Assembly: GCA_030603445.1 (NCBI GenBank)
Contig: JAUVXU010000006.1
Location: forward strand, 31,077-95,076
DNA from: Methanomicrobia archaeon
Lineage (GTDB): Archaea > Methanobacteriota_B > Thermococci > Methanofastidiosales > NM3
Reading direction: 5' to 3'
Length of the DNA: 64,000 nt
The notes under the pieces are model-generated. The model saw nothing but the letters and a program-made list of their open reading frames with translations. It made no database searches and was not told the DNA's origin. Shown piece after piece: positions 1 through 64,000 of this stretch; position 1 is the stretch's first letter; each line of letters begins with the position of its first letter. The translations under genes and the position numbers were made by a program.

Positions 1-1217
1 CCGTCATATTCAAAAATAGCCACTGGTTTTGTGTTGTCAGTTATATCTACATTTTCTGAGCATGATGATGTATTGTATTTGTCTTTTGCCAGCAATGTTA
101 CTATGTACTCTTTTGCTGATGAGAAATTGTGTGTAATCAGAACGCCTTCCCCACTAGTGCCGTCCCCAAAATCCCATTCAAATGTAAGCTCATCGTTATT
201 TTCATCGTAGGATTGAGTGGCGTCAAAGAGGATATCAACGCTAGTTCGTGTTTTTCCAGATATTGAAAAAATTGCTACAGGGGGAAAATTTTCGTTTATC
301 GCTATCGTGATTTCCAATGTTCGCGTAGTCGTATCCTGGTATTTGAGGAAAAGCGTAACAATGTAATTGCCAGCTGTTTCATAGCTATGCTCGGCTATTT
401 GTCCATAACATTGCGTCCCGTCTCCAAAGTCCCATCTGTATGATTCAATGAGTTCATTTTCTGGAAGTATATCTGATGCATCAAAGATTAGTTGAACATC
501 ACTGTATCTATCTCCTGAAACTGTTATCTCACTTATAAAATTCGATTTGATGTCAAGACAAAGTATTTTTGTAAAGGCGTATCCAACAGCACCATCGCAA
601 TCCCATATCTTGAAGAAGACAAGAAATGGCCCAGACTCAGTATAGGTGTGTGTAACAGAAGAAGGCATTCCCTCTCCCGCGATAATAGTTCCATCGCCAA
701 AGTTCCATTCCCAGGCGACAATCATGCCATCATCTTCGCCCATGCCTGTAAACTGTACCTCAAGTGGAACAAGGCCTTCCTCCGGTTCAACAGAAACTAT
801 CTGTGCTATGGGGGGCGTGTTTGGGTCCGTTTCTATAGGTTCGTATGAAACTATTGTTATAGTTACATTCACAACAGTTGGTCCTTCCCAACACAATTCA
901 GGTATTTCTGGAGGAATAATGGGAATTACAACCCATATTGTTCCTTGTTCCTCGCCTGCGAAGAGGACTGTAGATACCATTTCTTCAGGGCCCGTCTCGC
1001 ATTGGTATTTGTAGGTAACGTCGATATATGCTGTAACATTAAATCCCTTGTTTTCAACTTCGACGATGATATTTGTATCACTGATAACCGAGTAGTTTCC
1101 CGTGTATACAAGTATCTCTTCTTCATCAGCACTAATAGAAGCAAAATTAAACAGGATAATTCCAATTAGGAGAAGATTTAAGAGAAATGTAAAAGTGGCC
1201 TGTTTATAGGAAGCCAT
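1..1217 (-). CDS. Secreted PKD-repeat surface protein (C-terminus beyond window)
   Basis: The frame is open from an ATG at 1217 to the left edge, so only the N-terminal ~405 residues are present. It begins with a short basic start and a hydrophobic stretch (about residues 8-28, FTFLLNLLLIGIILFNF then ASISA), a typical signal peptide. After a β-rich region of about 110 residues, three PKD modules follow, each with the hallmark W-x-F-G-D-G-T (WNFGDGT, WDFGDGT twice) and the aromatic HTY/HSY/HNF strand; a fourth seems to begin at the edge. PKD repeats are common in cell-surface and S-layer-associated proteins of methanogens. It points away from the helix-turn-helix gene at 1348. Exact role (adhesin, S-layer accessory, enzyme tail) cannot be told from this part. 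Confidence 0.8.
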   Translation of the reverse strand, partial: MASYKQATFTFLLNLLLIGIILFNFASISADEEEILVYTGNYSVISDTNIIVEVENKGFNVTAYIDVTYKYQCETGPEEMVSTVLFAGEEQGTIWVVIPIIPPEIPELCWEGPTVVNVTITIVSYEPIETDPNTPPIAQIVSVEPEEGLVPLEVQFTGMGEDDGMIVAWEWNFGDGTIIAGEGMPSSVTHTYTESGPFLVFFKIWDCDGAVGYAFTKILCLDIKSNFISEITVSGDRYSDVQLIFDASDILPENELIESYRWDFGDGTQCYGQIAEHSYETAGNYIVTLFLKYQDTTTRTLEITIAINENFPPVAIFSISGKTRTSVDILFDATQSYDENNDELTFEWDFGDGTSGEGVLITHNFSSAKEYIVTLLAKDKYNTSSCSENVDITDNTKPVAIFEYD

Positions 1218-1313
1218 TTTAATCTTTAGCTTATTATTTTTTTATACTATTTATATTTTTCTTTTTATTATATTTGTTGCATTGTTATACATTTTATTGA
1301 ATAATAGAATGGA

Positions 1314-1325
1314 AATATTTATATG
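1314..1325 (+). promoter_or_regulatory. TATA box of the helix-turn-helix gene
   Basis: The sequence AATATTTATATG lies about 25-30 bases before the ATG at 1348. An archaeal start site about 25 bases downstream would fall within a few bases of the ATG, so the transcript is probably leaderless. No Shine-Dalgarno is visible. The 1218-1347 gap also must hold the promoter for the PKD gene; nothing else is recognisable in it. Confidence 0.4.
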
Positions 1326-1347
1326 TAAATATGCATAATACAATCTA

Positions 1348-2337
1348 ATGACAAGAAAATCTTCACAAGAATTGATGAAAAACATCATACTTTCTCTTCA
1401 GGAATCGCCAAAAACAATTAATAAAATTAAAAAAGATTTAAATATTCAATGGACCACTGCTAAAAGTCATTTAGAAACACTTGAGGAACTCAATCTGGTA
1501 AAAGAGAGTAAAATAGGGGTATCAAGAACATTCGAACTTATTGAGAATAGGCCAATTGTAAAAGATAATGATACATATTTTGGCTTGCCTATGTCACATG
1601 AAGACAAACAGATAAGCTGGTTTTTATTTTCTGAAATATCAAAGGAATGGGAAAAAAGATTTGGAAAGAAATCTGATCAGATAACAACACAAAAAGTCGC
1701 TGTAGAGGTGGCCAACAAATTAAATCTCAATATCCCTATAAGTTGGTACAAATATGGGAAAATACTTGTCTGCAAATATGAACCCCAAAAAATATATAAT
1801 TATGATAAAATTGTTATTGGTAAATCAATTAACATCTATAAATTTCAGACTGTTTTGGAAGAAGTATGCGAGTTGTTTTCAGATTGCAATACTTTTCATG
1901 ATTTTATGAGAAAACAATATGAACTGTCCGAACACCCATTATACAAAACAAAACTTGATTTTGAGGATATGCGCCTTAAGGGGGATAATAAGGAGATTAA
2001 CAATAAACGCATAAATCTTGCTTACGATTTGATATTTAATTATCCGGATCTAAAAAAAGATACAATAATAAAAGAGTTATTAGAGGCGTTTGTTAGCAGT
2101 TATGTTACAAGCATATTGCAGGACAGACACAGTCCTGAAATTAAAAATATGGCTTTTGAGGCATTTTCAGCTTTGTGGACATTGATGGCATTGAGACAAT
2201 TTAAGAGGGGCCTTGTATCTGGTGGTTTTTATAAATCAGAGACAGATATTCAGAAATATATTGAATGTGAAGAGCAAAGCTATACTATGAATGCAAATGA
2301 TGCTGTACTAAATTTTGTAAAGTCGGTATATGGTTAA
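1348..2337 (+). CDS. Winged-helix DNA-binding protein of unknown function
   Basis: A 329-residue protein whose first ~65 residues look like an ArsR/MarR-type winged helix (helix, then KTINKIKKDLN and a recognition helix around TTAKSHLETLEEL, then the wing KESKIGVSRTF). The remaining 260 residues are mostly helical and I do not recognise them; they hold Trp/Tyr-rich segments but no nucleotide-binding or catalytic motif. Its stop overlaps the stop of the convergent PIN-domain gene by 4 bases. The pairing of a regulator-like protein with a PIN nuclease hints at a toxin-antitoxin-like relation, but the two are not in one operon. It could equally be a transcription regulator of the neighbouring surface-protein genes. 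Confidence 0.6.
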   Translation: MTRKSSQELMKNIILSLQESPKTINKIKKDLNIQWTTAKSHLETLEELNLVKESKIGVSRTFELIENRPIVKDNDTYFGLPMSHEDKQISWFLFSEISKEWEKRFGKKSDQITTQKVAVEVANKLNLNIPISWYKYGKILVCKYEPQKIYNYDKIVIGKSINIYKFQTVLEEVCELFSDCNTFHDFMRKQYELSEHPLYKTKLDFEDMRLKGDNKEINNKRINLAYDLIFNYPDLKKDTIIKELLEAFVSSYVTSILQDRHSPEIKNMAFEAFSALWTLMALRQFKRGLVSGGFYKSETDIQKYIECEEQSYTMNANDAVLNFVKSVYG

Positions 2338-2747
2338 TATTCTATATGTTCAGGTAAACGTACCTTCATTTTTTCATCTTTGAAACATGCATAGTCCGTA
2401 AGATTTCTTGTAATTAGGTAATTTGCATTATTTTCAATAGCTATTAATGCATGAACGGCGTCTTCGTGTTCAGTAGGAAAATTATTGGCACGTTGTTTTA
2501 TTTTCGCAGTTGTTTTTACAGATATCATTTTATTGCTTTTTTTCATATCTTCAAAAAGAGATTGATAAATTGGGGTATTCTCAAATTCTTTTAATTGTGT
2601 TAATAACCAATCAGAAACAAGAAAGGAATAATGGCAATTAATTCCGTTCAAAAACATCTCTGATGCGAAGTAACCAATGTCCAAAAATCTGCTTTTACGA
2701 GATTCAAAATAGTCCCTGTAAACGCATGTATCTACATAAACTAGCAT
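2334..2747 (-). CDS. PIN-domain protein (putative VapC-like ribonuclease)
   Basis: This 137-residue protein has the layout of a PIN domain: an N-terminal β-strand ending in acidic D6 (MLVYVDTCVYRDYF), a helical middle, a second acidic cluster in PTEHEDAVHALIAIENNANYLITRN with the usual strand-loop TRN/D at the end. PIN domains are Mg2+-dependent RNases, often toxins of VapBC pairs. No small AbrB/RHH antitoxin gene sits upstream; the only neighbour is the convergent winged-helix gene, overlapping by 4 bases at the stops. It could therefore be a solitary PIN nuclease. The family call is from pattern recognition; the spacing of acidic residues fits, but the substrate is unknown. Confidence 0.65.
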   Translation of the reverse strand: MLVYVDTCVYRDYFESRKSRFLDIGYFASEMFLNGINCHYSFLVSDWLLTQLKEFENTPIYQSLFEDMKKSNKMISVKTTAKIKQRANNFPTEHEDAVHALIAIENNANYLITRNLTDYACFKDEKMKVRLPEHIEY

Positions 2748-2884
2748 TATCTAATAAATTGCATTGATAACATATAAATTGTTTTATAATCGTTAAGGAT
2801 GTATGTACAAGCTTTTCTCAGGGGAAACACTAAAAAAAAGAAAAAGAAGAGAGAGTTAGTTTGTGGTTTATTTGCATATGAGTT

Positions 2885-3961
2885 TTAAATTGCCAATTCA
2901 GGATATTCTATCCATGCTTCTGCCCATCTTATAAGTTTATCAGCAATATCTGGAGGAATTTTTTTACCTTTTTGTGCTTCAACTTCGTTTATGAAAGCCA
3001 TAAGTATATTATTAGCTGTGTTTTCTTCACCCTTTTCAAATTGTTTTGCAGCTGCATTGAGTTTTGCAATCAATCCGTTGACAATACCCTGATGAGAAAT
3101 GTTATCCCCTATGTACTCCTTTGCTTCATTTATTGATGGAACATACAATGTTCCTTCTATTTCAATATTTTCAAATGATACCGTGTGCACTGCTCCGTCT
3201 CCGTATAATCCATAAAACGCTTGCATCTGTTTCATATCGCCTGTAAAAGTCATTCCTGCAGGCATTAAATCAGCTGGACCTGAATGCCAATTTGGAACAT
3301 AAAATCCTTGTGGTCTTCCATTGATAGTCATATACGCTTCACCAGAAGTATCACTTGTTGAGTGAAGAGTTATTATCACATCATACGTTCCGCCAGTATT
3401 ATATGTAACGTTATCAATTGCCCCCCAATTTAGTGCTTGCCATTGATCTACTCCATCCCTGTCAAACCAAACTGCATGATTGGCCAATGGATTCGGTGGA
3501 ATTGATGGTAGATTATAGTCGCCTTCACCGCAACCTCCTGCTTTCTGCAAAATCAGCTTATCGTCAAGATCTAATGTTGGAATGCCTAGTGGGTCGGGAT
3601 CAAAAGTATTAGCACTCCAGTCGTAGTCTGTTGCCAACCATACTCCTGCCCCTTCAACTTCCCATGTGGGATTAAAGTTTCCATAACCCACTGTTCTGAC
3701 ACCAAATTCTGACCATGCGTGTGCTCCAGAATCGTCAACCATTCCATTTAAATCCACGGTAAATGTAAGCACTAGATCACTTTTTGTAATATCCCATACT
3801 TCTTCAAAATTACCTGCTTGGAAACCACCACTGAGTGAAATATCGGAATAATTCATGATAGTTTCTTCTGCAGCTATAGGCATTATCGCCAGTGATGTAA
3901 ACACCATTCCCAAAGCTATTGCTATGCTTACTAATTTTCTAGGTTTGTTCAGTTTTGTCAC
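2885..3961 (-). CDS. Secreted protein with C-terminal FIMAH-like domain
   Basis: A 358-residue exported protein. Residues 1-30 form a signal peptide (basic MTKLNKPRK, hydrophobic core, cleavage near IAAEE). Residues ~35-270 are rich in Gly, Trp, Asp and β-strand patterns, like a jelly-roll or carbohydrate-binding surface domain that I cannot assign. The last ~75 residues match the FIMAH domain found in Firmicutes and methanogen surface proteins: GLIAKLNAAAKQFEKGE, then NILMAFINEVEAQKGKKI and DIADKLIRWAE. A perfect GGAGGTGA Shine-Dalgarno ends one base before the ATG region, and a TATA box lies ~35 bases upstream, so it should be well expressed. Likely cell-surface or extracellular; no catalytic motif seen. 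Confidence 0.75.
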   Translation of the reverse strand: MTKLNKPRKLVSIAIALGMVFTSLAIMPIAAEETIMNYSDISLSGGFQAGNFEEVWDITKSDLVLTFTVDLNGMVDDSGAHAWSEFGVRTVGYGNFNPTWEVEGAGVWLATDYDWSANTFDPDPLGIPTLDLDDKLILQKAGGCGEGDYNLPSIPPNPLANHAVWFDRDGVDQWQALNWGAIDNVTYNTGGTYDVIITLHSTSDTSGEAYMTINGRPQGFYVPNWHSGPADLMPAGMTFTGDMKQMQAFYGLYGDGAVHTVSFENIEIEGTLYVPSINEAKEYIGDNISHQGIVNGLIAKLNAAAKQFEKGEENTANNILMAFINEVEAQKGKKIPPDIADKLIRWAEAWIEYPELAI

Positions 3962-3992
3962 CTCCCTTTAAATAGGTATAGACAATTTGTCG

Positions 3993-4005
3993 TTTTTATA
4001 TATAG
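3993..4005 (-). promoter_or_regulatory. TATA box of the secreted FIMAH protein gene
   Basis: Read on the minus strand this is CTATATATAAAAA, followed about 25 bases later by the leader with the strong Shine-Dalgarno GGAGGTGA directly before the start codon at 3961. The combination suggests high expression. Confidence 0.5.
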
Positions 4006-4048
4006 TTTTTATGCCTGAAATGACAATATATCAAAATAAAAGTTATAA

Positions 4049-4204
4049 AATGATGTATTTGCAGGTTTGGGCGCATTGATACTAGGAATAATAATTTTCT
4101 TCCTCATAGGGGCATTGTTAATATGAGTTGGCACAAGGAATGCAGACATAAAAAAGCATCTTATGGAAAAGGCATATTACGATAAATTCAAAAAAATGTC
4201 ATGA
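4049..4204 (+). pseudogene. Remnant of a small membrane protein
   Basis: One reading frame from 4049 to the stop at 4202-4204 looks like the C-terminal end of a small membrane protein: a strongly hydrophobic segment (AGLGALILGIIIFFLIGALL) followed by a charged tail (ADIKKHLMEKAYYDKFKKMS). A TGA at 4124-4126 interrupts it exactly between the two parts, an upstream TAA at 4046 closes the frame, and there is no start codon. I read it as a decayed gene. The family is not recognised. The alternative is chance; the amphipathic, lysine-rich tail after a clean transmembrane stretch makes that less likely but not excluded. Confidence 0.35.
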
Positions 4205-4211
4205 CCAAAAA

Positions 4212-4324
4212 TGGCGCCGAGGTAGGGATTTGAACCCTAGTTGTGCAAGGCACAATCAGATTTCCCGTCAGCTACTATTTGGATCTCGAGTCTGACGCGT
4301 TTGACCAAGCTCCGCAACCTCGGC
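4212..4324 (-). tRNA. tRNA-Ser(CGA) with a 23-base intron
   Basis: The acceptor stem is GCCGAGG/CCTCGGC with discriminator G73 and an encoded CCA (4212-4214). The anticodon stem is TCAGA/TCTGA with loop C-T-CGA-G-A; the anticodon CGA is at 4288-4286. A long variable arm (TTGTG/CACAA) and the T arm TAGGG/CCCTA make it a type II tRNA; G73 and CGA assign serine, not leucine. A 23-base intron at 4262-4284 sits after position 37, the usual archaeal place. The exon-intron junctions fold into a canonical bulge-helix-bulge: CTCG pairs with CGGG, the bulges are AGA and AAA, and each is cut between its second and third base. Splicing needs the tRNA endonuclease EndA. Confidence 0.9.
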
Positions 4325-4411
4325 TCAACGGTAATATTTTCTATATGCTTTTAAAGGTTTTGCAGTCTTCGGCTTTGCACATAAAGGGTACCACTGAACA
4401 TAAAGTATCAG

Positions 4412-4439
4412 AAAGTGAACATAAACTTACGTTCACTTT
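4412..4439 (+). repeat. Left-end hairpin of the IS element
   Basis: AAAGTGAAC (4412-4420) pairs perfectly with GTTCACTTT (4431-4439) across a 10-base loop, giving a 9-bp hairpin just before tnpB, as seen at the left ends of IS200/IS605 elements. Confidence 0.6.
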
Positions 4440-4481
4440 ACCCCTGCTCTCTTTCTATGGGCTTTTATTGTTATTATTTCA

Positions 4482-5696
4482 ATGTTAATCATGTACGTCA
4501 CGCGCACGCAGCAGGTGGCCCTAAAGGGCAATCACTTCTCATGCTGGTGCCACAAGGCAAAGAACGTATACAACAATGCCAATTACATCGTTCGCCAGGA
4601 ATACTTCAACAATGGACGTTACATAGCGCACAATGAGCTCTACCACCTCGTCAAGAACGATACGGAGTACAGGGAGCTTCCCTCGCTTGTTGCAAACGAG
4701 ATTTTAAGGACGCTTCACGAGGCCTGGACGGGATTTTTCGGCTCCATGAGATCGTATGGCCGCGACCCCTATCGTTTCCTTGGCAGGCCAAGGCCGCCCC
4801 GCTACAAGGACAGGGACGGGGAGATAACGATAAGATTCCCACGCAATCACATCTCGCACCGCGGGGGAAAGGTCCTTTTGCCAAAGAAGGTAGGGCGATA
4901 CCCTATAAGGCACAAACTGCCGGATGGGGCAGACGTCAAGATGGTGCGAATAATTCCAAGGGGATCCTCGTATGTAGCGGAGATCGTCTATGGGAAGGAG
5001 GTAGATGTAAACAAAAGAATGGCCAGGTGCGTGCTTGGTGTGGACATCGGGCTTGAGAACCTCATGACCGTGGTGGATGATCAGGGCAACAGGCCCTGAA
5101 TCGTCAAGGATGGAGCTCTCAAGTCAATGAATCAATACTACAACAAGGAGCTTGCCCGCTTAAAATCCGTATGCGCAAAGTCTGGGCAGAGGACGACCAA
5201 GAGGATAAAGAGACTCTCTGAAAAAAGGAACAGGAAGGTAAGAAACGCCCTCCACCATATGAGCAAGCTGCTCGTCGGGCATGCCTGCAGGGTGGGGGCG
5301 TCTTCCATCGTCATCGGATATAACGAGGGATGGAAACAAAAGGTAAGGCTCGGCCGAAAGACGAATCAGGGTTTTGTCCAAATACCTTACCATACCCTCT
5401 TGAAGCAGATAGCCTACAAGTCCGAAGAGAACGACATCGAAGTTGTCCTTCAAGACGAGTCGTATACCAGCAGGTGCTCCTTCCTTGACAGCGAGCCGAT
5501 AGAAAGGCATGGCAGCTACAAGGGAAGGAGGATTTGCAGGGGCCTCTTCCAATCAGAAAAAGGAAAGGTAATCAATGCCGATGTGAACGCGGCATACAAT
5601 ATAATAAAAAAGGCATTCCCCAAAGCTTTCGCAGAGGGGATAGAGGATGTCAGCTTGCATCCGGTACGCATGGCAATGTGCCCTGTGTGCGAATGA
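4482..5696 (+). pseudogene. tnpB: tnpB (RNA-guided nuclease of IS200/IS605 family), interrupted by TGA
   Basis: Both halves are in one frame, broken only by the TGA at 5097-5099. The first half (205 residues) contains the N-terminal part and the RuvC-I Asp (LGVDIGLENLMT). The second half has the RuvC-II Glu (IGYNEGWKQ), the degenerate zinc-ribbon region (YTSRCSF...KGRRICRGLF) and the RuvC-III Asp (NADVNAAYNI). The stop replaces a residue in the conserved GNRPxIVK stretch right after RuvC-I, so neither fragment keeps all three catalytic acids. A single point mutation is the simplest cause and implies recent decay. Base composition is clearly richer in G+C than the flanking DNA (for example 4740-4880), consistent with horizontal arrival. 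Confidence 0.85.
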
Positions 5697-5697
5697 A

Positions 5698-5719
5698 CAT
5701 AAACTTTTGATAGTTTATG
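5698..5719 (+). repeat. Right-end hairpin of the IS element
   Basis: CATAAACT (5698-5705) pairs with AGTTTATG (5712-5719) over a 6-base loop, starting two bases after the tnpB stop. In TnpB elements this end also encodes the guide (ωRNA) scaffold, with the guide read from the flank after the element. Confidence 0.6.
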
Positions 5720-5829
5720 TGCAAAGCCGCAGTCTTCAAATCATCGCCTCCGCTAATCACAAAAAATTGGAGTTGTCTCTCTTATTAAAGGGTAAACTAT
5801 TTAAAAATATGATATACTACCCTCATTAG

Positions 5830-6609
5830 ATGAAAATATCAGATGATTATCTTATAAACGTTGATTCCATTTCAAAGGATTATGGCAACGTGAAAGCATT
5901 GGACAATGTTTCCTTGCAGATAAAGAAAGGCGAAACATTTGGCTTGTTAGGCCAAAACGGTGCCGGCAAGACCACACTTGTTAGAATACTATGCGGAGTA
6001 CTATCTGCTACAAGCGGCACTGCAACAGTTGATGGGTTAGATATTGCAAAAAATAAGAATGAGGTAAAAGCTATTACCGGGCTGCTTCCAGAAAACCCCG
6101 GTACTTATGAAGATCTTACAGCAAAAGAGTTCCTTTCTTTTGTAGGAGAGTTATACGGGCTTAGTAAGGACATAATAACAGATAGAACAAATGACCTTTT
6201 ACAACTCTTTGATCTAGTTGGTAGAAAGGATGACCTTCTTTCAGGATTTTCTTCAGGAATGAGGCAAAAGATAATGCTTGCTTCAACGTTGATACACAAT
6301 CCACCCATCCTGCTACTTGACGAACCTACATCATCCCTTGACCCGACAGTTGCTCGCACGGTAAAAGATATTATTCTATCATTCTCAAAGGAGGCACAGC
6401 GCACAATCATAGTTTCCACTCATCAGCTTCCCTTAGCTGAAGAGGTATGTGACAGGATAGCAATACTGGATAAGGGCATTATCATGGCCTGTGACACACC
6501 AAAGAACTTGATGGAGTCTACAGGGACATCCACACTTGAAAATGCTTTCTTTAGCATAACAGGACTTGAACACAAAGACGTTGACATACTGCTGGAATGG
6601 GGCATGTGA
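5830..6609 (+). CDS. ABC transporter ATP-binding protein (ABC-2 type exporter)
   Basis: A 259-residue ABC ATPase with Walker A GQNGAGKTT (about residues 40-48), signature LSGFSSGM, Walker B ILLLDEPTSSLD and the switch His in VSTHQ. The closest look is the drug/Na+ efflux type subfamily (CcmA/NatA-like) that couples ATP hydrolysis to export by a separate membrane subunit. The membrane partner follows 2 bases after the stop, so the two genes form one operon. A TATA-like stretch (CTATTTAAAAATATG) lies 20-25 bases before the ATG, suggesting a nearly leaderless message. Substrate unknown. Confidence 0.85.
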   Translation: MKISDDYLINVDSISKDYGNVKALDNVSLQIKKGETFGLLGQNGAGKTTLVRILCGVLSATSGTATVDGLDIAKNKNEVKAITGLLPENPGTYEDLTAKEFLSFVGELYGLSKDIITDRTNDLLQLFDLVGRKDDLLSGFSSGMRQKIMLASTLIHNPPILLLDEPTSSLDPTVARTVKDIILSFSKEAQRTIIVSTHQLPLAEEVCDRIAILDKGIIMACDTPKNLMESTGTSTLENAFFSITGLEHKDVDILLEWGM

Positions 6610-6611
6610 TT

Positions 6612-8198
6612 ATGAATGCGTGGTGGGTCATAGGCAAATACGGCTTGCGCTTGAATTTGGGGAAGGTGTATCGCCGCTTCAATTTGTTCTTTCCACTAAT
6701 AGTACTGGTGTATTTTGCTTATGGCATTATATTGAAGCTGATAATAGATGCAAATCCTGATAACTTTGTTGTTGAGATATTATCAAATAAGGTGCTGTTT
6801 GCAACACTTACTGATCTAATACTTCTTTACCTGTTTATCTACCTTATCGTTATCTATGTTTTTACAGGCATCAGAAAACAAGATAAATCAAGTACCGAGC
6901 TATTGCTCTCAACACCACTTCGCTCAGAGGATATCGTGCTTGGAGAAACTATAGCGATGCTTCCCATATACTTACTATTCATGCCCACTATACTCATTCC
7001 CATATTCATATTTGGTTATTTTAAGGCAGGAGTTGGGCTTTGGGGCCTTGCAGTTATCTTTTTTTCACAGGCCTTGATGTTTATCCTTGCTATAGGAATT
7101 GGGGCAATTATACTTGCCCTTATACAGTCTAGCATCCAACGCCTTAAGGTGGGCAAGTATTTCAGGCTTATATCTTCTTTTATATTTGCTGTACTGTACT
7201 TGTCCATATATGGAATGAAATACTGGTTATCTACTGCACAAAGCGTCACACAAAGCAAGTTGTTTAGTTCTCTTCCAACTTCTCTTGCAGGCAACGTGAT
7301 ATTTTCAAAAATTATGAATATCCCGTCATCACCTTCCGTTCTTGTAAGCATTTGCCTTTTGGTCTTATGGATAGTTGTCGTGTATAGGGTTGGCATAAAT
7401 ATAGCAGGCCGCGCATATTCGCTTGAAAAGGAGCTTGCAACTGCCCGCATTGTAATAAAAAAGGAAGGGGTCTTGCTAAGAATTGTCAGGCAAATTGTTC
7501 CAAAATCTCAAGAAGAACAGATAATTACCCACTTCAAGGTGTTTTTCAGGGACTCCACTAACTTCTCAAGTTCTGTCTATCTTCTTATACTTGGTTATTT
7601 TATGACAATATTTATTGTATGGAACTCACGTAATGAGATTGAGTCTATCGTTCGATTTTATACTATGGAGATGTCCATAACACCGATATTTGTATCTATA
7701 TTCGTTTTGTCGATGTTTTATCTATCGCGCGATGCATTGTGGATATGGAAAAAGGCCCCAGGCGGGACTGACAAGTTTTTGAAAAGCAAATGGCTGCAGA
7801 CATTTATACTTAGTTTCGTTTTTTTGCCTATACCGTTTATTACAGGATTTGTAGTTGGTACTGATAGGATATCATTTGGAATAATGGTCTCAACCGCATT
7901 ATGGTTGCTTATGATGAACGCCTTCTCGGTTTCATATGCAATATTCATAAATGTCATAAATCCCTCAAAACAGATAAGGGGTGCAAGATATGGTATTAAC
8001 TCGATTATCTGCAGCTTCACACTAATAATTATTCTTATGGGGGGCATGCAGGTAATGATGCATTTTGGCATGATGTTTATTGAGCATACATTCACTTCCC
8101 ATCTTCTTTCAGGCGTTCTTATGGGTATTATTCTTAATGTTATAGGACTAATATTTATGTTAGTGGCACGTGAACGTATAGATGTAATTATGGATTGA
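6612..8198 (+). CDS. ABC transporter membrane protein (ABC-2 type)
   Basis: About 528 residues, strongly hydrophobic with some 12 predicted membrane segments. A regularly spaced cluster of six lies between residues ~25 and 260, and another six after residue ~320, separated by a polar region (RAYSLEKELATARIVIKKEG). This fits a fused or long ABC-2 permease. I start it at ATG 6612, two bases after the ATPase stop; an in-frame ATG at 6597 would overlap the upstream gene. It ends in a TGATG junction with the next gene. Role: export partner of the ATPase at 5830; substrate not inferable. Confidence 0.75.
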   Translation: MNAWWVIGKYGLRLNLGKVYRRFNLFFPLIVLVYFAYGIILKLIIDANPDNFVVEILSNKVLFATLTDLILLYLFIYLIVIYVFTGIRKQDKSSTELLLSTPLRSEDIVLGETIAMLPIYLLFMPTILIPIFIFGYFKAGVGLWGLAVIFFSQALMFILAIGIGAIILALIQSSIQRLKVGKYFRLISSFIFAVLYLSIYGMKYWLSTAQSVTQSKLFSSLPTSLAGNVIFSKIMNIPSSPSVLVSICLLVLWIVVVYRVGINIAGRAYSLEKELATARIVIKKEGVLLRIVRQIVPKSQEEQIITHFKVFFRDSTNFSSSVYLLILGYFMTIFIVWNSRNEIESIVRFYTMEMSITPIFVSIFVLSMFYLSRDALWIWKKAPGGTDKFLKSKWLQTFILSFVFLPIPFITGFVVGTDRISFGIMVSTALWLLMMNAFSVSYAIFINVINPSKQIRGARYGINSIICSFTLIIILMGGMQVMMHFGMMFIEHTFTSHLLSGVLMGIILNVIGLIFMLVARERIDVIMD

Positions 8199-8902
8199 TG
8201 ATTATGCGTGTGGAAAGATGGACTAAGGAAAACAAACCTCTTCGCATAATGAGGGTAGAAACAGTCCCAATTTCTAAGTTAAAACTCCATGAGGCAGTTA
8301 TTAAAGAGGAATTAGATAATTTTTGTAAGAGCCTAAAATCAAAAGGCATATTTTTTAGACCGATCCTAGTAGACAGAAAAACATTTGTCGTGCTAGATGG
8401 CCATCATAGGGTAGAAGGGCTAAAGCGCCTTGGCGCCAAGATGGTGCCGGCAATATTCATAGACTATTTTGATGATGAAGTCGGACTGTATACTTGGTTT
8501 CCAATCATATGGCATAAAAAAGAGGATGTCATACGCCTTCTTAGTTCAATTGCTACTATTGATTATAGGCCATTGGAAGAGGCCAAGGCACTTGTTGACA
8601 AAAAGGAAGCGGAACTATGCATCATATCTAGTGGGGATGCTGATGCGGCAGTAGTAAAAGGAGATACTGAGGAGATCTTATCTGAGCTTTCCAAGCACTT
8701 TACGTTTGAATATGTTGATACATTGGACTTTGTTAAGCACATACTGCCAGACAAGGGAGTTTTGTTGTATCGCCATGTACCAACAAAAGAAGAGGTCATA
8801 GCTTTAGCAGAGAGCGGTGGGGTCTTTCCCCCAAAAACCACAAGGCATCACCTGCCATACCGCTATCAAGATATAAGGGTAAGGTTATCAACATTATATT
8901 AA
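8198..8902 (+). CDS. ParB/Srx-fold protein, SerK-like free-serine kinase
   Basis: A ~234-residue protein with the ParB/sulfiredoxin-fold core: VPISKLKLHE, the interrupted helix, then a glycine-histidine loop VLDGHHRVEGLKRLGA that in SerK and ParB binds nucleotide. The long C-terminal part (residues ~110-230) with PPKTTRHHLPYR resembles Thermococcus SerK, an ADP-dependent kinase making O-phosphoserine from serine for cysteine synthesis. It is not a plasmid ParB: no helix-turn-helix or CTPase partner is present. The ATG at 8198 overlaps the permease stop (TGATG); later in-frame ATGs at 8204 and about 8250 are possible starts, the last giving MRVETVPISKL. HypF follows 12 bases downstream. Confidence 0.6.
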   Translation: MIMRVERWTKENKPLRIMRVETVPISKLKLHEAVIKEELDNFCKSLKSKGIFFRPILVDRKTFVVLDGHHRVEGLKRLGAKMVPAIFIDYFDDEVGLYTWFPIIWHKKEDVIRLLSSIATIDYRPLEEAKALVDKKEAELCIISSGDADAAVVKGDTEEILSELSKHFTFEYVDTLDFVKHILPDKGVLLYRHVPTKEEVIALAESGGVFPPKTTRHHLPYRYQDIRVRLSTLY

Positions 8903-8914
8903 TGGAGAGACAAT

Positions 8915-11131
8915 ATGCAATTGCTCAAGGTTTACGGCATCGTTCAAGGAGTGGGATTTCGCCCATTTATCTGGAGAATTGCAACGGCCCATGGCCTCAA
9001 AGGATATGTGCATAACAAGGGAGGCTATGTAGAGATAGCATTGGAAGGGGATTTGAAGCCGCTTAATTCTTGCATATCAGATATTCGTACTAATCTTCCT
9101 CCCCAGGCAAGTATAGATCTTATTGAGAAAAGCAAGGCCGAAGATGTTGGATTTAAGACTTTTTCAATCATTCCTTCTGAAGTGACAACTTCAGATATCC
9201 CGTCCGGGATACCTCCTGACATACGTTTGTGCGAGTCTTGCAAACAAGAGTTGTTCACTCCTACTGATAGAAGATATGGATATTCTTTCATTAACTGTAC
9301 GGATTGCGGGCCACGTTTTACTATAATATCTAAAGTACCTTATGACAGGTGTAATACATCAATGGACGCATTTCCCCTTTGCGATGAGTGTGTAACCGAA
9401 TATGCATCCCCTTCAAACAGGCGCTACCATGCTGAGCCACTTGCATGTGCGTCATGTGGTCCAGTTTATGAGCTTACTTTAGATGGCGCTATAGTAAAAG
9501 AAGAACCTATAAGGGCCGCAGCACGTCTTTTAGATACAGGAAAATTAGTGGCTATAAAAGGATATGGCGGATTTCATATTGCATGTGATGCCACGAATAA
9601 AGAAGCTGTTGACTTGCTTCGTATCGCACTAGACAGAAAATACCAACCATTTGCCCTAATGGTGCGTGATTTAGATGTGCTACAAGATGTGCTGCAAGTT
9701 AGCGATAAAGAGTCACGCCATCTTTTCTCTTCTGCAGCACCAATTGTCGTCTTAAGGCGTAGTAGGAATAAACTGCTGCCAGCTTCAATAGCTCCGGGAT
9801 TAGAGACCGTAGGTGTAATGCTGCCGTATGCGCCGCTTCATCATCTTCTCTTCTCGCATGTTAAAACTTCTTTTCTTGTGATGACATCAGCCAACTATCC
9901 TGGCCGTTCCATGATAACAGAACTTGACGATGCTAAGGCAGATCTTCCTTTTATAGATAATTTTCTTTCCCATAATCTTCGTATCCAAAATAGGTGTGAT
10001 GATTCTGTTATACGTAATGATCTGTTTATCAGGAGATCAAGAGGTTTTGTGCCAATGACTATTCCAGTTCCACACGAGCACACGACTCTTGCGTTTGGGG
10101 CTGAGATAAACAATGTTGTTGCACTATCAAAGCATGGAAAATGCATGCTATCCCAACACATAGGGGATACTGCAAACTGGGATGTGTTAGAATCAGCTTT
10201 AGATAGCATAGATATGCTTATGGCACTTCATGGCGTAAGCCGCAGCTCACTTGACTATATTTTGTGTGATATGCATCCGCGGTACAATACTGCAAAAGTT
10301 GCCAGAAAGTGGGCAGATGAGCTCTCTGTGCCATGTATTGAGGTGCAGCACCATACTGCGCATAGTTTCGGAATCGCAGGGGAATATGGCACTAGAGAGG
10401 CGCTTTGCATAGCAGCAGACGGCATGGGTTATGGCAGCGACGGGAATATATGGGGAGGAGAGGTGTTTTACACAGACATGACGCTAGAAGGAACAAGGCG
10501 CCTTGGCCATTTGGAATATCTTAAGATGCCAGGCGGGGACCTATCAACTAAATATCCTTTGCGCATGCTAATACCCCTATTTGATGACAAAGCACTAGAG
10601 CGCTATAGTCACTGTTTTTCAGGCGGTATGCAGGAGATTCAAGACATACGCACGGCAGCTGGTAGCAGCCCTTTAAAGACCTCGTCGTGTGGAAGAGTGC
10701 TTGATGCAGTAAGCGCTATATTGGGCCTCTCATACGAACGCACCTATGAAGGAGAGGGTGCAATGCGCCTTGAATCTTTGGCATTAAAAGGAAGCGATAT
10801 TTCCCTGCCGCTTGAGGTGGAAGGGGGTATAGCACAAACTGGAGAATATCTTGTTAAACTAATGGAGCTTCTCCCTAAATACAGTAAGGCAGATATTGCA
10901 AAAAGCGTGCACATGTCACTTGCGCGCGCATTTACAGATATTGTTCTAGAATATAAAGACCTGAAACTTCCTGTTGGATTCTCAGGAGGGGTGGCGTACA
11001 ATGAATTAATATCCAAAAAGTTACGCACAGACTTCAAAAGACATGGCGTTAAGTTTCTTGAACACCGTAATATTCCTCCAGGGGATGGAGGCATAAGCTT
11101 CGGGCAGTCATGCATGAAGCCTCCTTTTTAG
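8915..11131 (+). CDS. hypF: Carbamoyltransferase HypF (NiFe-hydrogenase maturation)
   Basis: A complete 738-residue HypF with all four domains: N-terminal acylphosphatase (YGIVQGVGFRPFIWRI, residues ~6-21), two zinc-finger pairs (CESCKQELF, CTDCGPRF, CDECV, CASCGP, residues ~105-185), a YrdC-like domain that makes carbamoyl-adenylate (~200-370) and a Kae1-like carbamoyltransferase domain (IEVQHHTAHSFGIAGEYG at ~470 and GFSGGVAYNEL near the end). It turns carbamoyl phosphate and ATP into the thiocarbamate on HypE that becomes the CN ligands of NiFe hydrogenases. No other hyp or hydrogenase gene is in the window, so the target hydrogenase is encoded elsewhere. Confidence 0.95.
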   Translation: MQLLKVYGIVQGVGFRPFIWRIATAHGLKGYVHNKGGYVEIALEGDLKPLNSCISDIRTNLPPQASIDLIEKSKAEDVGFKTFSIIPSEVTTSDIPSGIPPDIRLCESCKQELFTPTDRRYGYSFINCTDCGPRFTIISKVPYDRCNTSMDAFPLCDECVTEYASPSNRRYHAEPLACASCGPVYELTLDGAIVKEEPIRAAARLLDTGKLVAIKGYGGFHIACDATNKEAVDLLRIALDRKYQPFALMVRDLDVLQDVLQVSDKESRHLFSSAAPIVVLRRSRNKLLPASIAPGLETVGVMLPYAPLHHLLFSHVKTSFLVMTSANYPGRSMITELDDAKADLPFIDNFLSHNLRIQNRCDDSVIRNDLFIRRSRGFVPMTIPVPHEHTTLAFGAEINNVVALSKHGKCMLSQHIGDTANWDVLESALDSIDMLMALHGVSRSSLDYILCDMHPRYNTAKVARKWADELSVPCIEVQHHTAHSFGIAGEYGTREALCIAADGMGYGSDGNIWGGEVFYTDMTLEGTRRLGHLEYLKMPGGDLSTKYPLRMLIPLFDDKALERYSHCFSGGMQEIQDIRTAAGSSPLKTSSCGRVLDAVSAILGLSYERTYEGEGAMRLESLALKGSDISLPLEVEGGIAQTGEYLVKLMELLPKYSKADIAKSVHMSLARAFTDIVLEYKDLKLPVGFSGGVAYNELISKKLRTDFKRHGVKFLEHRNIPPGDGGISFGQSCMKPPF

Positions 11132-11169
11132 GCACACTTTTTAAATCATAATATGTATAAGTGTCTTTA

Positions 11170-11946
11170 ATGAAGTTCGATGAATTATTTTACTCTTTAC
11201 TAGAAGTCAAACAATCACACCTGTGCGTTGGAATAGACCCGGCATATGATGGCATGAGGCCAAAACAGGTGATATCCTCTTCAAAAAACCCTGCTGAGGA
11301 TATACTCTCCTTTTCCCAGGATATCATTAGTAAGACGGGGGGAGAAGCAATTGCATTTAAACCTAATCAGCAGTACATACTGCCTCTGGGATTTTCAGAG
11401 TTAAAGGAGCTAAATCGGATGATACATGAACAGGATGCATTATCCATTCTTGATATCAAGCTCTCAGATATTGGGTCTACAAATGATGCCTGCTGTTTTT
11501 GGTCAAAGAAATGTGGATTTGACGCTATAACTGCATCACCTTTCCCGGGCAACATGCGCTCGCTTTGGGAATCATGCAAAAGACAGGAATTAGGCCTCTT
11601 CTTGCTATGCCTTATGTCTAATCCGGAAGCAGGCACATTCATGAAATCTGATATAAAAGGACGCTATGCATATGATGTCATTGCTAATACTATAGAGAAT
11701 GAGGGAATCACAGGGGCCGTAGTGGGTGCTACAATCGATGAGAATGATATGAAATGCATATCCTCGGTATTGAAAAAGGCGTTAGTCCTAATACCAGGAA
11801 TCGGGGCACAACAAGGAAGCACGACAATTCTTGAGAAGTTTGGAAAAAGAAGCATTGTTAATGTGTCAAGAGATGTGATATTTTCACTAGACCCAAAAGA
11901 GCGGGCCAGGTATTATAAAGAGAAGATCAATCGAATCGTTTCCTGA
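11170..11946 (+). CDS. pyrF: Orotidine 5'-phosphate decarboxylase
   Basis: A 258-residue OMP decarboxylase of the longer, class-2 type. LCVGIDPAYDGM is the N-terminal phosphate/substrate strand and DIKLSDIGST the catalytic Asp-x-Lys-x-x-Asp signature. VVGATI and LIPGIGAQQGS form the C-terminal phosphate-binding loop. It converts OMP to UMP in pyrimidine synthesis. I take ATG 11170; a GTG nine bases upstream is in frame. The 3' end overlaps the convergent pyrD by 20 bases, so the two pyrimidine genes are tail to tail and not one operon. Confidence 0.9.
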   Translation: MKFDELFYSLLEVKQSHLCVGIDPAYDGMRPKQVISSSKNPAEDILSFSQDIISKTGGEAIAFKPNQQYILPLGFSELKELNRMIHEQDALSILDIKLSDIGSTNDACCFWSKKCGFDAITASPFPGNMRSLWESCKRQELGLFLLCLMSNPEAGTFMKSDIKGRYAYDVIANTIENEGITGAVVGATIDENDMKCISSVLKKALVLIPGIGAQQGSTTILEKFGKRSIVNVSRDVIFSLDPKERARYYKEKINRIVS

Positions 11947-12817
11947 CACTACCCACTAAATCCTCAAATGATACACCTTTTTGTCTGCAGAACGCATCAA
12001 TCCCTTCTTTTATTCTTGAAAGCGCACCTATACCATCTGTACCTAGCACCGTTCCCAGCTGTACTGCAGAAGCTCCTGCATAGGCATATTCTATGACATC
12101 CTCCCACTTGGAGATGCCACCGATTCCAATTATTGGTATGTCAAGTGCTTTTTTTAGGTCCCACACTGCGCGAACACCTATTGGTTTTATTGCTGGTCCT
12201 GAAATGCCTCCCGTCAGATTGGAAAGGACGGGGTATTCCTGGTGTATATTTATGGCCATGCCCTTTACCGTATTAATGGCACTTATTGCATCTGCTCCAC
12301 CCTTTTGTGCCTCAATGCCTATCTCTTGTATGTTGTTTACATTTGGAGTAAGCTTTGCTATAACCGGGACAGAAGCGGCTTTTTTCGCCTTTTTCACCAC
12401 TTCGCGTACTAGCATTGGGTCTTGCCCTATACTTAGCAATCCGCCTGCATGAGGGCATGACAAGTTGAGCTCTATTGCCTCACATAATGTTCCAATGCGC
12501 TCTGCAAGCTCTGCAAACTCGTCTGCGTCTTTCCCGTATATAGAGGCAATAAGTGGTATGCTAAGTGATCTACATTCGATCTCTTCAATAAAGGCATCTA
12601 TGCCAGGATTTGGCAGTCCCATCGCATTTAGCATTCCGCATGGAACTGTTGTGACAGTCGGATTATCATACCCTTCGTTTGGGGATAGCGATATGGACTT
12701 TGAAACAACCCCTCCTGCACCCTCTTTTTCAAGGCGCAGGAACAGCGATGAGGATATTCCAAGGACGCCTGAACACACTATGAGGGGATTATTCAATTCC
12801 AAACCTGCTATATGCAT
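11927..12817 (-). CDS. pyrD: Dihydroorotate dehydrogenase, catalytic subunit (class 1B-like)
   Basis: 296 residues, an FMN-binding TIM barrel. NLSCPHAGG around residue 135 carries the cysteine base of class 1 enzymes. Also seen are NAMGLPNPG, KLTPNVNNI, NTVKGMAI, GGISGPAIKPIGVRAV and GIGGISKWEDVIEYAYAGASAVQLGT, the FMN phosphate site. It oxidises dihydroorotate to orotate. Class 1B enzymes usually pair with the FeS/FAD protein PyrK, which is not beside it here. It is last in a minus-strand run diphthine synthase-DUF357-DUF555-pyrD with gaps of 4-7 bases. Confidence 0.92.
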   Translation of the reverse strand: MHIAGLELNNPLIVCSGVLGISSSLFLRLEKEGAGGVVSKSISLSPNEGYDNPTVTTVPCGMLNAMGLPNPGIDAFIEEIECRSLSIPLIASIYGKDADEFAELAERIGTLCEAIELNLSCPHAGGLLSIGQDPMLVREVVKKAKKAASVPVIAKLTPNVNNIQEIGIEAQKGGADAISAINTVKGMAINIHQEYPVLSNLTGGISGPAIKPIGVRAVWDLKKALDIPIIGIGGISKWEDVIEYAYAGASAVQLGTVLGTDGIGALSRIKEGIDAFCRQKGVSFEDLVGSVRKRFD

Positions 12818-12824
12818 ATTGTTT

Positions 12825-13169
12825 CTACCTCTTTATTGGCGTGATGTCAAATGTTTTTAGCGGCACGTCTTTTAGCGCCCTTCCTATCGCCGACTTGGCA
12901 ATGTTCTCAGCATGGGTCTTGTTCTCTGCAGTGAACACCTTCATAGATAGGTATATTCCGACAAGCCCGATCTTTCCAACCACAAAGGCGCTGTTGAAGA
13001 GTCCGGAGCATTTGGGGCACTGCGATGCGCCTATCTCTATTTTCACGTATTCGAGATTTACCTTCTTTAGCTTCTTTCCTACAGTGGATATGGCGATATT
13101 TGTAGCATCATCCCTTGAACCGACATTTTTTAAAACAATCGGAACCTCAAGAACCACAAGATAGTTCAT
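12825..13169 (-). CDS. DUF555/UPF0212 archaeal protein
   Basis: 114 residues starting at MNYLVVLEVP. It is a small archaeal-only family with a metal-type pair CPKCSG in the middle and a repeated pattern of DDATNIAIS and HAENIAKSAIGRAL helices, suggesting two similar halves. No function is established to my knowledge. A longer frame begins at 13256 but would overlap the upstream gene; the ATG at 13169 follows a GGTGAGAAC leader and matches the family start. It lies between DUF357 and pyrD, a cluster that suggests cotranscription of conserved archaeal information genes. Confidence 0.8.
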   Translation of the reverse strand: MNYLVVLEVPIVLKNVGSRDDATNIAISTVGKKLKKVNLEYVKIEIGASQCPKCSGLFNSAFVVGKIGLVGIYLSMKVFTAENKTHAENIAKSAIGRALKDVPLKTFDITPIKR

Positions 13170-13173
13170 GTTC

Positions 13174-13473
13174 TCACCGTTCCTGATCAAAAGCGAAGAG
13201 CTCTGATGACGAGACCTTAAACACACCAAGCCTTGCACCTGCGTCAAGGAACCCATGAAGATAGTTCAGGCTTGCAAATGCGGTCACGTAATCACCCTTC
13301 TGCTTGTAGTAGTCAGCATCGCTATAATAGCGTTTTGCCATATCAAGATAGTCCCATGCAACAAGCTCAAGGTGGCTGTTTTTGGGAACTATTATTTTTA
13401 CCTCGTCTAGTGCCTTACTGGCTACTGAAAAATAATGATCAAGTTTCTCATCAAGTATTTTATCATTTCTCAT
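13174..13473 (-). CDS. DUF357 archaeal helical protein
   Basis: 99 residues, starting MRNDKILDEKLDHYFSV. It is helical throughout, with the motif YLDMAKRYYSDADYYKQKGDYVTAFASLNYLHGFLDAGARLG that typifies DUF357, a HEPN-like or TPR-like small archaeal protein. The frame can be extended upstream to 13542 but that would run into diphthine synthase; the ATG at 13473 lies 5 bases after that stop. In many Euryarchaeota this family sits beside diphthine synthase and DUF555, as here. Function unknown. Confidence 0.8.
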   Translation of the reverse strand: MRNDKILDEKLDHYFSVASKALDEVKIIVPKNSHLELVAWDYLDMAKRYYSDADYYKQKGDYVTAFASLNYLHGFLDAGARLGVFKVSSSELFAFDQER

Positions 13474-13477
13474 GTTC

Positions 13478-14224
13478 TCACCTATGTACGAAGTGCAGGA
13501 GATACTCCTCTTCTGTGAAATGCAGTTTGCCAGGCACGACAAGACAGTGTGGTGGCGAACCGTAATACTTCTTGTCTAAAGAGGATAACATCCCTATATC
13601 TCCGTATACTATATTCTCACTTTCCCATCCAACTCTGGAGGCAACGACTATTTCTTTGATAATATTATTCTTGTCAACTGATTTTAATAATTTCATTCCA
13701 TCTATGGGGTCCATATATATATTTTTGTCTGCTTTTAGATCAAGAAATAAAAGAGTATGGAGCCCTTTTTCCTTATTTTCTACAACAGCGTCATAAAAGC
13801 TTTTTGGAAAAAAGTTTTTTTCAGGATATACTATGCTTGCTGATCTTCCGAATTTATAAAGCATCAAGCCTGTGCTCCCTATGGCAGAATATATGGATGC
13901 AGCATGGCAGATTTTTAATTGGATACTTTCTTCCATTGCGCGCTGTGCAAGAGAGACATGTGTTGTTGCAACAAGGGGGTCGCCCATTACCAAGAAGGCC
14001 ACGTCCGCTTCTTTTGCTTTTATTAGCGGTATTTCCTCTTCTTCAACTTCTTTTCTTGACAGTTCTGTAATTTGCTTTCCTACGATATGTTCTATTTCCT
14101 TCTTATCCACTCCAGGTATAGAAGTATAAAATTCGGCATACACATAACTTGCCTTTTTAACAAGCTCCAGGCCTTTTATTGAGATACCGTTTCCCTCTAA
14201 ACCCAGTCCTATAAGCATAAGCAT
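13478..14224 (-). CDS. dphB: Diphthine synthase
   Basis: 248 residues of the tetrapyrrole-methylase fold: start MLMLIGLGLEGNGISIKGLE, the SAM-binding loop VMGDPLVATTH (about residue 97-107), SIYSAIGSTGLMLYKFGRS, and a C-terminal half with VASRVGWESENIVYGDIG. DphB trimethylates the modified histidine of elongation factor 2 in archaeal diphthamide synthesis. It is the first gene of the minus-strand cluster leading to pyrD. Confidence 0.92.
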   Translation of the reverse strand: MLMLIGLGLEGNGISIKGLELVKKASYVYAEFYTSIPGVDKKEIEHIVGKQITELSRKEVEEEEIPLIKAKEADVAFLVMGDPLVATTHVSLAQRAMEESIQLKICHAASIYSAIGSTGLMLYKFGRSASIVYPEKNFFPKSFYDAVVENKEKGLHTLLFLDLKADKNIYMDPIDGMKLLKSVDKNNIIKEIVVASRVGWESENIVYGDIGMLSSLDKKYYGSPPHCLVVPGKLHFTEEEYLLHFVHR

Positions 14225-14285
14225 ATAAGGAAATGTTTGAATGGGCTTTTAAAATTAACTTAATAATAAATAAAGAAGAGGGGTT

Positions 14286-16415
14286 TTACTTAAATATTCC
14301 CTCTTCTGCCTTTGTTCTTTCCTTAAATTTTTCAAGTGCTGTTTTGAAGTGTTCCATCCGGACGTTCTTCGCTTTGAAGTCTTCTCTGATGGCATTCATG
14401 CCGGCCTCGCGTACAATTGCTGCTAGATCTGCTCCAGACATACCTTCTGTATCATTGGCTAGAGGTTCTAAGTCCACGTCGCTATCTAGTGGCATGCCTT
14501 TTGTGTGCACCTTTAGGATTTCAAGTCTGCTGTTCTTATCAGGTATCGGTATTTTGATTATAGAATCAAATCTTCCTGGCCTTAATAGCGCCTCATCAAG
14601 AATGTCTGATCTATTGGTGGCAGCTATTACAACAACTTTATCCAGTTTTTCTATGCCATCCATTTCACTTAGGAGCTGATTGACAACACGCTCCGTTACC
14701 TTTGATCCACTGGAGTCTCCTCCCCTGGTTCCAGCTATTGCATCTATCTCATCGAAGAAGATTATTGATGGGGCCACTTGGCGCGCGCGCTTGAACACTT
14801 TTCGTATTCCTTTTTCAGATTCTCCGACCCATTTAGAGATAATCTCTGGGCCGCGCACTGCTATGAAGTTGGATTCTGATTCTGTTGCTACAGCTTTTGC
14901 AAGCATCGTTTTACCAGTACCAGGTAAACCATAGAGCAGGACGCCTTTTGGAGGTTTTATGCCTATTCTTTTATATGATTCAGGATATTTTAATGGCCAT
15001 TCTATTGCTTCTTGCAGCTCTTTTTTAACACCTTCTAGGCCGCCAATATCATCCCATTTCACATCCGGCACTTCTACAAGTGCTTCGCGCATGCCTGAAG
15101 GTTCTACCTCATGGTATGCATCAAAGAAGTCCTCTTGGGTCACAATAAGATCATTGAGAAGGTCTGATGAGATCTTCACATCGTTCCCTGTTATGTCTGG
15201 GATGTGTCGTCTAAGTGTTTTCATTGCAGCCTCTTTACACAGCGACTCCAAGTCGGCACCCACATAGCCATGTGTTATCTTTGCTAGATCTATTATATTT
15301 ACATCATCTGCAAGAGGCATGCTTCTGGTATGGATCTGCAGTATTTCTTCTCTGCCTTTCACGTCTGGGACCCCTATCTCAATTTCTCGGTCAAAACGCC
15401 CTGGCCTGCGTAGCGCAGGGTCGATAGCATCCTCCAGGTTAGTTGCACCTATAACGACAACCTTTCCTCTGCTTTTTAGGCCATCCATTAGTGTTAAGAG
15501 TTGGGATACGACCCTTCTTTCTACTTCGCCTTTGCTTTCTTCTCTTTTTGGTGCTATGGCGTCTATTTCGTCTATGAAAATTATGGATGGGGCGTTTTTC
15601 TCTGCATCTATAAAGACGTTCCTGAGATTTTGTTCCGATTCTCCATAGTATTTTGACATTATCTCCGGGCCGTTTATTACACTAAAGTTAGCGCTAATCT
15701 CGTTTGCCAATGCTTTTGCAAGCATAGTTTTACCAGTACCGGGAGGACCGTAGAGCAGGACACCTTTTGGAGGCTGCACACCGAGTTTGTCAAATACTTC
15801 AGGATGCTTCATGGGAAGTTCTATCATCTCTCGTATCTTGTGTATCTCCTCTTCTAATCCGCCAATGTCCTCATAGGTCACATCTGGAACTTTTGTAAGT
15901 TCTGACACCTTTGTTGGTTTCGTTGAAACCTTAATTTTCGTTGAAGGCGTGATGCGCACAAAACCATGGGGGTCCGTACGTGTTACTATAAATGGAATTT
16001 GATTAGTGAATATGTCAAGTATGAATATGCTTCCCTTCATCGCTGGTTTGTCCATTAGGCGCTGAAGAAAGTATGATGTTATATCTCCCCTTATCTGAAG
16101 CTCATATTCTAATGGTGCAAGCTCAATTAATGATGCGTCTTGCGCCTCTATTCTTGATACTTTTATTTGGTCTCCTAGTGAGACTCCTGCATTCTTTCGC
16201 AAGATTCCGTCCATGCGGACTATTTCTAGACTTTCATCCTCTGGTTTTCCCCGCCATACAACTGCAGCAGCTGTTCTTACACCTTCTAGCTGGACGAAGT
16301 CTCCTGTCCTAAGGCCCATTTGTTCCATCTTGCTAGATGATAGGCGTACTATTTGCCTGCCTACATCCATTTTCTCTGCATCAGCTACTGTAAACTGAAC
16401 TGATTTTTCTTTCAT
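14286..16415 (-). CDS. Cdc48/VAT-type AAA+ ATPase (copy A)
   Basis: 709 residues with an N-terminal double-psi β-barrel substrate domain (1-185) and two AAA modules. D1 has Walker A GPPGTGKT and Walker [12 protein letters not shown]2 has GLPGTGKT, with Leu in place of the usual first Pro, and [10 protein letters not shown]. Cdc48 unfolds proteins and feeds the proteasome. The end (EEGIFK) lacks a clear HbYX proteasome-docking tail. It sits 39 bases downstream of an Hsp20 gene on the same strand, so it is probably transcribed with it from the Hsp20 promoter as a stress operon. A second Cdc48 lies at 38941. Confidence 0.93.
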
Positions 16416-16454
16416 TTTCTCACCTTCCTTAAATAAATAAAAAAAGAAATAATT

Positions 16455-16922
16455 TTAGTCAAATTTCATGTTGAATTCTTCTGATTTTGCGGGATGTGCC
16501 TTTTCTATGGTTAATTCCAAGACCCCATTGTTGTAATCTGCCTTTGTTTTGTTTGGAATTACATCCTCCGGCAACATAATGGTCCTAGCATAACCATGGT
16601 ATCGTCTTTCTTGGAAGAAGTATCCTTCTTGTTCTTCTGTAGTTTCTGTCTTCTTCTCGGCTTTTATGTCCACTGAACGTTCCTTTATTTTTACTGAAAT
16701 ATCTTTCTTGTCTATTCCTGGAAGGTCAATTATTACCTTGAATTCTTTTCCTTTATCTATAACATCTGCTGCTGGTTCTGTATATGGCATTAGTTCTCCT
16801 TTGTCACTTGACGATCCTCGTGCAAGTAGCTTTCTTCTTCTAGGAAGCCTCATCTCACCGAACATTCCATCTATCTCTTCTTGTAATCTCATTATCTCTT
16901 CCCAAGGATTGTACCATTTCAT
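16455..16922 (-). CDS. Small heat-shock protein Hsp20 (α-crystallin family)
   Basis: 155 residues. A short N-terminal region (MKWYNPWEEIMRLQEEID) precedes an α-crystallin domain (~50-145) with the strands FKVIIDLPGIDKKDISVKI and the closing motif NGVLELTIEKA. It is an ATP-independent holdase. The Shine-Dalgarno AAAGGAGATGG stands 5 bases before the ATG. A TATA box abutted by an 18-base near-palindrome lies upstream (see 16976-17002). Cdc48 follows on the same strand. Confidence 0.9.
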   Translation of the reverse strand: MKWYNPWEEIMRLQEEIDGMFGEMRLPRRRKLLARGSSSDKGELMPYTEPAADVIDKGKEFKVIIDLPGIDKKDISVKIKERSVDIKAEKKTETTEEQEGYFFQERRYHGYARTIMLPEDVIPNKTKADYNNGVLELTIEKAHPAKSEEFNMKFD

Positions 16923-16975
16923 ATAACCATCTCCTTTTACTAACTTATTGTTAGCTTCACATATAGTTACTTTAA

Positions 16976-17002
16976 TTCATATATAAATCTTTCGATAGAT
17001 TT
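16976..17002 (-). promoter_or_regulatory. Hsp20-Cdc48 promoter with abutting palindrome
   Basis: Read on the minus strand the TATA box is TTTATATATGAA (16976-16987). Directly upstream and slightly overlapping is AAATCTATCGAAAGATTT (16985-17002), palindromic at 16 of 18 positions. Its place over the BRE/TATA edge suits a repressor that blocks TBP/TFB, which is how archaeal heat-shock repressors act, but the sequence does not match any operator I can name. Confidence 0.4.
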
Positions 17003-17038
17003 TTGAGTAATATATTGGAAATAGTTTTTCACATTTAT

Positions 17039-17818
17039 TTAGAAATTAGCATCAATGCCCATATTTATAGAAAGCTTAGCAATCCTTATCTTCTCTTTGT
17101 AGTAGTTTTTCATCTTATTGATAGCATATGGAAAGTCTATGAAATGGAAGGGTGCATCAATTCTATATAATAATAGATTTTCTGCAGGGGATGGCGGAAG
17201 CTTTCTGCTTTGCGGTCGTATCAGCATCTCCTCTACTTCATCTAATGTAAGACTGCTATTTATTACATGCTTAAATGCTGTGGCAATTCTTCTGCACATC
17301 TGCCACAGAAAGCCAGTCCCAACAAAAGATAACGCCCATCCAAACTCTATGCAGTTTGCTGAAACAAAGATGGAGCGAGTGGTATCTTTGTCAGGATTGA
17401 ATTTGGAGAAGTTTGAGAAGTCGTGCTCTCCTGTAAATAGTTTGCACAGCTCTTCAAGAAGTTCGTGCGAACATGCTTTATCATCAATGTAATAACGGTA
17501 TTCCTTCTTGAATGGAGGCAAATAATCTGCAGATGCATATCCAGTAATCCAGATTGCAGGAAGCCTATCTGTAGTGCGTGATAAGGCATTGTGCTTAAGA
17601 AGCGTCTTCTTATCGCATTCAAAAAATAAGATGTTCTCGCGTGCTGAAACGCCTTTATCGGTGCGTGATGCCATTCTGAAAAGAAGATCGTAATCATTAG
17701 GGACAATGCCTGTTTCTTGTAGTGCTTCTAAAAGTTCCCCTTCAACAGTTTTCACGTTAGATTGGCGTTGTGATCCAGAAAAAGCAGTGCCGTCATATGC
17801 TACGCGTAATGCAATCAT
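17039..17818 (-). CDS. truA: tRNA pseudouridine(38-40) synthase
   Basis: 259 residues. The N-terminal VAYDGTAFSGSQRQ and the catalytic aspartate in MASRTDKGVSARENI (about residue 53) identify TruA. The second half has YRYYIDD, GEHDFSNFSK and GTGFLWQMCRRIATA, which shape the active-site cleft. It isomerises uridines 38-40 of the anticodon stem. It stands alone, with a 47-base gap to the winged-helix gene upstream. Confidence 0.92.
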   Translation of the reverse strand: MIALRVAYDGTAFSGSQRQSNVKTVEGELLEALQETGIVPNDYDLLFRMASRTDKGVSARENILFFECDKKTLLKHNALSRTTDRLPAIWITGYASADYLPPFKKEYRYYIDDKACSHELLEELCKLFTGEHDFSNFSKFNPDKDTTRSIFVSANCIEFGWALSFVGTGFLWQMCRRIATAFKHVINSSLTLDEVEEMLIRPQSRKLPPSPAENLLLYRIDAPFHFIDFPYAINKMKNYYKEKIRIAKLSINMGIDANF

Positions 17819-17865
17819 ATATTAGGAAGGCACCATACATAAAAAAATATTGCCCTATATGCTAA

Positions 17866-18390
17866 TTATTTCTCGTTGTATTCAAGGTAATCTAGCCCTT
17901 CTTTTGTAATTTGGAGTATAAAGCCACCTGATATCCCTTCTACTTTCTTTACTAATCCACAGTATTCCAACTCTTCTGCTATTATTCGTATATCATTTTG
18001 TGTTAGCTTTACCTTTTCCAAGATTACATTTTTAGAAACAAAGAATGGATTTCCAGTTTCATAGTTCTCCTTAAGTATGTGCAGGATCTTTAATTTGTCA
18101 GGGCCATACACCCTGCATTCTTTTTGCAGATGTATTTTTCCATTTTTCAGTGATTCTATTCCCTTTTTTTTTATTTTAAGTAGAAATGTAGGCAAAAACC
18201 CCTCTATCTTATAAACATATCCATTTATTTCTAGATTTTCGGCATAAGGGCGTAATTTGTCCACAGGAATATTTAGCCGTATTCGTAGTTCACTTGACGG
18301 GACGAAGTACTGTGGGTCTTTGTCGAAATGTTCCTTTAGAATATATAATATATTTAAATAAATGTCTCTTTTCAAGATGTCACCTAACAT
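17866..18390 (-). CDS. Tandem winged-helix protein
   Basis: 174 residues made of two similar ~80-residue halves. Each begins with a helix of the type LNILYILKEHFDKDPQYFV or LKILHILKENYETGNPFFV, followed by SSELRIRLNIPVDKLRPYAENLEINGYVYK or ILEKVKLTQNDIRIIAEELEYCGLVKK, i.e. recognition helix and wing. Both halves end GF(L/I)LxI. It is probably an internal duplication of one winged helix, giving a DNA-binding transcription factor or chromatin-type protein. No ligand domain is present. It is not in an obvious operon. Confidence 0.65.
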   Translation of the reverse strand: MLGDILKRDIYLNILYILKEHFDKDPQYFVPSSELRIRLNIPVDKLRPYAENLEINGYVYKIEGFLPTFLLKIKKKGIESLKNGKIHLQKECRVYGPDKLKILHILKENYETGNPFFVSKNVILEKVKLTQNDIRIIAEELEYCGLVKKVEGISGGFILQITKEGLDYLEYNEK

Positions 18391-18471
18391 ATTAACTTAT
18401 CGTGCCTAACTTTTATAGGGTAGCGATATGCATGTCATTAGTTTTTTTCAATAAAAAAGAAGAAGAAAAAA

Positions 18472-19659
18472 TTAGATTATGCCTTCTTTTCTTAGAGCTT
18501 CAATTTGTTCTTCACTATACCCTAAGACGCGTTTTAGCACTTTATCTGTATCTTCCCCAAGGCCTGGTGCCACCTTGAATATATCACAAGGTGTCTCAGA
18601 GAGTTTTATAGGATTGTTCACAAAGGTCATTTTTCCAACTTTTGGGTGCGGAAGATCTACAATCATGTTCCTTAGCTTCGTGTTTGCATCTTCCATTACC
18701 TTATCAACAGTGTTTACTGGCCCGCAAGGCACCCCGAAAGAGCTTATTTCCTCTACCGCTTTATCAGTTGTTCTTGCACTGGTCCATTTTTCTATATACG
18801 TTTTTAGCTCATCCGAATGATCGGAACGTGCTTCGTTAGTTGCGTATTTGGGGTCTGTTATATATTCTTCTATATTAAGGCCTTTACAGAATTTGGCCCA
18901 TAATGAATCGTTTCCAACACCTATTACCATCCATCCGTCTTTTGTCTTGAAAACATCAAATGGCGCAAGAGATGGATGCCTAGAACCTATTCTTTCAGGC
19001 ACTTCTCCTGTGGCTGTATATCTGGCAAAAGCATTTTCTAGTACTGCCATTACACAGTCGGTCATGGCTATGTCTACCTTTTGCCCCTTACCAGTTGTTT
19101 CTCGGGCTCTTAGGGCAGAAAGAATGCCAATCACAGTAAATAGTCCTGATATAATATCTCCTATTGAGCTCCCAACACGTGTCGGGGGTTTGTCGGGATA
19201 TCCTGTGATACTCATAAGGCCTCCGGCTGCCTGAGCTATGATATCATATCCCGGGCGCCCAGGGTATACTGTATTGTGCCCAAATCCTGTTATGCATGCA
19301 TATATTATTTTTGGGTTGATTTTTTTAAGCTCCTCATATCCCAGACCTAGTTTATCCATTGTATCTGGCCTGTAGTTTTCTGTTACAACGTCCCCTTTCT
19401 TTACTAGTTCTAGGAAAAGCTCCTTTCCTTTCGGATTCTTTAGATCAAGTGTCATAGATTCTTTGTCTCTGTTGATGGAATTGAAGTATGCAGATTCCCC
19501 ATTGATGTATGGGCTAAATCTTCTTGTGTCGTCTCCAACTCCCGATCTTTCAATTTTTATAACTTCTGCACCCAGGTCTGCAAGCACCATCGTACAGTAT
19601 GGCGCTGCAAGTACGTGGCCTAGGTCTAATATTTTAATTCCTTCAAGGGGTCGTTTCAT
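18472..19659 (-). CDS. Family III (CaiB/BaiF) CoA-transferase
   Basis: 395 residues. The N-terminal motif LEGIKILDLGHVLAAPYCTMVLADLGAEVIKIE, then NRDKESMTLDLKNPKG, RPGYDIIAQAAGG, and the catalytic aspartate in VGSSIGDIISGLF (D168) are all present. Family III enzymes move CoA between carboxylic acids, for example formyl/oxalyl, succinyl/malate or mesaconate systems. The substrate cannot be read from sequence. It precedes no other gene in its operon but lies next to two biotin carboxylase modules on the same strand, so malonate, propionate, methylmalonate or succinate are reasonable candidates. Confidence 0.85.
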   Translation of the reverse strand: MKRPLEGIKILDLGHVLAAPYCTMVLADLGAEVIKIERSGVGDDTRRFSPYINGESAYFNSINRDKESMTLDLKNPKGKELFLELVKKGDVVTENYRPDTMDKLGLGYEELKKINPKIIYACITGFGHNTVYPGRPGYDIIAQAAGGLMSITGYPDKPPTRVGSSIGDIISGLFTVIGILSALRARETTGKGQKVDIAMTDCVMAVLENAFARYTATGEVPERIGSRHPSLAPFDVFKTKDGWMVIGVGNDSLWAKFCKGLNIEEYITDPKYATNEARSDHSDELKTYIEKWTSARTTDKAVEEISSFGVPCGPVNTVDKVMEDANTKLRNMIVDLPHPKVGKMTFVNNPIKLSETPCDIFKVAPGLGEDTDKVLKRVLGYSEEQIEALRKEGII

Positions 19660-20021
19660 TTAATTCCTCCATTACACAAAGTCAGAATTTTTGGTATTAC
19701 GTTGAATTGTTAAATATGGTTTAACTTATATGCATAAAAATATAGGCATATTCACAACAAGATATAATGTCGATTTAAATATTTAAAGCTTTGTTCAAAT
19801 CAAGATATTATTTATTTGATTTAATAATAATGTATAAGGGATTAAATGGATTGCATAACTTATATTTGCAATTATAATTGGATAGCATTGAGTTATGGGG
19901 CTTATAACTGTTTTATTCTTATAGAATAATTAGTTATTATGCATATGAAGTTTATGCACCATACTAGTGGTTATTTTTAATAAAAAAAGTAAGAGAGGGT
20001 AAAAGTACCCCCTAAAATTGA
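19660..20021. other. AT-rich gap with the CoA-transferase promoter
   Basis: No gene is visible. On the minus strand a GGAGGAATT Shine-Dalgarno precedes the CoA-transferase start. Within ~70 bases upstream are an inverted repeat GTTAAA-N5-TTTAAC (19709-19725) and, further off, a perfect 14-base palindrome TTTAAATATTTAAA (19774-19787). Either could be an operator or simply AT-rich promoter DNA. The right part (19975-20010) gives a T-run on the minus strand after the biotin carboxylase gene and may terminate that transcript. Confidence 0.4.
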
Positions 20022-21599
20022 TTATATTCGTCTCTTCAATTTAAGATCTTGCAAATCAAGCCTTCCAGCTAGTCCCCATATGTTGGAGATCCCGCCCTTT
20101 TCTTCTTTCTTTCCAAATGCACTGCCACGTTTCATCTGGGCTGCAATTGCGGTTGCTATTGCTGCAAGTTTCTCATTACCGAAACCTTCTGCCTCTCTTC
20201 GTGCAAGCTCAGCAGCTTTCTCTTCTTCGACTTGCTGCTTCATCTTTTCGACGAACTTTGTGCGCGCCAAGTAACCTGTGTCAAAGTTACCACTTGCGAA
20301 GTCCGGATTTTGCATCATCCTTTGGTGTAGAGGTATTGTGGTCTTCACGCCTTTGATGACAAATTCGTTTAGGGCACGTTGCACCCTGTTGATACATTTT
20401 TGTCGGTCTTCGTCCCATACGATGAGTTTAGCGATCATGGAGTCGTAGAAAGGCGAGATCTGGAAACCGTCAAACGCTGCGGAGTCGACCCTTATACCTG
20501 CACCACCAGGGGTCTCGTATCTGCTGACCGTACCAGGTGTTGGCATAAAGTCGTTGAAAGGATCCTCAGCATTGATTCTGCACTCAATTGCGTGTCCCCT
20601 AAACTCTATGTCGTCCTGTGTCAGGTCAAGTTTCCTTCCCATCGCAATTTCTATCTGGCGTCTTACGATGTCGCGGTTTGTGTACATTTCAGATACACAG
20701 TGTTCCACTTGTATACGGGTGTTCATTTCCATGAAGTAGAACTGCCCATCCTTGAAGATGAACTCCACCGTACCAGCTGAAGTGTAATCTGCCGAGACTG
20801 CTGCACGTACACCTGCTTGTCTAATCTCCTCTTGAAGTTCTGGATCATTAAATAGTGCTGGCGATGGTGCTTCCTCGATTAGCTTTTGATTCCTTCGTTG
20901 GATAGAACAATCACGCTCACCAAAGTGTACTGCGTGTCCGTGTTCGTCACAGAGTACCTGCACCTCGATATGGCGTGGGTCTATGATATACTTCTCAAGG
21001 TACACTTCGGGGTGTGCAAATGCAACTGCACCCTCCCTTTGGGCGGCCTCGAACATGCTTATGAATTCATCTTCCTTCCATGCAACACGCATACCCTTTC
21101 CGCCACCACCATAGGCAGCTTTTATAATCACAGGAAAACCCATGTCCTTGGCTACTTCTAGTGCTTCTTGTGGGTCATCTATAACTCCTTTTGATCCTGG
21201 TACTGTAGGCACATTACGTTTCATTACCGTTACCTTAGCAACATCCTTTACACCCATCTTCGAGATGGAGGCACTTGTTGGGCCTATGAACTTAATGCCT
21301 TCACTCTCACATGCTCTGGCAAAGTCAATGCTTTCTGCAAGGAATCCATATCCTGGGTGTATTGCATCAACATCAGCATCTTTTGCTGTGTCTATTATTT
21401 TAGGTATGTTTAGGTAAGATTCTGTGGGCATTGGGGAACCTATACAATATGATTCATCTGCCATTTTAACGGCTAAAGTTGCCTTGTCTGCATCAGAGTA
21501 AACTGCGACAGTGCCAATACCTAGCTCTTGGCATGCCCGGAATACCCTTATGGCTATTTCGCCTCTGTTGGCGCACATAACTTTTTCAAATTCTCCCAT
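20022..21599 (-). CDS. Biotin carboxylase subunit of acyl-CoA carboxylase
   Basis: 525 residues, longer than E. coli AccC (449). The N-terminal MCANRGEIAIRVFRACQELG, the ATP-grasp glycine loop [11 protein letters not shown], the catalytic stretch [20 protein letters not shown] and [14 protein letters not shown] are intact. The last ~70 residues form a charged extension (EKMKQQVEEEKAAELARREAEG...) also found in archaeal PccA-type subunits. It carboxylates biotin with ATP and bicarbonate. It is third in the operon carboxyltransferase (22020)-biotin carrier (21626)-biotin carboxylase, typical of archaeal acetyl/propionyl-CoA carboxylases. Confidence 0.92.
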   Translation of the reverse strand: MGEFEKVMCANRGEIAIRVFRACQELGIGTVAVYSDADKATLAVKMADESYCIGSPMPTESYLNIPKIIDTAKDADVDAIHPGYGFLAESIDFARACESEGIKFIGPTSASISKMGVKDVAKVTVMKRNVPTVPGSKGVIDDPQEALEVAKDMGFPVIIKAAYGGGGKGMRVAWKEDEFISMFEAAQREGAVAFAHPEVYLEKYIIDPRHIEVQVLCDEHGHAVHFGERDCSIQRRNQKLIEEAPSPALFNDPELQEEIRQAGVRAAVSADYTSAGTVEFIFKDGQFYFMEMNTRIQVEHCVSEMYTNRDIVRRQIEIAMGRKLDLTQDDIEFRGHAIECRINAEDPFNDFMPTPGTVSRYETPGGAGIRVDSAAFDGFQISPFYDSMIAKLIVWDEDRQKCINRVQRALNEFVIKGVKTTIPLHQRMMQNPDFASGNFDTGYLARTKFVEKMKQQVEEEKAAELARREAEGFGNEKLAAIATAIAAQMKRGSAFGKKEEKGGISNIWGLAGRLDLQDLKLKRRI

Positions 21600-21625
21600 T
21601 ATATCACCTTGGATATTGTGTGCGC

Positions 21626-22006
21626 TTACTCTAAGACGATGAGGACATCATCCATATCTACTGCATCGTTTACGCTAGCATTGATTTCCTTGACCTTTCC
21701 GTCTGATGTTGCCTCAATCTCGTTTTCCATCTTCATGGCGACAATTGTGCATACAACATCTCCTGTTTTTACTTCGCTTCCGATTTCACAGTTGATTTTT
21801 GTAACTACGCCTTGTATTGGTGAAATGATGTTTTTTCCTCCGTCGCCGAATCCTTTTTTGCCCTTCTTTTCTGTTTTCTTTACTTCTTCTTCGGCAAAAA
21901 TCTCATACTCTTTTCCTGCTATATCGATCTTGTAAGTGTTTCCACCAATATCTTCGGCATTTACATCAAATGATTCATCACCAATTTTAACTAGAAATTT
22001 TCTCAT
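21626..22006 (-). CDS. Biotin carboxyl carrier protein of acyl-CoA carboxylase
   Basis: 126 residues starting MRKFLVKIGDESFDVNAED, a typical PccA/MmdC-type N-terminal strand region. A flexible lysine/glycine linker (~60-70) leads to the biotinyl domain, ISPIQGVVTKI...VCTIVAMKMENEIEA, with the biotinylated Lys in AMKM. A longer frame exists up to 22075 but overlaps the upstream gene; the ATG at 22006 follows a Shine-Dalgarno AAGGAGTG. It shuttles carboxybiotin between the two neighbours' products. A biotin ligase (BirA) is not in the window. Confidence 0.9.
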   Translation of the reverse strand: MRKFLVKIGDESFDVNAEDIGGNTYKIDIAGKEYEIFAEEEVKKTEKKGKKGFGDGGKNIISPIQGVVTKINCEIGSEVKTGDVVCTIVAMKMENEIEATSDGKVKEINASVNDAVDMDDVLIVLE

Positions 22007-22019
22007 ATTTTCACACTCC

Positions 22020-23594
22020 TTATAGTGGGATGTTACCATGCTTCTTTGAGGGTCGTGCTTCACGCTTTGTTGCAAGGCTTTCTAATGCAACAATTATTTT
22101 TGCCCTCATATCAGAAGCGGCTATCACTTCATCAACATAACCCCTTTGTGCTGCAACATATGGTGTGGCAAACTTCTCGCGGTACTCTTCACCTTTTACC
22201 TTTCTTTTTGCAAGGTATTCTGCACTGAGGTACTCTACACCACCTTCCATGAGTTCTCTTCGGTGTATTATGTTTGCAGCCCCTTCAGGCCCCATGACAG
22301 CTATCTCAGTTGTTGGTAGTGCGAATATTATGTCTGCACCAAGGTGCTTTGAGCACATGCCTATATACGCCCCGCCATATGCCTTCCTAACGAATACAGT
22401 AACTTTTGGAACTGTAGCTTCGGAGTACGCATACAGGAGTTTTGCACCGTGCCTTATCACTCCAGCATGCTCTTGTATCGTACCAGGCAGGTAACCAGGC
22501 ACATCCACTAATGTGACTAGAGGGATATTAAATGCATCACAGAATCTGATAAATCCTGCTGATTTGTCTGATGAGTCTATATCAAGGCATCCAGCTAGAA
22601 CCCTGGGTTGGTTTGCAACAATACCTGTTGTTTTACCATTCATCCTAGCAAATCCAACTACTATATTCTTTGCAAATGCACCATGGACCTCAAGGAAATC
22701 TCCATTATCTGCAATATGCTCGATAACTTTTACCATGTCATATGGCTTTTGAGGGTCTACTGGTATCAGATCGTTCATAGATGCATCTACTCTTGTCGGG
22801 TCATCTCCCGTGTCAACATAAGGCGCTTCTTCTAAATTGTTTGAAGGCAGATACCCAATAAGCTCCCTGATAGTGGCAAGACATTCTTCCTCATCGTCAC
22901 AGACGAAGTGCGCCAGTCCAGATTTTTTGCCATGGACCGTTGCACCACCAAGATCCTCAAAAGATACATCTTCTGAAAGCACTTCCTTTACTACCTCTGG
23001 CCCTGTGATGAACATAAATGAGATGCCTTTTACCATAAAGACGAAGTCCCCTATTGCAGGAGAATATACTGCACCACCTGCACATGGCCCAAGTATGGCT
23101 GTTATTTGTGGGACAACACCTGAGTAAATTGTATTCCTGTAGAAGATATCACCGTAGCCTTTCAGAGAGTCCACACCTTCCTGAATCCTGGCACCGCCCG
23201 AATCATTAAGGCCTATTAATGGTGCACCCATTTTTCCTGCGAGGTCCAGTAATCTTGATATCTTGCTTGCATGCACTTCCCCAAGTGAACCACCCATGAC
23301 AGTGAAGTCCTGTGCGAACACATAGACCAACTTACCATCGATAGTTCCGTAACCTGTGACTATACCGTCACTTGGAACGTCCATCTTCTCCATACCAAAA
23401 TCTGTCACGCGGTGTTTCCTGAAAAGACCTATCTCTTGGAAACTTCCGGAATCAAGTAGCATATCAAGTCTTTCTCGTCCTGTTAGCTTTCCTTTTTCAT
23501 GCTGTGTTTCTATACGCTTGTCTCCTCCTCCTTTTTGAAGGAGAGATCTGCGTTCTTGCAGTTCCTTAATTTTCTCTTCAATTGACAATTGCAT
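22020..23594 (-). CDS. Acyl-CoA carboxylase carboxyltransferase (PccB/MmdA type)
   Basis: 524 residues containing both crotonase-fold halves: KLTGRERLDMLLDSGSFQEIG, FAQDFTVMGGSLGEVHASKI, NDSGGARIQEG, GPCAGGAVYSPA in the N-terminal half and PLVTLVDVPGYLPG, RKAYGGAYIGMCSK, EIAVMGPEGAANI in the C-terminal half. It moves CO2 between carboxybiotin and an acyl-CoA. Methylmalonyl-CoA decarboxylase α-subunits look alike, but those systems have a membrane β-subunit, absent here, whereas a biotin carboxylase is present. Acetyl-CoA or propionyl-CoA is therefore the likely substrate. First gene of its three-gene operon. Confidence 0.92.
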   Translation of the reverse strand: MQLSIEEKIKELQERRSLLQKGGGDKRIETQHEKGKLTGRERLDMLLDSGSFQEIGLFRKHRVTDFGMEKMDVPSDGIVTGYGTIDGKLVYVFAQDFTVMGGSLGEVHASKISRLLDLAGKMGAPLIGLNDSGGARIQEGVDSLKGYGDIFYRNTIYSGVVPQITAILGPCAGGAVYSPAIGDFVFMVKGISFMFITGPEVVKEVLSEDVSFEDLGGATVHGKKSGLAHFVCDDEEECLATIRELIGYLPSNNLEEAPYVDTGDDPTRVDASMNDLIPVDPQKPYDMVKVIEHIADNGDFLEVHGAFAKNIVVGFARMNGKTTGIVANQPRVLAGCLDIDSSDKSAGFIRFCDAFNIPLVTLVDVPGYLPGTIQEHAGVIRHGAKLLYAYSEATVPKVTVFVRKAYGGAYIGMCSKHLGADIIFALPTTEIAVMGPEGAANIIHRRELMEGGVEYLSAEYLAKRKVKGEEYREKFATPYVAAQRGYVDEVIAASDMRAKIIVALESLATKREARPSKKHGNIPL

Positions 23595-23955
23595 TCCTCC
23601 ATATAATATTTAACTTGGTGTAGGTTCTTTTGTAAAGCAATCTGCCTAGTTTTATAGGGATTATATTCTCCTTTATAAAAATTTTATGTCATATCCTTTA
23701 TAATTTATTATAAAGTTTTAAGAAAAGGACGAAATCCCCAATATATAAAATTATCTTATTTATTATATACATATTGTAAAAATATTGCTTTTTTTATGAC
23801 ACAATGTTAAATTCTATATTGTTTTAATTATATTGTTCTTATTATTATGGTATTTACATACATTTTATTCTATAACAATATGGAGGGTATTTTTATTTTA
23901 AAATAATATAAATTAATTTTTTATATTGTGGTTACGATACGTCATAGCATAGCTT
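23595..23955. other. AT-rich gap with carboxylase promoter and inverted repeat
   Basis: No gene is seen. On the minus strand a TATA box (TTTTTATAAAGG, about 23670-23682) precedes the carboxyltransferase gene. Immediately upstream is CTTTATAA-N4-TTATAAAG (23696-23715), a perfect 8-bp inverted repeat well placed for a regulator. The rest, up to the MdcB-like stop, is very AT-rich with T-runs that may terminate the nine-gene operon ending at 23956. Confidence 0.4.
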
Positions 23956-24813
23956 CTAAAGTTCTTTTTCTATATAATACATAAAAAGCGTGGCGCTAAG
24001 TAGGTCTGCAGAACCCCCTGGGCTTATATTGTGTTTTATAAAAGATTTCTCAAGTTTTGTTATTTTTTCTCTTCCCTCTTGAGATAGGGTTCCTCCAAGG
24101 AGAAGTATTTCTCTTGCTTCAGCTTGTACTTGTTTAAATAGTTCTATTCCTCCACGAGAAATGATGTTGGTGTCTTCGACTACTGCCATAAGTGACAGAA
24201 GAGTTTGTAACAAGGCATCGTTGAGATCTCCGCTCTTTTCATAAGCTTCTTTAAGTGTAGGAAGGCCTTGCTCCATTACAGAGGGGAGGCCACGTTCCAC
24301 TTCTCCTCTTATGCCTGTGATGTCATGCTCTAGGAACAGTTGTTCCCCTTTTGTTAGATTGTTTGTTTCTTTTTCTTTTACAAGATTGCCAAGCTCTTTT
24401 TCAACAATATCTTCAGTTATATTTGCAACACCATTAGCTACTATTTTTGGGATGAGCTCTCCTTGACGTAAAAAGTGTGCGGATGAACTTAGAATAAGAT
24501 AAAATAAGAATATGAGGCCTTTTTGTGTGTTCACTCCATTTGTAACCTCAAACATTCTTTTTTCTACTTCTAGTCCTCTTGTTCGAATACAAGGGAGCAT
24601 ATCTTTTAGTGTTCCTTCATAATCGTAACTAAAATGGGCTATATCATAAAAGCCCTGGCTTAGCACTGATGAGCTCTTCAGAAATAGGGTATAATCCATA
24701 TCTTGGTGCGTTCCGCATGAGAATGGCGTCACAAGCCCTGGTTTTGGATGACAAGATGCTTCTAATAGGATGCTTCTTGTGGCAAGTTCTCCAAGCATGT
24801 CTATATCTTTCAT
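23956..24813 (-). CDS. mdcB: Triphosphoribosyl-dephospho-CoA synthase (MdcB/CitG family)
   Basis: 285 residues. The motif EASCHPKPGLVTPFSCGTHQDMDYTLFLKSS (~17-47; pattern E-x4-PKPG...H-x-DM-x7-S) is the CitG/MdcB signature, and SPGGSADLLSATLFMYYIE closes the protein. It makes 2'-(5''-triphosphoribosyl)-3'-dephospho-CoA from ATP and dephospho-CoA, the precursor of the prosthetic group of malonate decarboxylase or citrate lyase carrier proteins. No citrate lyase gene is present; MdcG overlaps its start by 4 bases. Its presence shows the carrier at 28496 is used as a thiol-bearing ACP. Confidence 0.9.
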   Translation of the reverse strand: MKDIDMLGELATRSILLEASCHPKPGLVTPFSCGTHQDMDYTLFLKSSSVLSQGFYDIAHFSYDYEGTLKDMLPCIRTRGLEVEKRMFEVTNGVNTQKGLIFLFYLILSSSAHFLRQGELIPKIVANGVANITEDIVEKELGNLVKEKETNNLTKGEQLFLEHDITGIRGEVERGLPSVMEQGLPTLKEAYEKSGDLNDALLQTLLSLMAVVEDTNIISRGGIELFKQVQAEAREILLLGGTLSQEGREKITKLEKSFIKHNISPGGSADLLSATLFMYYIEKEL

Positions 24814-25457
24814 AAGCCTTCCTCAACTGCGGCTCTGTTTAAAAGAACTACATCACGAAGCCCTTTTGCGACAAGGGTATTTGAGTCGCTAATATATTCT
24901 TTAATATTTATACAGTATCCAGAAGCAAGTGATACTTCCACATCAATACGTATATTTTCTTGTATTTCAAGTTTTGATACGTTTTTCCATAGAAGGGATA
25001 AGTCGTTTGCTTCACAGTTACGTACTAGTAGGTCTAGGTCAGACCCCTTATCGGTATATGGGAGGCCTGTAGCTATTTCAAGGGCGCATGACCCCCATAC
25101 TCCTATGTTATCGTTGTCCTTAGATAGTGTATGAAGTATTTTAAGCGGTTTGGTTCTTTTCAAGTAAGTTTTTTCCAGGAGATCGAACGGCGTTATTTTT
25201 CTCTTTATTTTTTTACCATAAACAGAGGAACCATGTCTTAGCCTGTTTCCATCTATTTTTGCAGGATAGACAAATCCCACATATACCATCTCATCTTCGC
25301 GGTAGTGGTTTTCTCCGGTAGATTCTTCTAGTTCGTTTCTTCTTACAATTCCAGGTATAGTTTCAGAACGTATCAAAGATTTGAAATCTTCTTTTTGGGG
25401 CAGGGTGGATAATTCATCACACTTTGCGAACACCAGGTCATGGCGCCTGAACTTCAT
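24810..25457 (-). CDS. mdcG: MdcG: phosphoribosyl-dephospho-CoA transferase for the carrier protein
   Basis: 215 residues of the MdcG type. Start MKFRRHDLVFAKCDEL, then VGFVYPAKIDGNRLRHGSSV, and a nucleotidyltransferase-like core WGSCALEIATGLPYTDKGSDLDLLVR with the metal-binding DLD. It loads the prosthetic group on the serine of the MdcC carrier. It overlaps mdcB by 4 bases and follows the ligase-like gene by 7. The MdcG/MdcB pair is diagnostic of malonate-decarboxylase-type systems, as citrate lyase uses CitX instead. Confidence 0.88.
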   Translation of the reverse strand: MKFRRHDLVFAKCDELSTLPQKEDFKSLIRSETIPGIVRRNELEESTGENHYREDEMVYVGFVYPAKIDGNRLRHGSSVYGKKIKRKITPFDLLEKTYLKRTKPLKILHTLSKDNDNIGVWGSCALEIATGLPYTDKGSDLDLLVRNCEANDLSLLWKNVSKLEIQENIRIDVEVSLASGYCINIKEYISDSNTLVAKGLRDVVLLNRAAVEEGL

Positions 25458-25464
25458 TTTGTTC

Positions 25465-26580
25465 TTACCTTCCTTTTGTCCAACATGGGTCTTTGATATT
25501 TAAAGTCTGGTAATCTAGTTGGGCCTCTACCAAAAGGTCGAATAGCTTTGTCTTTTCTGGCCCTTCTATAAGTATGGGTTCTTCATTGTTATACCCTTTT
25601 TGGATAAGTGCGGGTTTTAGCTCAAGTACAGTCTTGTCTGCATCAAGAATAACATCATCTGGTACCTTAGCCACCTTTGATTTTATCCTAAGAATACTTC
25701 TGCATGCACGTTCGATGGTTTCTTTGGCATTGACAGTTGTTTCTCTCACGTAAATCTCATAATCGGGTTGTGTTCTTCGTCTCATGTACGTGATTACTTT
25801 TCCTTCCTTATCAAGCACATGGCCAGAAGATACTATAGGGAAACTATCGCCTGTAGGAAGCCCGCCAACCACAGTCTCATTGTAATCTTTTCCTGCATTG
25901 GATGCAACAAAAGATATGTCCTCTCTTGCAGGTTTTCCATTTGCCGTTATCCATCCAAACTCCTGGGTTCCATAGATGTCATTTACTTTCGCACCCAGCA
26001 CATCACGTATTATCCCAACTGCGTCTAGGTCAAGAGGCGTCCCAATGCAGTTCACTATATCAACGTTTGGCAGATCTTTATCCACCCCGAGTTTTATCGC
26101 GTCTTGAAGGGCGCATTTAAGGAATGTGGACTCTCCAAATATTATGTTGGGTTCTTTATAATAAACGTCTACTAGAAAGGAGTCCCGGGATGATTTTGTG
26201 AGAAATTCCCAGCTGATGCCAAGTTCCTCCAAGGCGTCTTTGGTTATTGCATTAAGAAGGGGAGGATAACAAAACAGTGTTTTATCTCCCTCTTTTGCAC
26301 CTGCCATTTTTAAGGTGTTCATACCTACGTTTTTTCTATATTCTTTCTCGTTTGGTGTTATACCAACAAGATTTTGCCATGCTGTTGTTCCAGTTGTAAA
26401 TGTGATATAAGCGTAATTTAGGGGAGTGTGCACTTCTTCAATGATGTGTGCAGCTGTTGGACCATTTATCCCTTTGTCTGCAAGTGTCCTATGTTTCATT
26501 TCATTAAATGCAGGTACTGAAGAGTAGAGCTCTATACTCTCTTTTAAATCTTCAAAATAAGGATTTTCTTTTTTTGCCAT
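25465..26580 (-). CDS. AMP-forming ligase-like protein, candidate ACP-SH:acetate ligase
   Basis: 371 residues related to phenylacetate-CoA ligase and coenzyme F390 synthetase-type ANL enzymes. Residues 58-67 (YITFTTGTTA) match the adenylate-binding A3 loop, and 201-210 (DIYGTQEFGW) the A5 motif. The protein is shorter than PaaK (~430), and the C-terminal domain is reduced and lacks an obvious catalytic lysine motif. By position it matches Malonomonas MadH, which acetylates the free thiol of the carrier to prime the cycle. I infer that role here: acetate + ATP + HS-ACP to acetyl-S-ACP. Whether MadH is homologous I cannot check. A separate acyl-CoA-forming role is the alternative. Confidence 0.55.
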   Translation of the reverse strand: MAKKENPYFEDLKESIELYSSVPAFNEMKHRTLADKGINGPTAAHIIEEVHTPLNYAYITFTTGTTAWQNLVGITPNEKEYRKNVGMNTLKMAGAKEGDKTLFCYPPLLNAITKDALEELGISWEFLTKSSRDSFLVDVYYKEPNIIFGESTFLKCALQDAIKLGVDKDLPNVDIVNCIGTPLDLDAVGIIRDVLGAKVNDIYGTQEFGWITANGKPAREDISFVASNAGKDYNETVVGGLPTGDSFPIVSSGHVLDKEGKVITYMRRRTQPDYEIYVRETTVNAKETIERACRSILRIKSKVAKVPDDVILDADKTVLELKPALIQKGYNNEEPILIEGPEKTKLFDLLVEAQLDYQTLNIKDPCWTKGR

Positions 26581-26637
26581 TAAAATACCCCACTATAAAA
26601 TTAAATAAAAAAAATAAAGAAAGAAGGAAGAAATATC

Positions 26638-27519
26638 CTACTCTAACAAGCTTGGAAGCATTTCGTTGAATTCTTTTTGCATCTTATTTATGGCTTCCAT
26701 TCTCTTAGTCCTACCACCACGCTCTGCACCAAGAACGCCTCTGTGCCATATACCAAGCTGGTCTTCTTTTCCCTGCATACGCAACTCGCGCACTTCAGAA
26801 ATGTTTCGTAGAAGCGCTTTTCTGATATCCTCTGGTTTTTCCACCATTTCATTGATGGTGCCAAGCTTGTAGACGAACTCAGCGCCAGATGCGAATACTG
26901 GATTAGTTTTCACAAGCTCGTTTAGCCTTTCTAAAGGAATCTTTGTGATTACAGAGATGCTTGTTGTAGGCATAACGTGAACTATTGTTCCGTACTCTTT
27001 TGGAAGAGAGAGTATCCTATCAGAAAGGAGCCCATGGCATAGGAACGCGCCACTTACGGCCCTTCCTATAATCATGCCTATGACGGGATGTCCGGCAGAT
27101 CTTGCATCCTCTATAGCAAATTGATATGATGCTGTTGCCTTGGTCATACCTACTATCTCTTCGACCTTTCCAGGACTGTTACCCGGGGCGTCGATTAAGA
27201 GGATAATGGGCCTTTTCTCTTCTTTGGGTTTTTTTTCGTCCTCATCAATAGTAGCATACACTCCTTGTGAGAACTTGTATGCCTCTTCCATGCCTACGAT
27301 ACCGTTGTATACGATGCGAAAGTGTGGACTAGGGCGTTTGGAGTTGTTACCCATTACTGTGCATATCTTGCCATCTAGCATAGCTTCACCAATAAATACG
27401 GGTGGAGCAAGGTCTGGATCAAGTGTTCTGTTGCTTATCTTGTTCTCCACGAAAGTTCCTTTATCAAATATGATATCGACTGCTTCGTCAGCCTTACCTA
27501 AATACATCTTTACGGCCAT
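26638..27519 (-). CDS. mdcE: MdcE: malonate decarboxylase γ-type carboxyltransferase subunit
   Basis: 293 residues, a crotonase-fold half carboxyltransferase. LIDAPGNSPGKVEEIVGM (~130-147) and SAGHPVIGMIIGRAVSGAFLCHGL (~165-188) match the γ-subunit, with the oxyanion glycine pair in the loops. It starts one base after the MdcD stop. Together MdcD and MdcE form the heterodimer that removes the carboxyl from malonyl-S-ACP, or adds it to acetyl-S-ACP when run with carboxybiotin. In biotin-independent decarboxylases CO2 is released directly; the biotin carrier in this operon argues for transfer to biotin (as Malonomonas MadC/MadD). Confidence 0.88.
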   Translation of the reverse strand: MAVKMYLGKADEAVDIIFDKGTFVENKISNRTLDPDLAPPVFIGEAMLDGKICTVMGNNSKRPSPHFRIVYNGIVGMEEAYKFSQGVYATIDEDEKKPKEEKRPIILLIDAPGNSPGKVEEIVGMTKATASYQFAIEDARSAGHPVIGMIIGRAVSGAFLCHGLLSDRILSLPKEYGTIVHVMPTTSISVITKIPLERLNELVKTNPVFASGAEFVYKLGTINEMVEKPEDIRKALLRNISEVRELRMQGKEDQLGIWHRGVLGAERGGRTKRMEAINKMQKEFNEMLPSLLE

Positions 27520-27520
27520 T

Positions 27521-28486
27521 TCAAAGCCCCCTTGGTCTTCTCTTAACTACTTTGAGAAACTCTTCTTGAGGTAGCTCAGGTAGTTCGTCAACATTTTCAT
27601 TGCCGTAGTACTTCCATAGGTCTTTGGAGTCGTTGATTTTTTCCCTACCAGCTATTTTCACTACGTTTAGATTCTCTTCAACAAGCTCTTCTGAACCTAG
27701 GTGCCTGTATTTGGATATTTCTGACATAGGTAGATCGGACATTGCGACTATCTTATCCCTAAATTCCTTTATGGAATCTTTTAGCAGGAAGTTCACATCA
27801 CCAAGAATGTATTTACTTCTCGCACCCATAGTTCTCCATATAAGCGCCCTGTCAGATGCATCGAACTCATCTTTTCCAACTTCTTGTTGAATAACATCCG
27901 GACCTGTAAGACCTATCCTGCCATAGTCATTTGCAAGGACCACATCAGCACTTAGACAAACGAATCCTTGTGCACCATACGCTCCAAGGCTGCTGCCGAT
28001 GATAGATATGTTTGGTACCTTGTTCTGAAGTTTCCACATGCATTCCATGCACTCGGAGTGAGCGACTAGCCCAGCATTTGCTTCATGCAAACGAACACCA
28101 CCGGAATCATAAGATACCACGACTATTGGTTTTCTGTCATCTGGCACTTTGCCATATTTCTCTTTCATAGCATCGTAGCAGTCAATAGCGAGCTTTAGGG
28201 TGTAAGACATCTTTGCCCCATTGACCTCACCAAGCGCGCCTCCTACGAATTTTCCTTCTTGAGAGATAACAAATACTGGGTGTTTTCCAATTTTCCCGAC
28301 GCCAGCAGTCATGCCATCATCGTATTCTACAGCTTCCCCGAGAATAATCAAATGGGGGCTAACCATCTTGTCTCGTGGGCCGAGGAACTCTTTGAAAGTG
28401 CCGTCATCAACTATTCCATTAGCCCTCTCTCGCGCAGTAGCTTGGTAGAAGCTTTTTTCCTGAAGTTCATTCCAGTTAATTCTCAT
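27521..28486 (-). CDS. mdcD: MdcD: malonate decarboxylase β-type carboxyltransferase subunit
   Basis: 321 residues. Early motif SFYQATARERANGIVDDGTFKEFLGPR, then VISQEGKFVGGALGEVNGAKM, and the β-subunit hallmark VVSYDSGGVRLHEANAGLVAH, followed by GSSLGAYGAQGFVC. These are the AccD-like features of MdcD/MadC. It binds the acyl-S-carrier. It is directly upstream of mdcE and 9 bases after the carrier gene mdcC, the order seen in bacterial mdc clusters (mdcC-mdcD-mdcE). The sequence keeps no zinc ribbon, unlike AccD. Confidence 0.88.
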   Translation of the reverse strand: MRINWNELQEKSFYQATARERANGIVDDGTFKEFLGPRDKMVSPHLIILGEAVEYDDGMTAGVGKIGKHPVFVISQEGKFVGGALGEVNGAKMSYTLKLAIDCYDAMKEKYGKVPDDRKPIVVVSYDSGGVRLHEANAGLVAHSECMECMWKLQNKVPNISIIGSSLGAYGAQGFVCLSADVVLANDYGRIGLTGPDVIQQEVGKDEFDASDRALIWRTMGARSKYILGDVNFLLKDSIKEFRDKIVAMSDLPMSEISKYRHLGSEELVEENLNVVKIAGREKINDSKDLWKYYGNENVDELPELPQEEFLKVVKRRPRGL

Positions 28487-28495
28487 GGTATCACC

Positions 28496-28819
28496 TTACT
28501 GTAGTCCCCCGCCATTTTCAATGGCTTGCAGTATCCTTCTCTTTACAACAGCAGGTGTTGCAGCGTTGTCGTTTATGCTAACATTTACGCCTGAGAGCCC
28601 AGTTGTTTCTACGATACGTTGAAGGACGGTTTCCCAAATATTATCAAATCCTACAACTGTTGTTAGGACATGAAAACATGCTTTTCCTTTGCATGCTTTT
28701 CCTTTTTCTATGAGAACTTCCAGGTCACTAGAGGACACTACACCAACATGACTCCAATCATCAACTATAGATTTAGGATTACCAGGCTTAAATTCAAAAT
28801 TAAGCTCTGTTAGAGCCAT
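28496..28819 (-). CDS. mdcC: MdcC: acyl carrier protein of malonate decarboxylase type
   Basis: 107 residues starting MALTELNFEFKPG. HVGVVSSSDLEVLIEKG corresponds to the family motif around the modified serine (S-x-D-L-E-V), which places the phosphoribosyl-dephospho-CoA on Ser30. The C-terminal NDNAATPAVVKRRILQAIEN matches the family end. This is not a phosphopantetheine ACP of fatty-acid type. A Shine-Dalgarno (GGTGGAGGAG) precedes ATG 28819; a GTG five codons upstream would overlap the biotin carboxylase gene. Substrates acetyl and malonyl ride on its thiol. An insertion KACKGKACFH with two Cys (about 43-50) is unusual. Confidence 0.87.
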   Translation of the reverse strand: MALTELNFEFKPGNPKSIVDDWSHVGVVSSSDLEVLIEKGKACKGKACFHVLTTVVGFDNIWETVLQRIVETTGLSGVNVSINDNAATPAVVKRRILQAIENGGGLQ

Positions 28820-28820
28820 A

Positions 28821-30182
28821 TTATTCTCCTCCACCTTTCGTATTTAACAGATGTTTTTCTATAAAGTCTGTGTGGAAGACCCCACTTTTGAACACTTCAT
28901 TGTTCATTACCTTCAAATGGAAGGGGATCGTGGTGCTGACGCCTTCGATCACGAACTCATTAAGTGCACGTTTCATGCGGGAAATTGCCTCGTCTCTGTC
29001 TTCTCCCCATACTATTAGTTTAGCGATGAGTGAGTCGTAGAACGGCGGAATTTCATATCCTTCATACATTGCAGTGTCAATACGGACGAATGGTCCACCA
29101 GGAAGTATGAGCTTTTCAATCGTTCCAGGGGATGGGATGTATGTTTCTGGGTCTTCGGCGTTTACTCTGCACTCAATTGCATGACCATTGATTTTGATAT
29201 CTTCTTGCTTGTGTTTGAGTTTCTCTCCTGCTGCGACGCGTATTCCATCTTTGACAATGTCAATGCTGGTGATCATCTCAGAAACACAGTGCTCTACTTG
29301 GACACGGGTATTCATTTCCATAAAGTAGAATTCATCTGACTTGTCATCAAATAGAAACTCTACGGTGCCTGCACCCTCGTATTTTGCTGCAAGTGCAGCA
29401 CGCACAGCTGCTTCACCCATCTTCTTTCGTACTTCTGGGGATATTGCTGGCGAAGGTCCTTCTTCAACAAGCTTTTGATGTCTTCTTTGGATAGAACAGT
29501 CTCGTTCTCCGAGGTAAATTGCATTCCCGTACTGATCCGCCATTATTTGGATTTCCACATGGCGGGATACTTCAATGAATTTTTCAATGTAAACATCGGG
29601 GTTTCCAAATGCTGCTTGTGCTTCTGTTTGGCATGATCTCAGTGCTGATTCAAGTTCGTTTTCCGACTTCACAAGTCGCATTCCCTTTCCTCCACCTCCG
29701 GCTGTTGCCTTACAGAGGACCGGGAATCCTATCTTATCTGTCAGAGCCTTTGCTTCTTTGTAGTTGTTGATTATTCCATCTGACCCTGGTGTAACTGGAA
29801 CGCCACCACTTATCATAGCTTTCTTTGCAGAAGCTTTGTCTCCCATACTGTTGATCGATTCAGCTGAAGGGCCTATGAATTTAATGTCGTTTGCTTTACA
29901 AAGTTTTGAGAATCTTGCGTTCTCTGCCAAGAATCCATATCCTGGATGTACTCCCTCACTGCCTGTCACAATAGCTGCATTAATGATATTCATCATATTA
30001 AGATAGCTTTTTGTAGCAGGCGCTGGGCCAATATTTACTTTCTCATCGGCTAATCTAACATGTAGGGCGTCCTCATCTGCGTCAGAGTAGACAGCGACAG
30101 TCTCTATGCCTAGCTCTTTGCATGCCCTGATTATTCTTACGGCTATTTCGCCTCTGTTCGCTATAAGGATTTTTTTAAACAT
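28821..30182 (-). CDS. Biotin carboxylase, AccC-like, inside the malonate operon
   Basis: 453 residues, the length of bacterial AccC. Starts [36 protein letters not shown]. The glycine loop [47 protein letters not shown] and the C-terminal [16 protein letters not shown] are intact, so it should be active. It is related to but distinct from the 525-residue copy at 20022, lacking its charged tail. Known Mdc and Mad operons do not contain this enzyme; its place between MdcA and MdcC, with a 1-base gap to mdcC, makes it an integral part of this system. Confidence 0.93.
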
Positions 30183-30194
30183 GGAATTTCCTCC

Positions 30195-31937
30195 TTACCA
30201 ATTTCTAAATCTAGTTGGTGCTTGATATAATCCGTCGGACCATTTCACAAGATCAGCCATGCTTTTTGCTGCTAGCTTTGATCTCTTTGCTTCGTTAAAT
30301 GATAAATTAAGGTCTTCTGGGAGCGCCACTACACCTTCTTTTCTAAGCTTCTGGGTCTTGCTATCATCAGCTGTAAGTCCTAGAGGAGTATAACCTGATA
30401 CGGCTTTTATTGCATCCATTCTCTCTTTTAGTGTCTTGCACTTGTGGACGTATGCAATACCTTCCTCTGTTACAATATGTGTGATGTTATCGGCGTATAT
30501 CATTATTGGCGGTATTGGGAAGTTTGCTTGTTTTTGTAGATCAAATGCATCTAGCTTCTCAACAAATACCGGGGCCATGCCCTCACCGAATGTCTCTACC
30601 ATCTGAATCACAAGTTTCCTTCCTCTATCAATTGGGCCTATCAGGTCCTTTCTCATCCCATCTTCTCTGGAAGCTTTGAGCCATCCTTCTGACGGGTGTT
30701 TTCTTCCTGGGGCATTACATGCCATGTTTGGTGCTCCACCGAATCCAGGTATCCTGCCAGCAGTAGCTGCTGCACTGTTTCCATATTGGTCTATTTGCAA
30801 CGTGGAACCAAAGAATGCATCAATAGCATAATGTCCTGCAAGTTGCCCCATTACTCTGTTTGAGCGCATCGTCCCATCAGGGCCAATCGGAAATATGTCT
30901 GGTTTTGACATTATGTAGTTCTCCATCCCGACCTCACTACCGAAAGGCATCATGGTCTCTACCCATCCAGATTCTATTGCTGGAATCATTGTGGGATGAG
31001 GATTGAGTGCCCAGTGGGTGCATATCTTGCCTTTGAATCCCATCTCTTCACCAAAAGTTGGCAAAAGTAGCTCTATTGCAGCAGTATTGAATCCAATACC
31101 ATGGTTTAAGGTGTTTATTTTGTATTTACTATAAATACCTACAAGTGAAAGCATTCCAATAAAGATTTGTGATTCTGTTATTAGAGCTGGATCTCTTGTG
31201 AAAAGCGGTTCTATATAATAAGGATCCTCTGTTGGGATCACGAAATCCACCCAATCTCCTGGCACGTCTACGCGAGGGACTTTATCAACTATTTCGTTTA
31301 CTTGTACTATGACAATGCCTTTTCTGAATTTTGCTGCTTCAATAAGTGCTGGAGTTTCCTCAGTATTGAATCCAGTGTACAAATTTCCGTATTTATCGGC
31401 TGCAGCAGCTGCCACAAGACATATTTTTGGCTGAAGGTCAAGGTACATTCTGGAAAATAACTCTACATAAGTGTGTATGGCTCCTATCTTGATTTTCCCT
31501 TCCATGACCATATCTGCTAGGTCAGTGGCTACGGGACCAGAATAACAGAAATCTACCTCAGATGCTATTCCTTTTTTGAACACTTCGAGGTGTTCTGGCA
31601 AAGCAAGACATGATTGGACCATATGTAAATTATTGATCTTTGCAGGATCAACTTTTGTTAAACACATAGCCAGAAAATCAGCTTGCTTTTGATTATCTCC
31701 TTCAATAGTTACATTGTCCCCAGATCGAATTACAGTTTCTAAAAGTGATATGCAATCTTCGGGCTGGACAACTTTTGATCCCGTTTTGGTGAACTTCTTT
31801 GCTTCGTTCATTCTTTTTTCGGTATCTATGCCGTTTTTGTCCCAACCTTTCATTGCTTTCTCTATCTTTTCGTCTATCGTGCGCTTAGACTTTCTGGGTG
31901 AATAAAAAATATTCTTTACGAAGTTTACATCTTCCAT
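30195..31937 (-). CDS. mdcA: MdcA: malonate:acetyl-S-ACP transferase (α-subunit)
   Basis: About 580 residues, slightly longer than bacterial MdcA/MadA (~550). The C-terminal half has QIDQYGNSAAATAGRIPGFGGAPNMACNAPGRKHPSEGW (pattern GNS..TAGR.PGFGGAPN), the clearest MdcA signature, and MIYADNITHIVTEEGIAYVHKC as in CoA-transferase family I relatives. It swaps malonate for the acetyl group on the carrier, releasing acetate, or the reverse. I take ATG 31937; a GTG three codons earlier is also in frame. Only 12 bases separate it from the biotin carboxylase gene. Confidence 0.9.
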   Translation of the reverse strand: MEDVNFVKNIFYSPRKSKRTIDEKIEKAMKGWDKNGIDTEKRMNEAKKFTKTGSKVVQPEDCISLLETVIRSGDNVTIEGDNQKQADFLAMCLTKVDPAKINNLHMVQSCLALPEHLEVFKKGIASEVDFCYSGPVATDLADMVMEGKIKIGAIHTYVELFSRMYLDLQPKICLVAAAAADKYGNLYTGFNTEETPALIEAAKFRKGIVIVQVNEIVDKVPRVDVPGDWVDFVIPTEDPYYIEPLFTRDPALITESQIFIGMLSLVGIYSKYKINTLNHGIGFNTAAIELLLPTFGEEMGFKGKICTHWALNPHPTMIPAIESGWVETMMPFGSEVGMENYIMSKPDIFPIGPDGTMRSNRVMGQLAGHYAIDAFFGSTLQIDQYGNSAAATAGRIPGFGGAPNMACNAPGRKHPSEGWLKASREDGMRKDLIGPIDRGRKLVIQMVETFGEGMAPVFVEKLDAFDLQKQANFPIPPIMIYADNITHIVTEEGIAYVHKCKTLKERMDAIKAVSGYTPLGLTADDSKTQKLRKEGVVALPEDLNLSFNEAKRSKLAAKSMADLVKWSDGLYQAPTRFRNW

Positions 31938-31966
31938 TAAAATCACGTTCCTGATGACACCCAGCT

Positions 31967-32440
31967 TTAGAGAGGCTCGATTTCAAACAGTACGTCTCCA
32001 ATCTTGACAAGTGACTCGTTTTCTACTTTAATTTTCACTATCTTGCCTTTCTTAGGGGAAGTGACTTCATTAAACATCTTCATAGCCTCAACAAGCCCAA
32101 TGACTTGCCCAGCTTCAATTATATCGCCCTCTTTTGGCAACGGTTCTTTGTCAATTGTTGTCCCAGGATATACATAGGCAACACCAGGTGTAGGAGCTGT
32201 AAGTTCAATCAAATTGGATGCAATTGGAGCTGCAGGCGTTTCCGCAGGTGCCGCAACATCCTCGGCGACTTCTTCTTCTACTACTGGAAATGATATTTGA
32301 GGTGCAGCTGCAATAGGTGCAACGCCTCCTGCCGGAGCGACGGTCCTAATTTCAACAGCGTCTTTCCTTACCACTAATTCTGCAATCTTGTTCTTTTTAC
32401 ATGCTTCTAGAATAGTTATCAGAGACTCTAAGTCCAACAT
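31967..32440 (-). CDS. Biotin carboxyl carrier protein, AccB-like
   Basis: 157 residues with the bacterial AccB build: an N-terminal region MLDLESLITILEACKKNKIAELVVRKDAVEIRT, an Ala/Pro/Glu-rich flexible linker (~35-85), and a C-terminal biotinyl domain with the thumb-like insert PGTTIDKEPLPKEGD and the target VEAMKMFNEV. It differs from the PccA/MmdC-type carrier at 21626. First gene of the nine-gene operon, with GGAGGGA five bases before the ATG. It would shuttle CO2 between the biotin carboxylase (28821) and the MdcD/MdcE carboxyltransferase. Confidence 0.92.
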   Translation of the reverse strand: MLDLESLITILEACKKNKIAELVVRKDAVEIRTVAPAGGVAPIAAAPQISFPVVEEEVAEDVAAPAETPAAPIASNLIELTAPTPGVAYVYPGTTIDKEPLPKEGDIIEAGQVIGLVEAMKMFNEVTSPKKGKIVKIKVENESLVKIGDVLFEIEPL

Positions 32441-32960
32441 TCGTTTCCCTCCACTTTTAGTTAAAGGATTTATTTATGTAAAAATTATACGAATTCCTGC
32501 ATAAAACCGGAATCCTTTTTACGTTGGGACTGCTTAATGTGTGTATAAAAATGTTTCGGTTTTCATATAATTCAATATGAAAACAAGCGATAACTTCCTT
32601 CTTTTTGCATTGATTTTATTATAACTATTTCATTTATCTGATTGTATTTTATATTTAAAACCATTTTATCCAAGCAATTGGATGAGTAAATATAATTATT
32701 CATTTTTTTCTTTTATTCTTATAAGAATATCACTGTCATTATAAGAATTTTAATCGTGTTATAAATGTTTTATTGGCTGTGTTTCCTTTTCAGTTGCATC
32801 CAAATAACACACATAATAAGAAGAGATGGCGAAAGCCTTAACAATGCAGTATTTGACGTATTGTATAGATAAGACACCGTTACTTTAAATGGTAGTTCTT
32901 TATAATAAATCAAATAAATTTATATAGTAATGAAGCTTCTAAAAATCAGAAGGGATGACT
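32441..32960. other. Divergent promoter region between the malonate-type operon and thrS
   Basis: No gene is seen. For the minus-strand operon a TATA-like CATTTTTATACAC lies at 32541-32553, leaving a leader of ~85 bases. For thrS the TATA AAATTTATATAGTA is at about 32916-32929. In the middle are the perfect palindrome TTCTTATAAGAA (32716-32727) and a second copy of ATAAGAAT 19 bases on (32740), possible regulator sites. I looked for a riboswitch or tRNA-like leader and found none. Confidence 0.45.
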
Positions 32961-34817
32961 ATGAAACTACTGGCACTTCATTCAGATTTTATTAAGTATG
33001 AGGTAACTAAAAAGACCAAATTTGCCGAGACCATTGATGATGATTTAAAAAAGAATGGAATGAAGGAATGCTTAACGGTCTTTACAAGCGTTGAGAAAGA
33101 CGATGTTGGGGACCTTGATGCACTTGTTCAAGAGGCAGCCAAGGCTGTGCGTGAGATAGCTAAACAGGTAAAAGTGGACTCAGTTTTCATTTATCCTTAT
33201 GTTCATTTGACCTCGTCTCCAGCAGAACCGGATTTTGCCAGTGCATTCTTTCCAGCGCTCTTAGACGAGCTTTCAAAGGACATGATAGTGAAGCGTGCTC
33301 CATTCGGATACTATAAGGCGTTTTCAATATCCTGTAAAGGACATCCATTGTCAGAACTTTCACGAGAAATCCACGTATCTGTAAAAAAGGATGAGCAGCT
33401 AGTTTCAGAGGCTTTGAAGTCTGAAGCGACCATACACTCCTCATGGCATATCTTGACAACAGAAGGGGAATTGGCCGATATATCTGAGTTTGATTTCAAA
33501 GGTCACGAGAATTTAAAGAAGTTTGTTGACTATGAGGTTTCAGGATCGCGCATTGCTGAAAAAGATCCACCTCATGTAAATATAATGAGGAATATGGAGC
33601 TTGTTGACTACGAACCCGGAAGTGATTCTGGGAATTTACGGTGGTACCCAAAAGGGACCATGATAAAGCGGCTGCTTGAACAACATATCACCAACTTAAC
33701 TCAATCGTATGGGGGCATGGAGGTAGAAACCCCTATTATGTACGATTTCCAACATCCAAAACTATCTCGCTATCTGCATAGGTTTCCTGCACGCCAGTAC
33801 ACGGTTCTTTCAGGCAGCAAGAAGTACTTCTTGCGTTTTGCTGCATGCTTTGGCCAGTATCTCATAAAGCATGACATGACAATCTCATACAAGAATCTGC
33901 CTATTCGGCTATACGAGCTTACACATTATAGCTTTAGAAGGGAACAGGCTGGCGAACTTTCAGGCCTTCGCAGATTGCGTGCTTTTACTATGCCAGATAT
34001 GCATACGCTTGTTGCCGACATGAAAAGTGCTAAGGAGGAGTTCTTCGACCAGTACAAATTGTGTATAAAATGGATGGATGAGCTTGGTGTAAATTATGAG
34101 GCAGGCCTTAGATTTGTTAAGGATTTTTATGAAGATAACAAAGAATTTGCTACATCACTTGTGAAACAGCTAGGAAGGCCAGTGCTAATCGAGATGTGGG
34201 ATGAAAGGCCATTTTACTTTGTCATGAAGTTCGAGTTTAACTTCATAGATGCCTTAAATAAGGCTTCAGCCTTTTCTACAGTCCAAATTGACATTGAGAA
34301 CACTAAACGCTTTGACATCTCATACATTGATGAAGATGGGAAAAGCAAGAACCCCCTCATGTTGCATGCAAGCATCTCTGGTGCTGTGGATAGGAATGTT
34401 TTTGGTATTCTTGAGCAGGCATATATGGACTCTACTAAGGGCAAAAAACCTATGCTTCCGTTGTGGTTATCCCCAACACAGGTACGATTGCTTCCATTAA
34501 ATGATGAGCTTATAGTATATTGTGAGGAAATTGCTAAATTCCTTGGCGACATACGAGTTGATGTCGATGATAGGTCAGAGAGTTTAGGAAAGAAGATACG
34601 CATGGCAGAGAAGGAGTGGGTGCCATACATAATAGTTATTGGGGAGAAGGAGAAAGATACAGGTATGTTGTCAGTGAGGGATAGGGAACTAGGATCCCAG
34701 ATCTCTGTGACCGCCGAGGACTTGAAGAAAAACATTGAAAATTCGATATCCGGATTTCCACAACGACAACTTCCCTTGCCATTTCTATTGTCAAAGCGCC
34801 CTAAGTTCAGGGGATGA
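32961..34817 (+). CDS. thrS: Threonyl-tRNA synthetase, archaeal type
   Basis: About 618 residues. MKLLALHSDFIKYEV begins the archaeal editing domain, which is related to D-aminoacyl-tRNA deacylase and removes serine from tRNA-Thr, unlike the bacterial N2 editing domain. The class II core follows with motif 2 SFRREQAGELSGLRRLRAFTMPDMHT and motif 3 VQIDIENTKRFDISY...SGAVDRNVFGILE; the anticodon-binding domain with PLWLSPTQVRLLPL closes the protein. AGAAGGG places the start at ATG 32961 (7-base spacing) rather than 32955. A TATA box lies ~35 bases upstream. Confidence 0.94.
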   Translation: MKLLALHSDFIKYEVTKKTKFAETIDDDLKKNGMKECLTVFTSVEKDDVGDLDALVQEAAKAVREIAKQVKVDSVFIYPYVHLTSSPAEPDFASAFFPALLDELSKDMIVKRAPFGYYKAFSISCKGHPLSELSREIHVSVKKDEQLVSEALKSEATIHSSWHILTTEGELADISEFDFKGHENLKKFVDYEVSGSRIAEKDPPHVNIMRNMELVDYEPGSDSGNLRWYPKGTMIKRLLEQHITNLTQSYGGMEVETPIMYDFQHPKLSRYLHRFPARQYTVLSGSKKYFLRFAACFGQYLIKHDMTISYKNLPIRLYELTHYSFRREQAGELSGLRRLRAFTMPDMHTLVADMKSAKEEFFDQYKLCIKWMDELGVNYEAGLRFVKDFYEDNKEFATSLVKQLGRPVLIEMWDERPFYFVMKFEFNFIDALNKASAFSTVQIDIENTKRFDISYIDEDGKSKNPLMLHASISGAVDRNVFGILEQAYMDSTKGKKPMLPLWLSPTQVRLLPLNDELIVYCEEIAKFLGDIRVDVDDRSESLGKKIRMAEKEWVPYIIVIGEKEKDTGMLSVRDRELGSQISVTAEDLKKNIENSISGFPQRQLPLPFLLSKRPKFRG

Positions 34818-34859
34818 GCAATAATAATTTAAATCTCCTTTACTTTTTATATTTATAAC

Positions 34860-36242
34860 ATGTATAGAAAATCCACTTATCTTTTCATTGTCAACATGGC
34901 CAACAGGTCGTTAAATTTTCTTTTAAGAATAGTTTTACGTGCTACACTTGGGGTCACAGGGTTTGGCACATTAGCTGTACTCTTGCCTATACAAAACATG
35001 ATACTTACAATAACGTCTTATGCTATCACCCCCTCTGTATCAAAATTTGTCTCAGAGGACGAAGCATTAGGAAAACGTAGTGACCTATATCCATTTCTAT
35101 TCATCGTCGTTGGGATTGTTTTGTTCATTGTTGGATTTGTTGCTTCTTCTTGGTTCTCCTCGTTCTTGGCACCAGAGTTTAGTGAGGGGATACTAGTCCC
35201 ACTGCGCATAATGTTTGCTGTTATTCCTTTTGGCGTGGTTTTTTCTATAATGACCGGCATATTCTTTGGAAAACAAAAGGCGCGCATAGTTGCGTTAGCA
35301 CTTCTTTTGGTACAGATGACGACAGTTGTGTTTGCATATATACTAAGCATAATGTTTGGGATAGAAGGTGCGACATTCTCATTTATGGTAGCTTATATTT
35401 TTGGCATTTCTTTAGTTTTCTTGTATCTAAAAAAAGATGGGATTTCTTGGAGATTTAATATATCCAGGGGTCTTGAGATGTTGCGTTTTTCATTGCCTAT
35501 GATAGTCACATCGATCTCAATTGTCGTTATCTTTCAGTTGGATATAATAGTTCTTGGGAGATATTATACGCCTGTTGAGACATCAATATATGGTCTTGTC
35601 GCCCCTACCGCACGGCTTGTGCCGGCTTTTTCTATTGCCCTTTCAACGATGCTTCTTCCAAAATTATCATCCCTTAAGGCATCGGCTTCATATGAGGCTT
35701 TGCAAGAAACGTTCGACAAGGCGTTTGATGTTGGATTTGTGGTTTCTCTCCCACTTGCTTTATGCATCATTGCATTTTCAAGAGAGATACTTTACGTACT
35801 GTTTGATTCTGTTCAGGCAACACAGGCGTTGCAGATACTCTCTGTGGGCATGTTCTTTTATTCTATGTTCTACCTATTCTCATCGGCGTTGCAAGGAATG
35901 GGAAAACCACATCTCCCAATGTATGTGCTTCTTATTTGTGCAATAATAGATGCGGGATTATGTTTTGCGCTTATACCAAAATATGGTTTATTGGGTGCAA
36001 GCATTGCTACAAGTTTTAGCATGATGCTGTCTTTTCTTTTTATTATATGCATCAGGCGCCCTAGTTTTAACCTGAATGTAGCTTATGTTTTTAGTGTGCT
36101 GCCCCTCATACTTTTCGAGCAGGCTGTAGGGGTAGTTGGCGGCAGATTCGGAACATTGGCAGTCTATGGGATTGTGGGAGCAATTTATTTATTGATATAT
36201 GCAAAGTATACAGGCATATACAAAGTTCTCCGGGATGAATAA
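34860..36242 (+). CDS. Polysaccharide/lipid flippase of the MOP superfamily
   Basis: 460 residues with about 12-14 membrane segments spread evenly along the chain. The N-terminus (KSTYLFIVNMANRSLNFLLRIVLRATLGVTGFGTLAVLLPIQNMI) and the long-range repeat of two six-helix halves fit the Wzx/RfbX/MurJ-like branch. Members move lipid-linked oligosaccharides across the membrane, in Archaea for N-glycosylation or surface sugars. No glycosyltransferase is near. A TATA-like stretch directly precedes the ATG, so the message is probably leaderless or very short-leadered. Confidence 0.78.
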   Translation: MYRKSTYLFIVNMANRSLNFLLRIVLRATLGVTGFGTLAVLLPIQNMILTITSYAITPSVSKFVSEDEALGKRSDLYPFLFIVVGIVLFIVGFVASSWFSSFLAPEFSEGILVPLRIMFAVIPFGVVFSIMTGIFFGKQKARIVALALLLVQMTTVVFAYILSIMFGIEGATFSFMVAYIFGISLVFLYLKKDGISWRFNISRGLEMLRFSLPMIVTSISIVVIFQLDIIVLGRYYTPVETSIYGLVAPTARLVPAFSIALSTMLLPKLSSLKASASYEALQETFDKAFDVGFVVSLPLALCIIAFSREILYVLFDSVQATQALQILSVGMFFYSMFYLFSSALQGMGKPHLPMYVLLICAIIDAGLCFALIPKYGLLGASIATSFSMMLSFLFIICIRRPSFNLNVAYVFSVLPLILFEQAVGVVGGRFGTLAVYGIVGAIYLLIYAKYTGIYKVLRDE

Positions 36243-36243
36243 T

Positions 36244-37590
36244 ATGCAAATTGTTGTCATCGGGGGCGGCGCTGCAGGCACTACGGCTGCTTTGGAGATT
36301 AGGAAAAAAATGCGTGATGCATCAATTACCATTATAGAATCTCAAAAATATTCAGAGTACTCTCCTTGCGCACTGCCTTTTGTTGTAGGAGGTCATATCG
36401 CTCAATTTAAGGATATACTAATACACAGCGACTCATTTTATTCAACAATCGCAAAGATAGATCTCCGGCTCGAAACTACGGTAAGTAGCATTGACAGGGA
36501 AGCAAAAGAGGTCATTTGTGATAAAGAAAGGGTGGCATACGACAAACTAGTCCTAGCAACAGGCAGCTATCCATTCAGGCCGCCTATAAAAGGGATTGAT
36601 GCTATCGATACGAGTGAACGCATATTCCTATTAAAAAGCATAGATGATGCGAAGCGTGTTGACGCATGCGCTAGTACAGCCAAAAGGGCGCTCATAGTAG
36701 GGGCCGGGCTTGTGGGAATGGAAATGGCAGTTGCACTTTGGGAGCGCGGCATTTCTGTTACAGTTTTGGAAGCATTGCCAACTGCAATGCCGCAGATGCT
36801 TGATCCCGATATGGGAAAAATCGTGATAGAACATTTACGCAGCCTTGGCATTGATATTCGATTGAAAATCCCTGTGGAAGAGATAGCGGATAATGGAAAA
36901 GAAGTTAAAGTGACTACGGAAGAAGGGATTTTGACCTACGATATGTGTATAATAGCATGCGGCGTGCGTGCAAATATGCGTTTGGCAAGTTCGGCTGGCC
37001 TTTCTGTTGGTAATGGGATAATAGTTTCTGATACAATGGTTACCTCAGATCCAGATATTTATGCTTGCGGTGATTGTTGTGAATCGGTATGTGCAGTTAC
37101 AGGAAAATCAATCCTTAGCCAACTTGGTTCTACAGCAGTGCGACAGGCCAAGGTGGTGGCTTCTCAAATGGCAGGCGGGCTAAAACGATTTAGGCCAACT
37201 TTTAACACATCTATCACACAACTTTGTAATTTGCATATTGCTTCTGTCGGAGCGACGCTTACCCAGGCAAATATAAACAATATGGGGGCATTATCATCCA
37301 GATTTAAAGGAAGCACACTTCCAGATTATTATCCTGGCGGGAATGATATATTCATCAAGCTGATATTTACAGAAGACAAAAAGATAATTGGTGGACAGAT
37401 AATTGGTGAACAAGGCGTGCTTGACAGGATAAATGTGCTTTCTACTGTTATGCAACTGGATGGAGACCTTGATTTTATTTATAATATGGAAACTGCATAC
37501 ACACCACCTCTTTCACCTACCATAGATCCACTCTCATGGGCAGCTGAAATGGCAATTAAAAAATGCGAAAAACACCATAAAAAAAGATGA
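36244..37590 (+). CDS. FAD/NAD disulfide reductase (NADH oxidase/CoA-disulfide reductase family)
   Basis: 448 residues. MQIVVIGGGAAGTTAA is the FAD site, YSEYSPCALPFVVGG contains the single redox Cys of the CoA-disulfide reductase/Nox/NSR group (about residue 43), ALIVGAGLVGMEMAVAL is the NAD(P)H site and DIYACGDCCE the second FAD motif. A dimerisation domain follows (LCNLHIASVGATLTQANINN). Related archaeal enzymes reduce CoA disulfide, polysulfide or O2. ATGs at 36235 and 36244 are both possible; the second gives the family-typical start. It overlaps or abuts the flippase stop. Confidence 0.85.
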   Translation: MQIVVIGGGAAGTTAALEIRKKMRDASITIIESQKYSEYSPCALPFVVGGHIAQFKDILIHSDSFYSTIAKIDLRLETTVSSIDREAKEVICDKERVAYDKLVLATGSYPFRPPIKGIDAIDTSERIFLLKSIDDAKRVDACASTAKRALIVGAGLVGMEMAVALWERGISVTVLEALPTAMPQMLDPDMGKIVIEHLRSLGIDIRLKIPVEEIADNGKEVKVTTEEGILTYDMCIIACGVRANMRLASSAGLSVGNGIIVSDTMVTSDPDIYACGDCCESVCAVTGKSILSQLGSTAVRQAKVVASQMAGGLKRFRPTFNTSITQLCNLHIASVGATLTQANINNMGALSSRFKGSTLPDYYPGGNDIFIKLIFTEDKKIIGGQIIGEQGVLDRINVLSTVMQLDGDLDFIYNMETAYTPPLSPTIDPLSWAAEMAIKKCEKHHKKR

Positions 37591-37623
37591 AATTTAAAAG
37601 AGCATAAAAATAATTATTTTATG

Positions 37624-38514
37624 CTAGCTGTAAGGTAAGTGAACTGGGGATCTACCCATATCTATTGCAAGTTCGTTTAGTTTCTCGACCCTTTTTATGG
37701 TGGGAGGATGTGTTGAAAGTAGTCTCATAAGAGATGTTGCCCGAAATGGATTCACAATAAAAAGGCTTGCTGTTGCTTGATTCCCCTTTTTCATTGGTGA
37801 ACGTTGGGCATAGTTTTCAAGTTTTATCAAGGCACTGGCTAACATCTCTGGGCTCTGGGATATCTCAGACCCTCGTTTGTCAGCACCAAATTCCCTGTCT
37901 CTTGATATTGCCATTCGAATGAAGGTGGCTGCAAGCGGTATGAAGATTATTATCAAAACAAATCCTATGACACCAAGACCGCCGTTGTTTCGGTTTCTGC
38001 CGCCGCCCATAAACGTCATCCACCATCCTATCGTTCCAAGGTATCCTATGACACCAGCGATAACTGCTGCTACCGTGCTAATGAACATATCTTTGTTTAG
38101 GATGTGTGCTAGTTCATGTGAGATTACGGCTCTTAGCTCGCCCTCATCAAGCAGGGAAAGAGCACCTTGTGTTACTGCCACTACTGCATTATCCTCATTT
38201 CTTCCTGTCGCGAAAGCGTTGGGATTTTTTTTGGGGATTATTGCAATCTTGGGCATAGGCATTCCGGCTACGTTTGTTAGCTCACGCACTATCCTATAAA
38301 GATTTGGATGTTCTTTTTCGTCCGCTTCTTTGGCACGGTACATAGATAATACTATTTTGTCGCTCTTGTAATATGCAACGAAGTTGATTAACATGGCTAT
38401 AATGAAAGCGAACGTTAGGTAAGGGATAGGGTTTCCCCCTATATATATCCCAAAAAATCCTCCTGCAACCAAAAGTAATCCTGTTAAAGTCCCTAGTAAA
38501 ATAGCTGTTTTCAT
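37624..38514 (-). CDS. htpX: HtpX-like membrane zinc metalloprotease
   Basis: 296 residues. Two N-terminal membrane helices (LLGTLTGLLLVAGGFFGIYIG, ~1-45) are followed by a cytosolic protease domain with the zinc site VISHELAHILNKD (HExxH, about 131-135) and a second pair of membrane helices at ~150-205. The RGSEISQSPEMLASALIKLE stretch carries the third ligand region. It degrades misfolded membrane proteins. An unusual near-glycine run GGGRNRNNGG separates the later helices. A PRC-barrel gene lies 31 bases upstream on the same strand. Confidence 0.9.
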   Translation of the reverse strand: MKTAILLGTLTGLLLVAGGFFGIYIGGNPIPYLTFAFIIAMLINFVAYYKSDKIVLSMYRAKEADEKEHPNLYRIVRELTNVAGMPMPKIAIIPKKNPNAFATGRNEDNAVVAVTQGALSLLDEGELRAVISHELAHILNKDMFISTVAAVIAGVIGYLGTIGWWMTFMGGGRNRNNGGLGVIGFVLIIIFIPLAATFIRMAISRDREFGADKRGSEISQSPEMLASALIKLENYAQRSPMKKGNQATASLFIVNPFRATSLMRLLSTHPPTIKRVEKLNELAIDMGRSPVHLPYS

Positions 38515-38545
38515 TTTATGGCCTCCTTTTTTAAGGCGGTTTTAT

Positions 38546-38836
38546 TTACTCTTGTTTTGCAAACATGCCTACTTTCTGAGTTTTTCTAGGAAGCCGTTTA
38601 GCATCTATAACAACAAAGTCTTTTAGTGCATGTACAGCGTTAAATGGGATTAAACATAATCCATCCTTATCTGTTACAAGAAGATTTTTTATGGTTTCGT
38701 TAGCAGGTTGTGCAATGAGGGCAGTAAGCTTTCCATTAGCTTCGTCAACTACTATGTCAAATAATACACCTATCTCGTGCCCCTGCTCAGTTACAATCAT
38801 CCTGTCCCTCAAACGTGATGCTACTATTTTTCCCAT
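38546..38836 (-). CDS. PRC-barrel domain protein
   Basis: 96 residues. The β-barrel pattern is MGKIVASRLRDRMIVTEQGHEIGVLFDIVVDEANGKLTALIA followed by IPFNAVHALKDFVVIDAKRLP, the standard PRC-barrel with the NG turn and a terminal conserved strand. Small PRC-barrel proteins are abundant in Euryarchaeota; related ones act in cell division (CdpB) or RNA metabolism. No target is evident. It is likely cotranscribed with htpX. Confidence 0.82.
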   Translation of the reverse strand: MGKIVASRLRDRMIVTEQGHEIGVLFDIVVDEANGKLTALIAQPANETIKNLLVTDKDGLCLIPFNAVHALKDFVVIDAKRLPRKTQKVGMFAKQE

Positions 38837-38940
38837 TATTTGTCCTCCAAATTACTTATATATAGTTATGTTATCCTGCCTTTGGATTTAAAGTTTTTGA
38901 TTATTAAAGCAAAAAAACAGATAAAATGCCACATTTTTAT

Positions 38941-41187
38941 CTAATGGTATATCAATGGCATTTCATCTATTGCCTTGAAGTCGCGTTCATAGAGCCTCAA
39001 AAGTTCCGTGTTTAATGAAGGTCTTATAACCTTCATGGCCTTGGTGAAGTGTATTTGTTTTATTATTGTGGCATCATTATTTTCTCTTAAGGCTATCATT
39101 GCAGCTTCACGGCACAAACCTTCAAGATCGGCACCAGAGTAGAATCCTGTTTCTTGTGATATTTTTTTGAGATTAACATTTTTTAGTGGCATATCCTTTG
39201 TATGTGCACTAAGTATCCCTAAGCGCGCGTCTTCATCCGGAGCACCAACATTTATCATGAGGTCAAATCTCCCGGGGCGTAGAAGAGCAGGGTCAACTAT
39301 GTCTGGCCTGTTAGTGGCGCCTATGACTATAATGTTGCCTAATTCCTCTAATCCATCTAATTCTGTTAGGAGCTGATCAACTATTCTTTCTTCTACTTTC
39401 GTCCCAACTTCTGTGCCCCGCCTTGCAGTTATAGAGTCAATTTCATCGAAGAAAATTATCGTAGGGGCTACTTGTCTAGCCTTTTTGAATATTTTTCTAA
39501 TTGCTTTCTCAGACTCTCCGACCCATTTTGAAAGGAGCTCTGGACCTTTTATTGATATGAAGTTGGCGTTAGATTCTTTGGCAACCGCCTTTGCAAGCAT
39601 GGTCTTTCCACACCCTGGCGGACCGTAAAGGAATATTCCTTTGGGGATGCGTATTCCGAGGCGTTTGAATCTTTCTGGGTTTTTTAGTGGCCATTCTACT
39701 GCTTCTACTAGTTGGTTTTTCACGTTTGTTAGGCCGCCTATATCTTTCCAAGATATGCTTGGGGTCCTTATCAATACCTCCCTCATTGCAGAAGGTTCAA
39801 TGCCTCTTAATGCAACATCAAAGTCCTCCTTTGTGACCTGGATTGACTCAAGAATCTCAGAAGGAACTTTTTCTTCTTCCAAGTTGATTTTTGGAAGCAT
39901 CTTGCGCAGTGTGTTCATTGCAGCTTCACGGCATAGTGCCTCGAGGTCTGCACCCACAAATCCATAGGTTGTCTTTGATATATCATTTAAGTTTACATCA
40001 TCAGAGAGCGGCATTCCTCGTGTGTGGATTTCTAAAATCTCTTTTCTGCCAAGGGCGTTTGGCACACCTATCTCAAGTTCACGATCGAATCGTCCAGGCC
40101 GCCTTAATGCACCATCCAGGGCATCAGGACGATTTGTGGCAGCTATAACTATGACTTTTCCCCTTTCTTTTAAGCCATCCATTAGAGCTAGCAGCTGTGC
40201 TACTACTCTTCGTTCCACTTCTCCGGTCACTTCGCTACGTTTAGGGGCTATGGCATCTATTTCATCAATGAATATGATGGCTGGAGCATTTTTCTCTGCC
40301 TCCTCAAACATCTTTCTCAAGTTTTCCTCTGATTGCCCATAATATTTTGACATAATCTCAGGCCCGTTTATAGGTAGGAAGTGCGTGTTTGATTCTGAAG
40401 CCACTGCTTTAGCAATAAGTGTTTTTCCTGTTCCAGGGGGGCCTCTTAGAAGCACACCTTTTGGAGGTTTTATGCCAAGCCTATCAAATAGCTCGGGATG
40501 CTTGAGGGGTAGCTCTATTGTTTCTCTAACTTTATTGATTTCTTCTTTGAGGCCGCCAACATCTTCGTAGGTAACAGAAGAGAGCGCTGTATCGGGTACC
40601 TCACGTGCCTCAGGTATAACCTCTATCTCTGTAGCATTAGACACCTGAACGATGCCTGAAGGGGATGTAGAAACGACGATAAAGCGAATTTCGCCTAGAG
40701 CAAACGTTGGGTTTTCAAACAATCCTTCGAAGAAGTCTTCAAAGATAGAGTCTTTGAATGGGTTGTCTTTTGGCCTGCGTACAATACTTATAATATCTCC
40801 TTTGTTAAGCGGCCTTCCAATAACATTTTGACGGACCTTACTTCCAGATATGTTAAAATGGACTCCGGCCTGAGTGGGTGCAAGGACGATGCGTTTTGCC
40901 CCTTTGACATCCGCCTTTGAAACTTTAACTACTTCTCCCATGCCAGTCTTGGCGTTTTTTCTTATAAGTCCATCCATCCTTATAATGTCGAGTCCTTTGT
41001 CGTTAGGAAAGGCTTCAACTACAATTGCAGCGGTCTTTTTCTCGCCTTCTATCTCCACCACATTTCCCTGTGTTAATTGTAGTTCTTCCTGGTATCGTTT
41101 GTCAATGCGTACTATTCCTCGTCCAACATCTTGTTGCACGGCGCCAGCGACTTTTAGCATTACTGATTTTTCTTCGTCTTTAGACAT
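38941..41187 (-). CDS. Cdc48/VAT-type AAA+ ATPase (copy B)
   Basis: 748 residues with the Cdc48 N domain (double-psi barrel plus a second lobe, 1-200), D1 with GPPGTGKT and [14 protein letters not shown], and D2 with GPPGCGKT and [15 protein letters not shown]. Arginine fingers and the linker are as usual. It is longer than copy A (709) mainly in the N domain, which has an insertion [21 protein letters not shown] rich in Phe and acidic residues. The C-terminus DEMPLIYH is close to, but not, an HbYX motif. It stands alone with a 183-base upstream gap. Confidence 0.93.
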
Positions 41188-41370
41188 CTTATCACCCTCT
41201 GTGAAAATCCTGTGGAAGGACTTGTCATCATTAAATATATTTCCTTAACATTTTGTAAATTTAAATGTTTCGGTGTTATTATTTAGTAGTTAATTATGAT
41301 ACAAATGATTGTTATTTTTTAAATATTTTGCTAATTCTGCCTGCATAATTTAGGATGGTTTTGATTGAAA

Positions 41371-42159
41371 TTATAATGGTAAAATAGATATTCCTGCTAT
41401 ACGTACATACAGGAGGGATACGAAGATTAGAAATGTTATTGCCAACACAACTAAATCACGCAAACCCATAGACAGCACATTGATGTATGTTCTTTTTCCA
41501 TGCCCGAAACCTCTTGAATCAATTGCTATAGCAAGTTCCTGGGCCATCCTTATAGCTCCAACTATAAGCGGCGCTAGGATGGGCACATATTTTCTGATCC
41601 TTTCAAATAGAGAACCTTTGTCAAGCTCTAGTCCGCGAGATCGCTGCGCGTCCATTATCGTCTGGGCCATTCCTGCTAGAGTAGGGACATATCTTAATGC
41701 TATTACTAATGTTAATCCATACTCATATGGTAGCTTCATTTGGATAAGTGCGGATATTATATCTTTTTGTTGGGTGGTTGTAAGCAGCAGAAATGTTGCA
41801 GAGATCATGGTAAGTATCCTGAAGGACATTGCAATGCCCATAAGCACACCTTCGTCAGTGAACTTTATTTTCCAGTACTCAAAAAGAACATCTCCACTCC
41901 GTTTGAAAAATGGCCACATCAATAGCATTATTATAATTAGGGGAAGTATTGGCTTTAGATACACGTACATCGTCTTTATAGGTATTTTACCCCCTATTTT
42001 AAGTATCAAAAATACGATAATAAACATGGTTATTAGGCTAAGGGCGTCTGAGAACATTATGCCTAAAATAAATATGCACAACGACATAATGAATTTTACT
42101 CTTGGGTCTAGTGAATGGAGAAAAGACTCATGGGATAGGTACATTGAGTATTTTATCAT
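41371..42159 (-). CDS. ecfT: ECF transporter transmembrane subunit EcfT
   Basis: 262 residues with 5-6 membrane helices and the two coupling motifs of EcfT, AQRSRGLE (about residue 170) and AIDSRGFGHG (about 213), which bind the two ATPases. It overlaps the downstream-listed EcfA gene by 4 bases; the three genes run EcfA-EcfA-EcfT on the minus strand. ECF transporters import vitamins or Ni/Co ions using exchangeable S components. No S component gene is present here, so this is a group II module that serves S proteins encoded elsewhere, or the S gene was lost. Confidence 0.88.
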   Translation of the reverse strand: MIKYSMYLSHESFLHSLDPRVKFIMSLCIFILGIMFSDALSLITMFIIVFLILKIGGKIPIKTMYVYLKPILPLIIIMLLMWPFFKRSGDVLFEYWKIKFTDEGVLMGIAMSFRILTMISATFLLLTTTQQKDIISALIQMKLPYEYGLTLVIALRYVPTLAGMAQTIMDAQRSRGLELDKGSLFERIRKYVPILAPLIVGAIRMAQELAIAIDSRGFGHGKRTYINVLSMGLRDLVVLAITFLIFVSLLYVRIAGISILPL

Positions 42160-42965
42160 TTAGCCTCACCAATGATATTGTTGTATACTTCTTCTGGGGT
42201 CAGGCATGTTTCTATTCCAAGTAATTTCGATAATTTTAGAGCATAAGGCTGTTCAAGGTATGTGGCATTTAGTATCTCTTCGTTTTCATAGATGTCTTTT
42301 AGAGGGCCGTCTGCAATTATTGAACCGTCCTTCATGACTACGGCGCGCGTGGCAAGACGTGAGACTAGCGTCATGTCATGGGTGACAAGAATGATAGTTT
42401 TCCCTTCATTTTTGAGCTTTTGCACAAGCTGTACCATATCCTTCACGCTGTTATAGTCAAATCCTGTCGTGGGTTCGTCTAGGATCAGGATTTCCGGGTG
42501 TGATACTATTATCGATGCTAGGGCCAATCGTTGTTTTTCTCCTCCAGATAATGACATGGGATGCGTGTCTTTGTATTGTTGCAGACGTGTGAAACTCAAC
42601 ACTTCTTCTACTCGTTTTTCTATATCTTCTTTAGGGAAACCAAGGTTGTGTGGACCAAACGATATTTCTTCTTCGACGGTATCGGCAAATATCATATGAT
42701 CGGGATTTTGAAATACGAACCCAACTGTTCGCGCAATTTCAGCAATTGTCTTCTTGGAAGCATCTTCCCCTTTGATAAAAATTTTCCCATCATCTGATTT
42801 GAGCAATCCGTTAATGTGCTTGATTAAGGTGGTCTTTCCAGACCCATTCTCTCCAATAATCGCCACACATTCGCCCCCCTCTATGGTCATCGTAACGTTT
42901 TGCAGGGCATATGTTTTTGATTCTTCATATTTATAAGACACATTTTCTATTTGGATGAGATTCAC
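42156..42965 (-). CDS. ecfA: ECF transporter ATPase EcfA (second copy)
   Basis: 269 residues. Walker A IGENGSGKTTLIKHI (~38-51), Q-loop FVFQNPDHMIFADTVEEEISFGPHNLG, signature LSGGEKQRLALASI, Walker B ILILDEPTTGFD and switch His VTHDM are all present. The F-GP-NLG pattern after the Q-loop is the ECF/Cbi subgroup mark. It overlaps the first EcfA by 4 bases and EcfT by 4, so translation of the three is likely coupled. Confidence 0.9.
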   Translation of the reverse strand: MNLIQIENVSYKYEESKTYALQNVTMTIEGGECVAIIGENGSGKTTLIKHINGLLKSDDGKIFIKGEDASKKTIAEIARTVGFVFQNPDHMIFADTVEEEISFGPHNLGFPKEDIEKRVEEVLSFTRLQQYKDTHPMSLSGGEKQRLALASIIVSHPEILILDEPTTGFDYNSVKDMVQLVQKLKNEGKTIILVTHDMTLVSRLATRAVVMKDGSIIADGPLKDIYENEEILNATYLEQPYALKLSKLLGIETCLTPEEVYNNIIGEAK

Positions 42966-43792
42966 AAGATCGCCTCTTTCACATCAGAAAGTGTTGTGCA
43001 TACTCGTGGAAAAAGCTGCTTTTTATAGAGCATACTTGTTATCTCTGCTACTTCAGGAGGTCTTACACCAATTTTGTGTAAGAAATCAACTTTAGAGAAT
43101 ACCTCCCTTGGAACACCATCCATGATCATGCGCCCATTTTGCATTACCAATACCCTGTCAACGTATTCTGCAATAATGTCTGTTTCGTGTTCTATAAGGA
43201 CTATGGTCATATCCTCCTCGTCATGAAGCTTTCGAATCACTTCAAATACATCGCGTTTTCCTCGCGGGTCAAGTTGCGATGTGGGTTCGTCCAGGATTAG
43301 TATTTTAGGGAACATGGTAAGCGACGCTGCAATTGCTACACGCTGTTTTTGTCCGCCAGAAAGATTAAATGGAAATGTATTCTTGTGTTTATCCATGCGT
43401 ACAACAGATAGTGCCCAATCTATCCTTTTCCTTATTTCATCAGGATCAATGCCTAAATTCTCTGGGCCAAAGGCAAGTTCTTCCTCAACAGTCATTGCAA
43501 ACAGTTGGGTCTCAGGATTTTGTAACACAATTCCTATATCCTCTGCAAGCTGGTGAGATTCATGCTTTTGGGTATCTTTTCCAAATACTTCGACGCTTCC
43601 TGTGATATTTCCTGTAATTGTATGGGGTATGATGCCGTTTAGGGCGTAACACAATGTAGATTTTCCACATCCAGATGGCCCTACAATACTTACAAACTCA
43701 CCTTTATCTATGTCGAATGAAATGTCATGGACAATATAGCGTTCAGAACTGTTATACTTAAATGAGAGGTCCCTGACTTTGATAGGAAGCAT
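42962..43792 (-). CDS. ecfA: ECF transporter ATPase EcfA (first copy)
   Basis: 276 residues. Walker A VGPSGCGKSTLCYAL, Q-loop IVLQNPETQLFAMTVEEELAFGPENLG, signature LSGGQKQRVAIAASL, Walker B ILILDEPTSQLDPRG. It is the paralogue of the next gene; the two should form the heterodimeric engine. First gene of the ecfA-ecfA-ecfT operon. Its 190-base upstream gap is shared with the divergent PfkB-like gene. Confidence 0.9.
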   Translation of the reverse strand: MLPIKVRDLSFKYNSSERYIVHDISFDIDKGEFVSIVGPSGCGKSTLCYALNGIIPHTITGNITGSVEVFGKDTQKHESHQLAEDIGIVLQNPETQLFAMTVEEELAFGPENLGIDPDEIRKRIDWALSVVRMDKHKNTFPFNLSGGQKQRVAIAASLTMFPKILILDEPTSQLDPRGKRDVFEVIRKLHDEEDMTIVLIEHETDIIAEYVDRVLVMQNGRMIMDGVPREVFSKVDFLHKIGVRPPEVAEITSMLYKKQLFPRVCTTLSDVKEAIL

Positions 43793-43983
43793 AAACGAAA
43801 TAAATTAAAGACATTTATAAATTTATTCTAATCATTTCATTTTTGGATTATTTTATTAAATGCTTTAATAGGGCATATTCAACCACAATTTCGGCGATGT
43901 TATTTTTAAATTAAAAACATTTATATATTTTTAATAAAACTTATATGTGATTGGATTTGTGATTTTTTTATTTAGGAGATAAT

Positions 43984-44871
43984 ATGGACTACAATTTAGC
44001 GATAATAGGCAATGTAAACATCGAAACTGAGATGGATGCATCACAACTACCAGCTTCTGGAGATTTTTCTATTTCAAATATCTCGGAGCGTATTGGTGGG
44101 GAGGCTATGGATATTTCGATTATTAGTGCGCATTTTGGATTACATCCCTCCATATTTAGTTCAATTGGAATGGATGCTACCGGAATTTTGGAGATAATGG
44201 AGCGCTTTAAGATTGATTATTCAAAAATGGCGATAAGTGACGAAAAGACCGGCAAACATGTTCTTATAAGGACACCAAAAGAAACGTATTCCTTATTATA
44301 TGAAGGCGCTAACAAGCATATTCTCAGTCATGGTGTAGACTTAAATTTTCTAAACAGTGTGAAACTTGTTCATATATGCCCTTGTGATGCCAAAGTTCCA
44401 GAAAAAGTATTGCCAAAGATTAAAGATCCAATAGTTTCTTGCCAGTTTGACCCCCGATACCCCGATATATTTCTACGTCCTGAGGTCGATTTGTTGTTTG
44501 TTCAAGGAAGCGTGGCACTTGATTTTACAGGTGTAAAAGGATACACAGAAGCTGCCAGGTCGTTATGTGATAAAGGCCCAAAAGCTGTGGTAGTTAATGA
44601 TGGCGGAAGAACAGTGTACATTTATAGGACCGAAGATGAGGTAGACATATCCTTCAAATCACAAAGATCCTATGATGCTTCCCATTATTTCAATTCTTTC
44701 ATAGCAGGTTTCATTTCACGCTTTGTGAAAACCCTAAACTATAAAAGTTCAGCTTCTTTTGGTTTAGCATATCAATTTTTCACATATGACGCAGGAAGAC
44801 GCGTATTGCTCAAAGACGCATACGATGTTGAGGAACTTATGTATAAAATAGTGAGGTTAAACAATGAATGA
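43984..44871 (+). CDS. Divergent PfkB/ribokinase-family protein
   Basis: 295 residues with the family outline: LAIIGNVNIETEMDA at the start, RIGGEAMDISIISAHFGL (the GGxxxN sugar site, here with Asp in place of Asn), PSIFSSIGMDATG, and GPKAVVVNDGGRTVYIY. The C-terminal catalytic block, normally D-T-x-G-A-G-D, reads YDASHYFNSF: the anion-hole glycines are gone and His seems to stand where the catalytic Asp should be. It overlaps the R15P isomerase gene by 8 bases. In Thermococcus a PfkB kinase makes ribose-1,5-bisphosphate for that enzyme, so the role would fit, but activity is doubtful with this motif. TATA at ~43917-43931. Confidence 0.7.
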   Translation: MDYNLAIIGNVNIETEMDASQLPASGDFSISNISERIGGEAMDISIISAHFGLHPSIFSSIGMDATGILEIMERFKIDYSKMAISDEKTGKHVLIRTPKETYSLLYEGANKHILSHGVDLNFLNSVKLVHICPCDAKVPEKVLPKIKDPIVSCQFDPRYPDIFLRPEVDLLFVQGSVALDFTGVKGYTEAARSLCDKGPKAVVVNDGGRTVYIYRTEDEVDISFKSQRSYDASHYFNSFIAGFISRFVKTLNYKSSASFGLAYQFFTYDAGRRVLLKDAYDVEELMYKIVRLNNE

Positions 44872-45814
44872 ACATCTTATGGCCATAGCGCAGGATATTT
44901 CTACAATGAAAATACGTGGTGCCGGAAGGATAGCTGTAGCTGCAGCAGATGCACTGCGCATAACAGCGTTGGAATCTTCGGCCACAACATATGATTCTTT
45001 TGTGGGGGAGATTAAGACGGCTTCAAAGTATCTTGTTGGCATGCGCCCAACTGCAGTATCATTGCCTAATGCTGTTCGCTATGTTTTGTGGAGGGGAATC
45101 AATGAAGATATGACTTCTATTGAACCAACTCGTTTAGCCGTTATTGCGGCAGCTGAAGAGTTTATCTCAAATGCAAAAGACGCTTTGCGCTTGATAGGGG
45201 ATTTTGGGGCGAAAAGACTCCTTTCTGGAGACAAGATACTTACCGTATGCAACTCAAATGCCGCAATAGAGATCATAAAGCATGCACACAGGGATGGTAA
45301 AGACCTGGAGGTTTTCGCTATGGAAACCAGACCCAGATACCAGGGGAGGATAACTGCCAAGGTCTTGGCTGAAGAAGGCATAAAAGTAAATCTTATAATC
45401 GATTCGGCTGCCAGATATTTTATGAGGGATATGGACCACTTTATAACAGGGACGGATGCCATAACAGCCAATGGCGCCGTAGTAAATAAGATCGGAACTG
45501 CAATGGCAGCTCTTGCCGCACACGAGGCCAGGGTCAGAGTGATGGTGGCAGCAGAGACTTATAAGTTTCATCCTGAAACTATAATTGGCGAGCTTGTTGA
45601 GATAGAGGAAAGGCCATATGATGAAGTTGTATCTGACGATGCAAGAGAGGATTTGGGCCCCGTATCTATTAGAAACCCGGTATTTGATATAACTCCCTCA
45701 GAATATATCGATGTCATCGTTACTGAACGAGGCATAATTCCCCCTCAAGCATCTTTTTTCTTGCTTACGGAACTGTTTGGATGGCGCCTCACAGGAAGGG
45801 ATCCATGGGAATAG
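44864..45814 (+). CDS. Ribose-1,5-bisphosphate isomerase
   Basis: 316 residues of the eIF2B α-like/aIF2B family, the length of archaeal R15P isomerase. MRPTAVSLPNAVRYVLWRG binds the substrate phosphate; the catalytic cysteine is in ILTVCNSNAAIEI (about residue 130) and the aspartate in HFITGTDAITANGAVVNKIGT (about 200). It converts ribose-1,5-bisphosphate to ribulose-1,5-bisphosphate in AMP/nucleoside degradation, feeding form III RuBisCO. Neither RuBisCO nor AMP phosphorylase is in the window. The paralogue MtnA at 49024 is clearly distinct. Confidence 0.88.
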   Translation: MNEHLMAIAQDISTMKIRGAGRIAVAAADALRITALESSATTYDSFVGEIKTASKYLVGMRPTAVSLPNAVRYVLWRGINEDMTSIEPTRLAVIAAAEEFISNAKDALRLIGDFGAKRLLSGDKILTVCNSNAAIEIIKHAHRDGKDLEVFAMETRPRYQGRITAKVLAEEGIKVNLIIDSAARYFMRDMDHFITGTDAITANGAVVNKIGTAMAALAAHEARVRVMVAAETYKFHPETIIGELVEIEERPYDEVVSDDAREDLGPVSIRNPVFDITPSEYIDVIVTERGIIPPQASFFLLTELFGWRLTGRDPWE

Positions 45815-45869
45815 TTTTTTTATTATTTTATCATTGTAAGTAAAGAAAACGATTCATACTCGCCAATAT

Positions 45870-45956
45870 GCCACTAAAATAGAGAGCAGGCTCTATTTTT
45901 GGCTTAGAACTACAAAAAATTTTTAATTGTGTACTTCATCCATTTTAGTGGAGGGG
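45870..45956 (+). promoter_or_regulatory. Inverted repeats around the promoter of the HTH-10 regulator gene
   Basis: CCACTAAAAT (45871-45880) recurs perfectly inverted as ATTTTAGTGG (45942-45951), which ends inside the Shine-Dalgarno region (GTGGAGGGGG). The left copy also joins a second hairpin: GCCA-ct-AAAATAGAG (45870-45884) with CTCTATTTTTGGC (45891-45903), a 13-bp stem with a 2-base bulge and a 6-base loop. A TATA-like AAAAATTTTTAATTG lies between the two 10-mers (~45914-45928). The elements could be paired operators (DNA) or mutually exclusive RNA folds; the hairpin could also end the upstream transcript. Confidence 0.5.
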
Positions 45957-45963
45957 GATACAA

Positions 45964-46593
45964 TTGAATGAAGTTATACTAAAAGCTTCAAGCAATAAGT
46001 ATTGCTATCAGAATCTTTCTGAAAAATATGGGGTAAATTTTAAAATTTTGAATGTGATGCCTTCTTTTTCTAAAACTATTGGTGCCACGTTATTGTTTGA
46101 ATTCTTCACTGATGATGTTGTGATTGAACAAATATTGGCAGATATAAAAAATTTTGACCATGTTTTTTTCGCAGAAGTGCAAAAAAATAATTCAGATGGT
46201 CATTTAGTTCTAGTTAAATCCACATATTCATTTCCTTGCAGTGTTTTGGCTAAATCAGGATGTTTCATAGACAAGGTAGAGTTCACACCCATGGGGATGT
46301 ACATAAAGCTATTGGTGGGTACAAACTGCCCATTTCATGAAATAATACAAGAATTTGAGGACAATGGGTTTGAAGTTAATATAATTAAAAAACAGAGTGC
46401 AGATTTGAAGGATGACCTTACTCCTCGCCAAAGGAAAGTTCTTACAGCAGCATTTGAAATGGGTTTTTTTGATGTTCCAAAACGTATTACTTTAAAAGAA
46501 CTGTCTGAAAGAGTGGGAGTATCGGCCTCAAGTGTCGATGAGATTATAAAGCGGGCTGAAAACAAAATACTATGCCGCTACTTCATGGTGTAA
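45964..46593 (+). CDS. HTH-10 (bacterio-opsin activator-like) transcription regulator
   Basis: 209 residues. The last ~55 residues are the HTH-10 domain: DDLTPRQRKVLTAAFEMGFFDVPKRITLKELSERVGVSASSVDEIIKRAENKI. The N-terminal ~150 residues are an unrecognised sensor-like domain with several Cys (C14, C87, C95, C118), including TNCPFHEI. It starts with TTG: GGAGGGGG ends 6 bases upstream, and the only near ATG is out of frame. The NifX-like gene follows after one base, so they form one operon. Possible redox or metal sensor, from the cysteines and the partner; that is inference. Confidence 0.78.
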   Translation: MNEVILKASSNKYCYQNLSEKYGVNFKILNVMPSFSKTIGATLLFEFFTDDVVIEQILADIKNFDHVFFAEVQKNNSDGHLVLVKSTYSFPCSVLAKSGCFIDKVEFTPMGMYIKLLVGTNCPFHEIIQEFEDNGFEVNIIKKQSADLKDDLTPRQRKVLTAAFEMGFFDVPKRITLKELSERVGVSASSVDEIIKRAENKILCRYFMV

Positions 46594-46594
46594 G

Positions 46595-46951
46595 ATGATG
46601 TCTTTGTTGGCAATTCCTGTTAAGGAGGATAATGATCTTGATTCTAAGGTTAATATGCATTTTAGCAGGTCTCCTTTCTTTTTTATTTACAATACAACAT
46701 CTAAATCGGGCAATATAGTGAAAAACACAGCTGCAAACAAACCCGGGCACGAAGGACCATTGGAAATACTTAATGGATTAGGCGTTACAAAAATTCTTTG
46801 TTCAGGCATAGGCTCTGGTGCTATCGACTTTGCTCAAGAACTTGGGATAACTGTCTGTTTTGGCCGTACGAAGACAGTTTCTGAACTAATTGAACGTTAT
46901 AAAAATGGGGCACTGGAAAACATTTTGGATGGCAGCGCCTGTAGAGAATAG
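46595..46951 (+). CDS. NifX/NifB-type dinitrogenase cofactor-binding domain protein
   Basis: 118 residues. The fold pattern is LLAIPVKEDNDLDSKVNMHFSRSPFFFIY, NKPGHEGPLEILNGLGVTKILCSGIGSGAIDFAQELGITVCFG, and VSELIERYKNGAL. This is the small NifB C-terminal/NifX-like domain, widespread in methanogens outside nitrogen fixation, where relatives bind iron-sulfur or molybdenum cofactors. No nif gene is near. Paired with the HTH-10 regulator directly upstream. Confidence 0.82.
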   Translation: MMSLLAIPVKEDNDLDSKVNMHFSRSPFFFIYNTTSKSGNIVKNTAANKPGHEGPLEILNGLGVTKILCSGIGSGAIDFAQELGITVCFGRTKTVSELIERYKNGALENILDGSACRE

Positions 46952-47326
46952 CTATAACTCGTTTTCTATTCTTTCTTTTAGGCACATCGTCTGATCTTCG
47001 ATATAACTAATCATTACCTCTTTTAACTTGGTTTTTTGTATTGAGGAATAGGTGAAGTGGTAACCTCTTCTTAATCCCTTTTTCTTTCGGATGATTAGCC
47101 CTTTACTCATTAGGCTTGAGAGTGCCTTTTGTATGGTGCTTCTGTGTTTTTGTGTTTCTTCTGAGAGTTTTATCGCAGATAGCTGATTGTCAAATAAAAG
47201 AAAGAGGATATTAGTTTCAAGTTCATTAAGTGTCAAGACGCCTGAAACTAATTCATTAATATCTATCCCTTCTATTTGTATACGAGAACAGAGATTTTTA
47301 TTGAGCCAATTTTTCATATTACTCAT
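46952..47326 (-). CDS. Winged-helix regulator (MarR/TrmB-like)
   Basis: 124 residues. Residues ~30-95 form a winged helix: LTLNELETNILFLLFDNQLSAIKLSEETQKHRSTIQKALSSLMSKGLIIRKKKG, with a wing ending RGYHFTYSS and a C-terminal helix for dimerisation. It overlaps the thioredoxin gene by 8 bases and is transcribed after it, so the regulator may respond to redox state or control this operon. The stop abuts the convergent NifX-like stop with no gap. Confidence 0.75.
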   Translation of the reverse strand: MSNMKNWLNKNLCSRIQIEGIDINELVSGVLTLNELETNILFLLFDNQLSAIKLSEETQKHRSTIQKALSSLMSKGLIIRKKKGLRRGYHFTYSSIQKTKLKEVMISYIEDQTMCLKERIENEL

Positions 47327-47717
47327 ACCTTTTGATAAGTTCTATGAGTCTTTCCTTTGGCACAGCACCTATCATTTTGTCGATGGGTTTACCGTCCTTG
47401 AAGAGTATCGTCGTTGGTATGGACATGGTGTTGTACTTCATTGCAACACCCCTACTCTCGTCTACATTGAGCTTTGCAACAGTCACCCTGCCTTTCATAT
47501 CTTTTGCAAATTCTGCTACGGTTGGCCCAAACATCTTGCACGGCATACACCACTCTGCCCAGAAATCAACAAGAAGCAATTTATTTTCATTCAGCAACTG
47601 GTCAAAGTTTTCATCCGTTGCAATAAGGGGGTGGTCTGGGGCCGATGTTTTCTGTGTTAGCTCTTCCATTTTTTTTCTTTTTATCTCATCTACTGTGTCC
47701 AAATAATCACCAAGCAC
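47319..47717 (-). CDS. Thioredoxin
   Basis: 132 residues. A ~30-residue N-terminal extension (MLGDYLDTVDEIKRKKMEELTQKTSAP) precedes the thioredoxin fold with LLVDFWAEWCMPCKMFGPTV; the active site is C-M-P-C instead of the usual CGPC. MSIPTTILFKDGKPIDKMIGAVPKE has the cis-proline. The Met in the active site should change its redox potential. It reduces disulfides in the cytosol. Cotranscribed with the winged-helix gene at 46952. Confidence 0.92.
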   Translation of the reverse strand: MLGDYLDTVDEIKRKKMEELTQKTSAPDHPLIATDENFDQLLNENKLLLVDFWAEWCMPCKMFGPTVAEFAKDMKGRVTVAKLNVDESRGVAMKYNTMSIPTTILFKDGKPIDKMIGAVPKERLIELIKRYE

Positions 47718-47820
47718 AGGTAATTAAGAAAGTATATAAAGTTTACTGTTAGTTAATCATCAACTATGCACACATATTGGCGAAACACTTAATATGCTTT
47801 CTTAATTAATTATCAATGGG

Positions 47821-49044
47821 ATGCTTATGATACTTAGTGGAGGAATGGTATATTCGGCAGGCAAGTTCGTTCGTGCTGACATAGAGATTACAGATGGGAA
47901 GATAACTGCAATAGATGCGGACATAAAGGGGGAGGGCATTGATATGTGCAATTACGTTATCGTTCCAGGAATACATAATACCCATATGCATGCATCCTCT
48001 GTATTAATAAGGGGGGCGCCATGTACAGGCGACCTTGACGAATGGGTGCGTTCATTACTTTGGCGCTTTGAAAAAACTCTTAGCACAAAAGAGGCATATT
48101 ATGGTTCACTCTACAGCATGTGTCAGATGGCAAAGGCCGGAATAACTTATTTTGAAGATATGCATTTCCATGAACAGGAGGTCTTGCGTGCATGCACTGA
48201 TGTGGGGATGCGTGCTTCTCTAAGCGAAGCTATAATGGATATGCAAGAGTGGGATATTCCTTTGGCCACAGTAAAGACTTCGATTGATCTTGCAAGGTCA
48301 GCTAAGAATTTCCCCCTAGTTTCTGTTAAGATGGGCATCGTGTCCATTCGTATGGCAAGCCCGCAATTGATAGATGAATGTGCACATGCCGTGCGAGAGA
48401 ATCAAGGACTGTTTAAGGGATATCATATCCACCTCAATGAGGTTGCTCAAGATAAGATATATGCTTTACAAACATATGGAAAATCACCTGCCGCGGCATT
48501 TGATGATTTTGGAATAATTGGCCCAGGAGCGACTTTAGCGCATTGTGTGCATGTGAGTGGACAAGAGCTTGATTTGATTGCAAAGCGCGGAGCGATGATA
48601 TCTCATTGCTTGGGATCGAATCTGCGACTTAGATCAGGCATCGCGCCTGTGAACGAGATGCTTGATAGAGGAATTAGTGTTAGCATGGGCATTGACTCTC
48701 CTGCAATCAATGATGGTTTTGATATAATGAGCGATGCTAGATTTGTTGGATTATTCCATGGGCTTGAACCTAGCAAAGTTGCATCGATGGTGTTTGGCAC
48801 AAACGGGCTTTGCGTAGGCGACAATGCAGATATGGTAATGCTTCAAAAGAGCTCTTTTTTCCCATATAAGGGTCTGGAGGCACTTCTTGCTTTTGGCTGC
48901 AATTCCGGGGCTGTTGTGCATGTCGTAATTGACGGGAAATTTGTTGTGTGGGATAAAAAGATAACAACTGTGAATGAGGAAAAAATAGAGAAGAAGGCAC
49001 TGTCCATGGCCGAGAATGTATGGTCAAGGCTTGAATTGCTTTAA
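47821..49044 (+). CDS. Amidohydrolase of the MTA/SAH/5'-deoxyadenosine deaminase type
   Basis: 407 residues, a metal-dependent TIM-barrel amidohydrolase. The N-terminal metal site is PGIHNTHMHASSVLIRGAPCTGDLDEWV; further ligands sit in KGYHIHLNE, LAHCVHVSGQEL and MGIDSPAINDGFDIMSDAR. This set matches the SAH/MTA deaminase (DadD-like) branch, which in methanogens deaminates 5'-deoxyadenosine, MTA and SAH. The usual GTDSAASNN loop is changed to GIDSPAINDG. Its 3' end overlaps convergent mtnA by 21 bases; mtnA acts two steps later in the same salvage route, supporting the call. An ATG at 47827 is an alternative start. Confidence 0.78.
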   Translation: MLMILSGGMVYSAGKFVRADIEITDGKITAIDADIKGEGIDMCNYVIVPGIHNTHMHASSVLIRGAPCTGDLDEWVRSLLWRFEKTLSTKEAYYGSLYSMCQMAKAGITYFEDMHFHEQEVLRACTDVGMRASLSEAIMDMQEWDIPLATVKTSIDLARSAKNFPLVSVKMGIVSIRMASPQLIDECAHAVRENQGLFKGYHIHLNEVAQDKIYALQTYGKSPAAAFDDFGIIGPGATLAHCVHVSGQELDLIAKRGAMISHCLGSNLRLRSGIAPVNEMLDRGISVSMGIDSPAINDGFDIMSDARFVGLFHGLEPSKVASMVFGTNGLCVGDNADMVMLQKSSFFPYKGLEALLAFGCNSGAVVHVVIDGKFVVWDKKITTVNEEKIEKKALSMAENVWSRLELL

Positions 49045-50067
49045 GGTTTCTATAAATGGTTGTGTGGCTATTCCTTTTTCTGTAACTATGGCTGAAATAT
49101 TATTTGCAGGGGTGATATCGAATGCAGGATTGTACGTATGTACTGATTCAGGAGCATTTTGTATGCCGTGCCAATAAATAATTTCATTGCCGTCACGTTC
49201 TTCTATCGGTATTTCTTCACCTAAATTACAGGAGAAATCTATAGTTGATGTTGGTGCAGCCACTATAAATGGGATGTTGTGGTGATAAGCAAGCACGGAC
49301 AAGCTGTAAGTGCCAATTTTGTTGGCCACATCCCCATTTGCGGCAATTCTATCGGCCCCAACGATCACTTTTTGTATCTTTCCTTGCTTCATAAGAAATC
49401 CTGCCATGTTATCCGTGATAAGTGTTGATGGTATGTTTTCATGTAAAAGTTCCCATGCAGTTAGTCTTGACCCCTGACAGAGGGGGCGTGTCTCGTCGAC
49501 ATAAATATGGATTTTCTTTCCTTCGGCGTATGCAAAACGAATAATGCCAAGCGCCGTCCCATACCCGACACAAGCAAGCGCACCTGCGTTGCAGTGTGTT
49601 AGGATGCTGTCGTTTTGTTCGATTAAAGCTGCTCCGTTCTTGCCAATCATTTCATTGTTTTCAAGGTCTTTGTCTGCTATACTCTTTGCATTTTCTTTTA
49701 AGAGATGCAGCGTTTTTTCTATCGGAGCTGATATATCTAATAATTTTTCTTGTGCCACAACCCCCCACTGGAGATTAACAGCTGTTGGTCGCGCCTCGGC
49801 AATAGCTTTCGCATCTTCTCTTAAGTGCATATAAAATTGTTCACAGTTCTCTTCTTTATGTTGGATTGCGGACAAGAGAACGCCATAGGCCCCCGCCACA
49901 CCAAGCGCGGGAGCGCCCCTAACACGCAGGCTTGTTATGGCCTCAATAAGGCTTTTTACTGTGACGCAGGTATGGATGACAAGTTTTGAAGGAAGTTTTG
50001 TCTGGTCTATCATCTTAACAGCGTCATCTTCAAAATATATTGTTCTTACTATTTTGCCGGTATTCAC
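49024..50067 (-). CDS. mtnA: S-methyl-5-thioribose-1-phosphate isomerase
   Basis: 347 residues. RVRGAPALGVAGAYGVLL binds phosphate; the catalytic Cys is in ILTHCNAGALACVGYGTALG (about residue 160) and the Asp in VIVGADRIAANGDVANKIGTYSLSVLAYHHNIPFIVAAPTSTID (about 240). It isomerises methylthioribose-1-phosphate, and in Archaea probably 5-deoxyribose-1-phosphate too, in salvage of MTA and 5'-deoxyadenosine. The neighbouring amidohydrolase gives the pathway context. It is a paralogue of the R15P isomerase at 44864. Confidence 0.92.
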   Translation of the reverse strand: MNTGKIVRTIYFEDDAVKMIDQTKLPSKLVIHTCVTVKSLIEAITSLRVRGAPALGVAGAYGVLLSAIQHKEENCEQFYMHLREDAKAIAEARPTAVNLQWGVVAQEKLLDISAPIEKTLHLLKENAKSIADKDLENNEMIGKNGAALIEQNDSILTHCNAGALACVGYGTALGIIRFAYAEGKKIHIYVDETRPLCQGSRLTAWELLHENIPSTLITDNMAGFLMKQGKIQKVIVGADRIAANGDVANKIGTYSLSVLAYHHNIPFIVAAPTSTIDFSCNLGEEIPIEERDGNEIIYWHGIQNAPESVHTYNPAFDITPANNISAIVTEKGIATQPFIETLKQFKP

Positions 50068-50162
50068 AAATCTTCATCATCCTTGTTATTTTTATTTTTT
50101 GTCCCGTAATAGTCCCATAATAAGCATTTCAAAAATAATAGCCAGCTATTTTTTCATTGAAA

Positions 50163-50972
50163 CTACTTGATATGAAATATGTTTCTTAATACAAGTATTA
50201 TGAAAAATATACTGCCAGAAACTAGTACTATTGTTGCCCCTGATGCAAATCCTAGATAGTATGATATTGTCAAACCCAATGACGTATATATTGCGCCAAA
50301 AAGGATTGATATAATCATCATCTTCTTCACACTATGACTAAATAATCTGCTTGTGGTAGCAGGTATTGTAAGTAAAGCAATAACAAGAATTACTCCAACT
50401 ATTTTTATAAGTACTACAATAGTTAATGCTATAAGACAAAGCAGCAGGATGTAGAGCGCTTGTACGGGAAGCCCCATGACAGTAGAGTATTCCTCATCGA
50501 ATGAGAGTGCAAGAAATTCTTTATAAAACAGTGCCACTATAATAATAATTATCCCGCTAAGTATTGCCATTATAATTAAGTCTTGATGAGAAACAGCAAG
50601 AATATTTCCAAATAGGTAGCTAAAGAGGTCAATGGCGTACTCACTGCTAAGCCCAATAAAGATTATACCAAGCGCCATTCCTGTGGCCCATAATATTCCT
50701 ATTGTTGTGTCTTCCTGGAGTTTTGCTTTATGTTTTGCACCCCCTATAGCAGAGGCAGCTAGCAGCGAAAATACAATTGTGGACAGAGTGGGATTAATTC
50801 CACTATAGTAACCAAATCCTATGCCGCAAAAAGAAAAATGTGCTATTCCTCCGCTGATAAATACAAGGCGCTTGAGTACCACATAAACTCCAATCACACC
50901 ACAAATAACACTAGCAAGTATGCCAGCTGCAAATGCGTTTTGCATAAATTCATATTGCAATATCTCTATCAT
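50163..50972 (-). CDS. Metal ABC transporter permease (ZnuB family)
   Basis: 269 residues with about eight membrane helices, starting MIEILQYEFMQNAFAAGILASVICGVIGVYVVLKRLVFISGG, the ZnuB/TroC-type signature, and later LALSFDEEYSTVMGLPVQALYILLLCLIALTIVVLIKIVG. The frame extends to 51029, but ATG 50972 overlaps the ATPase gene by 4 bases and fits the family. Last gene of the operon binding protein (51753)-ATPase (50969)-permease. It should carry Zn, Mn or, given NikR next door, Ni/Co. Confidence 0.88.
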   Translation of the reverse strand: MIEILQYEFMQNAFAAGILASVICGVIGVYVVLKRLVFISGGIAHFSFCGIGFGYYSGINPTLSTIVFSLLAASAIGGAKHKAKLQEDTTIGILWATGMALGIIFIGLSSEYAIDLFSYLFGNILAVSHQDLIIMAILSGIIIIIVALFYKEFLALSFDEEYSTVMGLPVQALYILLLCLIALTIVVLIKIVGVILVIALLTIPATTSRLFSHSVKKMMIISILFGAIYTSLGLTISYYLGFASGATIVLVSGSIFFIILVLRNIFHIK

Positions 50973-51733
50973 TCGTGTTCCTCCAAAACGCGATGCGGCA
51001 CACCATGTGCAATTAGGTCTATCGGGCATCCATATGCTTTTTCTATGTCCTCTCTTTTTATTTCTTTAGAGTCATGGTAATATATTTCTTGGTTTATGCA
51101 TGCTACTTTTTTTACATGTTTAGAAATGGCACTTAAATCATGGGAAACTAGGATAATGGTCATGTTTTTGTTTAGTTTTTTTAACAATGAGTAAAATTCA
51201 CTTTGCATATTGGCATCTATTCCAACATCCGGCTCGTCGAGAAGAAGTATTTTTGGATTGTTTATTAACGCACGTGCAATAAATATGCGCTGCTGTTCTC
51301 CGCCTGAAAGATGTCCTATCTCCTTGTCACTGTGTTTGGTCATTCCTACGACTTTTAGCGTTTGTAGAACTAGTTCATCATCTTTGCTACTGTAGCGTTT
51401 TAGAAACCCTTTTTTTCCACAAAGTCCCATGCGCACTACTTCAAATACACTGATGGGAAAATTGCTTTCATGATAGTTCTTTTGTGCTACGTATCCTATA
51501 TGTTTCCTGCTTCTGTTGGGGTCTTGTCCAAGAATCTTTACACGGCCATTATGGGGTTTTATTAAACCAATCATAGTTTTTATGAGTGTTGTTTTTCCCC
51601 CCCCATTAGGCCCTATAATACCAAGAAAATCCTTATTTTTCACTTGTAAAGATATATCTTTTAAAATTATGGATTCATTGTATGACACCCATACATGTTC
51701 TAAAGATATTACATCATCATGACTTGTATCCAT
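50969..51733 (-). CDS. Metal ABC transporter ATP-binding protein (ZnuC family)
   Basis: 254 residues. Walker A IGPNGGGKTTLIKTMIG, the ZnuC-like stretch HIGYVAQKNYHESNFPISVFEVVRMGLCGKKGF, signature LSGGEQQRIFIARAL, Walker B ILLLDEPDVGIDA and VSHDL. It powers metal uptake with the permease overlapping its end by 4 bases and the lipoprotein 19 bases upstream. Confidence 0.9.
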   Translation of the reverse strand: MDTSHDDVISLEHVWVSYNESIILKDISLQVKNKDFLGIIGPNGGGKTTLIKTMIGLIKPHNGRVKILGQDPNRSRKHIGYVAQKNYHESNFPISVFEVVRMGLCGKKGFLKRYSSKDDELVLQTLKVVGMTKHSDKEIGHLSGGEQQRIFIARALINNPKILLLDEPDVGIDANMQSEFYSLLKKLNKNMTIILVSHDLSAISKHVKKVACINQEIYYHDSKEIKREDIEKAYGCPIDLIAHGVPHRVLEEHE

Positions 51734-51752
51734 AATTGTATACTCACTTCCA

Positions 51753-52607
51753 TTATTTGGTTAAACCTTCAATGAGGCTTTCAACTACACAGTTCAGGTT
51801 GTCGATATAGTTTTGGGATAATGGGTTTATGGTTAGTATTATGCCGTTTATCTCTTTAGATATGATTTCAGCGCTTTTGGGGTTGAATTGGGGTTCCACA
51901 AAAATCACGTGTATATTAAATTCCTTTGCTAGTTCTATTATGGCGATAATATCTTTCGGAGAAGGTTCTTTTCCCTCTTGTTCTATAGCTATTTGTTCAA
52001 GCCCATACTCTCTGCAAAAATATGTCCATGCAGGATGGAACACAATGAATTTATTGTTGGTTAAATCTTCAAGTTTTGCACGCATATTTTGGTCAAGCAA
52101 CCATAATTCCCCTATATACGCTTCTTTGTTCAAAGCATAGTAATTCTCGTTTTCTGGATCTATTTTTACCATGGCATCATATATTTGAGCAACACCTTTA
52201 ATGGCAATCTTAGGAGAAAGCCATACATGGGGGTCGTATCCATCATTTATGGGAATTAGATCAGCCCCTTCTGAAATATCAACAATAACTATATCTTTAT
52301 TTGTTGTGAGGAACTTCTCTGCCCATTTCTCGAGACCTACTCCATTTTTTATCCAAAGTTTAGCATTGTTTATCTCAATGAGTTGATTTGGAGTTGGTTC
52401 ATAAGTGTGAGGTTCTGATCCTTCTGGGACCAGAATGCTAATATTTACGTTTTCCCCTCCAACACGCTCTACCCACTCAAAATATGGGGCAATGCTTACC
52501 ACCACGTTTATGGCGCTTTCATTTTCTTGGGTAGCATTGGAGATGCATCCAGAAAGTAGTGGCACAAGTATTACAATTATTAATAAGAATCTCTGTGATC
52601 GTTTCAT
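51753..52607 (-). CDS. Metal-binding lipoprotein of the TroA/ZnuA family
   Basis: 284 residues. The start MKRSQRFLLIIVILVPLLSGC ends in a lipobox, so it is a membrane-anchored lipoprotein facing outside. Metal ligands appear in PEGSEPHTYEPTPNQL, DPHVWLSP, FHPAWTYF and a late VEPQFNPKSAEIIS. The His-rich loop of ZnuA is absent, so zinc is not assured. It captures the ion for the ABC transporter. Divergent from nikR, with a 113-base gap that must hold both promoters. Confidence 0.88.
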   Translation of the reverse strand: MKRSQRFLLIIVILVPLLSGCISNATQENESAINVVVSIAPYFEWVERVGGENVNISILVPEGSEPHTYEPTPNQLIEINNAKLWIKNGVGLEKWAEKFLTTNKDIVIVDISEGADLIPINDGYDPHVWLSPKIAIKGVAQIYDAMVKIDPENENYYALNKEAYIGELWLLDQNMRAKLEDLTNNKFIVFHPAWTYFCREYGLEQIAIEQEGKEPSPKDIIAIIELAKEFNIHVIFVEPQFNPKSAEIISKEINGIILTINPLSQNYIDNLNCVVESLIEGLTK

Positions 52608-52720
52608 CTTATCACTTTAATAACTATTTCCCAAATTATATTATTATATGGCATAGTTTAAATATATTATTATTAATAATTATAAGAATATTTATAAATT
52701 GTTATTAACATCTTATTATA
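52608..52720. promoter_or_regulatory. Shared promoter region between metal transporter and nikR
   Basis: For nikR the TATA-like AATATTTATAA lies at 52688-52698, leaving almost no leader. For the transporter a TATA-like ATATATTTAAAC is at ~52655-52665 on the minus strand. A perfect 12-base palindrome ATTATTAATAAT (52669-52680) sits between and beside both boxes, the right place for one regulator to control both genes. It does not resemble the enterobacterial NikR operator. Confidence 0.45.
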
Positions 52721-53104
52721 ATGGCAATTATTAGTGTTTCGTTAAATGATAAGATCTTACAAGATATAGACTTATTACAAAGAGAGATGGGGTTTTCAGG
52801 CCGCTCTGAGATTTTTAGGGCAGGGGCACGCCTACTAATTGAGGACTACAAGAGTAAAAAAGAGCTTAAGGGCATGATAAGTTCTGTCCTTATTCTACTT
52901 CATGACAAACACATTGAAGATATGATAATTGAGGTCAAGCATAATTTTGAGGATATCATAGACACCCAAATACATAATCATACTGTAGAAGACAAGTGTC
53001 TTGATATATTCATTCTAAAAGGCGACGCATCGCGTATAAAAGATCTAACTACTATCTTTCAAAGTCAGGGGCATATGGATTACATTAAACTAGTTGTTCC
53101 ATAA
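52721..53104 (+). CDS. nikR: Nickel-responsive regulator NikR
   Basis: 127 residues. Residues 1-45 are a ribbon-helix-helix (ISVSLNDKILQDIDLLQREMGFSGRSEIFRAGARLLIEDYK); the ACT-like C-terminal domain holds the nickel ligands in the NikR arrangement, KHNFEDIIDTQIHNHTVEDKC (H, H-x-H, C). A tetramer with Ni2+ binds DNA and usually represses uptake. Here it faces a TroA-type transporter, not the usual Nik or Cbi system. Its stop overlaps the convergent DUF123 gene by 20 bases. Confidence 0.92.
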   Translation: MAIISVSLNDKILQDIDLLQREMGFSGRSEIFRAGARLLIEDYKSKKELKGMISSVLILLHDKHIEDMIIEVKHNFEDIIDTQIHNHTVEDKCLDIFILKGDASRIKDLTTIFQSQGHMDYIKLVVP

Positions 53105-53522
53105 TGGCATTTGGACACAAAATAAATCCTTGTGAGTAGAGATGCGTTTCTAGCAGTTCGGGCGATGATAGTTCAAATAGATGCCCTTTGCAGGAACAGT
53201 CGCTAGCGCCAAGACCTTTAACAACTGTAGATAATGTTGATACGCTTTTTGCAGTGGCGCATTCATTGCGCATTTCACCTTTTTTTATATATATTCTTTC
53301 AATAGTACTACGTTCTAGCAGATAATCAATATGCCAATGATTCCGTTTTTTTTCGCGCATGTGGTGGCGCAATCTTTGTTCAAGCCCCCCCATTGCCGAA
53401 CCAACATAAGCATACCATCCTGCTTTGAAAGTATAAATTCCCTGTTTCCCTACAGACAACCTTTCTTTTGATGGGACTTTTATTAGGAGCACGTAGGTCC
53501 CTTTGATAACAGGTCTGTTCAT
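53085..53522 (-). CDS. DUF123 (GIY-YIG-related) protein
   Basis: 145 residues. The core is GTYVLLIKVPS...GWYAYVGSAMGGLEQRLRHHMREKKRNHWHIDYLLE, the DUF123 version of a GIY-YIG nuclease fold, with CATAKSV and CSCKGHLFEL (Cys/His pair) downstream. It is often found as a free protein in Archaea or fused to endonuclease III in others; DNA repair is suspected, activity not shown. It overlaps the PurH-like gene by 4 bases. Confidence 0.85.
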   Translation of the reverse strand: MNRPVIKGTYVLLIKVPSKERLSVGKQGIYTFKAGWYAYVGSAMGGLEQRLRHHMREKKRNHWHIDYLLERSTIERIYIKKGEMRNECATAKSVSTLSTVVKGLGASDCSCKGHLFELSSPELLETHLYSQGFILCPNAIMEQLV

Positions 53523-54022
53523 TTTTCCACCAAATAAGAGAGGATTTTCATTTCATATTCAATTATATACTCCGTCGCTATTTTTGCATATTCTTGTTTC
53601 ATGGCCTTAAACACATTATCTTTTATTAGTCTCTCTGCTACATCACCATATTGTTGCGGGCTGACTATAACAAGGACATCTTCATAGTGTTTCACTCCAG
53701 AGCGTATTAGGGATACCCCCCCTATATCCATGTTTTTTAATGGATTTTTATCTTCACGCTCAATTGGCATAAGATTAACAACAACCATGCTTATTTTTCC
53801 TTCAGATATTTCGGCATGCAAGGCCGGGTGCAGTGTTTTTATCTTTCCATCGAGTAATTCTTCAAAACCAGTAATAGAAGATGTACATTTGGCTGCTACA
53901 CCATTTTCTTGTAGGTATCGATGCGTTCCTGGTGTTGCAATTATCTTTGCTCCTGATGCAACAAGTTTTTCTCCAAACGATTTTAAGCCTTCTTTCTCAT
54001 ACACACTGATTAGTACTTTCAT
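53519..54022 (-). CDS. Free-standing IMP cyclohydrolase domain (PurH N-terminal, MGS-like)
   Basis: 167 residues that match only the N-terminal domain of bifunctional PurH: MKVLISVYEKEGLKSFGEKLVASGAKIIATPGTHRYL, SITGFEELLDGKIKTLHPALHAEI, VVVNLMPIE and NMDIGGVSLIRSGVKHYEDVLVIV. The formyltransferase half is missing and cannot lie downstream, because the DUF123 start overlaps the stop. It should close FAICAR to IMP in the last step of purine synthesis. Most Archaea use the unrelated PurO for this. A metabolite-binding role of the MGS fold is the alternative. Confidence 0.8.
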   Translation of the reverse strand: MKVLISVYEKEGLKSFGEKLVASGAKIIATPGTHRYLQENGVAAKCTSSITGFEELLDGKIKTLHPALHAEISEGKISMVVVNLMPIEREDKNPLKNMDIGGVSLIRSGVKHYEDVLVIVSPQQYGDVAERLIKDNVFKAMKQEYAKIATEYIIEYEMKILSYLVEK

Positions 54023-54103
54023 ATCTTTCTTTCCTTAATCTATTATTATAATAAATATACTGCTTCACAAAGCTTATTAAGGTAACTTTTGTATTGGCCA
54101 TAT

Positions 54104-55480
54104 ATGGATTTCTTTGAGCTTACTAAACAATGCACAAAAAATGTCATGAATCATAAGAATGAGGAATTCCACATAGTCTCGCATATGGATGCAGACGGTA
54201 TTTCTAGTTGTGCAATACTTTCCAAGGCGTTCGAGCGCGCAGGTATCGAACATACATTCTCATGCGTGAAACTTAATGAACTAAGTAAGATTCCTCCTTC
54301 GGAAAATATGGTTTTTTGTGACTTGGGAAGTGGACAGCAACAAGAAATCAAGCAGTTGTTTAGTGGTTCAAATATTACAATAATCGATCACCATCAGTTT
54401 GAATGTTCGCTCTTCCCTTGCCATTTCAACCCATTCCTAGTTGGAATAAATGGAGGAACTGAAGTATCCGGGAGTGGAATGTCATACTTTTTCTCCAAGG
54501 CACTTGACCCTAAAAATGTGGATCTTTCCCAAATTGCAATCGTCGGGGCTATAGGCGATATGCAGGCATTATGGGGGCGTCTTGAGGGTCTTAACAGAAG
54601 CATACTTGATGACGGAATTAAAGCAGGGGTTGTGACAGCTTCACCTGATCTATTATTATATGGCCGTTATACCCGCCCTATATTCAAATCGTTGCAATAC
54701 TTCTCGGACCCACCTATCCCTGGTGTTTCAGGCAGTGAATCAAATGCCGTAGCTCTTTTAGGAAATTTGGATATTGATATAAAGGAGGAAGATTGGAGAA
54801 CACTATCAGATCTTTCTTTCGAAGAAAAACAAAGATTAGGAACTGAACTGATTCGAAGAATATTAAGTGAACTTCCTAAAGAGTTTGTGCATCTTGCCCC
54901 AAAATTGGTGTTCGGAGAAGCATACTCTTTCGAATGTGAGGATAGATATTCTCCTCTTCGCGACGCTTCAGAGTTCTCAACATGTCTCAATGCTACAGGA
55001 AGGAATAATCATCCTGAGATAGGTGTCGAGGTAGCTAAAGGGAATCGAGGCATATATTTTGATAAACTTAAGATACTGCTCAAGCGCCATCGGCGTAAAC
55101 TTGCCCAAAGCATTAGTCTAATAGATTCTAGGGGTATATCGCATCTTGATAATATCCAATATTTCGATGGCACAGGCATAACAGACGCACTTGTTGGAAC
55201 AGTGGCAGGAATGATGTTGGGGTCAGAGGAATGCAATCCATTCATGCCTCTAATTGGATATACCCCAATTGACGATTCCACAATAAAAGTATCTGTGCGT
55301 TGTTCGAAACTTTTGGTGCACAGGAATCTTAATATGGGCACGATCTTGCGCGATGTTGCTGCTAACTATGGCGGCGTTGGCGGAGGGCATGCATTTGCTT
55401 GTGGAGCCTATATTCCATTTGAACATATAACGGCGTTCTTACATGACATTTCACTGGCAGTAGGAGCATCTATTACTTAA
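54104..55480 (+). CDS. DHH-family phosphoesterase (RecJ/GAN-like nuclease)
   Basis: About 458 residues. VSHMDADGISSCAIL and FCDLGSG form the first DHH acid clusters, and ITIIDHHQFE the DHH motif; GAIGDMQALWGR and the C-terminal DHHA1 part SIGVYP-free stretch VGGGHAFACGAYIP complete the fold. The GAN/RecJ-like archaeal proteins bind GINS and degrade single-stranded DNA or RNA at replication forks. An upstream in-frame TTG (54089) with AAGGT before it is a competing start. Confidence 0.82.
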   Translation: MDFFELTKQCTKNVMNHKNEEFHIVSHMDADGISSCAILSKAFERAGIEHTFSCVKLNELSKIPPSENMVFCDLGSGQQQEIKQLFSGSNITIIDHHQFECSLFPCHFNPFLVGINGGTEVSGSGMSYFFSKALDPKNVDLSQIAIVGAIGDMQALWGRLEGLNRSILDDGIKAGVVTASPDLLLYGRYTRPIFKSLQYFSDPPIPGVSGSESNAVALLGNLDIDIKEEDWRTLSDLSFEEKQRLGTELIRRILSELPKEFVHLAPKLVFGEAYSFECEDRYSPLRDASEFSTCLNATGRNNHPEIGVEVAKGNRGIYFDKLKILLKRHRRKLAQSISLIDSRGISHLDNIQYFDGTGITDALVGTVAGMMLGSEECNPFMPLIGYTPIDDSTIKVSVRCSKLLVHRNLNMGTILRDVAANYGGVGGGHAFACGAYIPFEHITAFLHDISLAVGASIT

Positions 55481-55597
55481 AAAGAATGTATAATGGTATC
55501 ATTTAGCCGTTTTAGTATTTTTTATCTTTCTGAAATTAAAAAATACATATATTAAGAGTTGCAAACACGCTTTATTTAATCATACTAAAAACTCCTT

Positions 55598-55615
55598 ACC
55601 GAAAAGTTTAAAAAG
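55598..55615 (+). promoter_or_regulatory. Promoter of the 5S rRNA gene
   Basis: ACCGAAAAGTTTAAAAAG is a good BRE plus TATA box; its centre lies about 25-28 bases before the predicted 5S start, as expected in Archaea. It probably also drives tRNA-Asp. Confidence 0.6.
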
Positions 55616-55636
55616 AGACTTGATAAGTCAAATTCC

Positions 55637-55755
55637 GGTACGGCGGTCATAGCAAGAGGGCTACACCTGGTCTCGTTCCGATCCCAGAAGTAAAGTCTCT
55701 TTGCGATTCGGGTTGTACTGCCTTCGGTGGGAACCCCGAGACGCTGCCGGCTCCT
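55637..55755 (+). rRNA. 5S ribosomal RNA
   Basis: The sequence begins GGTACGGCGGTCATAGC, has the conserved loop CCGATCCCAGAAGTAAAG and TTGTACTGCC, and ends GACGCTGCCGGC, which pairs with the start. It closely resembles Thermococcales 5S. It is unlinked to 16S/23S in the window and is followed by tRNA-Asp after about 12 bases. Ends are approximate by a few bases. Confidence 0.93.
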
Positions 55756-55766
55756 TGTTGAGAACT

Positions 55767-55844
55767 GCCCGGGTAGTGTAGTCCGGCCTATCATACAGGA
55801 CTGTCACTCCTGTGACTCGGGTCCGAATCCCGGCCCGGGCGCCA
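55767..55844 (+). tRNA. tRNA-Asp(GUC)
   Basis: Acceptor GCCCGGG/CCCGGGC with discriminator G and encoded CCA (55842-55844). Anticodon stem CAGGA/TCCTG with loop C-T-GTC-A-C, anticodon GTC. T arm CGGGTCCGAATCCCG. No intron. Likely cotranscribed with 5S. Confidence 0.96.
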
Positions 55845-55975
55845 ACAAAATAGGAATAAGGTGATGGTATAGATAGTGGAGAACTTGGAGTTCATGTTTT
55901 TTAAGGATTTTTTAAAAAATGGAATGTTTTTCGTTAGTCTCCGTAGCGTCATACTAGTGTGTATACCATGTAAAT

Positions 55976-56049
55976 GGGCCTGTAGCTCAGTCTGGAAGAG
56001 CACCTGGCTTTTAACCAGGTGGTCGCGGGTTCAAACCCCGTCAGGCCCG
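55976..56049 (+). tRNA. tRNA-Lys(UUU)
   Basis: Acceptor GGGCCTG/CAGGCCC, discriminator G, no encoded CCA (the next bases are CTT). Anticodon arm CCTGG-CTTTTAA-CCAGG with anticodon TTT. T arm GCGGGTTCAAACCCCGT. It lies 131 bases after tRNA-Asp and ~50 bases before rpoH; a T/A-rich box near 55905-55920 might be its own promoter. Confidence 0.95.
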
Positions 56050-56098
56050 CTTCTCTGTTTATTAATAATTAGCGCGTTGATGAAGGATAGGATGTTTT

Positions 56099-56350
56099 AT
56101 GGATAAAGTGAATATTTTGGAGCATAAATTAGTGTCTAAGCATATTATTTTAAGTATTGAGGAAGAGGAATCTTTTTTAAAGAAGTATAATATATCAAGA
56201 AACAATTTACCATTGATTAAAACTAGTGACCCTGTGATAAAAGCGCTTGAAGAACAGGAAAACATTTTGTTGAAAGGAAGAATTATCAAGATTATTAGAC
56301 CTAATTCGCCTGCGGGTGAAGGTATCTATTACAGATATGTTGTTGAGTAG
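56099..56350 (+). CDS. rpoH: RNA polymerase subunit H
   Basis: 83 residues: [45 protein letters not shown], then the closing motif [23 protein letters not shown]. It is the archaeal counterpart of the C-terminal domain of eukaryotic Rpb5. It heads the rpoH-rpoB-rpoA1-rpoA2-rpl30e-nusA operon, with rpoB starting after 8 bases. Confidence 0.96.
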
Positions 56351-56358
56351 AGGTAGAT

Positions 56359-59300
56359 ATGATGGATGGATGGCCAGTTATTAATTCATTTTTTGAAGAA
56401 AAGGGATTTGTGGGACAGCATTTGGACTCTTACAATGATTTTATATCTCGTGGTGTACAGGAAATAATTGATGAGATTGGAATCATAGAAACTGATTTCG
56501 AAGAATTCAATGTAAAATTTGGAAAAATTAGATATGGACATCCTGTAACAAAAGAGGCGGATGGATCCAAACGCCAATTATATCCTTCTGAATGTAGATT
56601 ACGTGGATTATCTTATTCTATTCCAATTTTCTTGGAAATGTGTGCCCAGGCACCTGATGGCGAAGTGGGCGAACCTGTTGAAGTGTTTATTGGCGATATC
56701 CCTGTTATGCTGAAATCTGTTTCATGTATATTACATAACAAGGACGATGACGATCTCATTGCAACGGGCGAGGATCCAAACGACCCAGGAGGATATTTCA
56801 TTGTTAATGGCACGGAGAAGGTAATAGTTGCCATTGAGGATCTTGCCCCCAACAGAATACTTGTTGAGAAGGACGAACGGACCGATTCATGCATTGCAAA
56901 AGTGTTTTCTACAAGACAAGGTTTTCGATCATTGATAAAAATGGAGCGTAAACGCGATGGACTTCTTGAGATGTCTTTCCCGTCAGTTCCAGGAAAAATA
57001 CCTTTTGTTGTGCTCATGAAGTCTTTGGGCGTTGTTTCAGATCAGCAGGTCGTCATGTCCGTTTCAGGAGACCCAGAGGTACAAAAAGAACTCCTTGATA
57101 ACATACAAAATTCAATGGACATTGTTACTGAAGAGGATGCGCTTGATGTAATTGGGAAAAAAGTAGCAATAGGCCAGCTAAAAGAATATCGCCTAAAGCG
57201 TGCTGAAGACTCTATAGATCGTTACCTTTTGCCACATATTGGGACTGATAAAGAGGATAGGCTAAGAAAGGCGTATTACCTTGGAATTATGGCTGAGCGC
57301 GTTATAGAACTAGCGCTTGGAAGAAGAGGTTCAGATGACAAGGACCATTACACAAATAAGCGATGGAAACTTGCAGGAGAGCTTCTTAAAAATTTATTTA
57401 GGCTTTCATTTATTCAATTGACCAGGGATGTTAAATACCAACTGGAGAGAACATATGCTCGTGGACGTTACGACTCAACTAAACAAAATGATTTTATTCG
57501 TAAATCAGTGCGATCCGATGTATTGACAGAGCGTGTTAGACATGCAATCGCTACGGGTAGTTGGCCTGGTGGCAGAACCGGTGTTTCGCAATTGATGGAT
57601 TCTGTAAATTATATGTCTCGTTTGTCTCATCTTCGTAGGGTAGTATCTCCTCTGTCACGAAGCCAGTCACATTTTGAGGCACGTGATTTACATCCGACAC
57701 ACTGGGGCCGTATATGTCCAAATGAGACACCAGAAGGCCCAAATTGTGGACTTGTGAAAAACATGGCGCTCATGAGCGCAGTGTCAGTGTCTGCTAACGA
57801 GGCAGAGATTGAGGAGTATTTAAAGACAGTTGGAATTAGTGATCTTGAAAAACGCACTGACTCAAAGGATATGGCATATGTATACCTTAATGGAAATCTT
57901 ATAGGATGCCATGAAGCAGGGGATGAACTTGTTAAAAAGATGCGAGAGGATAGAAGAAGGGGATATATATCTAGACAAGTGAACATGGCGTTTTATCCAT
58001 CTACTAAAGAAATGCATATCAACTGCGATGGTGGAAGGGCACGCCGTCCTCTTATAATCGTAAAAAATGGGGCCCCTTTACTAAATAATAACATCATAAC
58101 TCAGATAAAGGAACGCGATATTTCATGGAATGATCTTTTGGACCAAGGAATAATAGAGTTTCTGGATGCAGAGGAAGAGGAGAACGCACTTGTTGCAAAT
58201 ACAGAAGAAGAAGTCACTTCAGAGCACACACATTTGGAGATATACCTGGGTTCCATTCTTGGAATCGCAACAAGCATAGTTCCATTCCCAGAACATAACG
58301 CATCACCCAGGAATTCATATGGTGCAGGTATGGCAAAACAAGCACTTGGTTTTGCTAAAGCTAACTTCCGTTGGGGCGTTGAGACGCGTGAGCACTTGAT
58401 GCACTACCCTGAGGTCCCAGTTGTTAATACAAACGTTTTGGATGCAGTTAAATTTGGCAGGCGGCCTGCTGGCCAAAATTTCGTTGTAGCTATACTTTCA
58501 TATTATGGCTATAATATTGAGGATGCTTTGATTATAAATAAAGGATCCATACAACGCGGATTAGGGCGCACAACATTCTTTAGGACCTATTCTACAGAGG
58601 AGCGACGCTACCCTGGAGGCCAGGTAGACAAATTTGAAATCCCCGATCAGGCCATTCGTGGTTTTAGAGGGAATGAGGCATATGAATTTTTAGATGAAGA
58701 TGGGATTATTCGTTTGGAATCACAGGTCGCAGGCGGAAATGTTATTATAGGGAGAACTAGCCCGCCTCGTTTCCTTCAAGAACTTGATGAGTTTGGCATA
58801 GATATCGCAGGACGTGGTGAGACATCCATTGCAGTTCGCCCAGGAGAATCAGGTATAATAGACATGGTGCTAGTCTCTGAGACCCAGGATGGGAATAAAT
58901 TATCCAAAATTAAGATGCGCAACCAGCGTATACCAGAACTTGGCGATAAATTCGCCTCACGCCACGGTCAAAAAGGCGTCATTGGATATGTAATGCCTCA
59001 TGAGGACATGCCTTTCACAGAATCAGGAATAGTGCCAGATTTAATTATCAATCCTCATGCAATACCTTCACGTAAAACAGTAGGACAGCTGCTTGAGATG
59101 ATAGGGGGAAAAGTCGGATCGCTGGAGGGCAGAAATGTTAATGCCACAGCTTTCGATAATGAAAGTGAAGAGGATTTACGAAGAAAGCTTACCGAGGACG
59201 GATTCAAGCACTCCGGAAGGGAGATCCTATACAATGGAATTACTGGTGAAATAATGGCTGCAGATATTTTTATTGGAGTTGCTTATTATCAGAAACTACA

Positions 59301-59679
59301 TCACATGGTTGCTGATAAGATGCATGCCCGTTCTCGTGGACCCCGCCAAATGCTAACTCGACAACCTACAGAAGGAAAAGCACGAGAAGGTGGTCTTAGG
59401 TTTGGTGAAATGGAACGCGACTGCTTGGTTGGGCATGGTGCAGCGATGTTGCTGCAAGAGCGTTTGCTTGAGTCATCAGATAAATACAATGTGTTAATAT
59501 GTGGAAAATGTGGGAATCTTGCCATATACGACAAAATGCGCAGTAAAAAACAATGTCTGCTATGTGATGAGGATATAGACATACATGTTGTGGAAGTGTC
59601 ATATGCATTTAAATTATTGATGCAAGAGTTGGAGTCCATGCTTATTCAACCCAAATTGAAATTGGAGGACAGGGCGTGA
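56359..59679 (+). CDS. rpoB: RNA polymerase subunit B (unsplit)
   Basis: 1106 residues as one chain, not split into B'' and B'. The order of motifs is standard: [13 protein letters not shown] and [12 protein letters not shown] (lobe/protrusion), [62 protein letters not shown] with the catalytic Lys residues, and a C-terminal zinc site CGKCGNLA...CLLCDED. Length is that of other single-chain archaeal B subunits. The unsplit state excludes most Methanobacteria and Methanococci. GAGGTAGAT precedes the start. Confidence 0.98.
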
Positions 59680-59683
59680 TATC

Positions 59684-62365
59684 ATGAATGAAGAAGAGAT
59701 ATTGATTTTTGGACCTCCAAAGAAGATAAAGGAGATATCTTTTGGTGTATTGTCGCCAGATAATATTCGTAAAATATCTGTTAAGAATATCGTACAGGCA
59801 GACACTTATGACGATGAAGGTTATCCAATAAATGGCGGACTTATGGATCCAAAGTTGGGTGTCATAGATCCTGGTTTAAAATGTCATACATGTAACTCAA
59901 AATTTGGTGAGTGCCAGGGACATTTTGGTCATATTGAGCTTGCGCGCCCTGTTGTGCACGTAGGATACGCTAAAGAGGTATATGATATTCTAAGATCTAC
60001 TTGCAGGGAGTGTTCAAGAGTACTGGTGCCTGAAGAAAGAATTCTTTACTATGAGGAAAAGCTCAAGGAAGATGGAGTACGTACAGGAATGCGTCAGACC
60101 ATCATAAGTGAGCTCATAAACGAATCCGCAAAAAAGAAGGGAGTACTAAAAGATAACAAGTGTCCACATTGTGGCACGGAACAGATAAAAATTAAGTTTG
60201 AGAAGCCTACGTCCTACAAGGAAGGTGACAAGAAGCTTACACCAGCTGATGTCCGTGAGCGTATGGAAAATATATCTGATAGGGAAACCGCTCTACTAGG
60301 TTGGAATCCAAACGCCTCTAGACCAGAGTGGGCCATTCTTACAGTTTTGCCTGTTTCGCCTGTTACTGTTCGCCCTTCCATAACATTAGAATCAGGTATC
60401 CGTTCGGAAGACGATCTTACACATAAACTTGTGGATATTATTCGTATTAATCAGAGGTTAAGGGAAAACCTGGATGCAGGAGCGCCGCAATTGATAGTTG
60501 AAGACCTATGGGAGCTTTTGCAATATCATGTTACGACGTATTTTGACAATGAGGTTTCCGGCGTCCCGCCTGCAAGGCATCGTTCAGGTAGGGTCCTAAA
60601 GACCCTTACACAGCGTTTGAAAGGCAAAGAAGGAAGATTCAGAAACAACCTATCTGGAAAACGTGTGGATTTTTCAGCACGTACTGTAATATCGCCGGAC
60701 CCGAATATATCTATCAACGAAGTCGGAGTTCCAAAATTTATAGCTATGGAACTCACAATCCCAGAAAGGGTAACTGGGAAAAATATTGAACGATTGCGCA
60801 AGCTTGTCGTATCTGGGTCTGATACGTACCCCGGGGCCAACTATATTATAAGGTATGATGGGATGAGAAAACGCGTCACTGACATTACACGCGATATTCT
60901 TGCTGAGGAGATTGAAGTTGGCTACATTGTTGAACGACATCTTCTAGATGGGGACATTGTCCTATTTAATAGGCAACCCTCTTTGCATAGATTATCTATT
61001 ATGGCACACGAAGTACGTGTTATGCCATATAGGACATTCAGACTGAATTTATGTGTTTGTCCGCCATACAATGCAGACTTCGATGGAGATGAGATGAATA
61101 TGCATGTTCCTCAAACAGAAGAAGCACAGGCTGAAGCGCGTATTCTTATGCGTGTTCAGGAGCAAATCATCTCACCACGTTATGGTGAGCCTGTTATTGG
61201 AGGAAGTCAAGATTACCTGTCTGGCGCATATCTACTTACTAAGAAGACCACGAAGTTTGCACGTGAACAGGTGGATCAAATGTTGTACGTCTCTAGCATA
61301 AATACAGATTTGCCAGAGCCTATCATTATCGAGGATGGAGTTCCTTACTGGACGGGCAAGCAGCTTTTCTCATTGCTATTGCCCCCTGACCTAAACATAG
61401 CATATAAATCAAAGGTTTGCAAGAAATGTGATGTTTGTGAAGGCAAAAAATGCAGACATGATTGCTATGTTTTGATAGAAAACGGTAAACTTATATCCGG
61501 CGTCATAGATGGTTCCACTTTTAAGGCACGTTCGACCTGTAAATTGTTAGATAAGCTTGTTAAAGATTATGACACAGACGTAGGAAGAAAATTCCTTGAT
61601 TCCGTGACATGCCTTGTTCTATGGAGCAATGGCATACTTGGTTTCTCTACTGGAATAGATGACGAAGATATACCAAAGGAAGGCCTGGATGTTATTAACA
61701 AGGTATTAAATGAAGGGAAAGAAAAAGTGGACAAGCTTATTGGGTCATACAATGAAGGTTACCTTGAACCACTTCCTGGGCGTAGTGTGGAAGAAACATT
61801 AGAGTCAAAAATAATGCAAGCACTTGCCGAGGCGCGTGACAAAGCCGGTAGCATTGCAGAGCGTTATCTTGGAATGAACAGGGGAGCTGTTGTGATGGCA
61901 AAGACCGGAGCAAAAGGAAATATGCTTGATATAACGCAGATGAGTGCTTCTTTAGGACAAATGTCTGTTAGAGGAAACAGATTACATCGCGGGTACATGA
62001 AACGTTCGCTTTCATCTTTCATACAAGATGACGTAAATGCAGATGCGCGTGGATTCGTTTCTTCATCATATAAGAAAGGGCTTAATCCAAAAGAATTTTT
62101 CTTTCACGCAATGGGTGGCCGCGAGGGTCTTGTAGATACTGCTGTACGTACTGCACAAAGTGGGTATATGCAACGCAGACTAATGAACGCACTTCAGGAT
62201 ATGAGTGTTAGTTATAATGGCACTGTTTGCACAAATGATGGTGTCGTAGCACAGTTCATATATGGTGAAGACGGGATAGACCCTGCAAAGTCAACTTACG
62301 GAAAAGCAGTTGATATTGATTGGATTATTCATAAGAATCTTTATCAGAACAAGGAGGCTGAATAA
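59684..62365 (+). CDS. rpoA1: RNA polymerase subunit A' (A1)
   Basis: 893 residues. It begins with the clamp and two zinc sites (CHTCNSKFGECQGHFGH and CRECSRVL...CPHCGTEQI), then GKRVDFSARTVISPDPN, FNRQPSLHRLSIM and the metal-binding NADFDGDEMNMH. An extra Cys cluster CKKCDVCEGKKCRHDC lies near residue 580. It ends in the usual archaeal split point inside the jaw; the second part is the next gene, two bases on. Confidence 0.98.
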   Translation: MNEEEILIFGPPKKIKEISFGVLSPDNIRKISVKNIVQADTYDDEGYPINGGLMDPKLGVIDPGLKCHTCNSKFGECQGHFGHIELARPVVHVGYAKEVYDILRSTCRECSRVLVPEERILYYEEKLKEDGVRTGMRQTIISELINESAKKKGVLKDNKCPHCGTEQIKIKFEKPTSYKEGDKKLTPADVRERMENISDRETALLGWNPNASRPEWAILTVLPVSPVTVRPSITLESGIRSEDDLTHKLVDIIRINQRLRENLDAGAPQLIVEDLWELLQYHVTTYFDNEVSGVPPARHRSGRVLKTLTQRLKGKEGRFRNNLSGKRVDFSARTVISPDPNISINEVGVPKFIAMELTIPERVTGKNIERLRKLVVSGSDTYPGANYIIRYDGMRKRVTDITRDILAEEIEVGYIVERHLLDGDIVLFNRQPSLHRLSIMAHEVRVMPYRTFRLNLCVCPPYNADFDGDEMNMHVPQTEEAQAEARILMRVQEQIISPRYGEPVIGGSQDYLSGAYLLTKKTTKFAREQVDQMLYVSSINTDLPEPIIIEDGVPYWTGKQLFSLLLPPDLNIAYKSKVCKKCDVCEGKKCRHDCYVLIENGKLISGVIDGSTFKARSTCKLLDKLVKDYDTDVGRKFLDSVTCLVLWSNGILGFSTGIDDEDIPKEGLDVINKVLNEGKEKVDKLIGSYNEGYLEPLPGRSVEETLESKIMQALAEARDKAGSIAERYLGMNRGAVVMAKTGAKGNMLDITQMSASLGQMSVRGNRLHRGYMKRSLSSFIQDDVNADARGFVSSSYKKGLNPKEFFFHAMGGREGLVDTAVRTAQSGYMQRRLMNALQDMSVSYNGTVCTNDGVVAQFIYGEDGIDPAKSTYGKAVDIDWIIHKNLYQNKEAE

Positions 62366-62366
62366 T

Positions 62367-63560
62367 ATGGCATCTGATGAATTTATCTTAGAGCGTTTAG
62401 ATGCCATATTACACTATAAAGTGTCTGATGCTATAATGGATGAATCAAAGAAAAAACTCATTGATTACAATGCCAATGTGCATGAGTTCACTGAAGCAGA
62501 GGTTGAGATTATTGCCAATGATATTGTTTTAGAGTACGACAAGGCTCGCGTAGATCCTGGTGAACCAGTTGGAACCGTTTCTGCTCAAAGTCTTGGCGAA
62601 CCTGGCACTCAAATGACACTCAACACATTTCATTATGCAGGTGTGGCAGAGATCAACGTAACTCTTGGTCTACCACGTATAATTGAGATAGTCGATGTGC
62701 GAAAGGATCCTTCAACACCAGTAATGACAATTGCCCTTGATGAAGAAAACAAATACTCTCGCGACAATGCGATAATGGTGGCAAGACGCATAGAGGGAAC
62801 CACAGTAGAAAATGTTGCACGCCAGACTGCGCTTGATGTCATCAACACAGAATTCCATGTATATCTAGACTCGGAGCGCATAGAGGATGCAGGGCTTGTT
62901 ATGGAGGACATAATAAAAAAGTTAAAGAAAGTAAAAGCCATAGAACGCATCCGCTATGATGAAGACGAGAATACAATCATCATGTCTCTAGGAGATATAA
63001 GCCTCTTTAAGCTTAGACGATTCTCTCAAAAGATAAAAATATTACCTCTAAAGGGGATAAAAGGCATAGAACGTGCAATGATCAAGAAAGAAGGCGATGA
63101 ATATTTTGTATACACAGAGGGATCAAACTTTGCAGATGTTTTGGAAATTCCTGGCGTTGATTATAAACTAGCTATGACAAACAATATATATGAGATCTAC
63201 GAGGTACTGGGAATTGAAGCAGCGCGAAATTCTATAATAGAGGAAATACAAAATGTACTTGATGAGCAGGGCCTTGAGGTCGACAGGCGACATATCATGT
63301 TGCTTGCTGATGCAATGTGCCTTGAAGGAGATATCCAGCAGATAGGCAGACACGGTATCACAGGCGAGAAGGCGAGCGTTTTGGCTAGAGCATCTTTTGA
63401 GGTTACCACTGGACACCTCTTAGAGGCTGCAAGGGAAGGAGAGAAGGATAGGCTCACTGGAGTGACCGAAAATGTTATTGTTGGTCAACCTATACCATTG
63501 GGCACTGGCACTGTAGATTTGGTAATGAAAGTAATTGATGAAGATAATAAGGAGGCATGA
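62367..63560 (+). CDS. rpoA2: RNA polymerase subunit A'' (A2)
   Basis: 397 residues starting MASDEFILERLDAILHYKV. The trigger-loop region is DPGEPVGTVSAQSLGEPGTQMTLNTFHYAGVAEINVTLGLPRIIEI, and the conserved end region DRRHIMLLADAMCLEGDIQQIGRHGITGEKASVLARASFE. The frame can be extended upstream but ATG 62367 is the true start, one base after the A' stop. Confidence 0.97.
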   Translation: MASDEFILERLDAILHYKVSDAIMDESKKKLIDYNANVHEFTEAEVEIIANDIVLEYDKARVDPGEPVGTVSAQSLGEPGTQMTLNTFHYAGVAEINVTLGLPRIIEIVDVRKDPSTPVMTIALDEENKYSRDNAIMVARRIEGTTVENVARQTALDVINTEFHVYLDSERIEDAGLVMEDIIKKLKKVKAIERIRYDEDENTIIMSLGDISLFKLRRFSQKIKILPLKGIKGIERAMIKKEGDEYFVYTEGSNFADVLEIPGVDYKLAMTNNIYEIYEVLGIEAARNSIIEEIQNVLDEQGLEVDRRHIMLLADAMCLEGDIQQIGRHGITGEKASVLARASFEVTTGHLLEAAREGEKDRLTGVTENVIVGQPIPLGTGTVDLVMKVIDEDNKEA

Positions 63561-63564
63561 TAGT

Positions 63565-63864
63565 ATGGATATAGCAAGAGAGATTAGAAAAGCTATTGAC
63601 ACCGGAAAAGTAGTTCTTGGCACTGACAGGTCTATAAAGGCGTTAAAAGCAGGTGATTCCAAACTCATAATTTATGCTGCAAACACAAAGAAGGAAGCAA
63701 AAGAAGATTTGCAACATTATGCAAAAATTTCCAACGTACCGATATTAGAATACAAAGGAACCGGCGTGGATATTGGTATGGTCTGTGGTAAACCTTTCAT
63801 AGTGTCTATGCTATCCATAAACTCCCCCGGAGAATCTATTATTTTATCGGCGGAGGGAGAATGA
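63565..63864 (+). CDS. rpl30e: Ribosomal protein L30e
   Basis: 99 residues: MDIAREIRKAIDTGKVVLGTDRSIKALKAGDSKLIIYAANTKKEAKEDLQHYAKISNVPILEYKGTGVDIGMVCGKPFIVSMLSI. It binds 23S rRNA and belongs to the L7Ae/L30e family. A longer frame overlaps rpoA2; ATG 63565 is 4 bases after the A'' stop. Same operon position as in many Euryarchaeota, between rpoA2 and nusA. Confidence 0.96.
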   Translation: MDIAREIRKAIDTGKVVLGTDRSIKALKAGDSKLIIYAANTKKEAKEDLQHYAKISNVPILEYKGTGVDIGMVCGKPFIVSMLSINSPGESIILSAEGE

Positions 63865-64000
63865 TGGGAGTAAAATTGGGCCCAGATGAAATACGATATA
63901 TTAGTTTGTTTGAAAGCATCACTGGAGCAAATATAAAGGATTGTATTGTCGAAGATAAAGAGGACAATGTGGTCTTTGTGGTCAAGGAAGGCGAAGTTGG
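63864..64000 (+). CDS. nusA: NusA-like transcription factor (partial, runs off the window)
   Basis: Only the first ~45 residues are visible: MGVKLGPDEIRYISLFESITGANIKDCIVEDKEDNVVFVVKEGEV. This is the start of the archaeal NusA family, which has two KH domains and contacts RNA during elongation. Identity rests mainly on the gene order rpoA2-rpl30e-nusA and the typical start. ATGs at 63861 and 63864 are both in frame; GGAGG suits the second better. It overlaps the L30e stop. Confidence 0.88.
   Translation, partial: MGVKLGPDEIRYISLFESITGANIKDCIVEDKEDNVVFVVKEGEV

Follow-up and report, generated by a model that had tools for sequence, protein, structure and literature searches.

An uncultured methanogen of the Methanofastidiosia carries a nine-gene operon of the bacterial malonate decarboxylase (Mad) type, in which a biotin carboxylase, AccC, occupies the place where the MadB pump would be expected. 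From its genes, we lean towards reading the operon as an ATP-coupled, biotin-dependent acetyl-S-ACP carboxylase/malonyl-S-ACP decarboxylase built on a Mad core, the likely chemistry being an ATP-coupled carboxylation of acetyl-S-ACP that yields malonyl-S-ACP. Organic acids have been proposed as the carbon source on which this archaeal class depends, and the question posed is whether ATP is spent on turning acetate into malonate, and to what end, or gained from malonate.

Gene content of the operon

An ORF check of the window, the 64,000-nucleotide stretch of DNA analysed here, showed nine intact, tightly spaced ORFs on the minus strand at 23956-32440, with intergenic gaps of -14 to +57 bp, as the first-pass annotation of this DNA had described. 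Curated models (Pfam or NCBIfam) named eight of the nine proteins, the exception being the product of the ligase-like gene. A promoter scan of the locus gave sigma-70 matches at chance level only, as expected for an archaeal host.

The leading gene (31967..32440, minus strand, as are all those below) encodes an AccB-like biotin carrier (BCCP) with an N-terminal AccB-type segment, a PF00364 match (2.9e-17) and the biotinylation motif EAMKM. TIGR00531 matched residues 2-155 at 70 bits, below its cut-off of 115, and identity to MadF was 37% along 51 aa; in length and N-terminal part the protein is AccB-like, not MadF-like. A biotin-protein ligase match was also found. MadA/MdcA (30195..31946), the acetyl-S-ACP:malonate ACP transferase, scored 858 bits with TIGR01110, above the cut-off, and is 57-60% identical to bacterial MadA. 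Separated from it by 12 bp, the biotin carboxylase AccC (28821..30182) scored 727 bits with TIGR00514, likewise above the cut-off, and overlaps the ACP gene by 14 bp; its three domains (PF02786, PF00289, PF02785) are complete, and its active-site motifs align with those of AccC from E. coli (1bnc) and S. aureus (2vpq). The acyl carrier protein MadE/MdcC (28496..28834; TIGR03130, 92.9 bits) has a serine, Ser35, that matches the prosthetic-group Ser25 in an alignment to 5vit_C.

The carboxyltransferase comprises a beta-like subunit, MadC (27521..28486), above the cut-off of TIGR03133, and a gamma-like subunit, MadD (26638..27519), just above that of TIGR03134. MadC shares 50% identity with its counterpart in the R. 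capsulatus Mad operon, as against 34-38% with MdcD, and MadD is 47% identical to R. capsulatus MadD. With the accA and accD models the operon carboxyltransferase scored far under the cut-off, its proteins scoring as MadC and MadD. The MadD motif, DAPGNSPGKVEE, is of the biotin-dependent Mad/AccA type, Gln100 and Tyr102 of MdcE (Gln-x-Tyr) being replaced in the alignment by Asn and Pro.

The protein previously annotated only as ligase-like (25465..26580) proved to be a MadH homologue, a predicted PaaK-like AMP-forming ligase (deacetyl-ACP:acetate ligase) with 46% identity to R. capsulatus MadH and 48% to M. rubra MadH. It matched no Pfam or NCBIfam model, and the top Foldseek matches of its AF2 model (pLDDT 82) were to PaaK (E 5.9e-11) at a moderate TM of about 0.43; by homology, it would acetylate the ACP. 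The last two genes encode MadG/MdcG (24810..25457; PF10620, 4.4e-19), a holo-ACP synthase (phosphoribosyl-dephospho-CoA transferase) with 91.5 bits for TIGR03135, under the cut-off of 99.7, and the triphosphoribosyl-dephospho-CoA synthase MdcB/CitG (23956..24813; PF01874, 1.2e-75), with 281 bits for TIGR03125, above the cut-off. Judged by sequence, the set is a biotin-dependent Mad system rather than Mdc: the biotin carrier, MadH and the MadD motif make Mad names a better fit than the Mdc names first given to the genes and rule out membership of the Mdc type.

A neighbouring acyl-CoA carboxylase operon (20022..23594, minus strand; PF01039, PF00364 and PF02786 among its matches) lies 361 bp downstream and consists of PccB (22020-23594), a biotin carrier (21626-22075) and the biotin carboxylase PccA (20022-21599). 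This is a system separate from the Mad operon, and PccB adjoins MdcB also in loci L027, L029 and L030. The PccB/PccA carboxylase might also draw on AccC or BCCP, a point against the reading favoured here.

Conservation in relatives and the missing pump

In two families, 11 genomes keep all nine genes in the same order, and AccC directly follows MadA in each of the 13 genomes, within the order, that have contigs extending that far. Because the MadA-AccC order recurs in 13 genomes and the full order in 11, a chance origin was rejected, as was misassembly, the relatives coming from separate assemblies. AccC is 80-84% identical among relatives, on par with MadA and MadC.

The operon itself has no MadB/OAD-beta gene, and a PF03977 (OAD-beta) search detected none in this genome (96% complete) or in four other members of its family (f1). 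Replacement of the Na+ pump by a biotin carboxylase, as put forward in the first-pass annotation, is supported, and the MadB-like decarboxylase encoded elsewhere that would have spoken against it did not appear as an OAD-beta homologue in the five f1 genomes. In another family (f3), one OAD-beta gene is present, in some genomes no more than about 6 kb away from the operon, which could suggest an ordinary Mad system with its pump encoded elsewhere and AccC as a chance neighbour. The f3 gene, however, clusters with MmdA-like and carrier genes as part of a methylmalonyl-CoA decarboxylase cluster, none of the five f1 genomes has an OAD-beta match, and every genome showing the site has AccC inside the operon, flanked by MadA and the ACP gene. 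We regard a pump encoded elsewhere as very improbable and, for f1, as already largely refuted.

The earlier suggestion to look for MdcA-MdcC-MdcD beside AccC and without MadB was pursued on MadH-bearing loci, and this arrangement was found in the archaeal operons and at one bacterial locus. The bacterial survey, anchored on MadH, yielded 69 loci, 58 of which have a MadB/OAD-beta pump (none of these with AccC) and one of which has AccC without a pump. This last locus (L111), from a Defluviitaleaceae MAG, resembles the archaeal operon in combining a Mad core, a biotin carrier and AccC in a genome without an OAD-beta match. It differs in having a GntP permease, an 85-aa carrier and AccC at the 3' end, and MdcB was not seen in the locus. 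The other 37 genomes in its family gave no MadH match.

In the tree, the archaeal Mad core was placed beside bacterial Mad cores (UFB 98-100), and the L111 core grouped with L103 and L102, not as sister to the archaeal core. The AccC tree lacks resolution: AU tests reject neither the grouping of archaeal AccC with that of L111 (p 0.19) nor a grouping with PccA from next door (p 0.59), so that separate origins are firm for the Mad core only. Three operons of Bacillota MAGs (L064, L068 and L081) have the order OAD-beta-(carrier)-MadA-ACP-C-D-H-G-MdcB and share with the archaeal layout the final position of MdcB and a carrier ahead of MadA (read in L064). Unlike the archaeal operon, they lack AccC and have an OAD-beta-like pump that is 31-32% identical to MadB, and their core branches outside the archaeal and other bacterial Mad cores.

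Proposed reactions and direction of flux

Since the pump is missing and AccC stands in its place, interconversion of malonate and acetate should cost or yield ATP, not a sodium gradient. We infer the following reactions, including the partnership of AccC with MadC-MadD. MdcB and MadG would build holo-ACP with a CoA-like prosthetic group, and MadH would prime it by acetylation using acetate and ATP. AccC would carboxylate the biotin of BCCP with ATP and bicarbonate, MadC-MadD would move the carboxyl group onto acetyl-S-ACP to give malonyl-S-ACP, and MadA would exchange the malonyl group with acetate, so that malonate is set free and acetyl-S-ACP is formed anew. The net reaction would be acetate + HCO3- + ATP = malonate + ADP + Pi, each step being reversible in principle. 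In support of this proposal, the catalytic motifs of AccC, BCCP, MadA and ACP are all retained, and the L111 bacterium, with its non-sister Mad core, shows the same exchange of pump for AccC.

Both AccC and BCCP belong to the type found in acetyl-CoA carboxylase, and Pseudomonas MdcD-MdcE takes malonyl-CoA in vitro (PMC5534430), so that AccC, BCCP and MadC-MadD might form an acetyl-CoA carboxylase that works on CoA esters, with the ACP part secondary. We consider this improbable: ACP, MadA, MadH, MadG and MdcB are retained in order in each complete operon, KAS I/II were not found in this genome, and a second, CoA-type carboxylase adjoins in the same family. Still less credence is given to a related acid pair, such as propionate/methylmalonate, as the true substrates. 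Propionyl-type carboxylase genes do adjoin the f1 operon, and methylmalonyl-CoA decarboxylase genes lie near the operon in some f3 genomes, but alignment of MadA to 5vit_A showed that the malonate-contacting residues of Pseudomonas MdcA (named in PMC5534430) and the pocket phenylalanine are all conserved, and a search of f1 found no methylmalonyl-CoA mutase.

For the acetyl-S-ACP carboxylase/malonyl-S-ACP decarboxylase that we favour, we think that the net flux more likely consumes ATP, a direction that we infer partly from energetics. Taking the standard free energy dG0' as -17.4 kJ/mol, carboxylation driven by ATP runs downhill at ordinary levels of acetate and bicarbonate, and ADP phosphorylation requires malonate/(acetate x HCO3-) to reach about 10^5 to 10^7, in agreement with the earlier view that the ATP-using direction is easier. 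Also in line with that annotation, which had noted that archaea lack type II fatty-acid synthesis, a KAS I/II search found none in this genome and weak partial matches only in relatives. No malonyl sink was found among the enzyme families searched, which counts against acetate to malonate as the net direction.

The characterised homologues of MadA, MadC, MadD and MadH all degrade malonate. This catabolic record, the unseen malonyl sink and the GntP-family permease of the L111 operon, which would suit malonate uptake, could point to malonate catabolism, and a passage of PMC6052691 citing Nobu 2016 records a proposal that the class Methanofastidiosia uses malonate. Imported malonate would then be decarboxylated via malonyl-S-ACP and carboxybiotin, AccC would run in reverse and phosphorylate ADP, and acetate would serve as cell carbon. 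If so, a methanogen would conserve energy by a reversed biotin carboxylase (malonate + ADP + Pi -> acetate + HCO3- + ATP), with malonate decarboxylase coupled to ATP formation in place of Na+ pumping. We find this possible but doubtful: the required ratio would be hard to maintain in anoxic settings rich in acetate and bicarbonate, the archaeal operons and their surroundings showed no recognisable malonate carrier gene (MadLM genes are absent from within the operons), and no AEC carrier match was found in the archaeon's own family. A search for MadM (PF03818) across the order gave no match, its positive control being equally silent. Subjectively, we give net flux from acetate to malonate about an even chance, the reverse with ATP gain a distinctly smaller one, and something else one smaller again.

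Comparison with known systems

Malonomonas rubra-type Mad systems share with the archaeal operon homologues of MadA, ACP, MadC, MadD, MadH, MadG and MdcB, the order ACP-C-D-H-G, a biotin carrier, the MadD motif PGNxPGKxEE and, probably, a CoA-like ACP prosthetic group. The archaeal operon differs in lacking the MadB pump and the MadLM carrier and in the insertion of AccC between MadA and ACP; its carrier is AccB-like and comes first, whereas MadF of the M. rubra type is small and follows MadG. The biotin-independent Pseudomonas-type Mdc has MdcA, ACP, MdcD/E homologues, MdcG and MdcB in common with it, but no biotin carrier and no MadH, and its MdcE has the motif QAYG where the archaeal protein has NSPG. 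With bacterial acetyl-CoA carboxylase (AccABCD) the operon shares an AccB-like carrier, AccC and ATP-driven biotin carboxylation, but its carboxyltransferase is MadC-MadD with a dedicated ACP, AccA and AccD being absent from the operon.

A literature search, mostly outside subscription journals, turned up no Mad operon with AccC, and we know of no earlier report of one; to our knowledge, the malonate/ACP carboxyltransferase was known only in a pump-coupled form. For oxaloacetate/pyruvate and methylmalonyl-CoA/propionyl-CoA, carboxyltransferases occur in two forms, one with a Na+-pumping partner and the other, a carboxylase, with an ATP-dependent biotin carboxylase. Set beside these, the archaeal operons, with a second occurrence in a bacterium, look like the missing ATP-coupled form of the malonate/ACP carboxyltransferase, and the system would show the energy-coupling part of such enzymes to be exchangeable.

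Class and layout of the operon

All nine reading frames claimed on the minus strand at 23956-32440 were present, in the order BCCP, MadA, AccC, ACP, MadC, MadD, ligase, MadG and MdcB as transcribed, and were close-packed as described, with successive gaps of 20, 12, -14, 9, 1, 57, 7 and -4 bp. As AccC starts 12 bp past MadA and overlaps the ACP gene, it lies inside the core and not at its edge. Pfam and NCBIfam assigned eight of the nine genes and gave no match for the seventh. The first-pass annotation had called this gene ligase-like, and PaaK-type adenylate-forming ligases were indeed the best Foldseek match (E 5.9e-11, TM only ~0.43) of its structure model, built from 30 aligned sequences (pLDDT 82, pTM 0.83). 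The label can be sharpened to MadH homologue, the protein being 48% identical to Malonomonas rubra MadH and 46% to a Rhodobacter capsulatus Mad-operon protein annotated as AMP-binding.

The MadC of the window shared 50% identity with bacterial MadC versus 34-38% with MdcD. At the position of MdcE Gln100 and Tyr102 (PMC5534430), the alignment gave DTPGNSPGK in most archaeal proteins, DAPGNSPGK in the window, mostly DTPGNGPGK in bacterial MadD, and DSICQAYGR in the single Mdc-type sequence aligned. Judged from the MadH homologue, the MadC identities and this motif, the core is of the biotin-dependent Mad kind, and the earlier Mdc naming was abandoned.

In alignment, AccC retains the motifs around E. 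coli AccC K116, K159, H209, K238, E276, E288, R292, E296 and R338, whose roles we take from general knowledge, and BCCP carries an EAMKM motif. All eight malonate-site residues of Pseudomonas MdcA (Arg341, Asn292, Gln345, Phe312, Asn59, Tyr134, Gly381 and Asn258; PMC5534430) are retained in MadA when mapped by hand on the alignment, and the Ser25 that bears the prosthetic group has its aligned counterpart in ACP Ser35.

Pump and carboxylase among MadH loci

Scanned once by MadH alignment, 84,980 species genomes yielded 80 loci (30 weaker relatives left out), 69 bacterial and 11 archaeal, the latter all from Methanofastidiosia or near that class. AccC was seen in 10 of the 11 archaeal loci, the remaining one being cut. 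MadB or another OAD-beta lay near 58 of the 69 bacterial loci, none of these 58 with AccC. Among bacterial loci uncut by a contig end, 53 of 55 had a pump gene, and 49 of those 53 had MadL or MadM, which occurred in none of the archaeal operons. The two pump-less uncut loci were L103 (Oscillospiraceae), also devoid of AccC, and L111 (a Defluviitaleaceae MAG), which has it. The search suggested earlier, for MdcA-MdcC-MdcD next to AccC and without MadB, returned ten archaeal loci when run via MadH, and only L111 in bacteria. In L111, a biotin carrier and AccC lie downstream of a GntP-family permease, and OAD-beta had no match in the genome. Since this AccC is the only one found in that genome at the threshold used, it may serve other functions too.

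Several bacterial loci differed in layout. In L103, nearby pump, carrier and AccC are all absent from the Mad core (5106-11691), an additional 205-aa ORF lies between MadA and ACP, and OAD-beta had no match in the genome. OAD-gamma, biotin carrier and OAD-beta genes replace MadB and MadF in a Hungatella Mad operon (L102, 3379-5393). Three Bacillota MAGs (L064, 312-8495; L068; L081) carry Mad operons whose pump is OAD-beta-like, at 31-32% identity to MadB; in L064 the carrier precedes MadA, the archaeal layout minus AccC.

In a tree of MadA+MadC+MadD, archaeal operons were monophyletic (UFB 100) and adjoined bacterial Mad cores (UFB 98), with L064 and L068 outside both. The AU test rejected a topology constrained to group the L111 core with archaea (p 1.9e-51); the Mad-AccC pairing therefore occurs on two separate core branches. 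Archaeal AccC formed one clade (UFB 92) in the AccC tree, which is compatible with their joining either L111 AccC or PccA.

Distribution in the order and the second carboxyltransferase

Among 21 genomes from four families of the order, the operon MadA was present in all five of the window's own family (f1) and all ten of f3, and absent from f2 (0/4) and f4 (0/2). Candidatus Methanofastidiosum and further MAGs of Methanofastidiosia are the closest named relatives in which the operon occurs. AccC followed MadA in all 13 genomes whose contig reaches it (two contigs stop short); 11, the window's included, had the full nine-gene set in identical order, and two more contigs, incomplete at their ends, were colinear. 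Identities of relatives to the window proteins were 80-84% (AccC), 78-83% (MadA) and 76-82% (MadC).

A pump encoded elsewhere was sought with PF03977, which had no match in the window's genome (1.62 Mb, 96% complete) or the four other f1 genomes. All ten f3 genomes had a match, so in f3 a pump may serve the Mad carrier as well. In the f3 locus L045 the PF03977 gene is on the opposite strand, ~6 kb beyond MdcB, and forms a methylmalonyl-CoA decarboxylase cluster together with carrier and MmdA-like genes. In f3 (L045, 16430-21116; L046), the Mad operon has this Na+ pump cluster in its vicinity, along with a class III CoA transferase; the corresponding place in f1 holds an ATP-dependent carboxylase. 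The second carboxyltransferase is a case of pump/carboxylase exchange between sister families.

In the window, a PccB-biotin carrier-PccA operon (20022-23594) lies 361 bp downstream of MdcB. Methylmalonyl-CoA mutase had no match in f1, so no sink is evident for what this carboxylase makes. Its PccB has the motif GGAYIG, with Ile at a position where it favours acetyl-CoA in Streptomyces. Farther off, two adjoining ORFs (4482-5696), read by eye, resemble a split TnpB/IS605 OrfB-type transposon protein, and Rfam matched a minus-strand tRNA (4215-4324), unreported by ARAGORN, whose match length of 110 bp suggests an intron.

Direction of flux and known malonate systems

We take dG0' of malonate conversion to acetate and HCO3- to be -17.4 kJ/mol. 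For the computed cases with at least 0.1 mM acetate, this value makes ATP-driven carboxylation exergonic by 12 to 53 kJ/mol, in keeping with the view that the ATP-using direction is easier, and ADP phosphorylation would require malonate/(acetate x HCO3-) of ~10^4.7 to 10^7.2. To our knowledge, biotin carboxylases otherwise function in carboxylations. Against carboxylation, KAS I/II was not found in the window's genome, consistent with the supposed lack of type II fatty-acid synthesis, and known homologues of the Mad system break down malonate. Further, a passage of a digester study (PMC6052691) restates what Nobu et al. 2016 proposed, namely that the class takes its carbon from acetate, malonate and propionate. 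Because of these three points, we only lean towards carboxylation. We found no description of a Mad operon with AccC replacing MadB in the open-licence literature; a malonate-using system in Methanofastidiosia, going by that passage, has already been proposed.
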